From Brachionus manjavacas (lineage: Eukaryota > Rotifera > Eurotatoria > Ploima > Brachionidae): DNA of 64,000 nucleotides. The stretch's first letter is position 1, and each line of letters begins with the position of its first letter. Under the pieces are notes generated by a model. It saw only the letters and a program-made list of their open reading frames with translations, was not told the DNA's origin and made no database searches. This document shows positions 1-64,000 of this stretch, one piece after another. The DNA lies in NCBI GenBank assembly GCA_019054805.1, contig JAHQIY010000008.1:2837501-2901500 (forward strand), read 5' to 3'. The translations under genes were made by a program, and so were the position numbers.

Positions 1-344
1 GATGTTCTTATGAATTTTTTAATTATATCGATTAATAAAAGTTTTTATATATGATATGAATCTATTAAGTCATTCCCTATTTTTGGATATGACTTTTCAT
101 TTTGCCGAAAATAGCACTTATTCTGTCCTCTTAAATTTAAAAAGGACAAAGATTAGGAATATGGTTAGGCATTTTTGTATCAAAAGCAATTTAAATTGAG
201 TCAGAATTACATTTAATCATAAAAAGGTTTTAATAAAACTTTTAACTGTCTAAAATCAAGGACTAAATGGAAAATTTATATGCTATTTGTCCTATTCTAT
301 TACTATTCAAACCCTAACAAACAAATAAAAATTAATTTTTTCTT

Positions 345-457
345 AATTTTTTCACAATTATTTATTTTATTTATTTGTTTTCTGTACCGAGCAAAAGCTC
401 CTTCAGATTAAAAAAAAAAAAAAATCAAAATAAAATAAAGTTAAATAAGATAGAATA
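345..457 (-). mobile_element. LINE 3' tail relic inside the junction repeat
   Basis: On the minus strand it reads T-rich 3' UTR, then CTGAAGGAGC, a short loop, GCTCGGTACAG and an A/T tail of the AAATA type. The same end stands at the 3' terminus of the LINE at 11012-16226 and of the decayed LINE at 39780-41427. Copies recur in the junction repeats at about 10905-11011, 16810-16923 and 27275-27388. Confidence 0.7.
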
Positions 458-682
458 GAAATTGAAAAAAATAAAATGTAATAAAATGGTTTAAAATAGA
501 GGAAAATTAATGAAATAGAACTAGAGAGTTAAAAGATACATTTTTTAGAAAAATTTGATTGTTCAGGGAAAAAAGAAGAAATTGCAAGGTAGCAATTACA
601 CTTAATCACAATATTGTAAAAAATATTTTATATGTTAAAAATTCACACTATTGTCTAAGTTATTATGATAGTTTTTTTAAAG

Positions 683-1217
683 GGTGCGGTCCATCATTGA
701 TTTGGATAGCCTTTTCGGTTGTTATTTTAATTGCTGCCGTTGTCGGGGGCTTTTTTTTCAACAAACATTTTACCGAGAAATCGACTATTCTAAAAATGAA
801 AATCAAATTTTGAATCAAAAATTAACATCTGAGCAGACTGAAAATGATAAATTAAAAAAGAAATTCTCAGAAATGAAGATCGAAAAAGAGGATTTGAGCG
901 AAAAACTGTCAAAAATTAAGACCGAAAATGAGGAATTGAACGAAAAATTGTCAGAAATGAAGATCGAAAAAGAGGATTTGAGCGAAAAACTGTCAGAAAT
1001 GAAGATCGAAAAAGAGGATTTGAGCGAAAAACTGTCAAAAATTAAGACCGAAAATGAGGAATTGAACGAAAAATTGTCAGAAATGAAGATCGAAATAGAG
1101 GAATTAAGCGAAAAACTGTCAGAAATGAAGACCGAAAACGAAAAGCTTTACCAAAAAATATCTTTTTTGGACATGGAAAATGATAACATTTTAAATCATA
1201 TTATTAGTAAAAATTAA
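683..1217 (+). pseudogene. Exon 3 of coiled-coil membrane protein, unit 1 copy (frameshifted)
   Basis: This is the last exon of the gene described at 19518-28148; its first two exons would lie left of the window. It encodes the transmembrane segment and seven 14-residue repeats. One A is missing from the A-run near 795 compared with the other two copies, so the frame breaks right after the membrane segment and the coiled coil continues in another frame. Either the copy is broken or the missing base is a homopolymer sequencing error. The acceptor is the AAAG ending at 682. Confidence 0.65.
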
Positions 1218-1862
1218 AACTTCTGAATAAAATTTATCTTATAACTAAAATTTGAATATTTAGAAAAGACAATCTTTTAATAAAAATTTTATTGGAATTT
1301 CAAAATCAAAATTTTTTAATTTAATCACTTTTATTTAAATTTAATCCAAATCTCTCTCCGAGCTGATTTATCTCCTCAATTTATAACCTAAAATGTACTT
1401 GTTTAGCTTGGTTTTACGACAAAAGAGGTGTGAGCTAATGATTGGTAAATAAATATAAATTACTTGGTTTGGATTAATTGTATTTTCAATACATTATTGA
1501 AATTTTAAATTTCATAAGATTAGGAAAAATCTGTTGAAATGGTTAATCAAATTATTAGGTTAATCAAATGGTTAATCAAATGATAATTTGATAATTCAAC
1601 TTATCAAATTATCATTTTAACCCTAATAATTTGTTTTATATGTTGTGGATTTTACAGAAAATTGCAGAATTTCTGCAGAGCTAGAATAAATGTGTACAAT
1701 TGTTTTGTTTTTAAAACCATTTTTATACAATAAGAACCGAATATTGGGTCAAATTTGACCTAATTTTGTTAATAAACTTCGAAGCTCACCCTAAATTATT
1801 TTCGGAACACGATTAAATTTGTCTCTTTTTTTAATCCCTAAAAATTAACTTATCTTATACAT

Positions 1863-2322
1863 TAGCCCTACGCCACGTGGCTTTTACGTAATATTACGTC
1901 AAATTACGTGAATTTACGTAATCACTGTATTTAATAAATTTTTTTTAGTGATTTGACATTTTTATTTGGCTCCGTTATACGAGATACCTTTTTTTATACT
2001 GGTAAAAAAAGCCATTTAACGAAAATTTACTTAAAATGAATTTTTTGAAAATTTTAGTTAGAAAAGTGAGAATATTCAAATTTTCATAAAAATCGTCTAA
2101 AATTTTGAATTTTCTACTATTTTTTGGCCGTTTTTCATTTTACTGTATCTTTGGTAATTTTACTTAAGATTAAGTATATTTACGCTAATAAACGTTAATT
2201 AAAGTTATTTTACTATTTTATCTTTACGTAAGTTTTCGTAAACTTACTTTTTTTTTCGTCAAATTACGTAAATTCACCTATTTTGGCGTAAATTTACATA
2301 AAATCCACGTGGCGTAGCGCTA
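1863..2322. mobile_element. MITE with CACGTGG terminal inverted repeats (unit 1)
   Basis: The ends are imperfect inverted repeats of about 26 bp. The left reads TAGCCCTACGCCACGTGG and the right, on the complement, TAGCGCTACGCCACGTGG. The outermost TA on each side fits a TA target duplication of the Tc1/mariner type. The 460-bp interior is rich in ACGTAA words and has no reading frame, so it is a non-autonomous element. An identical copy sits at 18247-18706 in unit 3. Confidence 0.75.
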
Positions 2323-2825
2323 CTGTATTTACAAACATAAAAAATCGGATGAAATGCGATAAAAAAACTTTCTGATCAATATTTTATCAGCACAGATACA
2401 ATCAATAAAAATTAGTTTTACTAATAATGAATAAATTATCCATTTAGAAAAGGTCTTCAAAAATATCATTATTTTTGCGTGGAACAATGAAGCCTTAATG
2501 AGCTTTTATAGTCAACTATTATGTATATGTATTGAAAATTGTAAGTGCGCGAACTTAAAAAATTTTCTAGATGAGAATTTTCAAAATTCTCTTACATATT
2601 CTTTCCAAAAAAACATTGCAATCAAGAAAATTTAAATTTGCACAATAAACTCAACTTCAATTAATTTTTAATTTAAATTACTAATTTATTCTTTTACAAA
2701 AAAGAATAACGCCTCTTTACTCCCATACATAGCTTTCTATTCAGTATTTTATATGTTTAAGTTGAACAGCAAACTCTTGTTTTGCCTTGGATTCATTTTT
2801 ACACTCAATTAATTAGAAAAATTAA

Positions 2826-3319
2826 TTTTTATTTAAGCTCAATAATTTTTTAGCATTTTTTAGAATAAAAATAATAACAGACTTTAAAAATTAGTATTTA
2901 GAACAATTTTTTTTATATATAAAGCTTCGACTAAGCTGCAATTAAATTTTTTTTATTTTCTCATAAAACTAAGATAAAACATATGCACTTTAATTCTTTA
3001 GTTAAGATAAAAAAAATTTAAACCACAATTCTTAATATTGAACTCTTAGAGAACTAAAATTTGGATTTAAATTTATAAAAAAATTGCTAATAGTTATTTT
3101 AAAAGAATTTGAATTTATTTGTTGTTATAAGCGATGAATGATAAACAAAACAGGCAGAATGATAATTATCAAGGTAAGACAACTTTAAACCTTGGCTTCT
3201 ATTTATTTTTATTTAAGCTTAACAATTTTTAAGCATTTTTAAGAATAAAAATGATAGCAGTCTTTAAAAATTAGTATTTAGAACATTTTTTTTATAAATA
3301 AAGCTTCGAATAAGCTGTA
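2826..3319. repeat. Pair of ~115-bp direct repeats around exon 1
   Basis: Segments 2826-2940 and 3206-3319 are about 85-90% identical. Both run from TTTTTATTTAAGC through TTAGTATTTAGAACA to AAGCTTCGA and TAAGCTG. Exon 1 of the coiled-coil gene lies between them. The second repeat directly abuts the poly(T) end of a LINE fragment. The arrangement is repeated in unit 3 around 19207-19700. Confidence 0.7.
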
Positions 3320-3440
3320 AAATCGATTTTTTTTTTTTTTTTTTATTTACATTTGAGCTAAGACCGCTCTCCGGCCCCGTCGCATTACGCTGTAAAATAA
3401 AGCGTATTGCAATTTTACTAATAAAATACAAAATATTTCG

Positions 3441-3471
<31 letters not shown>

Positions 3472-6400
3472 CTTAAAAGAAAATAATAGATGTTAATTTA
3501 TGGGTTCAATTTTGGGCTTCCGTGTTGAATTTGATTAGCTCGTAGAGCTTTTTTGGTATCACGCTACGGTTCTTCAGGTCAAAAATTTTATTAATTTTGG
3601 ATACTATTTCATTATGTTTATATATTGATCTGATCTCTGTTTTTATCATGTATTTGTTTAAGTGACAAAATTAGATCAGGTCCGAGCATTGAGTTCCTGT
3701 GATTTGTTGGTAATAGTCTCGCATATCTATTATTTCTCTAGTTAAGTCTTTTGATATGTTCAAGTCGTGCACGTTTTCTAGTATACTCTTCGTGTACTTG
3801 TTCATACTTAGTCTAATGAAGAAGTCGCACTTGACAGATTCTAGTCGCCAGTTAGTTGATTCGATCTTGAGCGATAATGCGAGATTTTTTGTCCTACAGC
3901 GGGTTGGTATCCCAATTATCATCTTAAGTAAGTTGCCTTCTGTCCTTTTGAGATTGTTTTTTTCAGTCTTATTTAGGTACAGGTTTTCAACACCGTAGAA
4001 GAGTATAGGTCTGATATGAGCATTGTAAAGGTGTCCTTTTGTTTTCCTTTTGTCCTTTTGTAAAATCGATTTATCGACTGAATTATTACCAGAGATGTAA
4101 GACCCATTCTTTAAAGTCTGCTCTCGTACTCCATGTCTTTCAAAGCAGTGGGAACTCTAGTTACTCTTCTCTGGGCTTTTCAAGAGTGTCCATATCTCTT
4201 CTAAGATACGGGTTCCAAGCGAACACTGAAAGGAAGGGCGCTTATCACTATTAAATGACTCCACAATTTTTTGAAATAAAAAGAAAAGATTATCTGATGT
4301 TCACCCGCGTTTCCTAAATCCAGATTGCTTCCAGATAAGAAGTGAATTCTGTTTCAAAAATTCTATAATCTTGAATAGGCCGCTTCATTTTTCAATCATT
4401 TTAAAGCCATAATTAATTCATTTGAGCAAATTGGATAACTAAAACTATACAGATTATAACTTTTAAAGTATCAGAGTTAGAATTAGTTATGAAATCAAAA
4501 TTAGGACTATTTGTTTTTAATTCCTCATCACTTGAAATCAAATTTTATCTTTTTTTTGATCTAAGAACCTTACGAGTTTTCCATTGAATTTGTGCTCCCT
4601 TTTTTGAGTTCCAAAATAAATAAAAAATGCGACAAAAATGGTATAATTTAAAAGTTTTTTTATTCACTTTGGTCTTCTTTAATTATTTTTAGAAGAAGTT
4701 ACTTCCATTTTGACCAAATTGGAACAAAAAATATAAAAAATCTTTTAAAATCTAACATAAAATTTTTTCTTAAATATGTGTTTCTAAGAGAAATTTTACA
4801 TTTATTTCATCTTATTCTCTTACACACTTTTGAATAAAAAATATTTCCTTTAAGCTTTTTGTGTCTTTTTAAAATATAGTTTTATTTGTTTTATTATCTA
4901 ATGGATTTAAGATTTCGAGGAATTTGCTTTACAACGCACATCTACGCATTTAACTAAAGACTTTCTGTTTTTATAGGATTTGTCTCTCTAAGAAATTAGC
5001 TGAATTATTGACTCTAAAAGACATAAATTAACTATCTAATTAAGAAGTTTTTTCACCTTAATAATTCGTGTTTCAAAATTATTTTCAAAAATTTTGTTAA
5101 AATTCCTGCAGTATAATTCTGTTCATTTTCGTTTTCCTTATTCATTTTTTTTAAAGACAATAATTTTCAATTTTAACTAGAATTCAATATTTATGAATTA
5201 AATGATATTGTTTAAAATTCAAAAGTGTTTTAAATCAAGCATGAAGGTTTATTATAAAAAAGATCTAGAACTTAAAAAAAGCATCAAGATTATCTAAATA
5301 ATATTCAATTTATCCATTTGAGGAACTTTTTATTATCATAAGAATAAAACCTTGGTGTTAAGTAAATGAAACTCATTCATTTGAGACATTCAAAAATAGT
5401 TGACTTTAGCCTAAAGGCATTTTTTTATTAAATGTTTATGATCAATATTGTCCACTATATAAATTGATAGTATCCACTAAATAAAATTTAGTTGCTTAAC
5501 AAATTCGAATAGAAATATTAATTAGTATTAGCTTTTATATAGTTTAAATAATGGAATTAAATAAAAATCAGGAAAAAAAAGAGTTAAAATGGTATTCTTT
5601 GTAAATTTTTCCCAGTTAATAGTTTATTTTTCCTTATTTTTTGGAATAAAATAAAAATAAATTATTCAGCATATTTTTACATACAAATAACTAATATTAT
5701 ATACAAATATTATATTTTTTTACACTATTCTAATTTAAAATAACTCATTATGATGATTACTCCTTCTTAAATAAAAATGACTCTAAATTAGTATTTTTCA
5801 CATATAATATTTTAGACTTCTCAATCTGATGAAGTTTTTAATCAATGTAATAAATCAATAATGCCTATACATTTTTATATTCACTAAAAAAATAACTAAT
5901 ACAACGTTAGTTGACAGTACTCTCCTATCTCTTTTTCTATTTTAAGCTGTCTACTTCAAACTTAATAGTTAAGATGCGTTTAGAAATATACAGTTTATCG
6001 AAAATAGCACAAGATTGAGAATTTTTATAAAAATTTTGTGCATTAATAATTGACATGTCACTAACTCAAAACCCTAAATTAATTCTTTATTATTTATTAT
6101 TTTTTTTCTAAAATTTATACTTAATAGTGTCTTTTTCCCATCTTCTGGATGAAGTCAAACCAATTTTGATCCCAAACTTTTTAGCTCAAATGTAATGTAA
6201 AGTAAGGAATGCTTTTATGTGAAGCAGGCATGACTTTTTCTCTAATTTTATCATTTAGACTATCTATTAAGAGTAAACTTTTAGTGATATTAATTATATG
6301 AGCATTTAAAATATCTCCAAATAATTGCCAGTCCTCAACTCTATTTCTTATAATAAAACTTTTAGCTTTTGATTTTTTTTTGATGGTCCATAAAATTAGA

Positions 6401-9400
6401 TTCATCGATTGGGAAATGGTCACTAGTCATATTTTAACTTTTTAGGACATTAAAATCGGAAATTTTGTCAATAAATGAGGAAAAAACTAAAAAAAAGCTC
6501 GAGAATTTCAAAATAGTTCTTTTTAAAAATATTAAAGAAAGGGCGCTTATCATTAATTACTGAAAAGTCTAACTCATTGATTATCCTTTCCAAAATCTTA
6601 CCGTTTTCATATCAGTGATTTTTTTCTTTAAAAATGTCTAACTATACCCACTGGGTATACTTGAATTTTTCCTTGTTTTAATAAAAATTAAAAATAATCT
6701 TCACCACTTATTTTGGTTATTGATAAAACACGGATCATCTGTTTTTTACTAAGACACGGACCACCCCTTAAAGCACCAAGGAATAATAAGATAAACTCCG
6801 TTCAAGTGTTTTCTATGACAAAATTTTATTTTTCCGGTGGTCTGTGCAGCAAAAAGTCCTACAGCTTAGGTCTCAATTTCGCGTGAAAGAGCGTAAAATT
6901 TTTCCCGAAAAAACATAAGTTTTTTCTGAAATAACTTTAGCTCGGTAAGGAAACAAATAAATGAACAAATAAATCGGAAGAATTCCGTACTTATCCTAGA
7001 AATCTAAAGGAAATGTAGAAAATTTATAATCGAAGGTGATTTGAATGCGAACACTTTAAGTTTAGATTGTTTGAGGGAAAATGAGAATGGATTAATCTTA
7101 TAGAAAATTATCAACAAACTCAAACTCTCAGTAATTAATGATAAAACACCAATATTTAATAGATTTAACACAGAATATTAATAATATTATAAAATTAAGA
7201 TTAAATTTTAAAATGCTTTGTGTAATAAAACTCTCAAGCTGAGAAGTTATTTCATCTGACTCAGTTAAATTTAAAAGAATATTTTTTTTATTATATGACT
7301 AATCAAATTTTTTGAATGCAACATCCTATGGTAAAAAAAAATAATAAATTTTTAATTGAATTTTATTAATAATCCTTAGCTTCAATAAAAATATTTTTCA
7401 TTATAGTTTTTAATTTGAATATCTAACTTTTAGTTAATTTCTAAATATCGATCAAAGAACAATGAAATTATTGCATTTTTAACAGCATTATTGTCATTTA
7501 CGAATGTAAAATTTCTTTGATAATAGCGTAAAACCTTGCAAACTACCCCATGAAGTTCTGGAGTAAAATGATTGAGTAAAAAAGTTAATAAATATTTTTT
7601 ATTTTTTTGTAAATAAATAAAATTTAACTCGGGATAATATCAAAATTCTTTGTTTTCGTTTGTGGGCTTATATAAAAAAAATCGGTAATTTTTGATTGAA
7701 CTTTTAGTATTTTGATTTCTAAAATTAAACAAAAAAATCTTTAAAAATATTGGAAAGTAAATAAGCTTATAAAGCAATTAGTGTATTTAAAATTTTAAAT
7801 AACTTTTTTCATTTTAAAAATCTTGTTTGACCTTATAATTTTTCAAAAATTCTAACATGTTTGATTTGGAAAGTGAATCCGATGATAGTTTTATTCAAAA
7901 AATATATACTTAAGCAATTGCTATTATTTTAAAAGATAAAGTTGTTTATATTTTTACAATACATGTCACAGTCAATTTGGAAAATGACTTGGAAAATGAT
8001 AAAATTTTCCTTTTTTCTTTGACCAGGCATTTTAAAAATTCAAAAAAAAAAAAACAAAGTAACTAATTTTTAATGTTCTTACCAAAAGTTAATTAACAAA
8101 GTTTAAATTTTTTCGCCGTAAAAATTTTTTTCATTTAAAAAAAAAATTGTTAAAATTTAAATTTTACAAAAATTAAACTATTTTATCTAATTTTCATTTT
8201 TTCATTTCGAGCCAAACTTAAATTCAGCTTTTCGAAAAAAGCATCTCATAGTGCACAATCCACAGCAAAAAAAACTTTAGAAATCCATAATTATGCCCAA
8301 AAGATGACACTCGAACAGCCTTATGTCAATAAACAATTTATTTTCTCTGTAATTTTATCATTTGCCAAGTCATTTTACAAAATTACACATTTTAAAAATT
8401 GACAGTGACATATTTAAAAGTATTTTTAATCTGAATAAATTTATTTTATACAATAAAATTTATTTAAAAAAAATTTTAATTTAAAATTTCATTTTAATTT
8501 AAATTTGATTAAATGTTATATTAAGTTTGAAAAAACAATCTTCAAATTTACTTCTCTTTCAATGATTCGAAGTATTTTTCAAATTATTTTTAAAGACTCG
8601 ACGTTTAATTCTCAAAGATTTCTAAAAAATAATTCATATTTGTTAGAATTAGCTATAGTAAAATAATTTCAATTATATTTACGGAAATAAAAATTGTTTT
8701 TTAGATCACGGCCAAAGCTTTAATCCAAATTACCAGTATCAACAGGACGATGACTGCCTTCCCGACGATTGTAGATCATATTGTAAGTAAATGTTTATAA
8801 ATTCTTATGAACTTCTTTAATAAATTCTCATTGATTCAATATTCGCCCCATTAGGAGCATTTCTGTTATATAAATTTTTTTGGAAAAGTTTTTTGAAAAA
8901 TTTTTGGCGCCGCTGAACTCGTTTCTCACTAGGCTCCCATAATAATGAAAGTCTATGAATTCCATATTTTGGATTAATAATCGCATGCTCAAGTCATATT
9001 AGTTGTCTTCTGATTAGTTTGGTCGGCCGTTTTTATTGTTACAAAATGAAGAATCTAACAGAAAATTTAATTAGTGATATTTTCACACAAAATAAAATAG
9101 TTTATTTATAAACAAAAAAATTGAACATTATTTTTTAAGTATTTTATTATTTGCTTTTATCTAATCATAGGTAACCTATTATTCTTAAATTTAATTTTTC
9201 TTCTTTTGATTAATTTTTTATAAACAGGCAATAAAAAAGATTTTTAAGTATTTTCAATTAAAAATATAAAATCCGGAATTCGAGCAAAAAAAAATTTAAA
9301 GTCCGAACTTGAATTTGTGTCTTTTGCACAACGCTGATTTGAAGAAATAAATAATTAAATTTAACATTGAATTTTTCTTTGATAATGTGCTTCTTAAGTA

Positions 9401-12400
9401 TAATTTAAAATCAAAAATTACTTCCTTTTAATGATAACTTTTGAGCTTGGAAATTTAAATTTGATCATAAACTTAAATTTTCCACAAATAAATAAACAAT
9501 TTTTTAAAATGATGTTACATAATTTCGGAAAAATTGATCTTTTATTCGATTCAATTTTAGATTATATTTTTATTATTAACTGTATCATTTAAAATTAAAA
9601 AAATTACAAGTAATAGCAATTCGATCAATAATGAAAATAAAATTTTATACTTCCTACAACATTGTATATCATAAAGCTTTTATTAAACTTAAATTAATGT
9701 TTTTTATTTTTCATTGAACTTCATTTCTTTTGAAGAGCAAATTACACAAGTAGTCAAGATCACCTGAACAAAAATTTAGTAGAGGAAGGGTCGAACAAAA
9801 AAATTAATGAAACAATGCAAAGTCTTTAAAGTCAAAATTCTAAATTCTAAAAAAATTTTAGCGACAAGTTCGGAAACTTAATTTTAATTATTAAAATATT
9901 TTAATCTAGATTTTCGGTTAATTTTTAATTCTGAGGTTTATTTAACTTAAAATTTTTTATAATTATTTTTACTTTGTGATTTTATTTTAATAAAGAGGCG
10001 CTCTAGCTCGCTTCAGAAAAACAAATGAGATAAAAAGTTTATACTTTATTACAAAAAAAATTTTTTTCAAGGGAAAAAAATTCATTCTTTTATTTTAAAA
10101 AATCATGATATTAAAATTTACTGTGAAATTTAATTTTATATAAAAAAAATAAGTTTACAAAATATTGTGAAAGAGTGTTTATAGGCCAAGATAAGATTCC
10201 AGTATTAGGCTCTTGGAAGATTACTTACCTGGCTCGATGAAAAGAGGCATTGTCTTGTTGGAAAATGGAAGCCTCATCTTTTCTTAGCATATTTATTGAT
10301 TAAAGAAAGTTTTTTCCTAAAATATCAAAATATCTGTGAGAATTTAGCCTTTCATCAAATATAGAAAAAATTTTTGACCATAATAACTCTTATTGCATCA
10401 AATTCCAATAGAACCAATTTCTTGCATTTGACAATTTCCAGTTACGTTCTATGATATTTGATGGTCAAATAATTATATAAGTCTTAACCAAACAGGCTAA
10501 TTGACAATCATCATTCTAAGTTAAAATATCAAGTCTTCCAGATCCTGGGAGATGTTCTTATGAATTTTTTAATTATATCGATTAATAAAAAATTATTAAT
10601 TTATATATGATATGAATCTATTAAGTCATTCCCTATTTTTGGATATGACTTTTCATTTTGCCGAAAATAGCACTTATTCTGTCCTCTTAAATTTAAAAAG
10701 GACAAAGATTAGGAATATGGTTAGGCATTTTTGTATCAAAAGCAATTTAAATTGAGTCAGAATTACATTTAATCACAAAAAGGTTTTAATAAAACTTTTA
10801 ACTGTTTAAAATCAAGGACTAAATGGAAAATTTATATGCTATTTTGTCCTATTCTATTACTATTCAAACCCAAACAAACAAATAAAAATTAATTTTTTCT
10901 TAATTTTTTCACAATTATTTATTTTATTTATTTGTTTTCTGTACCGAGCAGAAGCTCCTTCAGATTAAAAAAAAAATTTCAAAATAAAATAAAGTTAAAT
11001 AAGATAGAATAGGTTTGGTTCAATCGAACGGCTAGTCGCCTTAACCTTATAGGCCGATTGAACAGGTTTATTTTCCAAAAAAAAATAATAATATAATATT
11101 TATAAAAAGAATTAAAATACCAGAGAAAAAATTTCATAAATATACTTCAAATCAATAACAAAAGTTCTTATAATTTAAATCAAATTTTTTAAATTGATTC
11201 AAAAATTCCAAAAATATTCTATTCACATTGTTATTAATTCTTATAGTATACAAGTTGAAATTGAGTGAAAGGTCCTTTTTAAGAAAATGATTAATCAATT
11301 TAGGGAAAAAGCTCTGGAATGTATCTTCCATTCTGTCGTTAAATTTTCCTTTCGATGCTATCATATATTCAAATTTGTTCCGAAGATTATGCGGCTTTGA
11401 GAGCGAAATATTTTGGTACAAAAACGATCTGAGCTGTTTTGGACTCTCTCTATTGTTCAAAACTTTGTAAATAAATGATGAAAGTCGTTTAATGATTCGA
11501 TGTTGGAAACAGTCTAGATTAAAACTGTTTAGAAGATTGTTCAACGAGTTGTAGTCACTCGAGTTTAGTACCTTGAGTCTAATATTTAAGAGTTTGTACA
11601 GGCAATAATTGTAATAATTGGCAAGTTTTTGAATTGTCTTCTTTGGAAAATATATTACTAACGATAAACAATAGTCAAAGTGTGGCAGAATAAATGTTTT
11701 TAAAAATTGAACTTTGACATTTTTTGACAAGTAAAACAGTCGATCGATTGAATATAATCTTTTGTTGATTGCTTGCTTTATTTCACTAACATGCTTTAAA
11801 AAATTTAATTTCTTGTCCAAATTTATCCCTAGGATTTTAAAATGATCTACAATTTCAATACGGTTATCTTCTACTTGGATAAACTCCGGAATATGAATAT
11901 TTTTTTTGTTCGTAATCACCATGATTTTCGTTTTGGTCCAGTTTATCCCAAGCCTATTTAAACTACACCATTTTAAGAGCTGTTTGATAGAGTTCTTAAA
12001 GTTCTGAACAAGCTCATTAAAACAGTTGCCAATTTTTAGGAGGGTTGTATCATCAGCGAATAATTTTGTAATAAAGCTTTCACAATAAAATACAATATCG
12101 TCGATAAAAATTATAAACAAAAGTGGTCCCAATACACTCCCTTGAGGTACACCCAGCTCTAATTTGTGCGAGCTTGAGAGATGGTCATCTATCCTCACGA
12201 TTTGTCTCCTATTGGAAAAATAGTTTTTTAGCAGGAGAATTGAATTTACATCAAAACCATATCTTTTAAGCTTAATTAGTAGCAACTTCGAGTCGACTGA
12301 GTCAAACGCCTTTTTAAAGTCGATGAATAAAAGTAGACCGATAAGCCTCTTGCTGCGTATTTCGTTCAGCTGTGAGAGAAGTTCATGGAGAGCTGTCTCA

Positions 12401-15400
12401 CAGCTGTGGTTATTTCTAAATCCATGTTGACTACTCGAAAACAACTAATTTGTGTTAAAATAAGTTAGGATTTGATTTGAGAGCATTCTCTCAAAAAGTT
12501 TAGCAATTGGTGGTAGCACAGATATACTTCTATAGTTGTTAATATCATCTGGTTCGCCTTTGTTTTTGTAGAGAGATGTAACAACAGCCGTCTTCCATTC
12601 TGCAGGCATCGTACACGTCAGAATAGAAAAGTTAAAAAGATAGGCTATCACGGTGTTCAATTTTATGAGCGATGTTTTAATAGTCTTTGTCGGAATGCCA
12701 CTGACACCTGGACCGCTGGTTGTTGGTATGCTAGATAAGAGTTTTTCAATTTCGCTAGCTGTTGTAAAGCTGAATTTGAATGCTCCTTCCTGAATTTTAA
12801 TTTGTTTGTCATCACAAGCTCGCTTGAGTTGTTCGTCCACAAAATTTTCGCATTCAGATAATGAATTGTTCGATTCCGATGACAAAGATGTAAAATAAGC
12901 ATTAAATATTTCACTAATTTCTGTTTTGTCAGTTATGACTTGCTCGTTTTTCTTAATTTGAAAAGTTGATTGTTCTAAGTTTTTATTCGATTTTATTTTT
13001 ATTTTCGATGAATATAGCTCCCAAAACTTTTTATTACTCTTAAAATCGCTCATTGATTTATTTTTAAAATACTCTATTATTTTTTCTTCATTAAGATCTT
13101 TGTATGCTCTTTTAAGATAATAATAGATCATTTTGTCAAAACTCGATTTAGATTCGGAAAGTTATTTGTACGCTATATCGCGGTTTTTTTTTAGGCCAAT
13201 TAACTCATCGTCGAACCAGGGAAAGTAATTCGATTGTCTTACAGTGATTTTTCGAAGTGGTGAGATTTGGTCAATAATTTTCATCAATTCATTTTTAAAA
13301 AAACACCATTTGTCTTCAATGTTGTTAAAGAGATGCATCCTTTTAAATTCTATGCAATCAATTGATTCATATATTTTTGTCAAATTCTTTTTTGAAAGAT
13401 TTCGGCAAGTAATTGTTTTTGGACGATTATCTGGTTTAGCTAACAACAATTCAGCAGTTATAAAACAATGATCGCTAAAGGGGCATTTCACCACGGATGT
13501 TTCATTAACAAGATCTCCATTGTGCAAAAATATATCAATGAGAGTTTCTGACTGTTTGGTAACCTTATACTTGCTAAAGTGTCTAGTGGCCACTCTTGTT
13601 GGACTGGTGATGAAGTTGATGAATCCATTATTATCAATAAAGTTTTTGAAATTTGTTTGAACATCGCTAAGGAGGTTCATGGTCAAGTCGCCGATTATAA
13701 ATAGTGGCTCCTCCAAGTTTAAGGAGTGAATAAAATCTTCTAATCTCTCCAGGAAAACGTTTTCATTGAGCACGGGAGGACGATAACAGTGAATAAAGTT
13801 GTATTTTTGGGATTTAATTTTTAATTGGATATAAATGAGTTCTGATTTTTCTAAAAGCACTGATCTTGTGTTTGAAAGGCCATTTTTGATAAAAATTAGT
13901 AAACCACCACCATGCCTATTTCTATCAAGGCGAATCTTTGTATAAAACTTATTATTAAAAAATGAGTTAGGTATCGAATCATCCAGTTTAGTCTCACTAA
14001 AGAATAAAAAATCAAAATTTTTTGTATTGAGAATCTCATCAATTTCTTGTAAGTTGTCCATAATCGAATTGACATTTAGATGAAGGATTTGGAAATTTTT
14101 TACGTTTTTAGCGGATTTGGTTAGCTCGTCAATAAAACTATAGTCAGATGATGAGACCTCTTTTGGTTTTAGTCAATGTTGAGAAAAAGAACAGTTCTCA
14201 AGAAAATTTTCATCAATTGAAAATTTTTTTATCTCATCAGCCATTATTTCCCGCATGTTTTGGATATTTGTTTGATTAAAATCGAATTCTCGTTTAAAAG
14301 CAAGATATTTAGCATATAAACAAATAAAAACTCCACAATCAACCGAATTTCCTGTTTGCTTCGGATATTTTAAATCAGTTTCTATCTTCCAATCATTTAC
14401 TCCTTTCAACTTAATAAACAAATTGCTGAGGTTGAATGATATCGTACGAATTAATTCAAAGTTTGGTTTAAGAATTGAGTCAAGATTGTAAATCACCTTA
14501 TTTTCTAAGTCAAAGACTAGTAACGACCAATGATTCAAATTTAAATTAATTGGTAGAAATAGTAAGTAACTGAGGGTATTGTTAAGGTCTGTGCATAATT
14601 TTTTAATATCACGAGTTTTAGATGAAATAAGTTTTCCTACCAAGAGCGAGTCGAGACAAACACATTTTTTTTGCGCTGAATTGCAAATCAAGTTAAGATA
14701 AAAATTTACTATTTTGTCATTTAATTTCGATACGGAAAGTAAGATCATTATGTCACTTTTACAAATGTCAAAACCATAAGCTTTAACAATTAAAATATCG
14801 TTACGATCTAATTCTTCATTATTCTCATTTAAAATAAGCTCTTGAGAGGAGTAAACTTTAAATGTCCAGTATACCCGTTTTGATTGACTAGGAATGTTCT
14901 TTTTTTTTAAAATCGATTTGCTCGGTGTCGGGCTAGTCGGACTCAGTGCCGAACAATCATTTTCGTTCGATTTAGGATCGATTGGTTCGAGGTAAAAACG
15001 ATTATTTTGGCTCAGTGTTGAGCAAGTAGGACTCCGTTCCTGATATATGTTGATGGCGTTCGTTTTCCAGTTGGAGTTCGAAAATAGCGCTTTATCAGAC
15101 TCGTTTGTTGGTGTTGGGGTCAGTTTTGATGATTGTTGATCAAATGAGGCCATGATCACTCTTCTGGGAAATTTTCGTTGCTATTGACGATGAACCATGG
15201 ACAAGACCAGCTTCAACTCACCGTTCCTAATTCCCCAGAATCTCTTTTTTCCATCGTTACAAATCTTGAATTTAAGTGTTCGTCCGTTTATTACATCTGA
15301 TCCTGTCAATTCATTGTTCTTTCGATCACGTTCCTGTCGTAGTTTGCGATTTGCTACCCTCTCACTAGGCGTTAAATCCTCATTCACGTAAACATTGTTG

Positions 15401-17567
15401 TATTCAGGTTTCTCACGTAAAATCTTTGATTTTCGAAGCATATCTATTTTTGCCTCGGTTGACTCCATTTCAACAACTAACAGAACTTGATCGTTCTTCA
15501 CAACACTTGATACAGCATTTATACCATTAGACCTACTTTTGATTCTTCTTGCGGTTTTGATTCTGGTTCCGGCTATACCTATATTTGAGGCCAAATTTTT
15601 TACGAAATCAGCTTCACAATTGGGCTCAATGTGAGTTGCGGACGGTATAGCTATAACGACATTATTCATCCGTTCATCTTTCTTCCTCATTTCGGTAGCC
15701 ATAGTCGTCATCATTGCTACTGCGTTCTCATCCTTGTGCGCCATTCCAGCTGTTATTTTTGACCAGTTGAGCTTAGTGACTGATGCCGATTCTTTTGATC
15801 TCATTTCAAGTGTCTCGACTCGAACTCGGAGCTCAGCAATTTCTGACTTGAGAGCGCTGACGCTCTCATCTTTCTCGGCCAAACACTTTCGGTATAAACC
15901 ATCAATCGATCTAACGACGGCTAAAAGGTCCACTTCTCTGGCGTAAGGATTTCCCGTTCTACCAACCGGCTTTGTGGTTCCAAATTTAGCGCATAGAGTG
16001 TCCAGTAGGAGACTCCATTCATCCGAATTTGATACAGGATCAATCGAGTCCATATATTTTAAACATTATTTATGTTAAACAAAACTAAGTAGCTTTAAGT
16101 AGTGTTAAAAGACTCAATAGAAGAATTTGTTGCACTATAGCCTGGAGTGGAATTATACGCTTTCCACTAAGTGTATCTAATTTCTTAGATGATTTTCTAA
16201 ATATAAGTTATAAAACTTTAAAGAATCTAAAATATCAAAATATCTGTGAGAATTTAGCCTTTCATCAAATATAGAAAAAAATTTTTGACCATAATAACTC
16301 TTATTGCATCAAATTCCAATAGAACCAATTTCTTGCATTTGACAATTTCCAGTTACGTTCTATGATATTTGATGGTCAAATAATTATATAAGTCTTAACC
16401 AAACAGGCTAATTGACAATCATCATTCTAAGTTAAAATATCAAGTCTTCCAGATCCTGGGAGATGTTCTTATGAATTTTTTTAATTATATCGATTAATAA
16501 AAAATTATTAATTTATATATGATATGAATCTATTAAGTCATTCCCTATTTTTGGATATGACTTTTCATTTTGCCGAAAATAGCACTTATTCTGTCCTCTT
16601 AAATTTAAAAAGGACAAAGATTAGGAATATGGTTAGGCATTTTTGTATCAAAAGCAATTTAAATTGAGTCAGAATTACATTTAATCATAAAAAGGTTTTA
16701 ATAAAACTTTTAACTGTCTAAAATCAAGGACTAAATGGAAAATTTATATGCTATTTGTCCTATTCTATTACTATTCAAACCCTAACAAACAAATAAAAAT
16801 TAATTTTTTCTTAATTTTTTCACAATTATTTATTTTATTTATTTGTTTTCTGTACCGAGCAGAAGCTCCTTCAGATTAAAAAAAAAAAAATCAAAATAAA
16901 ATAAAGTTAAATAAGATAGAATAAAAATTGAAAAAAATAAAATGTAATAAAATGGTTTAAAATAGAGGAAAATTAATGAAATTGAACTAGAGAGTTAAAA
17001 GATACATTTTTTAGAAAAATTTGATTGTTCAGGGAAAAAAGAAGAAATTGCAAGGTAGCAATTACACTTAATCACAATATTGTAAAAAATATTTTATATG
17101 TTAAAAATTCACACTATTGTCTAAGTTATTATGATAGTTTTTTTAAAGGGTGCGGTCCATCATTGATTTGGATAGCCTTTTCGGTTGTTATTTTAATTGC
17201 TGCCGTTGTCGGGGGCTTTTTTTTCAACAAACATTTTACCGAGAAATCGACTATTCTAAAAAATGAAAATCAAATTTTGAATCAAAAATTAACATTTGAG
17301 CAGACTGAAAATGATAAATTAAAAAAGAAATTCTCAGAAATGAAGATCGAAAAAGAGGATTTGAGCGAAAAACTGTCAGAAATGAAGATCGAAAAAGAGG
17401 ATTTGAGCGAAAAACTGTCAAAAATTAAGACCGAAAATGAGGAATTGAACGAAAAATTGTCAGAAATGAAGATCGAAATAGAGGAATTAAGCGAAAAACT
17501 GTCAGAAATGAAGACCGAAAACGAAAAGCTTTACCAAAAAATATCTTTTTTGGACATGGAAAAATGA
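3134..17567 (+). CDS. Coiled-coil membrane protein, copy A (exons 3134-3173, 8705-8782, 17149-17567)
   Basis: I do not recognise this family. Exon 1 starts at an ATG preceded in frame by TAA and ends at a GTAAG donor. Exon 2 lies between TTTTTTAG and GTAAGT. Exon 3 starts after AAAG at 17148, in the next full unit. All phases match (1, 1, 2). The ~178-residue product has a Gln/Asn-rich N-terminus, an acidic Cys segment (DDDCLPDDCRSYWC), one hydrophobic segment (about residues 45-65), then charged 14-residue repeats predicted to form a coiled coil (five repeats here). Intron 2 contains the whole LINE of unit 2. One extra A near 17560 ends the frame about 14 residues earlier than in copy B. The joining is inferred; a transcript could test it. 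Confidence 0.55.
3327..4036 (-). mobile_element. 5'-truncated LINE fragment, 3' end (unit 1)
   Basis: The minus strand encodes the end of a non-LTR reverse-transcriptase protein. It includes the typical AHIRPILFYGVE and LLKMIIGIPTRC motifs, one in-frame TAA at about 3671, and a coherent C-terminus ending near 3507. A 3' UTR with a GC-rich end (GGGGCCGGAGAGCGG) and a poly(A) follow, seen as poly(T) on the plus strand at 3327-3344. The 5' side stops in a low-complexity AAAGGA stretch. It is of a different family from the LINE in unit 2. Non-functional. Confidence 0.75.
4090..4405 (-). mobile_element. Decayed LINE reverse-transcriptase fragment (unit 1)
   Basis: In broken minus-strand frames one can read WNPYLRRDMDTLEKAQRRVTR and, further along the plus strand, a piece resembling the fingers region (IIEFLKQNSLL then GFRKRG). 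Both are typical of CR1/Jockey-like non-LTR elements, with stops and gaps between them. It belongs to another element than the fragment at 3327-4036. Confidence 0.6.
7973..8411. mobile_element. Inverted-repeat element (MITE-like), unit 1
   Basis: The ends are inverted: ATGTCACAGTCAATTT on the left, and on the complement of the right end ATGTCACTGTCAATTT. Both ends then share AATGACTTGG and AATGATAAAATT further in, with different spacing. There is no reading frame inside. The target duplication is unclear. The repeat copy in unit 3 is 24343-24791. Confidence 0.55.
10229..10460 (-). pseudogene. Tc1/mariner transposase relic (unit 1)
   Basis: In broken minus-strand frames one reads RLNSHRYFDILGKNFL followed by EASIFQQDNASFHRAR. 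These resemble the segment before the second catalytic Asp of Tc1/mariner transposases and the QQDNAPxHxA motif itself. Stops and a small gap interrupt it and the rest of the protein is missing. The relic straddles the border of the ~696-bp junction repeat. Confidence 0.6.
11152..12444 (-). pseudogene. LINE ORF2, RT palm, thumb and C-terminus
   Basis: 430 residues in frame after the TAG. They include HGFRNNHSCETAL, LFIDFKKAFDSVD (first catalytic Asp), GVPQGSVLGPLLF, KLFADDTTLL (the catalytic Asp pair) and the thumb. A long basic C-terminus follows without RNase H or a CCHC knuckle. All RT catalytic residues are kept, so the damage is limited to the stops. Stop codon at 11152-11154. Confidence 0.8.
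12445..13161 (-). pseudogene. LINE ORF2, linker and RT fingers
   Basis: Continues in the same frame after the TAA. It holds the variable linker, the entry motif SGPGVSGIPTKTIK, then MPAEWKTAVVTSLYKNKG and YRSISVLPPIAKLFERML, which are RT motifs 0 and 1 of non-LTR elements. A TAG (12445-12447) interrupts it between FNTN and LFSSSQHGF. A change from AAG would explain it. Confidence 0.7.
13162..14172 (-). pseudogene. LINE ORF2, endonuclease part
   Basis: Exonuclease-endonuclease-phosphatase domain in the same frame as the protease part. It opens with FQILHLNVNSI at about 14090, then FFSETKLDD (catalytic Glu), FIHCYRPP, GDLTMNL, TLIDIFL and FSDHCFI (final Asp-His). In the GDxN motif the Asn is replaced by Thr, one base change from Asn, which should weaken or abolish nicking. 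The frame is closed by TAA at 13162-13164, after a basic linker typical of the endonuclease-RT junction. Confidence 0.75.
14173..15153 (-). CDS. LINE ORF2, N-terminal part: Ulp1/SENP-like cysteine protease (family C48)
   Basis: From ATG 15153 (an in-frame GTG six bases upstream is less likely) the frame gives ~326 residues. The first ~100 are Ser/Thr/Pro-rich and of low complexity. The rest is an Ulp1-like fold: LNHWSLLVFDLE with His ~208, VIYNLDS with Asp ~225, then QTGNSVDCGVF with Gln ~266 and Cys ~273. This is the complete His-Asp-Gln-Cys set in the usual spacing. Members of the family cleave SUMO, NEDD8 or similar isopeptides; what the element uses it for is unknown. The frame ends in TGA (14173-14175) and continues without shift into the endonuclease, so the protease was probably the N-terminal domain of ORF2. 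Confidence 0.75.
   Translation of the reverse strand: MASFDQQSSKLTPTPTNESDKALFSNSNWKTNAINIYQERSPTCSTLSQNNRFYLEPIDPKSNENDCSALSPTSPTPSKSILKKKNIPSQSKRVYWTFKVYSSQELILNENNEELDRNDILIVKAYGFDICKSDIMILLSVSKLNDKIVNFYLNLICNSAQKKCVCLDSLLVGKLISSKTRDIKKLCTDLNNTLSYLLFLPINLNLNHWSLLVFDLENKVIYNLDSILKPNFELIRTISFNLSNLFIKLKGVNDWKIETDLKYPKQTGNSVDCGVFICLYAKYLAFKREFDFNQTNIQNMREIMADEIKKFSIDENFLENCSFSQH
15181..16053 (-). CDS. LINE ORF1 protein
   Basis: Intact 290-residue frame starting at the ATG at 16053. Residues about 55-85 are rich in charged and hydrophobic residues and look like a short coiled coil (ALKSEIAELRVRVETLEM). The C-terminal half carries the pattern common to LINE ORF1 proteins of this group, with NVYVNEDLTPSERVANRKL followed by a basic stretch and a WGIRNGEL ending. 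By family, such proteins bind the element RNA and help form the ribonucleoprotein. I see no zinc-knuckle. A decayed ORF1 of the same type can be read at about 39790-40070, which supports the assignment. Confidence 0.75.
   Translation of the reverse strand: MDSIDPVSNSDEWSLLLDTLCAKFGTTKPVGRTGNPYAREVDLLAVVRSIDGLYRKCLAEKDESVSALKSEIAELRVRVETLEMRSKESASVTKLNWSKITAGMAHKDENAVAMMTTMATEMRKKDERMNNVVIAIPSATHIEPNCEADFVKNLASNIGIAGTRIKTARRIKSRSNGINAVSSVVKNDQVLLVVEMESTEAKIDMLRKSKILREKPEYNNVYVNEDLTPSERVANRKLRQERDRKNNELTGSDVINGRTLKFKICNDGKKRFWGIRNGELKLVLSMVHRQ
16227..16370 (-). pseudogene. Tc1/mariner transposase relic, truncated (unit 2)
   Basis: Part of the relic described at 10229-10460. It is cut at 16227, where the LINE-side sequence begins, so the QQDNA motif is absent here. 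Confidence 0.5.
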
Positions 17568-18246
17568 TAACATTTTAAATCATATTATTAGTAAAAATTA
17601 AAACTTCTGAATAAAATTTATCTTATAACTAAAATTTGAATATTTAGAAAAGACAATCTTTTAATAAAAATTTTATTGGAATTTCAAAATCAAAATTTTT
17701 TAATTTAATCACTTTTATTTAAATTTAATCCAAATCTCTCTCCGAGCTGATTTATCTCCTCAATTTATAACCTAAAATGTACTTGTTTAGCTTGGTTTTA
17801 CGACAAAAGAGGTGTGAGCTAATGATTGGTAAATAAATATAAATTACTTGGTTTGGATTAATTGTATTTTCAATACATTATTGAAATTTTAAATTTCATA
17901 AGATTAGGAAAAATCTGTTGAAATGGTTAATCAAATTATTAGGTTAATCAAATGGTTAATCAAATGATAATTTGATAATTCAACTTATCAAATTATCATT
18001 TTAACCCTAATAATTTGTTTTATATGTTGTGGATTTTACAGAAAATTGCAGAATTTCTGCAGAGCTAGAATAAATGTGTACAATTGTTTTGTTTTTAAAA
18101 CCATTTTTATACAATAAGAACCGAATATTGGGTCAAATTTGACCTAATTTTGTTAATAAACTTCGAAGCTCACCCTAAATTATTTTCGGAACACGATTAA
18201 ATTTGTCTCTTTTTTTAATCCCTAAAAATTAACTTATCTTATACAT

Positions 18247-18706
18247 TAGCCCTACGCCACGTGGCTTTTACGTAATATTACGTCAAATTACGTGAATTTA
18301 CGTAATCACTGTATTTAATAAATTTTTTTTAGTGATTTGACATTTTTATTTGGCTCCGTTATACGAGATACCTTTTTTTATACTGGTAAAAAAAGCCATT
18401 TTACGAAAATTTACTTAAAATGAATTTTTTGAAAATTTTAGTTAGAAAAGTGAGAATATTCAAATTTTCATAAAAATCGTCTAAAATTTTGAATTTTCTA
18501 CTATTTTTTGGCCGTTTTTCATTTTACTGTATCTTTGGTAATTTTACTTAAGATTAAGTATATTTACGCTAATAAACGTTAATTAAAGTTATTTTACTAT
18601 TTTATCTTTACGTAAGTTTTCGTAAACTTACTTTTTTTTTCGTCAAATTACGTAAATTCACCTATTTTGGCGTAAATTTACATAAAATCCACGTGGCGTA
18701 GCGCTA
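18247..18706. mobile_element. MITE with CACGTGG terminal inverted repeats (unit 3)
   Basis: Copy of the 460-bp element at 1863-2322, with the same ends and flanking TA. It multiplied by duplication of the unit, not by independent transposition. Confidence 0.75.
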
Positions 18707-19517
18707 CTGTATTTACAAACATAAAAAATCGGATGAAATGCGATAAAAAAACTTTCTGATCAATATTTTATCAGCACAGATACAATCAATAAAAATTAGT
18801 TTTACTAATAATGAATAAATTATCCATTTAGAAAAGGTCTTCAAAAATATCATTATTTTTGCGTGGAACAATGAAGCCTTAATGAGCTTTTATAGTCAAC
18901 TATTATGTATATGTATTGAAAATTGTAAGTGCGCGAACTTAAAAAAATTTTCTAGATGAGAATTTTCAAAATTCTCTTACATATTCTTTCCAAAAAAACA
19001 TTGCAATCAAGAAAATTTAAATTTGCACAATAAACTCAACTTCAATTAATTTTTAATTTAAATTACTAATTTATTCTTTTACAAAAAAGAATAACGCCTC
19101 TTTACTCCCATACATAGCTTTCTATTCAGTATTTTATATGTTTAAGTTGAACAGCAAACTCTTGTTTTGCCTTGGATTCATTTTTACACTCAATTAATTA
19201 GAAAAATTAATTTTTATTTAAGCTCAATAATTTTTTAGCATTTTTTAGAATAAAAATAATAACAGACTTTAAAAATTAGTATTTAGAACAATTTTTTTAT
19301 ATATAAAGCTTCGACTAAGCTGCAATTAAATTTTTTTTATTTTCTCATAAAACTAAGATAAAACATATGCACTTTAATTCTTTAGTTAAGATAAAAAAAA
19401 TTTAAACCACAATTCTTAATATTGAACTCTTAGAGAACTAAAATTTGGATTTAAATTTATAAAAAAATTGCTAATAGTTATTTTAAAAGAATTTGAATTT
19501 ATTTGTTGTTATAAGCG

Positions 19518-22500
19518 ATGAATGATAAACAAAACAGGCAGAATGATAATTATCAAGGTAAGACAACTTTAAACCTTGGCTTCTATTTATTTTTATTTAA
19601 GCTTAACAATTTTTAAGCATTTTTAAGAATAAAAATGATAGCAGTCTTTAAAAATTAGTATTTAGAACATTTTTTTTATATATAAAGCTTCGAATAAGCT
19701 GTAAAATCGATTTTTTTTTTTTTTTTTTTATTTACATTTGAGCTAAGACCGCTCTCCGGCCCCGTCGCATTACGCTGTAAAATAAAGCGTATTGCAATTT
19801 TACTAATAAAATACAAAATATTTCGTATAAAAAAACATAAAAAAAAAAAAAAAAAAAAAAAGAAAATAATAGATGTTAATTTATGGGTTCAATTTTGGGC
19901 TTCCATGTTGAATTTGATTAGCTCGTAGAGTTTTTTTGGTATCACGCTACGGTTCTTCAGGTCAAAAATTTTATTAATTTTGGATACTATTTCATTATGT
20001 TTATATATTGATCTGATCTCTGTTTTTATCATGTATTTGTTTAAGTGACAAAATTAGATCAGGTCCGAGCATTGAGTTCCTGTGATTTGTTGGTAATAGT
20101 CTCGCATATCTATTATTTCTCTAGTTAAGTCTTTTGATATGTTCAAGTCGTGCACGTTTTCTAGTATACTCTTCGTGTACTTGTTCATACTTAGTCTAAT
20201 GAAGAAGTCGCACTTGACAGATTCTAGTCGCCAGTTAGTTGATTCGATCTTGAGCGATAATGCGAGATTTTTTGTCCTACAGCGGGTTGGTATCCCAATT
20301 ATCATCTTAAGTAAGTTGCCTTCTGTCCTTTTGAGATTGTTTTTTTCAGTCTTATTTAGGTACAGGTTTTCAACACCGTAGAAGAGTATAGGTCTGATAT
20401 GAGCATTGTAAAGGTGTCCTTTTGTTTTCCTTTTGTCCTTTTGTAAAATCGATTTATCGACTGAATTATTACCAGAGATGTAAGACCCATTCTTTAAAGT
20501 CTGCTCTCGTACTCCATGTCTTTCAAAGCAGTGGGAACTCTAGTTACTCTTCTCTGGGCTTTTCAAGAGTGTCCATATCTCTTCTAAGATACGGGTTCCA
20601 AGCGAACACTGAAAGGAAGGGCGCTTATCACTATTAAATGACTCCACAATTTTTTGAAATAAAAAGAAAAGATTATCTGATGTTCACCCGCGTTTCCTAA
20701 ATCCAGATTGCTTCCAGATAAGAAGTGAATTCTGTTTCAAAAAATTCTATAATCTTGAATAGGCCGCTTCATTTTTCAATCATTTTAAAGCCATAATTAA
20801 TTCATTTGAGCAAATTGGATAACTAAAACTATACAGATTATAACTTTTAAAGTATCAGAGTTAGAATTAGTTATGAAATCAAAATTAGGACTATTTGTTT
20901 TTAATTCCTCATCACTTGAAATCAAATTTTATCTTTTTTGATCTAAGAACCTTACGAGTTTTCCATTGAATTTGTGCTCCCTTTTTTGAGTTCCAAAATA
21001 AATAAAAAATGCGACAAAAATGGTATAATTTAAAAGTTTTTTTATTCACTTTGGTCTTCTTTAATTATTTTTAGAAGAAGTTACTTCCATTTTGACCAAA
21101 TTGGAACAAAAAATATAAAAAATCTTTTAAAATCTAACATAAAATTTTTTCTTAAATATGTGTTTCTAAGAGAAATTTTACATTTATTTCATCTTATTCT
21201 CTTACACACTTTTGAATAAAAAATATTTCCTTTAAGCTTTTTGTGTCTTTTTAAAATATAGTTTTATTTGTTTTATTATCTAATGGATTTAAGATTTCGA
21301 GGGAATTTGCTTTACAACGCACATCTACGCATTTAACTAAAGACTTTCTGTTTTTATAGGATTTGTCTCTCTAAGAAATTAGCTGAATTATTGACTCTAA
21401 AAGACATAAATTAACTATCTAATTAAGAAGTTTTTTCACCTTAATAATTCGTGTTTCAAAATTATTTTCAAAAATTTTGTTAAAATTCCTGCAGTATAAT
21501 TCTCTTCATTTTCGTTTTCCTTATTCATTTTTTTTAAAGACAATAATTTTCAATTTTAACTAGAATTCAATATTTATGAATTAAATGATATTGTTTAAAA
21601 TTCAAAAGTGTTTTAAATCAAGCATGAAGGTTTATTATAAAAAAGATCTAGAACTTAAAAAAAGCATCAAGATTATCTAAATAATATTCAATTTATCCAT
21701 TTGAGGAACTTTTTATTATCATAAGAATAAAACCTTGGTGTTAAGTAAATGAAACTCATTCATTTGAGACATTCAAAAATAGTTGACTTTAGCCTAAAGG
21801 CATTTTTTTATTAAATGTTTATGATCAATATTGTCCACTATATAAATTGATAGTATCCACTAAATAAAATTTAGTTGCTTAACAAATTCGAATAGAAATA
21901 TTAATTAGTATTAGCTTTTATATAGTTTAAATAATGGAATTAAATAAAAATCAGGAAAAAAAAGAGTTAAAATGGTATTCTTTGTAAATTTTTCCCAGTT
22001 AATAGTTTATTTTTCCTTATTTTTTGGAATAAAATAAAAATAAATTATTCAGCATATTTTTACATACAAATAACTAATATTATATACAAATATTATATTT
22101 TTTTACACTATTCTAATTTAAAATAACTCATTATGATGATTACTCCTTCTTAAATAAAAATGACTCTAAATTAGTATTTTTCACATATAATATTTTAGAC
22201 TTCTCAATCTGATGAAGTTTTTAATCAATGTAATAAATCAATAATGCCTATACATTTTTATATTCACTAAAAAATAACTAATACAACGTTAGTTGACAGT
22301 ACTCTCCTATCTCTTTTTCTATTTTAAGCTGTCTACTTCAAACTTAATAGTTAAGATGCGTTTAGAAATATACAGTTTATCGAAAATAGCACAAGATTGA
22401 GAATTTTTATAAAAATTTTGTGCATTAATAATTGACATGTCACTAACTCAAAATCCTAAATTAATTCTTTATTATTTATTATTTTTTCTAAAATTTATAC

Positions 22501-25500
22501 TTAATAGTGTCTTTTTCCCATCTTCTGGATGAAGTCAAACCAATTTTGATCCCAAACTTTTTAGCTCAAATGTAATGTAAAGTAAGGAATGCTTTTATGT
22601 GAAGCAGGCATGACTTTTTCTCTAATTTTATCATTTAGACTATCTATTAAGAGTAAACTTTTAGTGATATTAATTATATGAGCATTTAAAATATCTCCAA
22701 ATAATTGCCAGTCCTCAACTCTATTTCTTATAATAAAACTTTTAGCTTTTGATTTTTTTGATGGTCCATAAAATTAGATTCATCGATTGGGAAATGGTCA
22801 CTAGTCATATTTTAACTTTTTAGGACATTAAAATCGGAAATTTTGTCAATAAATGAGGAAAAAACTAAAAAAAAGCTCGAGAATTTCAAAATAGTTCTTT
22901 TTAAAAATATTAAAGAAAGGGCGCTTATCATTAATTACTGAAAAGTCTAACTCATTGATTATCCTTTCCAAAATCTTACCGTTTTCATATCAGTGATTTT
23001 TTCTTTAAAAATGTCTAACTATACCCACTGGGTATACTTGAATTTTTCCTTGTTTTAATAAAAATTAAAAATAATCTTCACCACTTATTTTGGTTATTGA
23101 TAAAACACGGATCATCTGTTTTTTACTAAGACACGGACCACCCCTTAAAGCACCAAGGAATAATAAGATAAACTCCATTCAAGTGTTTTCTATGACAAAA
23201 TTTTATTTTTCCGGTGGTCTGTGCAGCAAAAAGTCCTACAGCTTAGGTCTCAATTTCGCGTGAAAGAGCGTAAAATTTTTTCCCGAAAAAACATAAGTTT
23301 TTTCTGAAATAACTTTAGCTCGGTAAGGAAACAAATAAATGAACAAATAAATCGGAAGAATTCCGTACTTATCCTAGAAATCTAAAGGAAATGTAGAAAA
23401 TTTATAATCGAAGGTGATTTGAATGCGAACACTTTAAGTTTAGATTGTTTGAGGGAAAATGAGAATGGATTAATCTTATAGAAAATTATCAACAAACTCA
23501 AACTCTCAGTAATTAATGATAAAACACCAATATTTAATAGATTTAACACAGAATATTAATAATATTATAAAATTAAGATTAAATTTTAAAATGCTTTGTG
23601 TAATAAAACTCTCAAGCTGAGAAGTTATTTCATCTGACTCAGTTAAATTTAAAAAAGAATATTTTTTTTATTATATGACTAATCAAATTTTTTGAATGCA
23701 ACATCCTATGGTAAAAAAAAATAATAAATTTTTAATTGAATTTTATTAATAATCCTTAGCTTCAATAAAAATATTTTTCATTATAGTTTTTAATTTGAAT
23801 ATCTAACTTTTAGTTAATTTCTAAATATCGATCAAAGAACAATGAAATTATTGCATTTTTAACAGCATTATTGTCATTTACGAATGTAAAATTTCTTTGA
23901 TAATAGCGTAAAACCTTGCAAACTACCCCATGAAGTTCTGGAGTAAAATGATTGAGTAAAAAGTTAATAAATATTTTTTATTTTTTTGTAAATAAATAAA
24001 ATTTAACTCGGGATAATATCAAAATTCTTTGTTTTCGTTTGTGGGCTTATATAAAAAAAATCGGTAATTTTTGATTGAACTTTTAGTATTTTGATTTCTA
24101 AAATTAAACAAAAAAATCTTTAAAAATATTGGAAAGTAAATAAGCTTATAAAGCAATTAGTGTATTTAAAATTTTAAATAACTTTTTTCATTTTAAAAAT
24201 CTTGTTTGACCTTATAATTTTTCAAAAATTCTAACATGTTTGATTTGGAAAGTGAATCCGATGATAGTTTTATTCAAAAAATATATACTTAAGCAATTGC
24301 TATTATTTTAAAAGATAAAGTTGTTTATATTTTTTACAATACATGTCACAGTCAATTTGGAAAATGACTTGGAAAATGATAAAATTTTCCTTTTTTCTTT
24401 GACCAGGCATTTTAAAAATTCAAAAAAAAAAAAACAAAGTAACTAATTTTTAATGTTCTTACCAAAAGTTAATTAACAAAGTTTAAATTTTTTCGCCGTA
24501 AAAATTTTTTTCATTTAAAAAAAAAATTGTTAAAATTTAAATTTTACAAAAATTAAACTATTTTATCTAATTTTCATTTTTTCATTTCGAGCCAAACTTA
24601 AATTCAGCTTTTCGAAAAAAGCATCTCATAGTGCACAATCCACAGCAAAAAAAACTTTAGAAATCCATAATTATGCCCAAAAGATGACACTCGAACAGCC
24701 TTATGTCAATAAACAATTTATTTTCTCTGTAATTTTATCATTTGCCAAGTCATTTTACAAAATTACACATTTTAAAAATTGACAGTGACATATTTAAAAG
24801 TATTTTAATCTGAATAAATTTATTTTATACAATAAAATTTATTTAAAAAAAATTTTAATTTAAAATTTCATTTTAATTTAAATTTGATTAAATGTTATAT
24901 TAAGTTTGAAAAAACAATCTTCAAATTTACTTCTCTTTCAATGATTCGAAGTATTTTTCAAATTATTTTTAAAGACTCGACGTTTAATTCTCAAAGATTT
25001 CTAAAAAATAATTCATATTTGTTAGAATTAGCTATAGTAAAATAATTTCAATTATATTTACGGAAATAAAAATTGTTTTTTAGATCAGGGCCAAAGCTTT
25101 AATCCAAATTACCAGTATCAACAGGACGATGACTGCCTTCCCGACGATTGTAGATCATATTGTAAGTAAATGTTTATAAATTCTTATGAACTTCTTTAAT
25201 AAATTCTCATTGATTCAATATTCGCCCCATTAGGAGCATTTCTGTTATATAAATTTTTTGGAAAAGTTTTTTGAAAAATTTTTGGCGCCGCTGAACTCGT
25301 TTCTCACTAGGCTCCCATAATAATGAAAGTCTATGAATTCCATATTTTGGATTAATAATCGCATGCTCAAGTCATATTAGTTGTCTTCTGATTAGTTTGG
25401 TCGGCCGTTTTTATTGTTACATAATGAAGAATCTAACAGAAAATTTAATTAGTGATATTTTCACACAAAATAAAATAGTTTATTTATAAACAAAAAAATT

Positions 25501-28148
25501 GAACATTATTTTTTAGATATTTTATTATTTGCTTTTATCTAATCATAGGTAACCTATTATTCTTAAATTTAATTTTTCTTCTTTTGATTAATTTTTTATA
25601 AACAGGCAATAAAAAGATTTTTAAGTATTTTCAATTAAAAATATAAAATCCGGAATTCGAGCAAAAAAAAATTTAAAGTCCGAACTTGAATTTGTGTCTT
25701 TTGCACAACGCTGATTTGAAGAAATAAATAATTAAATTTAACATTGAATTTTTCTTTGATAATGTGCTTCTTAAGTATAATTTAAAATCAAAAATTACTT
25801 CCTTTTAATGATAACTTTTGAGCTTGGAAATTTAAATTTGATCATAAACTTAAATTTTCCACAAATAAATAAACAATTTTTGAAAATGATGTTACATAAT
25901 TTCGGAAAAATTGATCTTTTATTCGATTCAATTTTAGATTATATTTTTATTATTAACTGTATCATTTAAAATTAAAAAAATTACAAGTAATAGCAATTCG
26001 ATCAATAATGAAAATAAAATTTTTTACTTCCTACAACATTGTATATCATAAAGCTTTTATTAAACTTAAATTAATGTTTTTTATTTTTCATTGAACTTCA
26101 TTTCTTTTGAAGAGCAAATTACACAAGTAGTCAAGATCACCTGAACAAAAATTTAGTAGAGGAAGGGTCGAACAAAAAAATTAATTAAACAATGCAAAGT
26201 CTTTAAAGTCAAAATTCTAAATTCTAAAAAAATTTTAGCGACAAGTTCGGAAACTTAATTTTAATTATTAAAATATTTTAATCTAGATTTTCGGTTAATT
26301 TTTAATTCTGAGGTTTATTTAACTTAAAATTTTTTATAATTATTTTTACTTTGTGATTTTATTTTAATAAAGAGGCGCTCTAGCTCGCTTCAGAAAAACA
26401 AATGAGATAAAAAGTTTATACTTTATTACAAAAAAAAAATTTTTTTCAAGGGAAAAAAATTCATTCTTTTATTTTAAAAAATCATGATATTAAAATTTAC
26501 TGTGAAATTTAATTTTATATAAAAAAATAAGTTTACAAAATATTGTGAAAGAGTGTTTATAGGCCAAGATAAGATTCCAGTATTAGGCTCTTGGAAGATT
26601 ACTTACCTGGCTCGATGAAAAGAGGCATTGTCTTGTTGGAAAATGGAAGCCTCATCTTTTCTTAGCATATTTATTGATTAAAGAAAGTTTTTTCCTAAAA
26701 TATCAAAATATCTGTGAGAATTTAGCCTTTCATCAAATATAGAAAAAAATTTTTGACCATAATAACTCTTATTGCAGCAAATTCCAATAGAACCAATTTC
26801 TTGCATTTGACAATTTCCAGTTACGTTCTATGATATTTGATGGTCAAATAATTATATAAGTCTTAACCAAACAGGCTAATTGACAATCATCATTCTAAGT
26901 TAAAATATCAAGTCTTCCAGATCCTGGGAGATGTTCTTATGAATTTTTTTAATTATATCGATTAATAAAAGTTTTTATATATGATATGAATCTATTAAGT
27001 CATTCCCTATTTTTGGATATGACTTTTCATTTTGCCGAAAATAGCACTTATTCTGTCCTCTTAAATTTAAAAAGGACAAAGATTAGGAATATGGTTAGGC
27101 ATTTTTGTATCAAAAGCAATTTAAATTGAGTCAGAATTACATTTAATCACAAAAAGGTTTTAATAAAACTTTTAACTGTTTAAAATCAAGGACTAAATGG
27201 AAAATTTATATGCTATTTTGTCCTATTCTATTACTATTCAAACCCAAACAAACAAATAAAAATTAATTTTTTCTTAATTTTTTCACAATTATTTATTTTA
27301 TTTATTTGTTTTCTGTACCGAGCAAAAGCTCCTTCAGATTAAAAAAAAAAAAAAATCAAAATAAAATAAAGTTAAATAAGATAGAATAGAAATTGAAAAA
27401 AATAAAATGTAATAAAATGGTTTAAAATAGAGGAAAATTAATGAAATAGAACTAGAGAGTTAAAAGATACATTTTTTAGAAAAATTTGATTGTTCAGGGA
27501 AAAAGAAGAAATTGCAAGGTAGCAATTACACTTAATCACAATATTGTAAAAAATATTTTATATGTTAAAAATTCACACTATTGTCTAAGTTATTATGATA
27601 GTTTTTTTAAAGGGTGCGGTCCATCATTGATTTGGATAGCCTTTTCGGTTGTTATTTTAATTGCTGCCGTTGTCGGGGGCTTTTTTTTCAACAAACATTT
27701 TACCGAGAAATCGACTATTCTAAAAAATGAAAATCAAATTTTGAATCAAAAATTAACATCTGAGCAGACTGAAAATGATAAATTAAAAAAGAAATTCTCA
27801 GAAATGAAGATCGAAAAAGAGGATTTGAGCGAAAAACTGTCAAAAATTAAGACCGAAAATGAGGAATTGAACGAAAAATTGTCAGAAATGAAGATCGAAA
27901 AAGAGGAATTAAACGAAAAATTGTCAGAAATGAAGATCGAAAAAGAGGAATTGAACGAAAAATTGTCAGAAATGAAGATCGAAAAAGAGGAATTGAACGA
28001 AAAATTGTCAGAAATGAAGATCGAAATAGAGGAATTAAGCGAAAAACTGTCAGAAATGAAGACCGAAAACGAAAAGCTTTACCAAAAAATATCTTTTTTG
28101 GACATAGAAAATGATAACATTTTAAATCATATTATTAGTAAAAATTAA
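19518..28148 (+). CDS. Coiled-coil membrane protein, copy B (exons 19518-19557, 25084-25161, 27613-28148)
   Basis: This is the best-preserved copy. Exons 1 and 2 lie in unit 3 and exon 3 in unit 4, so the gene exists only across the unit junction. The ~217-residue product runs from the start MNDKQNRQ through the Cys-rich acidic stretch and one membrane segment (LIWIAFSVVILIAAVV) to seven 14-residue repeats of the type SEMKIEKEELNEKL and a short C-terminal tail. There is no signal peptide, so a single-pass anchor with a long cytosolic or lumenal rod is likely. Exon 2 differs from copy A by one substitution (His to Gln) and keeps the frame. Exon 3 is open further upstream (from 27486), so a different acceptor (CAG near 27496) is possible, but only the AAAG acceptor fits the phase of exon 2. 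Confidence 0.6.
19711..20419 (-). mobile_element. 5'-truncated LINE fragment, 3' end (unit 3)
   Basis: Copy of the fragment at 3327-4036, duplicated with the unit. It has the same in-frame TAA and poly(A) end. A few substitutions separate the two, one of them Thr to Met near the C-terminus. Confidence 0.75.
20473..20789 (-). mobile_element. Decayed LINE reverse-transcriptase fragment (unit 3)
   Basis: Copy of the fragment at 4090-4405, duplicated with the unit. Confidence 0.6.
24343..24791. mobile_element. Inverted-repeat element (MITE-like), unit 3
   Basis: Copy of the element at 7973-8411, carried along by the unit duplication. Confidence 0.55.
26608..26839 (-). pseudogene. Tc1/mariner transposase relic (unit 3)
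   Basis: Copy of the relic at 10229-10460, duplicated with the unit. Confidence 0.6.
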
Positions 28149-28490
28149 AACTTCTGAATATAATTTATCTTATAACTAAAATTTGAATATTTAGAACAGA
28201 CAATTTTTTAATAAAAATTTTATTAGAATTTCAAAATCAAAATTTTTTAATTTAATCACTTTTATTTAAATTTAATCCAAATCTCTCTCCGAGCTGATTT
28301 ATCTCCTCAATTTATAACCTAAAATTTACTTGTTTAGCTTGGTTTTACGACAAAAGAGGTGTTAGCTAATGATTGGTAAATAAATATAAATTAATTGGTT
28401 TGGATTAATTGTATTTTCAATACATTATTAAAATGTTAAATTTCATAAGATTAGGAAAAATCTGTTGAAATGGTTAATCGAATTGTTAGG
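26930..28490. repeat. Tandem unit 4 (truncated, first ~1.56 kb)
   Basis: Matches the first 1.56 kb of units 1 and 3, including exon 3 of the coiled-coil gene, then diverges at about 28490. Downstream of the coding region it differs from units 1 and 3 at roughly eight positions in about 340 bases, while units 1 and 3 look identical there. This copy is therefore the outlier, possibly the original locus end. Confidence 0.85.
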
Positions 28491-29263
28491 GTTGTTAATC
28501 AGATTTTACTAAAAATTTGCTGTTTTTTTAACAAATTCTGAAAACAATTGTAATTATTGAGATAATATAAAATAAAACACAATGAATCAAATTTTTACAA
28601 AATATGTATTCTGTTACTCTCTATCAAAATTTATCTAATTTTTATTTTAATATTTATCTACTTTTTAACTTATATCATTTAAACTTTATTTTTTTATTAT
28701 TTTTTATTTTTATTTCATTTTATTTAACTTTATTTTAATTTTTTAATTTTCTTTTTTCTTTTTATATTTAATCTGAAGGAGCTTTAGCCCGGTACAGATA
28801 AATAAATAATAAATAATAACGATTTCTTAATTATGTATTGTTTAAAGTATGGTTTATTATTTTGTCACATTTAAATGAGGAAAATCTAAATATAGATTTA
28901 GAAGTCTCTGACAATTCAAGCTAGAAAAAATCAATGATTATTAATATCAAAAAGTGACAATTAAACTTAATTACAATATCGAAAAACTTAAAAATACAAA
29001 TAAACTCAGATTTGAGTTGAAAGATTAAAATTATACACCTAATAAATTTTTAGCATAATTAGCTTTAAAAATTATAATTCTAAGCATTAATCTTAATCTG
29101 GTTACTATCAATTGAATCTTTCATTATTTTTTCAGAGAAACAATTATTTTAAGTAATATTTTACTATAAATTCTCAAAAGTTTTTTTTACGTTAAAATTT
29201 TCAATTAGTTTTTATAAAACCGAATAAATTTTATTTCTTTTAAAATTTAATTGAAAATTATTT
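28491..29263. other. Intergenic, with a LINE 3' tail relic at ~28640-28805 (+)
   Basis: After the tandem array ends, the sequence is AT-rich. At 28771-28800 the plus strand has ATCTGAAGGAGCTTTAGCCC and GGTACAG, the same LINE end as elsewhere, preceded by a T-rich 3' UTR and followed by AAATAAATAAT. No coding sequence is seen. Confidence 0.6.
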
Positions 29264-31302
29264 TTACAATTTTGATTTAACATCCGTATAATCTTGAACT
29301 ATGCTCTCATTTAAAAAAACTTCAATATCATGATTAGTAAAACCAAATTCATTAAGAACTGTAATCGTGTGTTGGCCAACAACTGGCATCTCAAATTTTT
29401 GATTACTTGAATTTTGATTTAGCCAATTCATACTTGGAAGATAAGATCCATTAGATAATTCTAAAAATGAAGCTCGTTCTCTATTATGAGGATGACTCGG
29501 TGCTTCATCTAGTTCTAGAACTGGAGAAACACACGAATCTAATTTTTTAAAAATCTCTTCCCATTCATGTCGAGTTCTTGTTTTGAATACTTTATGTAAA
29601 GCTTCTTTCGTTACTTTTTCATCTTCTGGAAATTCTAAGCCTTTCAAAAGCTGATTATAAAAAGCTGGCTCAAGGGATCCACAAGCCATAAATTTTCCAT
29701 CTTTGGTTTCATACGTCTCGTATGGAGCAAAACCACCATCTAAGAGATTTTCTCCTCTTTTATTTCCACTCCACACGCCTGGTATATCTCTTGAAGTCCA
29801 CAACCATGAAGACAAATAAGCTGCTCCTTCAACCATTGATAAATCAATCACTTTCTCATTAATTCCCTTTGTTTGTCGTTCGTATAAAGAAGTGATAATT
29901 GCCAAAGCACACATCAAGCCACCTCCAGCAAAATCAGCAATTAAGTTAATTGGAGCATTTGGCTTTTCAGAAGATCTACCCAAACATGACAAGACACCAG
30001 AATAAGAAATGTAATTTATATCATGACCAGCTTTTTCGCTTAAATTCCCGAACTGACCATAGCCAGTTAGTCGAGCATATATCAAATTAGGATTCACCTT
30101 AAATATTTGACTTGGACCCAAACCTAAACGTTCCATAACACCTTAAGTAATTCAATTTAGCAAAAATAAATTCTTCGTTTAACAATTTACCTTTTCGAAA
30201 AGGTTCTATCAAAACGTCAGCATTTTTAGTTAAATGCTTAACTATTTCAACTCCTTTTTTACTTTTTAGATTAATGGCTATCGACTCTTTTCCATGAGAT
30301 AATCTATCTACATCATTTGTAGAGTCGGCCTTTTTAAAGAAAGATTTTTATAAAATTAAAGCAACTTTTTAAATTTTAGTCTAAAATAATCTTAAGAAAA
30401 AATATCAAGCAATTCTAATGAATATAAAAAATTGTAATTTGAATAAAATTTTTATAATGTACCACAATAACCTTGATCAAAAGTAAAAATTTAACTTAAA
30501 AATATGCAAAAGTTTAAGTCAACATTGACTTTTGAAATATTTTTGAAAAATAATTTTTATGAATTTTTTATGAAATTTCTTTTGTAAAGCTTTATCTTTT
30601 TGACATTTTTTCAAACTATTTTTAATAGCTAATTGTAGCGAGTGAGCAAAGCATCTTAAATGACTTGAAGTGTCTTGCTCATTAATTTGACCTGCTGTCT
30701 CTACTTCTATGCATTCATCCTCAACAATTTTTTTATATTCATTAGAATTGCTTGATAATATTATCTACAAAGTCAAATCTGACTTTGATTTATGATTAAA
30801 TCTGTGCCAAACAATTGAATTTGGTTATGGTTTGATTAATTAAAAAATAAATTAGTTTATCTCATAATGAGAAAGATTTTTGAGAATATTTTTTTTCGAA
30901 TTTTTGAATTTGTACCGAATTTAAACTTAATTTTTGTTTATTTTGAAATCCATTTTAATATCAAATCCATTAAGAAAACCTAATTCCAAATTAAGAGTTA
31001 GGAAATAAATTTAGCTAGTTTATGAATCCTTATTTTTACATTTAGATAAGAATTTTCGAGGATTTTAAAACAAATAAATTTTTTAGGATAGCACATCAAA
31101 ATTGATTTAAAATTAAAATTTGAATTCTAGTCCATAACTTTCCCATTTAATTCCTTTTAATAAAGTTTCAGGAATATTTAATTAAATTTCATACTCTATC
31201 AATGCGAATAACTCTTGCGCCTAAATCCTTCAAAACTTTTCCACAAAAAGGACCAGGTGCTAAACCAGCAAACTCCAAAACTTTAATACCTTTTAATGCC
31301 AT
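29264..31302 (-). CDS. AMACR: Alpha-methylacyl-CoA racemase (exons 31302-31195, 30329-30191, 30141-29264)
   Basis: Interconverts R and S 2-methylacyl-CoA esters in branched-chain fatty acid oxidation. It is a class III CoA-transferase fold enzyme. Three exons join in phase to ~375 residues, the length of animal AMACR. Clear family landmarks are [13 protein letters not shown] at the N-terminus, [10 protein letters not shown] across the second junction, [26 protein letters not shown] (catalytic His), [15 protein letters not shown] (catalytic Asp region) and [10 protein letters not shown]. The protein ends in Ser-Lys-Leu, a perfect PTS1 peroxisomal signal. The start ATG directly follows TTTTAG, a possible trans-splice acceptor. 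It is the third and last gene of a same-strand cluster with HSD17B10 and PEX12. Intron 1 (865 bp) holds a hAT transposase relic. Confidence 0.93.
30590..30770 (-). pseudogene. hAT transposase fragment inside AMACR intron 1
   Basis: A minus-strand frame reads [15 protein letters not shown] preceded by an acidic stretch. This matches the conserved CxAHxLxLxV-type segment of hAT transposases. Only about 60 residues remain and nothing upstream or downstream extends it, so it is a short relic. Confidence 0.55.
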
Positions 31303-31320
31303 CTAAAATATTTTTATTTT
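31303..31320 (-). promoter_or_regulatory. Possible trans-splice acceptor at AMACR
   Basis: On the minus strand AATATTTTAG abuts the ATG of AMACR with no intervening base, and the previous gene ends only 137 bp upstream. This fits a spliced-leader acceptor of a downstream operon gene; it could also be chance in AT-rich DNA. Confidence 0.4.
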
Positions 31321-31439
31321 TGATCAAATAACCAATTTATTTATCTAGAAATGTGATTTCTAGTATTTTTTAAAATTTATAATCTTTTTTTTTAAAATAA
31401 ATTTATTTAAAATCAAGCTTTAATTCTTGTAAAATTGTT

Positions 31440-32216
31440 CTATGGCTGCATTCTTAAGGCTCCGTCTAATCTAATAACTTCTCCATTTAGCATTGGGTTT
31501 TCAATTATTGATTGAACTAGCTGGGCATATTCAGCTGGATCACCAAGTCTCTGTGGAAATGGAACAGTTTCGGCTAAAAATTTCCTAGCTTTCTCTGGTA
31601 AACCTGCTAACATAGGAGTATCAAATAATCCTGGGGCAACTGTGCAAACTCTTACTCCCATGTTTGCCAAATCTCTCGCAATAGGAAGAGTCATTGATAC
31701 AACCCCACCTTTACTAGCAGCATATGCTGCTTGTCCGACTTGTCCGTCGAAAGCCGCAACTGATGCAGTATTCACGATTACACCGCGTTGACCATCTTTA
31801 TTTGGTTCATTTTGGGCAAAAGCATCGCAAGCTAATCTTATGGCATTAAATGTTCCGACCAAATTAACATTAATTACTTTCTGAAAATCAGGTAGGGTAT
31901 GAACTCTTTTTTTGGTATAATTATAAGTTCGAAAAGCGACACCAATTCCAGCACAATTTACCAAAACATTCAATTTACCAAAGTTGGATTTTGCTGCTTC
32001 AATAGCCTTGGTAATGTCTTGTTCAGATGTGACATCAGTGGGATTAAAAATTGCACTAGAATTTCCTAATTCTTTGGCCAACTTTTCTCCATTTGAATTA
32101 GGAAGGTCACATATTACAACTTTTGCACCATTGCGGACAAAGTTCTCAACAGTTGCTCGGCCTAGACCTGAGCCACCTCCAGTCACCATACAAACCAATC
32201 CACTAATTTTAGACAT
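31440..32216 (-). CDS. HSD17B10: 3-hydroxyacyl-CoA dehydrogenase type 2 / 17-beta-HSD type 10
   Basis: Single-exon short-chain dehydrogenase of 258 residues (human 261). It oxidises 2-methyl-3-hydroxybutyryl-CoA and other 3-hydroxyacyl-CoAs with NAD in mitochondria, and in animals is also a subunit of mitochondrial RNase P. Seen here: the cofactor loop TGGGSGLG (residues 12-19), the NAD-selecting Asp ~37, NCAG (~87-90), and the catalytic Ser152, Tyr165 and Lys169 in YAASKGG. The [10 protein letters not shown] and LGDPAEYA segments are typical of this subfamily. There is no PTS1. It lies 99 bp after PEX12 and 137 bp before AMACR on the same strand. TTTTAG stands one base before its ATG. Confidence 0.93.
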
Positions 32217-32232
32217 TCTAAAATTTTATAAA
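32217..32232 (-). promoter_or_regulatory. Possible trans-splice acceptor at HSD17B10
   Basis: On the minus strand TAAAATTTTAG is followed by A and then the ATG. The upstream gene stop is 99 bp away. This is the same layout as at AMACR. Confidence 0.4.
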
Positions 32233-32315
32233 AATTTCTTTTCAAATTAAAAAAATTTCAAGAATTTAATTTCTTGATATAATTTAAGTTTTTTTTCTAT
32301 TTTAACTAATTAATT

Positions 32316-33374
32316 TTATTCAGAAGCAAAAATTCTAATGATGTTTTTGGTGCTACAAGGATAACTGGTAATTGGACATCGATTGTGAACCTTAATAAAT
32401 TTGAAAATACACGGATAACAAAACACAAAACCAGAGACCGACAAAACACATTCATTAGATCGCTTTTTGGCGCACAATGGACACAGATTTTGATCGTTTG
32501 AATTTTTGAAAAAATTATTTTGTGCTATTTTTTCAGGCAAAACAGGCGGTGGAACTAATTCTTCCTCGTGGGTTGAATTTTGACTAAAAATGCTCTTAAT
32601 TGGTCTTGTAAAAACATTCGACTCATCGGAAAATGACTGATTTTCTTGATGGTCTTGATACCATTTTAAAAATTGAACAAAATATAAAACATTAGTCATG
32701 CAATTGTTAACAAATAATAAGACCTTTTTTAAGATGCTGTTTGGTTTTTGATTTTTTGCGTCCAAATCGTAAACTAATTTGATTCCTAAAATACTTAAAA
32801 GTGGAGAGTGAAATTCAGATGAATTAACCATAAATCTAAATCTAAAAAGCCAGAAGATAGAAGACCATATAAGATGGAAATAGGGATAAAATTTTAAAAT
32901 AATTTTTTCAATTTTTCGCTTGATAAAAAAATATTTGGAGTTATTTTGTGACAAGATTGGCGTCTGTGGTGGTTCGTCCAGTTTTTTCTCTAGATTTTCA
33001 TAAACATTATCCAGCTTGGCTTTCAAATAAGGACAAATGATTGAAAAAAGTACCGAAAGGACACGTTTTTTATTTGTTAAGTCATGGCGCTTAAGCCCAT
33101 AAAAATGCTCTGAGAAGAGAGAGTTGTAAGCTTTGAGGTATAAAAATTCGACTGAGGAATGCAAAATTAGATACATTTCGTCGGTCAAGTTTTGTGATTC
33201 TTTTAAAAAAGTTGAATATTTTGATAACCATTTGAAACAGTGATTGAATGAAAGTCTAAAAAGAGAATTCATGTTCTCTTGAGCCAAAATATCAAAAATG
33301 GATGGTTTTGGAAGATCGGGCGCTCGACCTGAACTAGTCAGGATCGACGCGTAATCTGTATTTTGTCTGCTCAT
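32316..33374 (-). CDS. PEX12: Peroxin-12 (RING-type peroxisomal import ligase subunit)
   Basis: Part of the PEX2-PEX10-PEX12 RING complex in the peroxisomal membrane that ubiquitinates the import receptor PEX5. The intronless frame gives 352 residues from ATG 33374 (human 359); an upstream in-frame GTG is not needed. The N-terminus has the PEX12-like PSIFDILAQENMNSLF, the middle has hydrophobic helices, and the C-terminal RING starts at about residue 298: CPLCAKK, NECVLSVSGFVFCYPCI, RCPIT. It has the reduced set of zinc ligands known for PEX12. It is the first gene of the cluster, and no acceptor-like AG is seen directly at its start. Confidence 0.92.
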   Translation of the reverse strand: MSRQNTDYASILTSSGRAPDLPKPSIFDILAQENMNSLFRLSFNHCFKWLSKYSTFLKESQNLTDEMYLILHSSVEFLYLKAYNSLFSEHFYGLKRHDLTNKKRVLSVLFSIICPYLKAKLDNVYENLEKKLDEPPQTPILSQNNSKYFFIKRKIEKIILKFYPYFHLIWSSIFWLFRFRFMVNSSEFHSPLLSILGIKLVYDLDAKNQKPNSILKKVLLFVNNCMTNVLYFVQFLKWYQDHQENQSFSDESNVFTRPIKSIFSQNSTHEEELVPPPVLPEKIAQNNFFKNSNDQNLCPLCAKKRSNECVLSVSGFVFCYPCIFKFIKVHNRCPITSYPCSTKNIIRIFASE

Positions 33375-34838
33375 TCCAACAAATGCCTCCACTTTTTTTA
33401 ATCCATTTTATTTCAAACTTTAAAAAGCTTTAAATTATTGAAATAACCTTTAATATATTTTCTTTAAGTATACACCCAATTCTAAAAAAAATATGACTTG
33501 AAACATAAATTTTATTGAAGATGCAGAATTAACAAAATTTTATTTTTGTAAAATAAAATGTTGATTTTATTTTGAGAATTTAAAAAAATAAATAAATTTT
33601 TTTTTCAAATTCATAGTTAAAAATCATAGACTTTTTGTTTTAGATTAATTCAGACTATAGTTTTATATTCAAGAATAGCTCTCAAAGATAGACGTCAATA
33701 AACTCGTCCACAAGTCTAATAAGAATATGAACAAAATACATGCATAACATACTATACTTATAAAATAAAAGCATTTTTATTTATTTTTAACAAATTAATA
33801 GGGAAGATAACAAAAAAGGCATTTACTTCTTTTTATCATAAAATAAATTTAATTACAAAATACGCCTTAAAACATAAAACAAAAAAATTAGGATTATTCG
33901 AGTTTTAAAAATTAGTTTTAGTCCATTTTTATTTATGCTCTCAACAGCCTCGTCACAGTTGTTGAAAATGGATTCTAAACCCCAATATACTAAGGGTCTT
34001 TTTCATTCTGTTTGGTCTTTATATTTATCCAACTCCCTATCTAGCTATAAAGAATTTGAATAACTAAAAGTGGTAACTAATTTAATCTATTTTAGCTGAC
34101 TAAAAAACCAATTATTCTGACAAAAAGTGAGTGTAAAAATTCTATAAAAAGAAATTGATTCTATTAAGGATTTTTAAAGATTCCCTAGTGTTTTGAATTT
34201 TAGAATCTATTTCCTGCATGAGAGATAATTAATTATATTAAGTCTTGAACCGTTTTTCAAATCATTCACTATAAGAACAAAAACCTTTATACAGTATCCA
34301 TAATTATTTTTTACTTTGTCCTTATTAAACTAAAAATATTTAAACAAAAAAATTGTGCAATTTACTCTAATCAGGTACAAGTCAATTTTTAATCCAGAAA
34401 TCTAAATCTAATCGCAAATTAAATCTTATTGATGTTTTATTTTTTGTAATTTTTGACATTGGAAAATTTATTTTAGATAAAAAAGATGCAATAAAGTGCA
34501 GCATACTTTGTTAAATTAGAAAATTGTATTCTTGTATTAAATTGTACTGAACACTGAGATGTCCATTTAGAAAAAAAACTGTATGAAAATTTTATGCGTT
34601 TTTATTCATTTTAAAAAACTTAAAGATATTAAACAGATTTAACTTCGATCGAACTTAGCTCAATTTTTTGACATTTTTTTTGAGACAAAATTATATGTAA
34701 CTCGCATACAAAGCTTTCACTACCTGAATTTTAATATATTTAAAAATAATTATGCAACAAAATTAAAAAATTTTTATTAAATAAAATAAAATATGTAATT
34801 TTATCTTAAATTTTATCACAAATTTTTTTTAAATTAAA
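33375..34838. other. Intergenic region, no gene seen
   Basis: About 1.46 kb of AT-rich DNA between the divergently oriented PEX12 and ELMO genes. It must contain the promoters of both, but I see no recognisable element or reading frame. Confidence 0.6.
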
Positions 34839-37800
34839 ATGAGTAAACTTCCACCAAATACTCCAACTATACCAATCAAACAAATACCAAGCAAAAAATT
34901 TATTCCGCTTGTTGTTGGCACTCCGAATTTCGAGTTAAAAATACCAGCCAAGCTTTTTGATGTAATTTTTATCAAAAATTTAATTTATGAACAGTTTAAT
35001 TTTAAAATTAAAATTAAGGATCAAAAAATTCAAAATTTTATACAAGATATTCTGCCTCAGTAAAATTATCATTAAATAAACAATTTTACTACTAATAACA
35101 ATTTTGTTATTCTATTAGGTTGGACACCATAAAAGATAAAAATCCGAGCCTATATGCCATAAGATTATGTAGAACAAATCAATATATCAATGAAAAAAAT
35201 CGAAGTGAATTACTAAACTTGACTGATAACATTAAATTTCATGATGTTGACTTGTGTCTTAATTTGGTAATTATATTTATTATCATAGCTAAAAAATCAG
35301 AAAAGATCTTTTGACGCAAAAATATAATCTTTAATAATACAGATCTTTAATTTTGATATGAAAAATTATCTTTTTAATCAAAAATAGTGCAATAATTTTA
35401 AGTTTCTATAATAAAATTAAATTAAATGTGAGAAATTTTTTTCATACGTCAAAAGATGCCTTTTTTGAAAACAAAACAAAATTAATGCTGAATTAATTAA
35501 AAAGGAAACGGAAGTCAAATGTTACATTGATAAAATTAGCGGGTCAAAAATCACCAATGCTGATTCTTTGATATCTCATTTGATTTCAGTTGAAAAATAT
35601 ATCTCTGCTGATAAAATTTTTGCATTAGAATTTTATGCCAAAGGTGGTCGTAAAATAATAATAGATTTTATCAAAGAATGTGAGCGTTCTAATGATGCCA
35701 AAAAATGGAGTATATTGTACCATTTGCACAAAATTTTTATTCTTTTTATTAAAAACTGGTCACTTTTTACCTGGGAAACATCTGAAACTGAGCTTCAGCT
35801 CTTAAAATCGGTGCTTATTTATACATTTTTTTGATATTTTTTTCCTTAATAAATACAAATTTTCAGATTTGTGAAAATTTAAACGAATCGACCAAAGATT
35901 GTAAAAAAGAAGTGATACCTGATTTTTTAGTCTTGTTGTATTTACAAAATTTAAATTATGTCATATTAAATTGGTAATAAAAAAAAAATATTTTTTTAAA
36001 ATATTTATTGTAAATTTTGTTTTAAGCAATAATGCACGTGAATTAGTTTTTAAGGAAATAAAATTTCATGACATTTTATTTGTTATTCAAAGGTAAAACT
36101 TTTAAATTTTTTACAAATCCAATTTTTATTTTCTTAAGGTCCGAAATACAAATAAAAGAGACTCTTTTAATTTTCTTAAATAGCTGTTTCCTAAAAGGAG
36201 AATGCACTATCAAAAAAGTATTTCTTCATAATATTAATTATAATTTAATAATTTTAATTTTTAAATTTTAGAATTTAAACTCAATTCTTTCACAGCCTCT
36301 TGCCAATTCTTTGTTAAGAGAAGTAAGTTTTTATAGATTTTTTTCATAAATAAATTTTTTTAGGAACTAAGAGTTGTTACTAATTTGAATAATGAAAAAG
36401 CAGCTCTAGATTATCCGGATGAGGCGAACGCAGATCAACCAAACTCTAAAATTGGACATTTTATTAATGTTTTTAATGAACAGTCCAAAAAAATAAAAAA
36501 TAAAATCCGTAAAAAAGCTCCAGATCAGGATTCTCAAATTCTCATTGTATTTATCATTATCTTATTCTATCTGCTTATGCTTTATAACTTTGCTCTTAAT
36601 TTTTAAAATGCTAAATGTGGATCGTTTTAAAAATCGTTTGTTCTTAAAAAAGATAAAGCTTTATTTTTTTTAAAGGCTTCTCTGGATGACAAAAATTTCG
36701 AAAGAATTTTTACTAATTTTGCCCAGCTTCAAAAACACATTCTTGATATTGAATTTTCAATTAGAATCAAAACTCCAGTTGATAAGGTGCTTTTTATCAT
36801 TTTGAAAAAATTGATCACAATTTAATTTTAAAATTTAGGCTCATTTTTCAAGAATAAACGCTATTATTGAATGTATTTTTGACTCAAACCGAATGAATTT
36901 GACAGACAAAACTTTGAATTATGAAGAAAAGCTCTCTAGACTTGGATTTATGGTATGTAATTTATTCAATAGATTCAATAGAATATATTTTTATCAGACT
37001 TGTGCAAAAGTCAAAAAGTCAGTTTAAAGTTCTTTACAAGTCACATAACTTTAATGGTTTTTTAATTTTTATTAAATGGTTAAAAAGAGTTAATTTGAAT
37101 TTTAATTATTTTATTTTAAAAATAAATTTAATTAAATATTAATAGAATGTTGAAAATCCGATTGAAGACTTTACCGAATCACCACCAGGCATTTTAGCGC
37201 TAGATTTTTTAGAGTACTTTGCAACAAACAAAACTTTTCAGCCTGTTGTTCAAAATGTGAGACTGAAATTTTTGTCATTAACTTAAAATTTAAAATTTTA
37301 CTAAGTTTGTGAATGAGAGATCTGTCAAAAGTCTTGAATACATGTTTCCGTTTGTAAAAGCTAGTATTTACATGATAAAGCATCTAAATGAAATTCTTTG
37401 TATTGGAAAGAGTAAATTTAACTTAATCAAATAAAAAACATGACTATTTGATTAATTCAAAGATGAAATGGATAAAAAAACCGAAATTTTATTCATAATG
37501 TTCATCATTAGTCCTGATGGAACTTTTGATTTTTTTGCCAAAATTTTGTGGCTTTTTTACCGGCTCTGGATTGAAATGAAGGCTCAGACTTTGGACTTTG
37601 AAAGGGTATTTATCAATTTTTATCTTTTTTAATAGCAATTTTTGATATTCTTTATTGTAGGCATTAAATGCTTTGAAAGACTCGTTGTATATTATTTTAA
37701 CCGAATTGAATAAAGTCGAAAAAACCAATGGTCATGGGTATTGTTCAATTGTAAAGAAAAAATTAAGTGACTTAAACAACTCTATTGATACATGGAAATA

Positions 37801-38554
37801 TGATCTGATAAAAAAGGGAAAAAGTCGATATGAAAAATTTGGATTGGAACCAATTGAGTATGAATTTTAATTTAACTTTATTGTTTGATTTAAGTCTGGC
37901 TTATTTTATTATTTTTGTAGAGAGCTTGAAAAAATTCTTACTGAAGAAGTCATTCAAACCCTTAAACCCAAACGCCTCAAAGTACTTTGCAAAGGCGAAA
38001 CTTTTGAAAAAACAAGTTTAAAAGATAAAAAATCAAAACGTAATTACGTTCTCTTGATTTGAAAAAAAAATAATTTTTTATTTTAAGAAAAGCAATTTTG
38101 GAGTTTATATACTGATTATAAATCTTTTAATATCTCAGAAAGCGAAAGCTTGCAGTCAAACGAAATTAAAACAACAAGTACAAACACTATTCAAAAAATT
38201 TTAATTTACAATTTTTTTTTTAATTTAGCACAGCTAGAAGTTAAGCTTATCAAAGATGTGAAAAAGGAAGAACCACGTAAACAAATGTTTTCGCTGCAGA
38301 TAGTGTGTTTTAGAATGGATGAACAAGGTGAAGAAACAATAACACTATCGAACCAAAGTGAAGCTATAATTGACGCTTGGTTTGATGGTTTGAGCATTCT
38401 GATAAATCCAAAGCCAACTCCAAATATAACTTGTTTTGTAGAATGTTTAATCGATGTTCATTTGTTGGACATAAATACACTTGGGATAGAAATACCACAA
38501 AAAATTCCAGAGATGCCTAAGCTACCTTCAGATTTTGATTTCAATATTAATTAA
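34839..38554 (+). CDS. ELMO: Engulfment and cell motility protein (ELMO/CED-12), ~16 exons
   Basis: ELMO binds DOCK proteins to form a Rac activator used in engulfment and cell migration. Exons by eye: 34839-35059, 35119-35266, 35505-35810, 35867-35973, 36027-36092, 36139-36217, 36272-36322, 36364-~36606, 36676-36786, 36839-36952, 37146-37256, 37306-37411, 37463-37605, 37661-37857, 37921-38039, 38088-38554. Phases agree at every junction except 8/9. Landmarks: YAIRLCRTNQYINEKNRSEL (N-terminal domain), LSRLGF, PIEDFTESPPGILALD (ELMO domain), FWSLYTDYKSF (PH domain start), and a Pro-rich end IPQKIPEMPKLPSDF, the DOCK SH3 site. Length ~860 versus ~720 in vertebrates. Exon 8 runs into TAA (36604-36606) without an evident donor; a one-base indel in the T-run before it would restore frame and a phase-0 GT. 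Which paralog (ELMO1-3) cannot be told. Confidence 0.88.
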
Positions 38555-39289
38555 AGACATCAACGCGTCAATTTAAAATAAAATCGAGATAATTTTGAAA
38601 ATTTTTATGAATAATTTCAATTTTAATTCTTTTTGGCAATCAATAAATTTTTTTAATAATTAACAAAATTAAAAATTCAAATTTAGATAATATTCAGTTC
38701 TATAATCGAGAAAATTCTTTAATAATTACCTTCAATCTGAGAATAAAAATAAACAATAAATTTTGACTAATAGATCGTGTCACATTTATTTATTTGTTTA
38801 TCTTTACCGAACTAAAAGTCCTTCTTCAATTAATTGACTTAACTTAATTCTTGTGAGTTAAAAACACCCGGGAAATAAATTACTGATATTTTTACGTATA
38901 AAATTACGCGTAATTTTGAAACGAAGGTTATAGAAAATTAAGTAATTACGAGGTAATTACGCCGTAAAAAAATGATACGTAAATTAGACAAATTATGTCG
39001 AAACAACTTCTTTATTCTTATTTAAATTTTTTGTCTTATATATTAACAATGTAAACATTTTTAAATAGTATTTTAAGAAGTTTGGTTATAAATATCAGTA
39101 ATTACTCGAGTATTTGAACGAGAATGAGTAAAAATACAAGTAAATACTCGACTAATTCGACAATTTTTAAAATGCAAATATGAGTATGAATATGACATCC
39201 GTACTGGTACTAGTCATTTTTACGATTCCTTTTGTATGGATAGATGATATATTTAATGGTGATATTTATTTGGATACTGTTTCAAAAAA
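38555..39289. other. Intergenic, with a LINE 3' tail relic at ~38777-38835 (-)
   Basis: At 38777-38835 the minus strand reads GAAGGACTTTTAGTTCGGT followed by AAAG and an AAATA tail. This is a diverged version of the LINE end seen at 345-457. Around 38890-38995 there is a run of ACGTAA/TTACG words like those inside the MITE at 1863-2322, but no terminal repeats. No gene seen. Confidence 0.5.
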
Positions 39290-39299
39290 TACGAAACGA

Positions 39300-39600
39300 T
39301 AAAAAATTTTAAATACAGGTGGAATTGAACTGTCCAACAAATCTAACATTTCTTTTTGGCCTGTCACTATTGCTTTAAAAGAATTGCCGATTAGGAAAAA
39401 ATTTTTGATTGATAAAATAATAAAAGCCGGTAATTTTTATTTTTTAACTCTTATTTTTGTTAATATTTGAAAGGTTTAACTGCATCTATAATTGTATATA
39501 ATGGAAGATCAAACCTAGAAATTATTATTTAAGATCTGAAAAATTATGTTATTTTACTTGAAGCCGGAATTGATTTGAAAAAATATTTTTTTGAAAATAC
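39300..39600 (+). pseudogene. Transposase-like relic (uncertain family)
   Basis: A short frame reads GIELSNKSNISFWPVTIALK followed by ELPIRKKF. This resembles a motif (SxxxxWPV...INELP) that I associate with large DNA-transposon proteins of invertebrates. Frameshifted pieces follow. Too little remains to name the family. Confidence 0.3.
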
Positions 39601-39779
39601 CAGATTTCTTCGATTGCAGGAATTTTTACAAACCAGCCCGCTCTTCTGTTTTAAATTTAAATTCTTCTAATGAATATTTCGGATGCATTAAATATTGGAT
39701 TCAGGTAAACTTATCCCAAATTAAAGGAAGAATGCATTTAGAAAAAATAAATTTTTTAATTAAAAAATATTGAATATTA

Positions 39780-41427
39780 GCCAGCGTTTTCCAGACGTTT
39801 AAGATCTAAAGATCAAATTAAACTAGGCACAATTCTAGTAGAACTCATAGAGGAAGCAAACAGAAATCAAATACTCTTAGCAGCCAAAAAGTTGAGAGAT
39901 TCAAATTCTCTAATTTATCTTTAAACTAGTCATATTTGTCTGAAACTGAAAGAGCTTTAGACTTTGAATTTAGAAAACAAAGGAACGAAGCAAATAATGG
40001 TCTTTCACAAGACTCCCCCTTTCGATGTGGCATCCGTGGAAATCAGATCGTCAAATTCAAGAAGCAATAATTGTTACACCTGATCAACCTATTAAAGTTG
40101 AATTTAATTAAAACTGGTCAGAATATATTGACATTGAACCAAATGATATTAGTTATGAAATGGTATTTAAAAATTACAAGACCTAAATCAAAATAAGTCA
40201 TGACGTGTAAATAAGCGTCATCCGTCATTGCTTAAAAACTTTGCAGAAGCCTTTACTGTTCCTAAAACTTTGATTTTCAGAGTATCTTAATCCAATTTTC
40301 AGCTTCCAATACAATTCGATCATCAAATATTACTCCATTGTTTAAAAAATGTGATAAATCAATGCCCAGCAATTATCTCCTGTGTTTTTAACTTCTATTC
40401 TGTGCAAAATTATGGAAAGCATAATAAGAACCAAAATGGAAGATTATCTTTATATGGATAATATTAAATTTAAAGAACAACATTGAATTGTCAAGAAGTT
40501 ATGATCATCTAATCTTCTAGAAACTCTAGATTTGATCTCAGACAAAAATATTCCTATTGATATGATTCTGCTAGATTTTGCGAAAGCATTTGATACTGTT
40601 CCGCACAAACGACGATGTATTGAAAAATAGAAGACAACGAGCTGTTCAAGGTGTTTGTCGGTTTAGGTTGAGATTTTTAGCGGTGTAACACAAGGGTCAG
40701 TGAATTGTCCACTATTGTTCGTTTTGTATATCAATGATCTACCAAAAGGAACAGAGAATGTTTTCAAAATGTATACAGATGATACTTAAATGTTCTCGTA
40801 AACGGTATCAGAAATAAGAGCAGCGAAACTACAATCAGATTTAGATTCAGTTTTCAAGTGGACTCAAGATTGGCTTCCTCTCTGCAACACATCAAAATGT
40901 GTGGTCATGCATTATGGTCATAAAAACAAAGATTTTCCTTATTTTAACGTCAGAAACCGAAAGAGATCTTAGTGCTATTTTCAAAACAAATCTGAAATCG
41001 AAAAATCAAATGATAGAGGCCACAATCAAAGCAAATATAATGTTAGCTCGACTCAGCAAATAATTCGCTCGTTTTGATTGTAAGATATTTAGATCTCTCT
41101 ATTAAACTTTTGTTCGTCCTCTTTAGGAATCTGCAGCATATATGATCTCCAATTCTTAAGTCTTACTAAGAATGATGAATACCCAACTCGATTGTATAAT
41201 TGCTATCTTACTATTTCTTCTTTCTTTCCTGAACTGTTCAATACTTAAACACTTTGCACTTGTTACCTCTTACAATTTTTCAATTTTAATTTTCTTTTTA
41301 TTTTATTTTAACTTTTTTTAATTTTATCTTATTTTTTCTTTATATCTTTATTTTATTTTTTTTTATTTATTAATCTGAAGGAGCTTTAGCTCGGCACAGA
41401 TAAAACAAATAAATAAATAAATAAAAG
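39780..41427 (+). pseudogene. Decayed LINE (ORF1 end, RT pieces, 3' tail)
   Basis: In several broken plus-strand frames one reads the end of ORF1 (RRLRSKDQIK near 39800; LSETERALDFEFRKQRNEAN near 39935) and RT motifs: ILCKIMESIIRTKMEDYL, LLDFAKAFDTVPHK, GVTQGSVNCPLLFVLYINDL, and MYTDDT in place of YADDT. A thumb piece FKTNLKSKNQMIEATIKAN precedes a T-rich 3' UTR and the end CTGAAGGAGCTTTAGCTCGG with CACAG, closed by an AAATA tail at 41400-41427. Many stops and frameshifts; inactive. The endonuclease region appears deleted between ~40140 and 40300. Confidence 0.8.
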
Positions 41428-41926
41428 AAGGAGTCACTGCTTCATTTATCACAAAAAAATTTCGAGGCTCCAGCAAAAATTTTTTAATTTTCTAATCCTG
41501 TCAAAATTAGCAGGATTTGTTGATATTTTTGGCAGAATTTGATTCACTTAATTTCGTATTATGCTTTTTAGGGACAACTTTTCACAGAAACATAAAATCG
41601 ACTTTTTTTTTTTCAAAAACTTTTTTTCTGACGTATTATAAATATAAATTTAATCTTAAAATTTTTTAAAAAAAATTTTTAACTGTATGATATAATTTTT
41701 TATTTTTTAAAAACGGTCATCGATTTTTGGACACCAGTTATTAGAAAAGTTAAAAAAGCATTTAAAGGAGGAGATCTACTTGAATAACAGTAAAAGGAAT
41801 AAAGTGTGCCATACTTAACAATATAAAAGGGAAAAATGCTATTATATTATGATACTATAACTTTTTTGATCAAAATTTTATTATTTAATTATTATATTAT
41901 ATTTATATTTTTATTAAACAAATTTC
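41428..41926. other. Intergenic region, no gene seen
   Basis: AT-rich sequence between the LINE tail and the 3' end of the B-box/propeller gene. It contains poly(T) runs but nothing I can identify. Confidence 0.5.
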
Positions 41927-44901
41927 TTAATCACTATAGCAAATTAATTTTGAAACATTCCTATCATAAGTTCCAACTACCAGCACCTGCTGAACACATT
42001 CTAACACAGTGAAATCCTCTATACCCTTTGGAATCTTTTGAAAAATTTTTTGATTATTCAAATAAATATCTATGACAATTAGTTGAGACGTTTTGTAATT
42101 TTTAAAAAAAATTATGTTATCATTTGTTACGTACACTCCATATGGTCCATTTTCATCTGGCTGCTTAATAGTCAAATGATTAATTAAATTCAAGTCTGAA
42201 ATCGAGTGTACACTTATTCTATGTAGACCTATGTCAGTCAAAACTAAATAACTGTTATTAATGCTTATTTTATAAGGGTCTCCTTCAGAGACAATATATT
42301 TTGCTTCAACATTACGATTCTGTATATTAATTTTGAAAACTGTTTTCAAGCTTCTGTCACATACAAAAATATGATCATTGTTCAACGCTACGCCTATAGG
42401 ATGTATAAAGTTCTCACTGAGCCCAATATTAAGTTGAGAAGGTGAATTGAAATCTACAGTCGCCAAACTACGCGGAAACAGCACAACACCACTAGGCTTA
42501 AGATTTAATTTCTTGCTTGTTTTTGTATCCAAATTAATGTAACTAATTGCAAGATGGTTAAAATTTAGCGCCAAATTTTGAACATTTTTTAAAGGAAATT
42601 TGATATTAGACACAAGTTCAAATTCATTTGAAGTTGATAAAGTAAAAACCAAAAGTGCTTTTTTGTCATCAGAGTTTAGTATGCCATGTGATTGATTTTC
42701 AGCCAAGCAAAAAAGATAATTTCTAAAACTAGCTAAATAGGCAGGAATCTTTTTTATTTCAATGGATTGAAATGGATTGTCGTCAGCTTTTTTTATCCAT
42801 TTTTCAATGCTATTTGAGTTCTTATTTTGTTGATTTATTTCCCGGATCGGACCGTACAAACTCGGCAAAGTATTTAATACTGAAATGTTGGATTTTAGTG
42901 TTTGTTTATTCATAGATATTGAGCCGATTAGGTTTTGGTAATTGTTTTCAGCAGGTACAAATCTCTTGAAATATTATTAGATTTATTTTAATTTTTTTTT
43001 TGAATTTACTTCAATTGTATTGACTGGTTGAGCTAACAAAGCAGAGAAATTTTGGCCGATGGTGTGCGATTTCTCAAAACTTTTTTCAAAATTTTCTACC
43101 AAATTATTTAACACATTATCGTGATATCTTTAAAGGAAAAATTTAAAATAAAATAATAAAGGTTTGAAGGTTATCCATAAATTGATATTGACCAATATCC
43201 AGAATTTTTAACCTGTTTTAAAAATCGGTTTAAAGCTTTTAGCCTGTCTTTCAATGATTAATAAATTGAAAAATTTTAATAACAAAATTTAAGAACATAT
43301 TCTTTAAAAATATGAAAAAAAAATGGTAAAATCCAGAACGATCTTAAATTAGTTAAAAAATCTAACCGGTTCTTTTAATTTGATTTAATTTATGGCCGGT
43401 TGACCAAACTTTAGAGACACGCAAAAAAATTGGTAAAATCATTCATTAAGAGATTTTTAGTTGACTGTCAAGAAAACGAAGAAAGACTGCCATACATCCA
43501 ATGTAGTTAAATTCCGCTTAGTCTACCATATTGAATAAATTAGTAGAATGAATGTTGTGGGAGACTCGCGTCTCCAAGGAGTGATGCAAGTAGAAACCCC
43601 CCACCATTTTAATAAAATATGGCCTATTTTTTAAATAATCAATATTCCCTTTTTTAATTAATAAAAAACATTAAACCAATTTCAAGATGATACCTTCAAT
43701 GACACCACTATTCCTATTGCCAACACTAGCAGCTTGTATTTTATATTTTGGGAATTTAAAATACTTTTAGTTATGACCAAAAAATTTCGTGTAAATTTTA
43801 AGTATTTTAAATAAGTAAAATTTTAAGAAATGTAAAATTTGGCTATTTTATGTAAATAAATGTAGAATAACAGAAAGAAAGGCTTCAATTCAACAAGTTA
43901 AAACCAAATATTCAACTTAATTTAATTTTAATTTTAATTTTAATTGCCATTAAATCTAGGCATAATTTTTTTGATATAAAATGAAAAAAACTATTTACAT
44001 TTTTAACTTGGAGTAAATTTTATCATAAAATCAAATCCTGTAGTGAGGTATTATTGACCACTTTTTGTCGTTAAATCAAAAAAAAAGTTCAATCTTCAAG
44101 TCTGAATAAATTTTTCTAAATTCCTTTTTTTTGATTTTAGATTTTAGATTTAAGTTGTCTTGAAACAATGTTTCGAAACCTAATTAGTTACCTTTGGAAA
44201 AAAATCAAAAATTCAGAAACTTTTAAAGAAATTAATACTCAAACAATAAGATTAAGAGTCAAATATCATGGTTAAAAATAAAAAATTTATAATTTTTTCT
44301 AATATTCTTGACACGCATTAATTTAAACTCAAAATTTTCTAGCTGCCATAAAATAAATATGTTACCCAAAATACTAATTTTAATAAAATATAAAGATTAA
44401 ATCTATACATATTTTGAGTAGGATTCTTAAATTCGTTGACATCATGACTTATATGGTCTAGTTGCTTGATAAAGTCTGAAAATTTAGAGCTAAAAAAATT
44501 AAATTTTTTTAAAATATTCTTTGCCAAATTACTAGTCTTTTTTGCCCTCTTCGACCAAAGCTAGAAGTCTTTTTTTTTCATCATTTAGCAATTTTAATTG
44601 ATTAGCATAAGTACGTTCAATTGCTTCAGCAACTCTGTTGGCACTTGCTAAATTTTCGCTCATCTGTGAATGTAAATTATCTGAAAAATTTAAAATTAAA
44701 ATTTATATTTTAAAATTAAATCTAACCAATTTCTTTTTTGTAATTAGCTATAACAACTTCTAACCGGCTGCACTGAGGCATGCATTCGTCTCTGTATTTC
44801 TCATATTTAAAGATAAGACATGGCTTGCATAATACTTCATCTCGAATGCGCTCTAATCTTGCATTATTTTTGCACCTTATACAGAATCCTTCAGTTGACA
44901 T
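41927..44901 (-). CDS. B-box-like zinc finger / coiled-coil / beta-propeller protein 1
   Basis: Exons 44901-44727, 44680-44409, 43127-43010, 42964-41927 join in phase; the ~1.3 kb third-to-second intron is unusually long here. The N-terminus has Cys pairs CIRC (7-10) and CKPC (25-28), a zinc-finger-like start. A coiled-coil region follows (RVAEAIERTYANQLKLL), then ~300 residues of repeats such as NNDHIFVCDRSLKTVFKI, typical of NHL-type six-bladed propellers. The overall plan is TRIM/NHL-like but without a clear RING, so ligase activity is doubtful. An A6 run at 44538-44543 puts exon 2 out of frame by one base: a real lesion or a base-calling error. An alternative upstream ATG lies at 44955; an AAG acceptor before the chosen ATG suggests 44901. 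Paralog of the gene at 50956-52835. Confidence 0.65.
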
Positions 44902-44955
44902 CTCTTGCTCCTTAAAACAATTAAATTTAAAATACAAATTTTTTCTCTTCTCCAT

Positions 44956-46248
44956 TTTTAATTAAAAAATTTAAATTAGAGAACTATTTGTTTAATTAAA
45001 AATTCTTTTTTATGAAGAAAAAAATTTGAGCTATATGCCAAAAACTAATGTTTAATTACTTGTTTGTTTTGTTTACCAATTCTGTAGGCTTAGCAAACAG
45101 ATTTTTTCTAAATAAACTAACACGTAAAAAATTTTGTTTAAAAAAATATTTTGGCCAACAGATTATGTACCTTATCATTTTTCATTTTATTATTACTTAT
45201 ATCTCTATTTTGCATTATAAAATTACAAGAGTCAACTGAATATTTTAGATTTTTAAGGTATGTTGCTTGATTGAAACTTGACAACAATTTGTTACAACAT
45301 ATAATTAAGGTGAAAACCAAGAAAGGAAAAATTCAATGGATTTTTAAAATATGTTTAAGTCATATTTAGAATTGAGAAAAAATTAAGATCTACATTAGAA
45401 CGTGTTTGGATAAATATTTGATTTATTCAAATTTATAATCTGATTTAAATACTAAAAAAATTATTTTTTTAAATAATAAGACTGACTTTGAAAAATTAGA
45501 AAAATTTGAAAGCTAAAATAAAAACTATCTGATAATAATTGAGCGAAAGCTAGTTAAATATTTCACTTAATTTAAGAGTTTGTGCTAAAAAAGCAGGTCA
45601 AAATTGGTTTGAATACCAAAGCATGCAATTGAAAGCAATATGTATTTGCCTTTTTTTAATATTATCATCTCTAAATTGCAATACTTAAAAAACATCTCAA
45701 TCGAATTTTCTCATAATTTAATATTATTTTATGGTCTCCATAGTAAAACTAAAAAAAAATAAACAATTATTTTTTATAAAGACATATTTGTGAAAAAGGA
45801 ATGAATGAAGACCCAATAATTTATTTTCCACCAAGTACACAACATATTTTAATAATTTTTCTAATGAGAAAAATAATGTTAAATGATAGATTTTTTTGTT
45901 AGTATTATTATTTTTATTTATTTCAGTAAAAACCACACGGGCGATGATAGAAAAAGTTTATTAATAAAAAAAAGACAAAAATTATTGAACAATAGAAATT
46001 AAATTTTTTTTTTTATTTTCAACATTTTTTTATATTTTATCTAGTTAATTTTCAGTCTAACACTTTACTAACCTTGAAAAATAAAATGAAATAATATTAG
46101 TTCAATGTTAGAAAATTAAGTTAAATTGCAATGTTTATGTTGATAGAACTTTAAAAAAAATCAGATAAAATTTAAAATAAATTTTTAATTTTTCCAAAAT
46201 TGATACTCTAAAATATTAAAAATTTATTACTTTAATGTTAGTATATTG
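44956..46248. other. Intergenic region, no gene seen
   Basis: AT-rich DNA with several short chance frames of very low complexity. No motif, splice structure or repeat I can name. Confidence 0.55.
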
Positions 46249-46520
46249 GGGTTGTGGAGTTCGTTTCAATTCGGTTCTTTGCTTTTATAAACATCTCAAG
46301 ATAGAGTCTGCAAAATGGCGTGCAAACTTCTGCATTTTGTACTTCATTAAAAATGATTTAAAAAAGGTGGTCTAATACTTTGCACTGTTATTGCAGATTT
46401 AAGTCTCACGTGGAATAAACTTGTAACAGATTGTAACATTTTTAAGAACCAGTTTATTTTATTCCATTCAAAAGTTATTAACCAAAGCAAAGAACCGAAT
46501 TGAAACGAACTCCACAACCC
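46249..46520. mobile_element. MITE with 37-bp perfect terminal inverted repeats
   Basis: The left end starts GGGTTGTGGAGTTCGTTTCA and continues through ATTCGGTTCTTTGCTTT. The right end (46484-46520) is its exact reverse complement over 37 bases. The element is 272 bp with no coding sequence. The flanks do not show an obvious target duplication, so the superfamily is open. Reading frames across it are chance. Confidence 0.75.
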
Positions 46521-46870
46521 ATAGTTTACTACAAATCTAAGGTAAAAAATGGGAATTTTAGATATCAAAATTCTTTAATTTCCTGTACTTATAAATAATT
46601 TTGTTAAAAATTAAAATAGAGGAGCAAATTATAGAATCAAAAGTGCTTCTTATTTTCTATTAAATCTTTGAGCACATGTCACGTAGCCCAAAAATGGTGA
46701 ACAAAACCAATTTAAAATTTTAATTTATTGTTTACATAGCTTTAACATTGATCTCATCATTTAATCACTAAAAGATGATTTGCTCACATAATAGAAAGGA
46801 CTACAGACTTGATAGGAGGAATTTTGGTTAAATGTGCCTGCTGGTAAGATAGTTTTTAAATTGTCTATGC
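46521..46870. other. Spacer between MITE and MULE
   Basis: AT-rich sequence between the two transposons. Nothing identifiable. Confidence 0.5.
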
Positions 46871-46970
46871 AGTTATTTCGGCATTGAATTAATTATTTTA
46901 GATAAAGGTATTAAATTTACTAGATATTCAAATAAAAGATAAAAAATATTGTTTTGACTAGATATATTTA

Positions 46971-47070
46971 TTAATAAGTAGAAAAAAATACAAATTGATA
47001 TAATTTTATATTAATAAGTAGAAAAAAATACAAATTGATATAATTTTATATTAATAAGTAGAAAAAAAAT
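46971..47070. repeat. 40-bp tandem repeat, ~2.5 copies
   Basis: TTAATAAGTAGAAAAAAATA followed by CAAATTGATATAATTTTATA occurs at 46971-47010 and 47011-47050, then a partial copy. It lies between the left terminal repeat and the transposase stop of the MULE. Confidence 0.85.
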
Positions 47071-47085
47071 AAAAGAATAAAAAAT

Positions 47086-48999
47086 TAAATTCTGCGTTTT
47101 TTATTTTGAGTTTGACTCACAGCGGCATCGCTTGTACTTTTCGCGTCTCTTTTTTTTGCAGAAGTAATTGTAATTTGACTGTTTTTACTTGGTCTACCTC
47201 GACCACGTTTCGGCTTAATAGGTTGACTTGGCCCAGGTTCGTCGTTGTCAAATAGTATATTGCTCGAATTATTTTTGTATGTCTTTTTTGATCGTTAATT
47301 GGGATGTCCAGAAGTTCTTCGAAGGTATCCTCATCACTTGAATCGGATACCTGTTCACCCGGTTGAAATTCTAAGCATTCGACTGTTGTTTTTGGTCTTC
47401 CAGGTTTTCTTTTCTGTCCCAAAGGAATTGCTTTGACATTTGATGGAAACTCATATTTATTTAATCGTTCTGTGAGTCCGACGACGTGTTTGCACATAAA
47501 ATTTTTGGACCAATGAGGGCAACTGCATCGACTTTTACCCCAATTATCTTTGTCGTAATCAATAAAATAGATCGAATTGAAATCAGAATAATACTCATCA
47601 AAACTATTCCAAGAAAGACATTTAATTGTTTTGAAAAAGTTTTTACAAATAGTTGAATCCAAATTAGGACCTCGATATGTTGACGATTGTACAAAAAAGT
47701 ATCGCTTGCCATCTATTTTTGTAGAAATAACTGGTCTTGATTTTAATGACCAATGATAGGCAACTTTTTCAAGTCTTTAGTAACTTGGCCTCTTGTTTCT
47801 TTGTTTTTAATCAATGGTGCGTATTTCTTTCTGAATTTACAGAACGCATGAGCCCATCAGACAATTCGAGTTGGCTTATATTTAAAGTGTAGTTCAAAAC
47901 CATTTGTAATCGAATGAGCTTAAAAAAAATAATAGAGAATTAATTAGCATAAAAAATAAAAAAAAAAAATAAATTTACCTGAATCGGCTAATAGATATTT
48001 TGGTTCATAATTAATCAAATTAATATTACTTGATAATGACGATAAACAATTGAACATAAATTGAAAATCTTCAGATTTTTCATTTCTTGTCAACAATACT
48101 CCAAACGGATGGAAATGACGTTGTTGATCGACTGTCCCAACGAGCATGAGCGGATACCCTTGCCAGTTCAACTTATAAGTTGAGTCTGTTGCAACTAGAG
48201 AATTAAATTTCGTAAATTGTCATAATCTCTTTGTGGTTAAAAAAATGTTTAATTTTTTTATTTTGTTCTTTGTTGATATTTTATAGCTAATACCACCGAC
48301 AAAAACTTTATCCAAGTCTTCTGGTATTTCTTTTCGCTCATTGCACCAATCAACCAGCTCTCGTAGGTCTGCTTGAGCTGGTCCAAATTTTTTTTTTTTC
48401 CAATAAGCTTTTATGTTACGTAATTGCATTTTTGTTATCATTGTTAAATTGCTGCGCTCTATTTCTTTTAAAATTTGACGATTTTTGTTGACGCCAAGTT
48501 CAAGCAATTGAATCACTTTTTCGCGAGTTACTCTAGGCAGTGTGGTGTTTCTATTTGATCTTGTTGGATTGTCATGTTGATGATTATCGTCCGAGGCATA
48601 AATATTGACAAACTCGTCTTCGGCATTTAGTAATATATATAATCTTTTTGGACACCCTTTAATACAAGTGTAAAAACGTTTTTCTCCCTCTTCCGTGTTG
48701 CGTGTGTCTGCGCGAGTCCATTTGACGGATTCGAAACCTTTTATAAACTCAATTGCATCATTTAGACTTATTTGTTCTGCAACTAAATCATATACTTTGT
48801 TTTTACCACGTCCTTTTTTTACAACAATTTGAGCATCATCTTCAACATCGGTGTCATCGGCGTTTAAATCGGTTTGAATTTGACTTACCGTTGGTCGCGT
48901 GTGTCTAGGTTCAATCTCGTAAGTCTCGGTGTCAGAATCATTGATGGATTCTGTGGAGCTGTCAGAGCTTATTGAAGAAAAGCTTTCATCAGAGCTCAT
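47086..48999 (-). pseudogene. MULE transposase (broken)
   Basis: From ATG 48999: an acidic Ser-rich start, then a FLYWCH/WRKY-like zinc-binding region (FYTCIKGCPKRLY ... HQHD), a linker, and the MULE catalytic core with DSTYKLNWQGYPLMLVGTVD (first Asp) and FHPFGVLLTRNE. Past an intron with a GTAAAT donor (~47975) come HSITNGFELHFKY and WAHAFCKF, then a SWIM zinc finger (CSCPHW, MCKHVVGL) and two AT-hook-like basic motifs (RKPGRPK, KRGRGRPSK). TGA at 48220-48222 and 47857-47859 and a frameshift in an A-run near 47275 break it. The copy could still be moved in trans because its ends are intact. Confidence 0.8.
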
Positions 49000-49381
49000 T
49001 TTTGAAACTAAAACTTTAATTTGAGTTCTTAAAGTTCTTTTTTAACTTATATAGACCACATTTAATCAATTAAAAGAGAATTCAAATTTCAAACTAGTTT
49101 CAATCAATTTTTAATGTCAATTAATAGTTTCAATTAATTTTTAATGTCAATTAATATTTTTATATAGCAGATTCATAAGTTTTGTATTCAATTAATATTT
49201 CTTTATAGTTAAAAGCAATTTTTATCTAGTAATATATTTTTTTTGATAGGTGTTAATTTATTTTTATAGTGTTTAAATTTATTTTCTAGTTATTAATATT
49301 TTTATCTAGTAAAATTAATACATTTTATCTAGTAAAATAATTATTTTATCTAGAAGCAATTAATATTATGCGAGTTATTTC

Positions 49382-49994
49382 GAAAAACAGTTTTCATTAA
49401 ATTTTTAATGTTTGATTCTATTAATAAAAATAATTAAAGAAGTTTTATTTTATTTATTTATTTTAATAATAATAATAATATATATAAGCTACAGCAAAAC
49501 CAGCTTGCGGAGGTGGCCTACTAGGAGGTCACCTATGGTAGCTCCTTGCAAATTACACATAGAAAAGTACTGAAAAAATTTTAATGTTTGCGTCTTTTAA
49601 TAAAAATATTTAAAAAAGTTTTATTTTATTTATTTATTTTAGAATAATTAAGAAAATGCCTTCTCCGGGAGTTCAGTGACTCCATTTCTAAAACGCGTCT
49701 AAAATGGAGTTAATTTATTAATATATTTGATATTTTACCTTACCTTATATTAAAATATTGTAAATTTTGGGAAAAGTTTAAAAGTAAAAAACCATAAATT
49801 TTATAATATTATAAAGATTCTAAAAATTAAGATTTTGGACATTTTTTTAAAAAAGCTAAGATTTTATTAAAGTTTGCAAATTTTTGAAACAAAAAATTAA
49901 CGAAAAATATTTATCTAAATTAACGTAAATTTTTGTATAATTTAAATTTGACAATATTTTATGAAAATAAGATAAAATACTAAATCCGGAATGT
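49382..49994. repeat. Two A/T-tailed modules with GC-rich hairpins
   Basis: Segments 49398-49465 and 49573-49645 are about 80% identical, both ending AAGTTTTATTTTATTTATTT. Each is followed by a GC-richer stretch that can fold. At ~49514-49537 AGGTGGCC pairs with GGTCACCT. At ~49678-49712 ACTCCATTT pairs with AAATGGAGT. Read on the minus strand, each is a hairpin followed by an AAATA tail, like a LINE or SINE 3' end. No coding sequence. Confidence 0.5.
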
Positions 49995-50117
49995 AATGTT
50001 TACATTAGTACCCTTGGGCCCGTCTATCCGATCCCCTCGTAAGACGTATTGGAGCAGTTTTTTATGCTCCTTGCCACCGAGAAGCACTTTATTAGTCTTC
50101 TGGGGGGCTTTTATCCT
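49995..50117 (+). repeat. Dispersed repeat, left (short) copy
   Basis: TGTTTACATTAGTACCCTTG to GAAGCAC and CTTTTATCCT. The same family occurs inverted at 53054-53383, with ~200 bases more in the middle. It could be a solo LTR or a SINE-like repeat; I find no tRNA-type A and B boxes and no clean target duplication. Confidence 0.6.
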
Positions 50118-50955
50118 CGTCGCCAGATGTAGTGTTTGAGCAGTCGGTGCAAAATAAAAGATTTATTTTATTAAGCTAAAATGGTTTATTTAAAATCTAT
50201 CTAATAGAAAACGACCGTTCTGAGCCAAACATAAATATTAGTAAAATATTAAAATAAGAAAGAAGAAGAGACGAAAAAAGAGAGAGAATAAAATAGAGCT
50301 AAGCCAAACGACTAAAACTAAAATGTAAAAGAAAGGACGCTATAAATCATAAAAAGAAGAAATTAGAATAGAAGAAGAAAAAATAGACAAAAGTTAAAAT
50401 TAATAGTTTATAAAATTTGATTTTAGAGAGGGAGGTTTAGTCAGCTGATAAGTTGAAGGTGCTTGCAGAACCATTCCAACTTAACATTGTGATTGGCAGC
50501 TGAAAAGCTACTACATCACACGGAACACCACTGTATTAATTATTTTTGTAACTAAAATTAAATTTTAACTTGGATAAATAGTTTTTTATATTTATTACTT
50601 ATATTTTATTACTTAGTAAACACAATTCAAAATCTTGATCTGATTCATAATAGATATATTAAATACCCAGCTTTCTTGTTCAATTGAAAATTAAATGTTC
50701 AACAATTTTTCAAATTTTTTAAAAATATTAATATTAAGATCATATTCAGAATTCATGAAATATCAGCTCACTTTATTTTTTAGAGTCCAAAAGCAAATAC
50801 TTTTTATTTGGTAGACTTTTTATAGACCGCTGAGTTTCTTTAATAACCCACAAAAACTAAGGTAAATTAAAATTAAGGATAAAGTGTCATAGTTAGTCAG
50901 TTTTGTTGAAAATTGACTGAAATTTAAAATTTTATTTAAGAGTTCAATTTAATGT
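50118..50955. other. Spacer downstream of propeller gene 2
   Basis: Contains a purine-rich stretch (about 50250-50400) and a slightly GC-richer part at 50430-50535 that may belong to the neighbouring repeat. No gene seen. Confidence 0.45.
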
Positions 50956-52835
50956 TTAATTTTCAGAAAATAAGCCAATTTTAAATTTGTTGTTTTCATT
51001 TTTTCCAAGAAGCAAAAAATTATTTCCATTTGAAAAAAAATTACCAATTCCTTGTGAGTTAGAATTTGCATAATCAAATGTATATTTGATATTCAAATTA
51101 AAATCGTGAACTACACATCTAATATCATCTCTATTTTTGATAGCTACGTAAATCTTATCTCTAATCACCAAATCGAATAACTGATTGAAAAAATCTTGCG
51201 GGATCTTTAAGGACTTAAGCTTTGTTAGCTTGTCGGAATCTGCCAGAATTATCTCCATGTTTTTTGAGTCTACATAAGCTAGGAATTTATCTCCAATATT
51301 TATACAAGTTGGTTCACCTTCAACAACTCGTTGGTGACTAAGTGAAGCTTTTTTTAAGTCAATTTTCAACAAACTATGCGACTCTTTCTCACAAACAAAA
51401 ATATTGTTTTCATTCATTGCGATTCCATTTGGACTAGTTAAATTGTAATTTTTTGATGATGAAATCACCTTATCCAAAGAAAAGTCTGAAATTTTAAAAA
51501 TAAAAATTCCACTTTTTAAATTAAAATTTTTATAGACTTTTGCAAGTTTTTTAATTTGATCTTCATTTAGTTCATCGAATGATAAAGCAATATGGCTTTT
51601 GTTCACTGCTAAATCTTTTATATTCTCAACTTTGAGATTAACTCTTGATTTTAATACTAAAGTTTTAGATAATTCTATAACAACAAGATTTCCATTCTGA
51701 TCACTTATAAACACATTTTTTGAATTTGCACTCATAAACTTAGGTTGTATTGGTATTTCAATCTCTTCTTGAGGCTTTTTTGTTATTAATTTAAGATCAT
51801 TTTGTTCAACTAAGCGCTTGAGTTTTATTCTCAATGTTCCAAACATTTGAATTCTATCATTTTCCGACTTTTGAAGAGATTCGTTCAATTTTATGTGGGT
51901 TTTTTTGTGTTTGGATTCTTTTGGTGGCAATGGATCTGAATCAGTTACAATTATGTTCCCAAAGAAATTTTGATCGCTTTCATTTGGTTCTTCATATTCC
52001 TTAAATTTATTTAAAAAAAATATTTTAAATCAAATTAAACTTACTCCAACAATTTTTAAGGGTTGATTTCTTAAAACACAATAATCAGTCGACACAGCAT
52101 CAACTTGTTCTTGAAACCCATGAAAATCTAATAACAAATTTTCAAATTCATCAGAGTCGTTGCTTGAAAAATGTTTAAAATTTGATTAATGATTTTCAAT
52201 ACTTACCTTTTTAAAACATTCTGAAAACTTTCCAATGATTTTTTTGTATTCAAAACTTTATCCTCAAAATCCAAAAATTTTTTGCTAAAATTTAAAAATT
52301 AAAAAAAATAATTTTTAAAAATTACTAAATTTACTTTTCGTTGTGAATTTGATCAATTTGTTTAAACAGCTCTTGTTTTTGGTTAATTAATTTCTTCAAA
52401 AATTTTTGAAAATTTTCCTCAATTTTTATCTTTATACCCTGAATATTCTCTCCGTTTTTTAAAATAATAGGGCTAATCAAATCTAAAAAAGAAAAAAGAG
52501 TTTATATTAAAGATTACTGGATTAATTACTAATTTTTTTTGTATATTTTTCGAATTGATGTATTGTTATTTCGCAAAATTTAGCTGATGATTCCTTCCAT
52601 TGAACAACATGACTTGAAACACAATCGGTGCATCTTAAAAATCAGAGAGTTACTTGGAAAAATAATTTGGAAAGTTCAGGAACCAACATAGGTTGTTTAC
52701 AATGAAAGCAGGCAATCAGTGATTTGAGATTTTTACAAATCGGACAAAGGGCCTCGATTATGTTCAGTTGAATATCAGATGTTCTAATAATTAAAATTAA
52801 AAAAGGAATTTCGATTTATTAAGCTTACGATTCCA
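50956..52835 (-). CDS. B-box zinc finger / coiled-coil / beta-propeller protein 2
   Basis: Seven exons: 52835-52828, 52783-52688, 52633-52530, 52482-52335, 52284-52207, 52162-52045, 51999-50956. All phases agree and the introns are 45-60 nt, giving 531 residues. The N-terminal zinc finger has Cys16, Cys19, Cys28, Cys31, Cys36, Cys39 and His43 (CPICKN, CFHCKQ, CTDCVSSH), a B-box pattern. Residues ~60-200 are coiled-coil rich. The last ~300 form propeller repeats such as NENNIFVCEKESHSLLKIDL. Proteins of this TRIM-like plan without a RING often act as scaffolds or RNA/protein binders; the function here is unknown. The reading frame looks intact, unlike paralog 1. The gene is flanked by inverted copies of a dispersed repeat. 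Confidence 0.75.
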
Positions 52836-53053
52836 TTTTAAGTTATTAAATTTAGAGCTAGAAGAATTTATCTTGTCTGAAGATCAAGAATCGAAATTAC
52901 AGGTAATTCAAATTTATGCAAAAACGAAAAGTCTTAAAAATAAAAAAAAAACATATTATATATCACCTGAAAACTAAAAATGTGCTTAATAGAATTTTTC
53001 ATGTTAACGAATGTAGTATTCAATTCGAAATTATGCAAATTTAATTGGAAATC

Positions 53054-53383
53054 AGGATAAAAGCCCCCAGAAGACTAATAAAAGTGCTTCTCGGTGAAAC
53101 TAATGTTTATGGTGCGTGCAACGACTACCTGACGAGTGTCAGTTAGTACCTGGGAAAAATAAAAGTCTATGGCTGGTCCCGGTCATTGGTGATCCGGCAG
53201 TGGTCACAGTGGTCGACAGTTCCCTATTTTTCGCTTTATAAAAGCGGAGGAAGATGTGATATAGCGACATCTTTGTCGATGTCACTGGTAAATTGATTAA
53301 CTTAACAAGGAGCATAAATAGGTGCTCCAATAGTCCAACGATAAGATCGGATATTCGGACCCAAGAGTACTAACGTAAACATT
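53054..53383 (-). repeat. Dispersed repeat, right (long) copy, inverted
   Basis: The reverse complement starts TGTTTACGTTAGTACTCTTG and ends CTTCTGGGGGCTTTTATCCT, matching both ends of the copy at 49995-50117. The extra middle part contains TTTTATAAAGCG, a TATA-like word, which fits a promoter-bearing LTR or SINE. The small frame inside (53139-53330) has no recognisable product. Confidence 0.6.
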
Positions 53384-55044
53384 ATAAAATTCTATAAAAT
53401 AAAATTTTGATCTTGATATTTATGATTGTAAAAAAATCTTATAATTATTTTAAATTTGTACCTAGATTGATCAATTTATGTTACTCAATAAACAAATTAA
53501 TTTTTTTATTTTAAAATTTTAATTCTATTTTACTAGTTAAATAAATTTTAAATTAGATTTAAATTTTTAAATTTTTTTAAATAATATTTACAAAAAATAA
53601 ATTACTTTGAAATTTAAATATTTGCTTCGAAATTCACTTTAGGATTCGAGCCGATTAAGAAAAATTACTAAAAAAAATATTTTCTTTCAAAATTATAAAA
53701 TAAACTAGTTTAGTTATATTGTGTTACAGCGTGTCTGATTGTAAATTAAAATTTGTTTAAGAATAAATATATAAATAATATATATCTCAAGGATTGTATC
53801 TAAGAGCTTAAAAAAATTTAAAAAAGACTCATTCGAAAGGTTTATTAAGCACTTGTGAGACTTCATCATGAGTTAGCAATTATTAAATGGTACCTGTACC
53901 CAGACAAGAATTACACTGAAATAGAAAAATTTTCATAAGATAAAAATAATTTGAAAATTTTAGCTAATTTTATTAAAAACACTAAAAGACATTTTAATGA
54001 TAATTATAATTAAATGAGGTAAAAAAGAGTATTTGCTGCGCAGGGTTTTGTTTGCTATGGTATTCGTTATACAAAATGATGATTCATCATATTTTAAAAC
54101 GGAAACAATGATAAGCGACTTTTGTTTAAATATTTTAGATATAAATTCAAAGATTTATCTGATTAAAATTTTTAGTAATGTTCAAACCTGGTATTTTCTA
54201 TTCAAATCAAGCTGGTAAAAATTTAGAGTGATGAAGTAAATTTTTTTTAATTTTTTTTTTCAAGTTAAGTCAAAATCTTGATTTTGGGTATTTTTTTAGT
54301 TTTTTGTAAAAGAAATTAATTGATTCTATTAAAATGATATTCATTAAATCTAAAATTTGATAAAAAATTTTTCTTTTCCCTGAGTCTCAATTTATTAATT
54401 TTTTTGTGTTTCAATGAGTAACTTAACGTAATTCTTCAAAGAATTTAATTCTCTGTAAAGGCTATTGAACTTGAATGTTTTTTTTATTGAATTTTATAAA
54501 AAAAATTTCCGAATGATTTTTGATCGTATTAAAATATTCTAAAATTAATACAAAAAAAAAAAATCAAACTTTTTGATAATCAAAGTTGACTCAAAGCTAA
54601 CACATTATGGGTATGGTTTCTTGCTCACAAAACCACCATGACTCCAAGATTTTTCCAATAAAATATCGAAACTTTTGAAAGTTGGCTGAATTAGCATATC
54701 AGTGAATTTTAAGAAAATGAAATTTTTTTCATAATTTCGTTTGATCAACATGAATTTCTAGGTAAAAGTTTTTTGGTTTTAGAGAAAAAGTTATAAGCTA
54801 AAACCTTGTTTTACTTTGCATATTCTAAAATATAATTTTCTTCTATTTTTTTAGTATTTAATGTATGCTTTTGAGAATAATTATCTAAAATTTTAAAAAC
54901 AATAATTTTTCTATTGAATAAAAACTTTTTTAATTTATTGTTGAAACCCTAAACATTTTGTTGATTTATTAAAAAAAATTTTTTAGATAAATCCTATATC
55001 GAGTTCGAATTTTTTCATATTATGATGATTCTTCTCTCTCAAAA
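53384..55044. other. Intergenic region, no gene seen
   Basis: AT-rich DNA. A 61-codon frame at 54033-54218 lacks splice context or any motif. The promoter of the downstream ATP-grasp gene should lie at its right end. Confidence 0.5.
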
Positions 55045-56103
55045 ATGATGAGAATTGCTATAGCTACAGAACAAGAATATCTTGAAAAAGGCTGGAAGGA
55101 AGACAACGTGTTGAGAATAAAGCTTATTTCTCTTTTAAGAAATGAAGGAATCTCCTTTCCGGAATCAAATGTAGTAATTATAGATTGGCGTGATAGACAA
55201 ATAAATCCGCATACATTCGATGCAATATTTATTTCCTCTACTTGGAATGCTGTAGATTTTCCAAATGAATTTCTTGAATGGTTGAAGAACTGTGAGAGTG
55301 ATGGTATAGCTAGGCTAATAAATTGTAGCGAAATAATAGCAAAAACTTTTGATAAGAAAAACTATTTTCAAGAACTGGCTTCTATTTTTGATAAGCAAAA
55401 TCTAAGAGGCGCATTGATACCGACATACTTCACTTCCCCTGCATATCAAGATTTCAGTATAAGTGAACTTCGAAGTTTCCTGAAAAAATCAGACTTTGAA
55501 GCCATAGAAATAGTCGTAAAACCTAGAATATCAGCTGATGGAAAAGATGTTTCCAGAATCAAATTAGATGGGAGAAGTGATGATGTCATCGAAGCAGAGC
55601 TTACTCAAGCACTAAAAAAAACTAAAGTCAAAGCGTCAGGTGGAATGATACAGCCACTAATAAGCACAATTGAAACTGGAAACGACCATGGCGAATATCA
55701 GCTATTGTTTCTAAACGCAAAATTTAGTCATGCAATTGTAAAACCTTTAGGTTTTGGGGCATGTGCTTCAAGCAAAAAATTTATTAAAAAAGAAGATTTA
55801 CCTGATGGTATGTATGAGTTTGCAGAGTTTATAGCTGATTACTTCTTAAAAAATTATAATGTAATAAGAATTAGGGTCGATATGCTAGTTGATGATAAAC
55901 AAAGACCTGTCCTATTAGAAGCCGAACTTATTGAGCCCAATTCTAATACAGACTCTTTATATAGTTTTTCATTAGCAAATATTGGAAAAGAGGATATTTA
56001 TTTACCATGTGAAGAATGTCAAGAATATAATGATACTATGAATAGATTTGCTGCTGTAATTTACAATGAAGCCAAACGCCTCAAAAATTCACAAACAAAG
56101 TAA
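55045..56103 (+). CDS. ATP-grasp domain protein, bacterial (DcsG/RimK-like) type
   Basis: Intronless 352-residue protein starting at tandem ATGs (55045, 55048). The N-terminal pre-ATP-grasp domain begins MRIAIATEQE and includes FDAIFISSTWNAVDFPNEFL. The ATP-grasp core has IVVKPRISADGKDVSRI (about 155-171, ATP-binding Lys), MIQPLI (201-206), GEYQLLFL, a RIRVDMLVDD strand (275-284) and LEAELIEPN (291-299, the metal-binding Glu and Asn). Such enzymes ligate a carboxylate to an amine or similar nucleophile through an acyl-phosphate. The layout resembles stand-alone bacterial ATP-grasp proteins near the cycloserine enzyme DcsG; the substrate cannot be told. The absence of introns, while most neighbours have several, and the bacterial look suggest horizontal transfer. 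The gene appears intact. Confidence 0.8.
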   Translation: MMRIAIATEQEYLEKGWKEDNVLRIKLISLLRNEGISFPESNVVIIDWRDRQINPHTFDAIFISSTWNAVDFPNEFLEWLKNCESDGIARLINCSEIIAKTFDKKNYFQELASIFDKQNLRGALIPTYFTSPAYQDFSISELRSFLKKSDFEAIEIVVKPRISADGKDVSRIKLDGRSDDVIEAELTQALKKTKVKASGGMIQPLISTIETGNDHGEYQLLFLNAKFSHAIVKPLGFGACASSKKFIKKEDLPDGMYEFAEFIADYFLKNYNVIRIRVDMLVDDKQRPVLLEAELIEPNSNTDSLYSFSLANIGKEDIYLPCEECQEYNDTMNRFAAVIYNEAKRLKNSQTK

Positions 56104-56993
56104 AGAATTTTTTCTGAAGCAAAAGACTAAATTCAATTTTCTCAAATGCTATAAAACTCATAATAAATTTCTTAATTTAATTTATAAAAAAAAATTATTA
56201 AAATAAAATCTATTTACTCATTCATTAAATGTTATATAGTGATTAAATGGTTTCAAAGCATTTCTTATTATCTTCGTTATTTGATATCTTAATTAAAAGT
56301 GTGAAAAATAATTTTATTTGAAGCATAATATAATAGTAAAATTACCGGGAAACAATTAGAGAAAATGAACCCGAAAAAATTTATTCAATTTTCATAATTT
56401 TTTGTAACTTAAATAAAATTAAAGCTATTTTAATAATTGTGAAAGCAATAAATATGTAATTTTTTTATAAAAAAATTTCAATTATGTATTCAATAGATTA
56501 AAAAAATAATTTAGGGAAGAGTTTAATAGATCTGACAAAATTAACATCAAGTAAATCCCAAGCAAATCATCAATGCTGATCTCGAAAAATTAAAAAATTG
56601 CATCAAACAATTCATAAAAATTTAAAGCAGATGAAGATATTCTATATTTTTATGGTTTCTGGACTGAATGATTGTTTTAAAGTCGAAACTAAAAAAAGCA
56701 GAAAAAAATGATTTATTTGAACTTTAAGAAAAAATTTCTCTCCTTATATAATAAATAGCAAATATTTTAAATTTATAATTTTAAAGTAATTAAACGATTT
56801 TTAATAGAATAAATAAAATTATAAAATTTTTGTATTTAAAAAAAATATTTACAAAAAGTAAAAATCACTCTTAATTTGAAAAAGAAATTTGTATGAAATG
56901 TTCTTTTCTAAATTTAGACAATGATCTAACTTTGAATACAATAAGGAAAAATACTCATTAAAATAAAAACAACAACAGAAATATGGTACAGAA
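56104..56993. other. Intergenic region, no gene seen
   Basis: AT-rich DNA between the convergent ATP-grasp and SLC25 genes. Nothing recognised. Confidence 0.5.
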
Positions 56994-58127
56994 TTATCTA
57001 TGCATATCATATGTATCTATAAAAAAATGAAGATTCGGATATGACGGTATGGTTGTTGTGTTTGTTTCGTAATTGTCATCAGGGTCCAAATTGTTCATTA
57101 GCCGGTTAAACAAATTCACGGTCGCAAAAACAGCGGCATTATTTGGAAAAGCTCTTAAGATAAAAATTAAAATAAAATTTTTGCCTAACACTTAATTTTT
57201 TAACCAAAGTAAAAAATTATAATAATTTGAAAATTACCTTAGAAGAGTAGGTGCTAATCCTCTGAATAATACCTTATTTCCTTCGGTACTAAGTGCTTTT
57301 TTCAGACATTCTTTTACGCTTGAATAACTTTCATCAGCTTGAAATCGAGTTTTGATCACATCGATAGGATATGTTATCAGCCACGAAAAGCATCCCGCGA
57401 TTCCACCAGCCATTAACAAATGTAAAACAGGCAAGTTGTCCCGAGATATCCTGTAAGAGTTACAAATATACTCAAACGAAACAAAGTAGGAACTAACTGC
57501 CGGAACATCTCTCAGCACTGTCAGCCATGTTCCTCGAAACAAATGCCTCAAATTGTTGTTTTTGAGGATATCTTTGACACAACACCAGGTGGATTGATAG
57601 TGACAGCCTGGGATTTGCATTCTAATTTTGACCAGCTCCACCGGGGACAAAAGAAACGATTGAGTAAGCCCCGCAATTGCGCCAGAAACTGCGTACAGTT
57701 CGTAAAACTCACGAGTTTTGTGACTGGTATGGTACTTTGGATCATTCAAGTGCAACATTTTGCGAACATTTTCTTCCACACCAAACAATACCGCATTTAT
57801 GAACATTGAACCTACCAGTGGACTGCTCATTCCCTTATACAAAGCTGATGCCTTTAAAAAAAATTTGTCTCTTTTTACTCAAATTAGTTGGTAACAATTT
57901 TAACAACTAACCGATTCTTTGCGCAAAATGAGGGACAAGCAGTCCATTGAACCGCTGTATTTAAGCTCATGTCTGTGCTGATTTTGAATTCTGACCTTGG
58001 AAATAAAATTTATATTTTTTTTTTTTAATTTTTATTTTACTTTTATAGTGTCAAATGGGTATGATGATACTATTCCGGCAAAGCCGCCCAAGCAGCCGCC
58101 AATAAAGCTTTTCAAGTCCATGTCCAT
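56994..58127 (-). CDS. Mitochondrial carrier, SLC25A45/47/48-like (4 exons)
   Basis: Exons 58127-58041, 57995-57912, 57851-57238, 57153-56994 join in phase to ~314 residues. The three carrier repeats are visible, each with the PxDxxK signature: SYPFDTIKVR (~23-32), SPVELVKIR (~126-134) and YPIDVIKTR (~218-226), followed by RG/KG loops (YKGMSSP, FRGTWL, FRGLAP). Six membrane helices are expected in the inner mitochondrial membrane. The sequence RGTWLTVLRDVPAVSSYF and the AFPNNAAVF ending resemble the SLC25A45/47/48 group, close to carnitine/acylcarnitine carriers. The substrate is not predictable. The C-terminal ~30 residues after the last helix are an unshared tail. Confidence 0.88.
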
Positions 58128-60019
58128 TTTTTGAACGCCTAATTAAAAATGTTTGCTTTTTGGACAATTTTAGAACTTTTAAAATTCAAAAATCGTCTTA
58201 CTTTGCAAAATTAAGTTTCGAAGCGATTAAGTTTTTAATGCGCTCTAGTTATTCAAAGCTAACAAATGAAATTTTAAATCAGATTTAAATCTCTTTAATA
58301 GAATGTTCAAGAAGAGGATTAATTCTTAATAAAATGACCAAATAATAAAAAAAAGAATGCTTTTAATAATTTGGCATTTTAGTATCATTGAGCTAAAATG
58401 GCTATTTATAGAAACTACGAGTCTATCTTTAGTCATGAGTTTATCACTAAAAAAATTATGAAAGCGATACACTTGAGTGATTTTTTTTTGTAATAAAATT
58501 TATCACCGAGTTATCCGAGAGATGCTTTTTCTAGAAAAGCTTGGAAAAATAAAATGAAATCTGAGTAGATTCGTTTTGTTTTAATGTGATCACGCTTGTT
58601 TCATAAAAATAAGACATTTGAGGATTCTATGGAACGAAACCGGGCTGCATGCTTTACTACATGGTTCAAATTCAAAAATTAAAAAAATCATGTAATCCAA
58701 AGTCTTGAGATCGCATTAGCCTTTTGATTAATCTTGATAAGTAAAGCTTAATTGAATAAGAAGAGAGTGCTTCTATTTTGCATGTAGACGTTTTGACAAA
58801 AATTTACTCAAAAATTTTTCTTTATTAAAAAATTATGATTTTTAAACATCAAGGTTTTGGAAGAACCTAGAACGTATAATCTAAAAAAGAAAAAAAATCG
58901 AAAATTTAACTTCACTTAATATCTTTTTTTCGCTCAAAAAACATTCATACATATTTTGGAATCATGCTTCTGAAAAAAATTCTAAATTCCGCATTTGATT
59001 ATTTAAGTTCTTCTGGCTTTTTGTTCTAAATATTGTTGACAAATGCGACATTAGTAATCAGAGATCAAAATTACATTTTTCCATTAGTTTTCTAAAAATA
59101 ATATTTAAGCTTCAATTTTTAGTGCTGAATATTTTTGATGTAATTGAATAAAGTATCTTTTTTGGATTTTATGGTCGAAGATAATTCATTCTCGAGCTGT
59201 AATTTATTCTAAAGCTGATTATTATTTTTTGTTTTTTTAAATAAATATTTTATATTAATTTTTAGTTAAATTAATTAGAATATAACAATTTGCTAAATTT
59301 AATTATGTTCATAATATATTTACGATTTTTCCATAAAAATTTCCTTGAATTTATTATTTCTTCGAAATAATACATCCCTCAATTTTTATTAAAAAAAAAT
59401 TATTTCAAAATTTATCTTATATCTTTTGAGCATTTTAAAGCTTATGATCAAATTTAATCAGTCATGAATTATTAATTAAAAAAGCTAAAATTTCTATAAA
59501 AAAATTAAATAAATTAAGAAGCCTTTTTTTTTAAATAAGCCACGCTTAAATATAATCAATTGCCATGCATATATTTGGCTATGTAGAATTTTTGCAGACA
59601 TTAGCACATTAGAAAAATAATGTTCAGAATTAAATGCTGAATACAAAAATATTTTTCTGTTTTAGTTTTAAAACAATATTGAAAACCTCTTTTAAATGAA
59701 TTATTTATGATCATTATCATTTAAAATTTAATCATAAACTTCACTGTCTTTTTTAAGCATTAAAACAAATCAATTAAAATTAATAAATTAAAATTCTTTC
59801 ATAACCAGATTTTTTTTAATTGAAAAAAGAAATAAAAAAATTCAATCATCTATTTTATTTTTTTACTTAAATGTTTTTTCTACATATTTAAAAAAAAGGG
59901 CTAATAAAATTTTTAAAATTTAACTTTTAAATTTTATTATTTTATTTAATGTTAATATAAAAAAAATTATTTAAAATAGATAATTTTTTTCTAAAATCTT
60001 TACCAACTATTTCAAAAAA
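58128..60019. other. Intergenic region, no gene seen
   Basis: Nearly 1.9 kb of AT-rich DNA between the SLC25 gene start and the 3' end of the EF-hand gene. No reading frame, repeat or RNA gene recognised. Confidence 0.55.
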
Positions 60020-63000
60020 TCAAATGAGCATTTTTTCAATCAGAGAATGAACTAAACGCTCATAGTGGAAATTTCCTTGCAAATCAGGATCAAATTCGGA
60101 CATAATCAAGTACATTTCATCTGGTGACGGCTTCAAACCAAGATTGTCCAGAAGACTTTTGAATTCTTTGTCTGTTAAGTATCCTTTTTTAGCTGAGTCA
60201 TATTTTTTGAAAATTAGCAGTAAATTGCTTATATCATTTTCGTTGGGTCTTTTGGTTTTATTATGCTCTAAATGCTTTATTAATTTTAATTAGTTTATAT
60301 TTGAAAAAAAAATTTAGATTAAAATTTTTACTTTTTCTCTCAACTTGGCAATCAAATTCATCAAGAGTGGATTGAATTCCGACAAACCGTCAGTATCAGT
60401 TTTTCCATTTTTGAAATATTTCAAAAACTTGACATAGCTAAAATCGATTCCATTGGTATGAAATTTATGGCAAAGTTCATGTAAATCTGTCTCGTTAGAC
60501 AAGATCTGATTGTTCTGCAGAATTGCGTAGGCTTTTGCTAGAGTAATTGATGTTTTTCCGAGTTTGTCTTCTCGTCTAAACTGCTGTTTTAATTCCTCCC
60601 AGCGCTGAACAATCAATGGACGAGCTTTTTGAATAATTGCTCGACTTTTTCTTCTTTTGGTTTCAATCTCTTTTGGTTTAAAATAATCAAAGTCATTATT
60701 GTATGATCCCACTGCAAATCCATTGTCCCTTTGTTCTTCGTCAATTTGTCTTTCTATCATTTTAATAATAAATTTTAAAAATATTAATTGATTTTTTTAT
60801 TTCTACCTAGCATTATCTTGTGGCGAATGTGTCTAAAATTATCAAACTCTTCAGGCACAAAGAATCTGCGCACAAATAACGAAAATGGTACAGATTCCGA
60901 GTCAAAATCTTTCCAAAGCAAATCTATTTCATTTTGAGTGAAATTTGAGCCACATCTTGGTAAGCACAATTTTTTTAACAAATATAAATAATGGAGCTAG
61001 AATTTTACTTTTTCATCAAATTTTGAAATTTTTCTTTATCAATCATTTCCGTGTGAGTTTTATCCAAAACTGAAAAGTGCTTATTAATGCTATGAAATTG
61101 AAAACGCATAATGGACTCAACTTTTTTCTCCAAAACCTTGGTTTAATTTGAAAAGATTAAATAAGCTAATTTTTTTAAATTTTTAATTACTCTAATCAAT
61201 TTAGCTTCCTCTTGAAAATTTTTCGATATTTTAGAATATTTTGATTTTTTGAAGCTTTTTTTGTTTTTAAAAGTTGGCATGCTAGATAAAGTTTCATCAT
61301 CAGAACTTAATTGCAGATCTGAATTTTTTTCTAAATCTTGCTCCAAAATTGTTTTTTCATTTATCTCGGCAATCGGCTCTGGTTTAGGATTAAAATTCAA
61401 CAGTGATTTGGCCCGATTAAAGCTCGATCGACTTGAAGCACTCGATGATTTCCTGGATTTGCATTCGGATCTATCATACGAGTCTTTAAAAAGTTTCCAA
61501 GCGCTTTTAAAAATGACAATTATTTCTATTAAATTAATTGTTTCATATGTTACTCTATTTCGGAAAATTTTTTAAACATTATTTCCCATTGTATCCTTTG
61601 GCTATCATTGTCTACATTCAAAAAGTCCATTAGATTCTCAAATTGGTTATTATCGATGATAATAGAAAACTTTTGCTCAATTAGCCTTCTAAGTTGTTCC
61701 AAGGAACATGTGCAGTCTTCCAGAGATTGCCTTAAACAAAGCTTAATTGATTATATTAAATCAGGATATTTTTATTCTACTTAAAAAAGCTGAACAAAGT
61801 CTCATAGTTTTCATGTAAAAAATGTAATATTTGCATTTCAAGTTGGTCTTCAGTTCTTGATAAATAAATTGATTAGTAAATAAATTTTTTAAATATTGAC
61901 CATCAGAGGTAATGGTCAATATTTAATTTATAAAAACTAAAACTCATAAAAACCCAAAATTTGGTGATTGCTTGAAAAGACTGTACGGACTACGGTCATT
62001 AAAAACGCTTAAAAATTTCACATAATCAACTATTTGATCATTCTTAAGCAAGTAATGCCTTCAAAAAATTATCAAACCTGGATAATATTATTAAGATTGT
62101 TCTTAAATTTACTTTTTCAAAAATGTATTCATCAATTTTGCATCAGTAAAAAATTTGAACTCTTCAAGAACACTACGAAACTCAAAAGCGAGCAAATGTC
62201 CTAGCTGATCTTGATCAATGAATTCAAAAGCAGTTCTCAACACAATTAGACCTTCATTTAATTTGTTATTTAAGAATGAGACAAGATCATTTTTGGGACC
62301 AAAATCATTAGTTTTCTTTAAACTATTAACCATTGATTTTATTTTAGCCTCAGATAAACTAGTGTCAGTTCGAGTGACGGATTTTAAGTTTGTTCTTGGA
62401 TATTCTTCATTTTTTTCCTCTTTGGCCTCTTGAACATTTTGAATTTGATATTCCTCAATTTCTTCAACTTTATCTATAGCCTCATTGTGGGAATCGGACA
62501 CCAAATTGACCAAATTAGCCTCCTCAATTTTTAGATTCTTTTCCTCTGCTTGTAAGCTCTTATTCGATCTGAATGTATTTAATGGTACTGTGGAATGAGT
62601 ACCAAAAAATTGATCATTTAATTCAAGTTTGTCCACAATGAATGATTTTGGCTTGTGCAGTTGAAATCTATTTTGATCTTCCTCAGTTGATTTATAATTT
62701 ATTAGTCGTAAAAATATATTGACCCGGCAACATCCAGTATCATTGATGTCAAATTTATTCCACAGCTTTTGGAATTCTTTTCTTGAAAGCTTTAATTCCA
62801 GGTTGTTCAATAATTGTTGTAAATGATGAGGTAAAACTAAGCTCTTTGAAAAGCATTCTTCAGGCAAATATTTTTTCGGATCGAAATCGCTTATCAAGAT
62901 ATTACAAAATTTCAAAAAATAATTAAAAAAAGTACTTTTTAACAGCTTTTGATCTAATGATTGATAAACAATAGGTTGCAGAGAGCTCCGGTAATGGAAT

Positions 63001-64000
63001 CTTCTTTGTCAAATCTCTTTGAGAAAGCAGTGTTGACATGGATGAGGATTTGAAATCAAGCAATTCTAGATTCTTGTTCTGGATTTCTTTCTTTACCTTC
63101 TTTTACATTTTGTGGAATCTATTAGAATTTTTAAAATAAAACAAATGATTTTTTTAGAAAAAAGGCCTACCTGGTTCGATTCAAAATAGCTGATAAACTC
63201 ATCGAATGAAATTGTTTCGTACTCATCAAGCTTGAATCTTATAGAAATACTTTATTTAATTCTTAAAATAAAAAATAAATAGAATTACTTTTGGATGATT
63301 TTGTTCCAGGTTTCATTAGACATAAAGCCACATAATTGATTCAGTATCCATTTGAAGCTTTCTCTGAAATTTATTTAATTTTATTTGGGAATATAAAGTT
63401 CTTTCATTTGATTTAGTTCATTTACAAAATTTTGATTAAAATATTAAAAATCATTACGCAGTAAAAATTCAGCAAAATTGTTCTCACTAATTTTTAAAAG
63501 TAGATTTCAGATATTTTTTTAGAGCAATAATTTTGGGTGAAGTAAAGTTTCTACTCAATGCAGCATTTACGGAGTTGAGCTGATTTTTTTTTTAATTTTG
63601 GAATTGAACTGTCTCAATTGAAGTCCGATTTTATTGATATTTTAGAGTATTTTTTTAGTTTACCTGCTTAATCTTCCATTCTTATGAACATCATTTGATA
63701 CAAATAAATGTCTGACTCCATAATACCCGGTATTTAGCTTTTGATTAATCAAATCAAGTACCTTGATTATATTTGAAAACATCTAATTTTTTTCAAAAAT
63801 TTGATAAAAACTAACTTGATCACTTGTTGTATTTATCTTATTCTGCGAATTTCTGGAACGAATTTCATCTTTGTCTTTTTTAAATTTTAACAATTAATTT
63901 TAATTCAAGATTTAGAAGTTAGATATGTTCAAAAAGCTGAACATGAATGATAAAAGCAATGTTTACCCAAAAGGCTAGCAATATAGCTCTTACGGTCGAA
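60020..64000 (-). CDS. Multi-EF-hand protein, EFCAB6-like (3' part; 5' end outside window)
   Basis: Many small exons on the minus strand encode repeats of about 100 residues. Each repeat has an EF-hand-like pair and an LSRKEFQKLWNKFDINDTG-type segment. Stop at 60020-60022. Clear exons include 60274-60020 (IFKKYDSAKKGYLTDKEF, then FDPDLQGNFHYERL), 60329 up to about 60760 (with a short intron before it), 60784-60981, 61020-61150 (FSVLDKTHTEMIDKEKFQ), 62109-62900 and several between 63000 and 63990. Most loops lack the full set of acidic Ca-binding residues, so only a few hands should bind calcium. The plan (long, many degenerate EF-hands) fits EFCAB6, a ciliary/sperm-associated protein, but other large EF-hand proteins are possible. 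Acidic low-complexity linkers lie at ~61250-61400 and 62400-62600. Exon limits are incomplete. Confidence 0.55.

Follow-up and report, generated by a model that had tools for sequence, protein, structure and literature searches.

The preliminary description of the locus studied here called a protease in a non-LTR retrotransposon unusual. This holds, but the case is not without precedent: NeSL and Utopia-1_TSP, RLE-type non-LTR elements of nematodes, already carry a Ulp1-like cysteine protease, located N-terminal to the reverse transcriptase (RT) (PMC4640811). As described in the same source, Utopia encodes a single protein whose restriction-like endonuclease is C-terminal, and has U2 targets; NeSL targets the spliced leader (PMC4640811). 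The LINE that we describe from the rotifer Brachionus manjavacas likewise has its protease N-terminal to the RT. Unlike NeSL and Utopia, it has an APE-like endonuclease (EN) between protease and RT, its frame is divided by stops, and the copy under study is inserted in a tandem array of other sequence.

LINEs of the CR1/L2/Jockey superfamily with a type II ORF1 resemble the Brachionus element in an ORF1 with a predicted coiled coil and RRM-like part, and in the order APE then RT; in that superfamily ORF1 has been swapped between lineages, as in the copy described below (PMC4120745). Unlike the elements of that survey, the Brachionus LINE has a protease that closes or follows ORF1, and conserved stops join its frames. 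The terms 'protease', 'stop codon' and 'readthrough' do not occur in the main text of the survey, which covers 448 elements (PMC4120745).

In-frame leaky stops are known from viruses. Gammaretroviruses, alphaviruses and tobamoviruses place one between an abundant upstream product and a scarce polymerase product, the stop being UAG CARYYA in tobamoviruses and UGA CUA in some alphaviruses (PMC3542737). UAG-CARYYA and UGA-CUA are termed type I and type II viral readthrough motifs (PMC3542737). UGA-CUAG also directs readthrough in four mammalian genes, where a short 3' sequence suffices, and CARYYA works after UGA as it does after UAG (PMC4132726). In many type II viral cases a stem-loop follows the stop at a distance of about 8 nt; mammalian UGA-CUAG does without it (PMC4132726). 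The Brachionus LINE differs from the readthrough viruses in that it is not viral, its protease stands before the UGA, and no 3' RNA structure was found. In gammaretroviruses the protease follows the leaky stop.

The routes to a second LINE protein that are named in reviews are reinitiation, frameshifting and 2A-like peptides (PMC5972666, PMC5009743). Among the papers listed by literature searches and judged by title and opening of the abstract, we recognised none on a Ulp1 protease in an APE-type LINE or on readthrough as normal LINE expression; an unpublished or database-only description may exist. The term 'protease' was not found in two rotifer TE papers, nor were 'protease' and 'readthrough' in the Hebe paper.

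Structure and insertion site of the element

We analysed a stretch of 64,000 nucleotides of the B. manjavacas genome (GenBank assembly GCA_019054805.1, contig JAHQIY010000008.1, positions 2,837,501 to 2,901,500), hereafter the window. A complete LINE insertion of 5215 bp occupies 11012..16226 on the minus strand, with its 5' end at 16226 and its 3' end at 11012. The 3' end was set with a 97.9% identical, 5'-truncated copy at C6:467000-472500 (L069), whose match stops at window position 11012, and both ends were set by comparing the flanking duplication with an empty paralogous site. Target site duplication-like copies, with no strand assigned, lie on the 3' side (10317..11011, 695 bp) and on the 5' side (16227..16923, 697 bp), and align with 689 identities, 5 mismatches and 4 gap columns. 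The same sequence is present once, free of the element, at 26695-27389, a paralogous unit of a tandem array. From this one insertion we take the flanks to be the target site, duplicated over about 695 bp, much more than is usual. A rearrangement within the tandem array could also have made the duplication, and is less likely because the duplication borders match the element ends. We rejected the idea that the flanking repeats are LTRs, as they are a duplicated target that occurs once at the empty site and forms part of a tandem array.

The window copy holds, in one minus-strand frame and with single stops between them, an ORF1-like segment followed by protease, EN, middle and RT segments. The preliminary description had placed the protease in frame with EN and RT across single stops; the observation is correct and extends to the ORF1-like segment. 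The APE-like EN (13165..14172, minus) scores 24.0 bits against PF14529 and 22.0 bits against PF03372, both slightly under the Pfam cut-offs; the close relatives P0009 and P0012 are assigned to both families. The region between EN and the RT core (12448..13161, minus) comes after a private TAA at 13162, and a private TAG at 12445 precedes the RT (11152..12444, minus), which runs to the final stop. Near the 3' end lies an inverted repeat (11018..11063, minus) with 9-bp arms GTTCAATCG / CGATTGAAC; the C6 copy retains it except for one base. The stops at 13162 and 12445 are absent from this 97.9% identical copy, and are therefore decay private to the window copy, which is now broken by them in its EN-RT part.

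The RT matches PF00078 with E 3.5e-24. A Pfam search of the RT part of the window copy found RVT_1 as the only domain and no C-terminal restriction-like endonuclease, and the EN-RT of a relative matches R2 and L1 ORF2p in the PDB. By its sequence features the element is an APE-type LINE, with an AP-like endonuclease upstream of a non-LTR RT, 5'-truncated copies and a target duplication. Membership in the NeSL/Utopia group was rejected, given the APE-like domain upstream of the RT and RVT_1 alone in the RT part.

A protease of the Ulp1/SENP type by sequence and predicted fold

The protease frame (14176..15180, minus) comprises 335 aa counted from the UAG that precedes it, and contains the Ulp1/SENP-type catalytic domain at 14224..14802. 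It matches PF02902 with E 2.1e-19 (70.7 bits against a curated cut-off of 20.7), and SENP1 is its sequence match in the PDB (E 2.1e-15). The complete His-Asp-Gln-Cys set that had been reported for this frame is borne out as H217 (14530-14532), D234 (14479-14481), Q275 (14356-14358) and C282 (14335-14337, all minus); in an alignment of 13 sequences Q275 and C282 are invariant, and H217 and D234 nearly so. An AlphaFold2 model of protease residues 131-330 has block pLDDT values of 78-96, and its best PDB folds are SENP2 and SENP1 (SENP2: E 8.1e-14, TM by target 0.78). Sequence, catalytic set and predicted fold thus identify the window protease as a member of peptidase family C48 (Ulp1/SENP).

The LINE protease shares these three features with the SUMO proteases SENP1, SENP2 and Ulp1. 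It differs from them in being encoded by a retroelement and, in the window, C23 and C31 copies, in lacking the Trp before the LND motif, where K, C or R is found instead; C4, C18 and C10 copies retain the Trp. In SUMO proteases this Trp has a role in gripping Gly-Gly.

The closest protease found is a B. plicatilis 'Sentrin-specific protease' (P0001), 96% identical and ending at the same residue. Among the eight protease matches the only organisms named are Brachionus plicatilis and B. calyciflorus; P0002, P0003, P0006 and P0007 show none. PF02902 was present in none of 47 database matches to the EN-RT, of which the three with a named organism are insects; in this search only candidates sharing most words were scored, and a fusion would escape it because of the length limits and the stop.

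In a comparison of the C4 and C18 copies dN/dS is 0.22 for the protease (199 codons) and 0.30 for the EN (110 codons). Likewise, the EN of C13 versus C17 gives 0.20 (290 codons), and EN values over the tested pairs range from 0.20 to 0.32. These ratios show purifying selection on protease and EN in the tested pairs, all of which fall within one group.

Distribution of the family in the genome

A search of the genome (114 Mb, 61 contigs) returned at least 36 protease, 120 EN, 99 RT and 136 ORF1 matches, all lower bounds. Outside the window, protease, EN and RT stand close together in this order at a further 12 places: C31_414k, C3_1846k, C8_4203k, C23 (two), C17 (two), C18, C4, C28, C35 and C2_6846k. 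This recurrence supports the earlier proposal of a LINE family with a built-in Ulp1-type protease, and leads us to reject the alternative raised with it, that of a host SENP gene entered by a LINE. A match at C1:4903856 (E 2.9e-40), away from the LINE, is likely a host SENP.

For a maximum-likelihood tree of EN, middle region and RT, 28 sets were assembled (27 copies plus C25 as outgroup); two proved too short and were dropped, which left 26. The tree holds only copies from this genome, and C12_747k and five C2 copies are not in it. Every deep branch holds protease-bearing copies apart from two: the C3_5125k subclade and a lone C10 copy, which is 5'-truncated. The C9 copy was counted as protease-bearing by its PF02902 match alone; a profile of our own did not find it. 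Support at the deepest nodes is 52-57, so a single ancient capture of the protease is likely rather than proven.

Copies lacking the protease had been named in advance as evidence against a LINE-borne protease. This is borne out in part: such copies exist in the subclade of C3_5125k, C3_5135k, C12 and C22, in which EN-RT is present, about 450-500 bp of other sequence stand before the EN, and no recognisable protease was found; other copies are 5'-truncated. C10, C6_3260k, C6_468k, C26 and C2_9279k start inside the EN. Two C13 copies start inside the protease, and C31_166k has an internal deletion. The protease is also absent from the one copy of the C3:273902 type that was checked. Many family copies are decayed.

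A UGA codon at the protease/endonuclease border

In the window copy the protease frame ends at a UGA (14173..14175, minus), followed in frame by CUA A. A UGA stands at this border in all 22 loci, representing eight groups, in which protease tail and EN head are readable: the window; C8_4203k and five near-identical C2 copies; C31_414k and C3_1846k; C31_166k; two C23 copies; C35; C12_747k; and C2_6846k, two C13 copies, C4, C28, C18 and two C17 copies. The next codon is CUA in 16 junctions, CUG in one, UUA in two and CAA in three; in C31_414k the sequence is UGA CAA UUA, which fits CARYYA. UGA makes up 39% of stops in dinucleotide shuffles of the window region, and the EN stretches of the eight groups are 34-61% identical to that of the window. 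The 22 copies are not 22 independent cases, because the five C2 copies are near-identical and decayed. C3_1846k, C28, C35 and the C2 copies are decayed as well, and the place of the UGA is homologous in them though one side has lost its frame. Left out of the count were C9 (UGA then UAA, decayed), C15 (border unreadable), C10_3592k (UGA with no EN after it) and ten protease matches without an adjoining EN head (L015, L019, L022, L026, L027, L029, L034, L037, L094 and L095).

The preliminary description derived the element from an ancestor with an uninterrupted protease-EN-RT frame and suggested a search for intact copies with such a frame. No readable junction is continuous (0 of 22), and wherever the border could be read in the copies analysed, the UGA is not replaced by a sense codon. 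On that view the frame was once uninterrupted and each stop arose independently as a pseudogene mutation; two private stops in the EN-RT of the window copy and the decay of many copies agree with it. Against this, the UGA stands at the same place in every readable junction, including that of C13_1684k, whose EN-RT frame continues past the UGA without a stop for at least 849 codons. The UGA is therefore a family feature and not the decay of a continuous frame, and we regard the pseudogene explanation as hardly credible. C12_747k has two more stops between UGA and EN.

A database prediction from B. plicatilis (P0008) fuses protease to EN by omitting about 19 codons around the stop site, as if a short intron were spliced out and the stop removed with it. 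The same prediction is without part of the protease active-site region, and what is conserved at the junction is the stop itself and its next codon. Splicing appears very improbable.

The EN frame also bears on how it would be translated. Between the UGA and the catalytic HLNVN motif the window copy has no AUG, and in six of the eight groups the first AUG falls beyond the catalytic HxNxN motif. The other two groups do have one before the motif: in C31_414k/C3_1846k it falls near codon 12 past the UGA, and in C35 it lies in the EN frame. The lack of an AUG before the active site in six groups points to readthrough; it also speaks against an ancestral continuous frame in the form first proposed. 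Termination and reinitiation at the UGA (and the UAG), as in SART1 or L1, would make protease and EN-RT separate proteins. Reinitiation is documented or proposed for some LINEs (PMC5972666), and the two groups with an AUG in the interval would allow it; in the six without one before the catalytic Asn it would need a non-AUG start. Furthermore, reinitiation has no need of a conserved stop identity or of leaky 3' contexts. We consider this alternative as a whole unlikely.

A conserved UGA CUA context with a frame that continues beyond it, as in a type II readthrough cassette, is found at the protease/EN border. When the RNA 3' of the UGA was folded for 10 junctions at 3 lengths each, against 100 shuffles, no consistent structure emerged: z was below -2 in 2 of 30 foldings, and C4 was folded one base out of register. 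The first 30 codons after the UGA give dN/dS values of 1.4 and 0.86, from few sites, and so no clear sign of purifying selection, which counts against readthrough.

ORF1 and the UAG border

ORF1 of the window copy (15181..16053, minus) is predicted to form a long helix followed by a mixed alpha/beta domain, in a model of modest confidence (pTM 0.44); its PDB sequence profile gives mostly coiled-coil-type matches with E 0.03 or worse. It ends at an in-frame UAG (15181..15183, minus) followed by CAA CGA. UAG CAR after ORF1 was found in 18 of 22 loci; the remaining four comprise one with a sense codon, one in which the motif cannot be recognised and two that diverge. Full CARYYA is missing at most UAG CAR sites. 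In the C4 and C28 protease elements, whose ORF1s are distant from that of the window, UAG CAA CUA stands between ORF1 and protease and fits CARYYA; C4 is open for 500 codons from UAG to UGA and C28 for 457 codons into the protease.

The window ORF1 is 66% identical in amino acids to that of C25, and 18-24% identical to the ORF1s of three protease elements. The EN and RT of the window are 25% and 32% identical to those of C25, an intact, protease-free LINE whose ORF2 (1049 aa) follows in frame after a UAG. The window copy is thus recognisable as a chimera: in ORF1 and roughly the first 14 codons beyond, it resembles a protease-free LINE of the kind at C25:274454. This swapped-in, C25-like ORF1 would account for the presence of both stops in the window copy, UAG CAA then UGA CUA.

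It had been stated that ORF2 begins with the protease. This describes the window, C4 and C28 copies, in which UAG CAA precedes the protease, and fails as a general plan of the family. In the C31_414k/C3_1846k, C23 and C8_4203k relatives a single frame holds ORF1 (or its end), the linker and the protease, and the stops and frame breaks in it are not shared by sister copies where readable. The protease therefore belongs on the ORF1 side of the UGA. C10, C17 and C18 have a common UGA after ORF1, plus unshared stops and breaks.

Downstream of the UAG the frame is open for at least 50 codons in 16 of 17 loci, as compared with at most 5% of shuffles of the same letters, and this long open stretch favours the UAG as a read-through site. 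Its dN/dS ranges from 0.47 to 4.3 (8 pairs, few sites), again with no clear purifying selection. An in-frame AUG lies within 8 codons of the UAG in 11 of the 17 loci measured and is missing in 6, so reinitiation is possible at the UAG. In the window copy the first ATG of the protease frame is at 15151-15153, codon 10 after the UAG, and would allow reinitiation. It is not conserved: relatives have I, S, T or M at this position, which argues against reinitiation there.

Proposed expression of the element

We think it probable that the best explanation is an APE-type LINE of the order ORF1-(UAG)-protease-(UGA)-EN-RT, written in one frame and expressed by stop-codon readthrough. Most ribosomes would terminate at the UGA and yield ORF1-protease; in copies with a UAG behind ORF1, the main product would be ORF1 by itself. 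A minority would read through the UGA and make scarce EN-RT as a C-terminal extension of ORF1-protease. This scheme may be likened to gag:pol readthrough in some retroviruses.

A broader reading is that Brachionus LINEs use readthrough as the standard coupling of ORF1 and EN-RT, and that one clade captured a SUMO-protease-like domain with its own leaky stop; we hold the chances of this to be even. The same reading, at the same even odds, would make the element a two-stop gag-(UAG)-pro-(UGA)-pol, target-primed retrotransposon that arose independently of retroviruses.

Role of the protease and implications for the family

The preliminary description suggested that the protease might trim its own polyprotein. 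SUMO-like Gly-Gly self-cleavage sites were searched for and discarded as candidates: Gly-Gly occurs neither in the linker, the protease and the first 40 residues after the UGA of five copies nor in two partial stretches, although another specificity is possible. Given its absence from these seven stretches, removal of a modifier is somewhat more likely than self-processing at SUMO-like sites. With less assurance, we suggest that the protease may strip SUMO or another ubiquitin-like protein off host factors of silencing or repair, or off ORF1.

Alternatively, the protease may mainly cut an ORF1-protease-EN-RT polyprotein in retroviral style, which is compatible with readthrough. Readthrough would join EN-RT to ORF1-protease, so that retaining a protease would make sense; viral polyproteins are cut by enzymes of related fold, and poxvirus I7L appears low in the fold-match list of the protease model. 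The missing Gly-Gly sites count against such cutting, as do C25-type LINEs, in which an in-frame stop of this kind separates ORF1 from ORF2 although no protease is present. We consider polyprotein cutting as the main role conceivable, with the balance tilted against it.

Proteins of such LINEs are databased as 'Sentrin-specific protease' (P0001, P0008), a warning for annotation. The synthesis of the second protein has been described for few LINEs, and the Brachionus family offers a case of candidate readthrough that is directly testable. Its conserved UGA CUA and UAG CAR stops form a natural set of contexts for termination studies in animals. A protease under purifying selection in an APE-type LINE extends Ulp1 capture past NeSL and Utopia, and a protease-bearing LINE provides a handle on whether transposons counter SUMO-dependent silencing.

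The LINE in the window (11012-16226, minus strand) lies in one unit of a tandem array. It is flanked by an exceptionally long target-site duplication of ~695 bp (10317-11011 and 16227-16923); for the rotifer R9 element, an exceptionally long target-site duplication is named in a title within a reference list. The array spans window positions 1-2116, 8000-11012, 16227-18500 and 24380-28504. Its unit also contains internal direct repeats, and carries an ORF (17025-17567) resembling, by appearance, a membrane/coiled-coil protein.

Ulp1-like stretches also occur in a separate repeated family of this genome (C2:9455344, C6:6002323, C6:6010674, C29:559659, C30:124238 and C33:39947; C, contig), which adjoins none of the endonuclease matches listed. 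At another locus (L094, C50:96500-98300), an Ulp1-like stretch is followed in frame by a Cys/His-rich motif, judged by eye to be RING-like.

At locus L016 (C23:741062-744913), the region separating ORF1 from the protease holds 28-residue tandem repeats, QQQQDTNLAKSSTSNSAESNSKLTKLVV with small variation, at about nt 430-1650 of the locus. About 20-30 nt 3' of the conserved in-frame UAG that follows ORF1, a GCCTCATTTGAT-like stretch was observed in protease-free LINEs (L070 and most of L072-L091) and in the window copy (15138-15160); it is possibly an RNA signal.

Three loci, L025 (C10), L028 (C18) and L030 (C17), have a post-ORF1 linker similar to that of protease-free LINEs of the C3:273902 type, although their ORF1 is different. 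This likeness of linkers despite unlike ORF1s is a second indication that LINE families have exchanged 5' parts.
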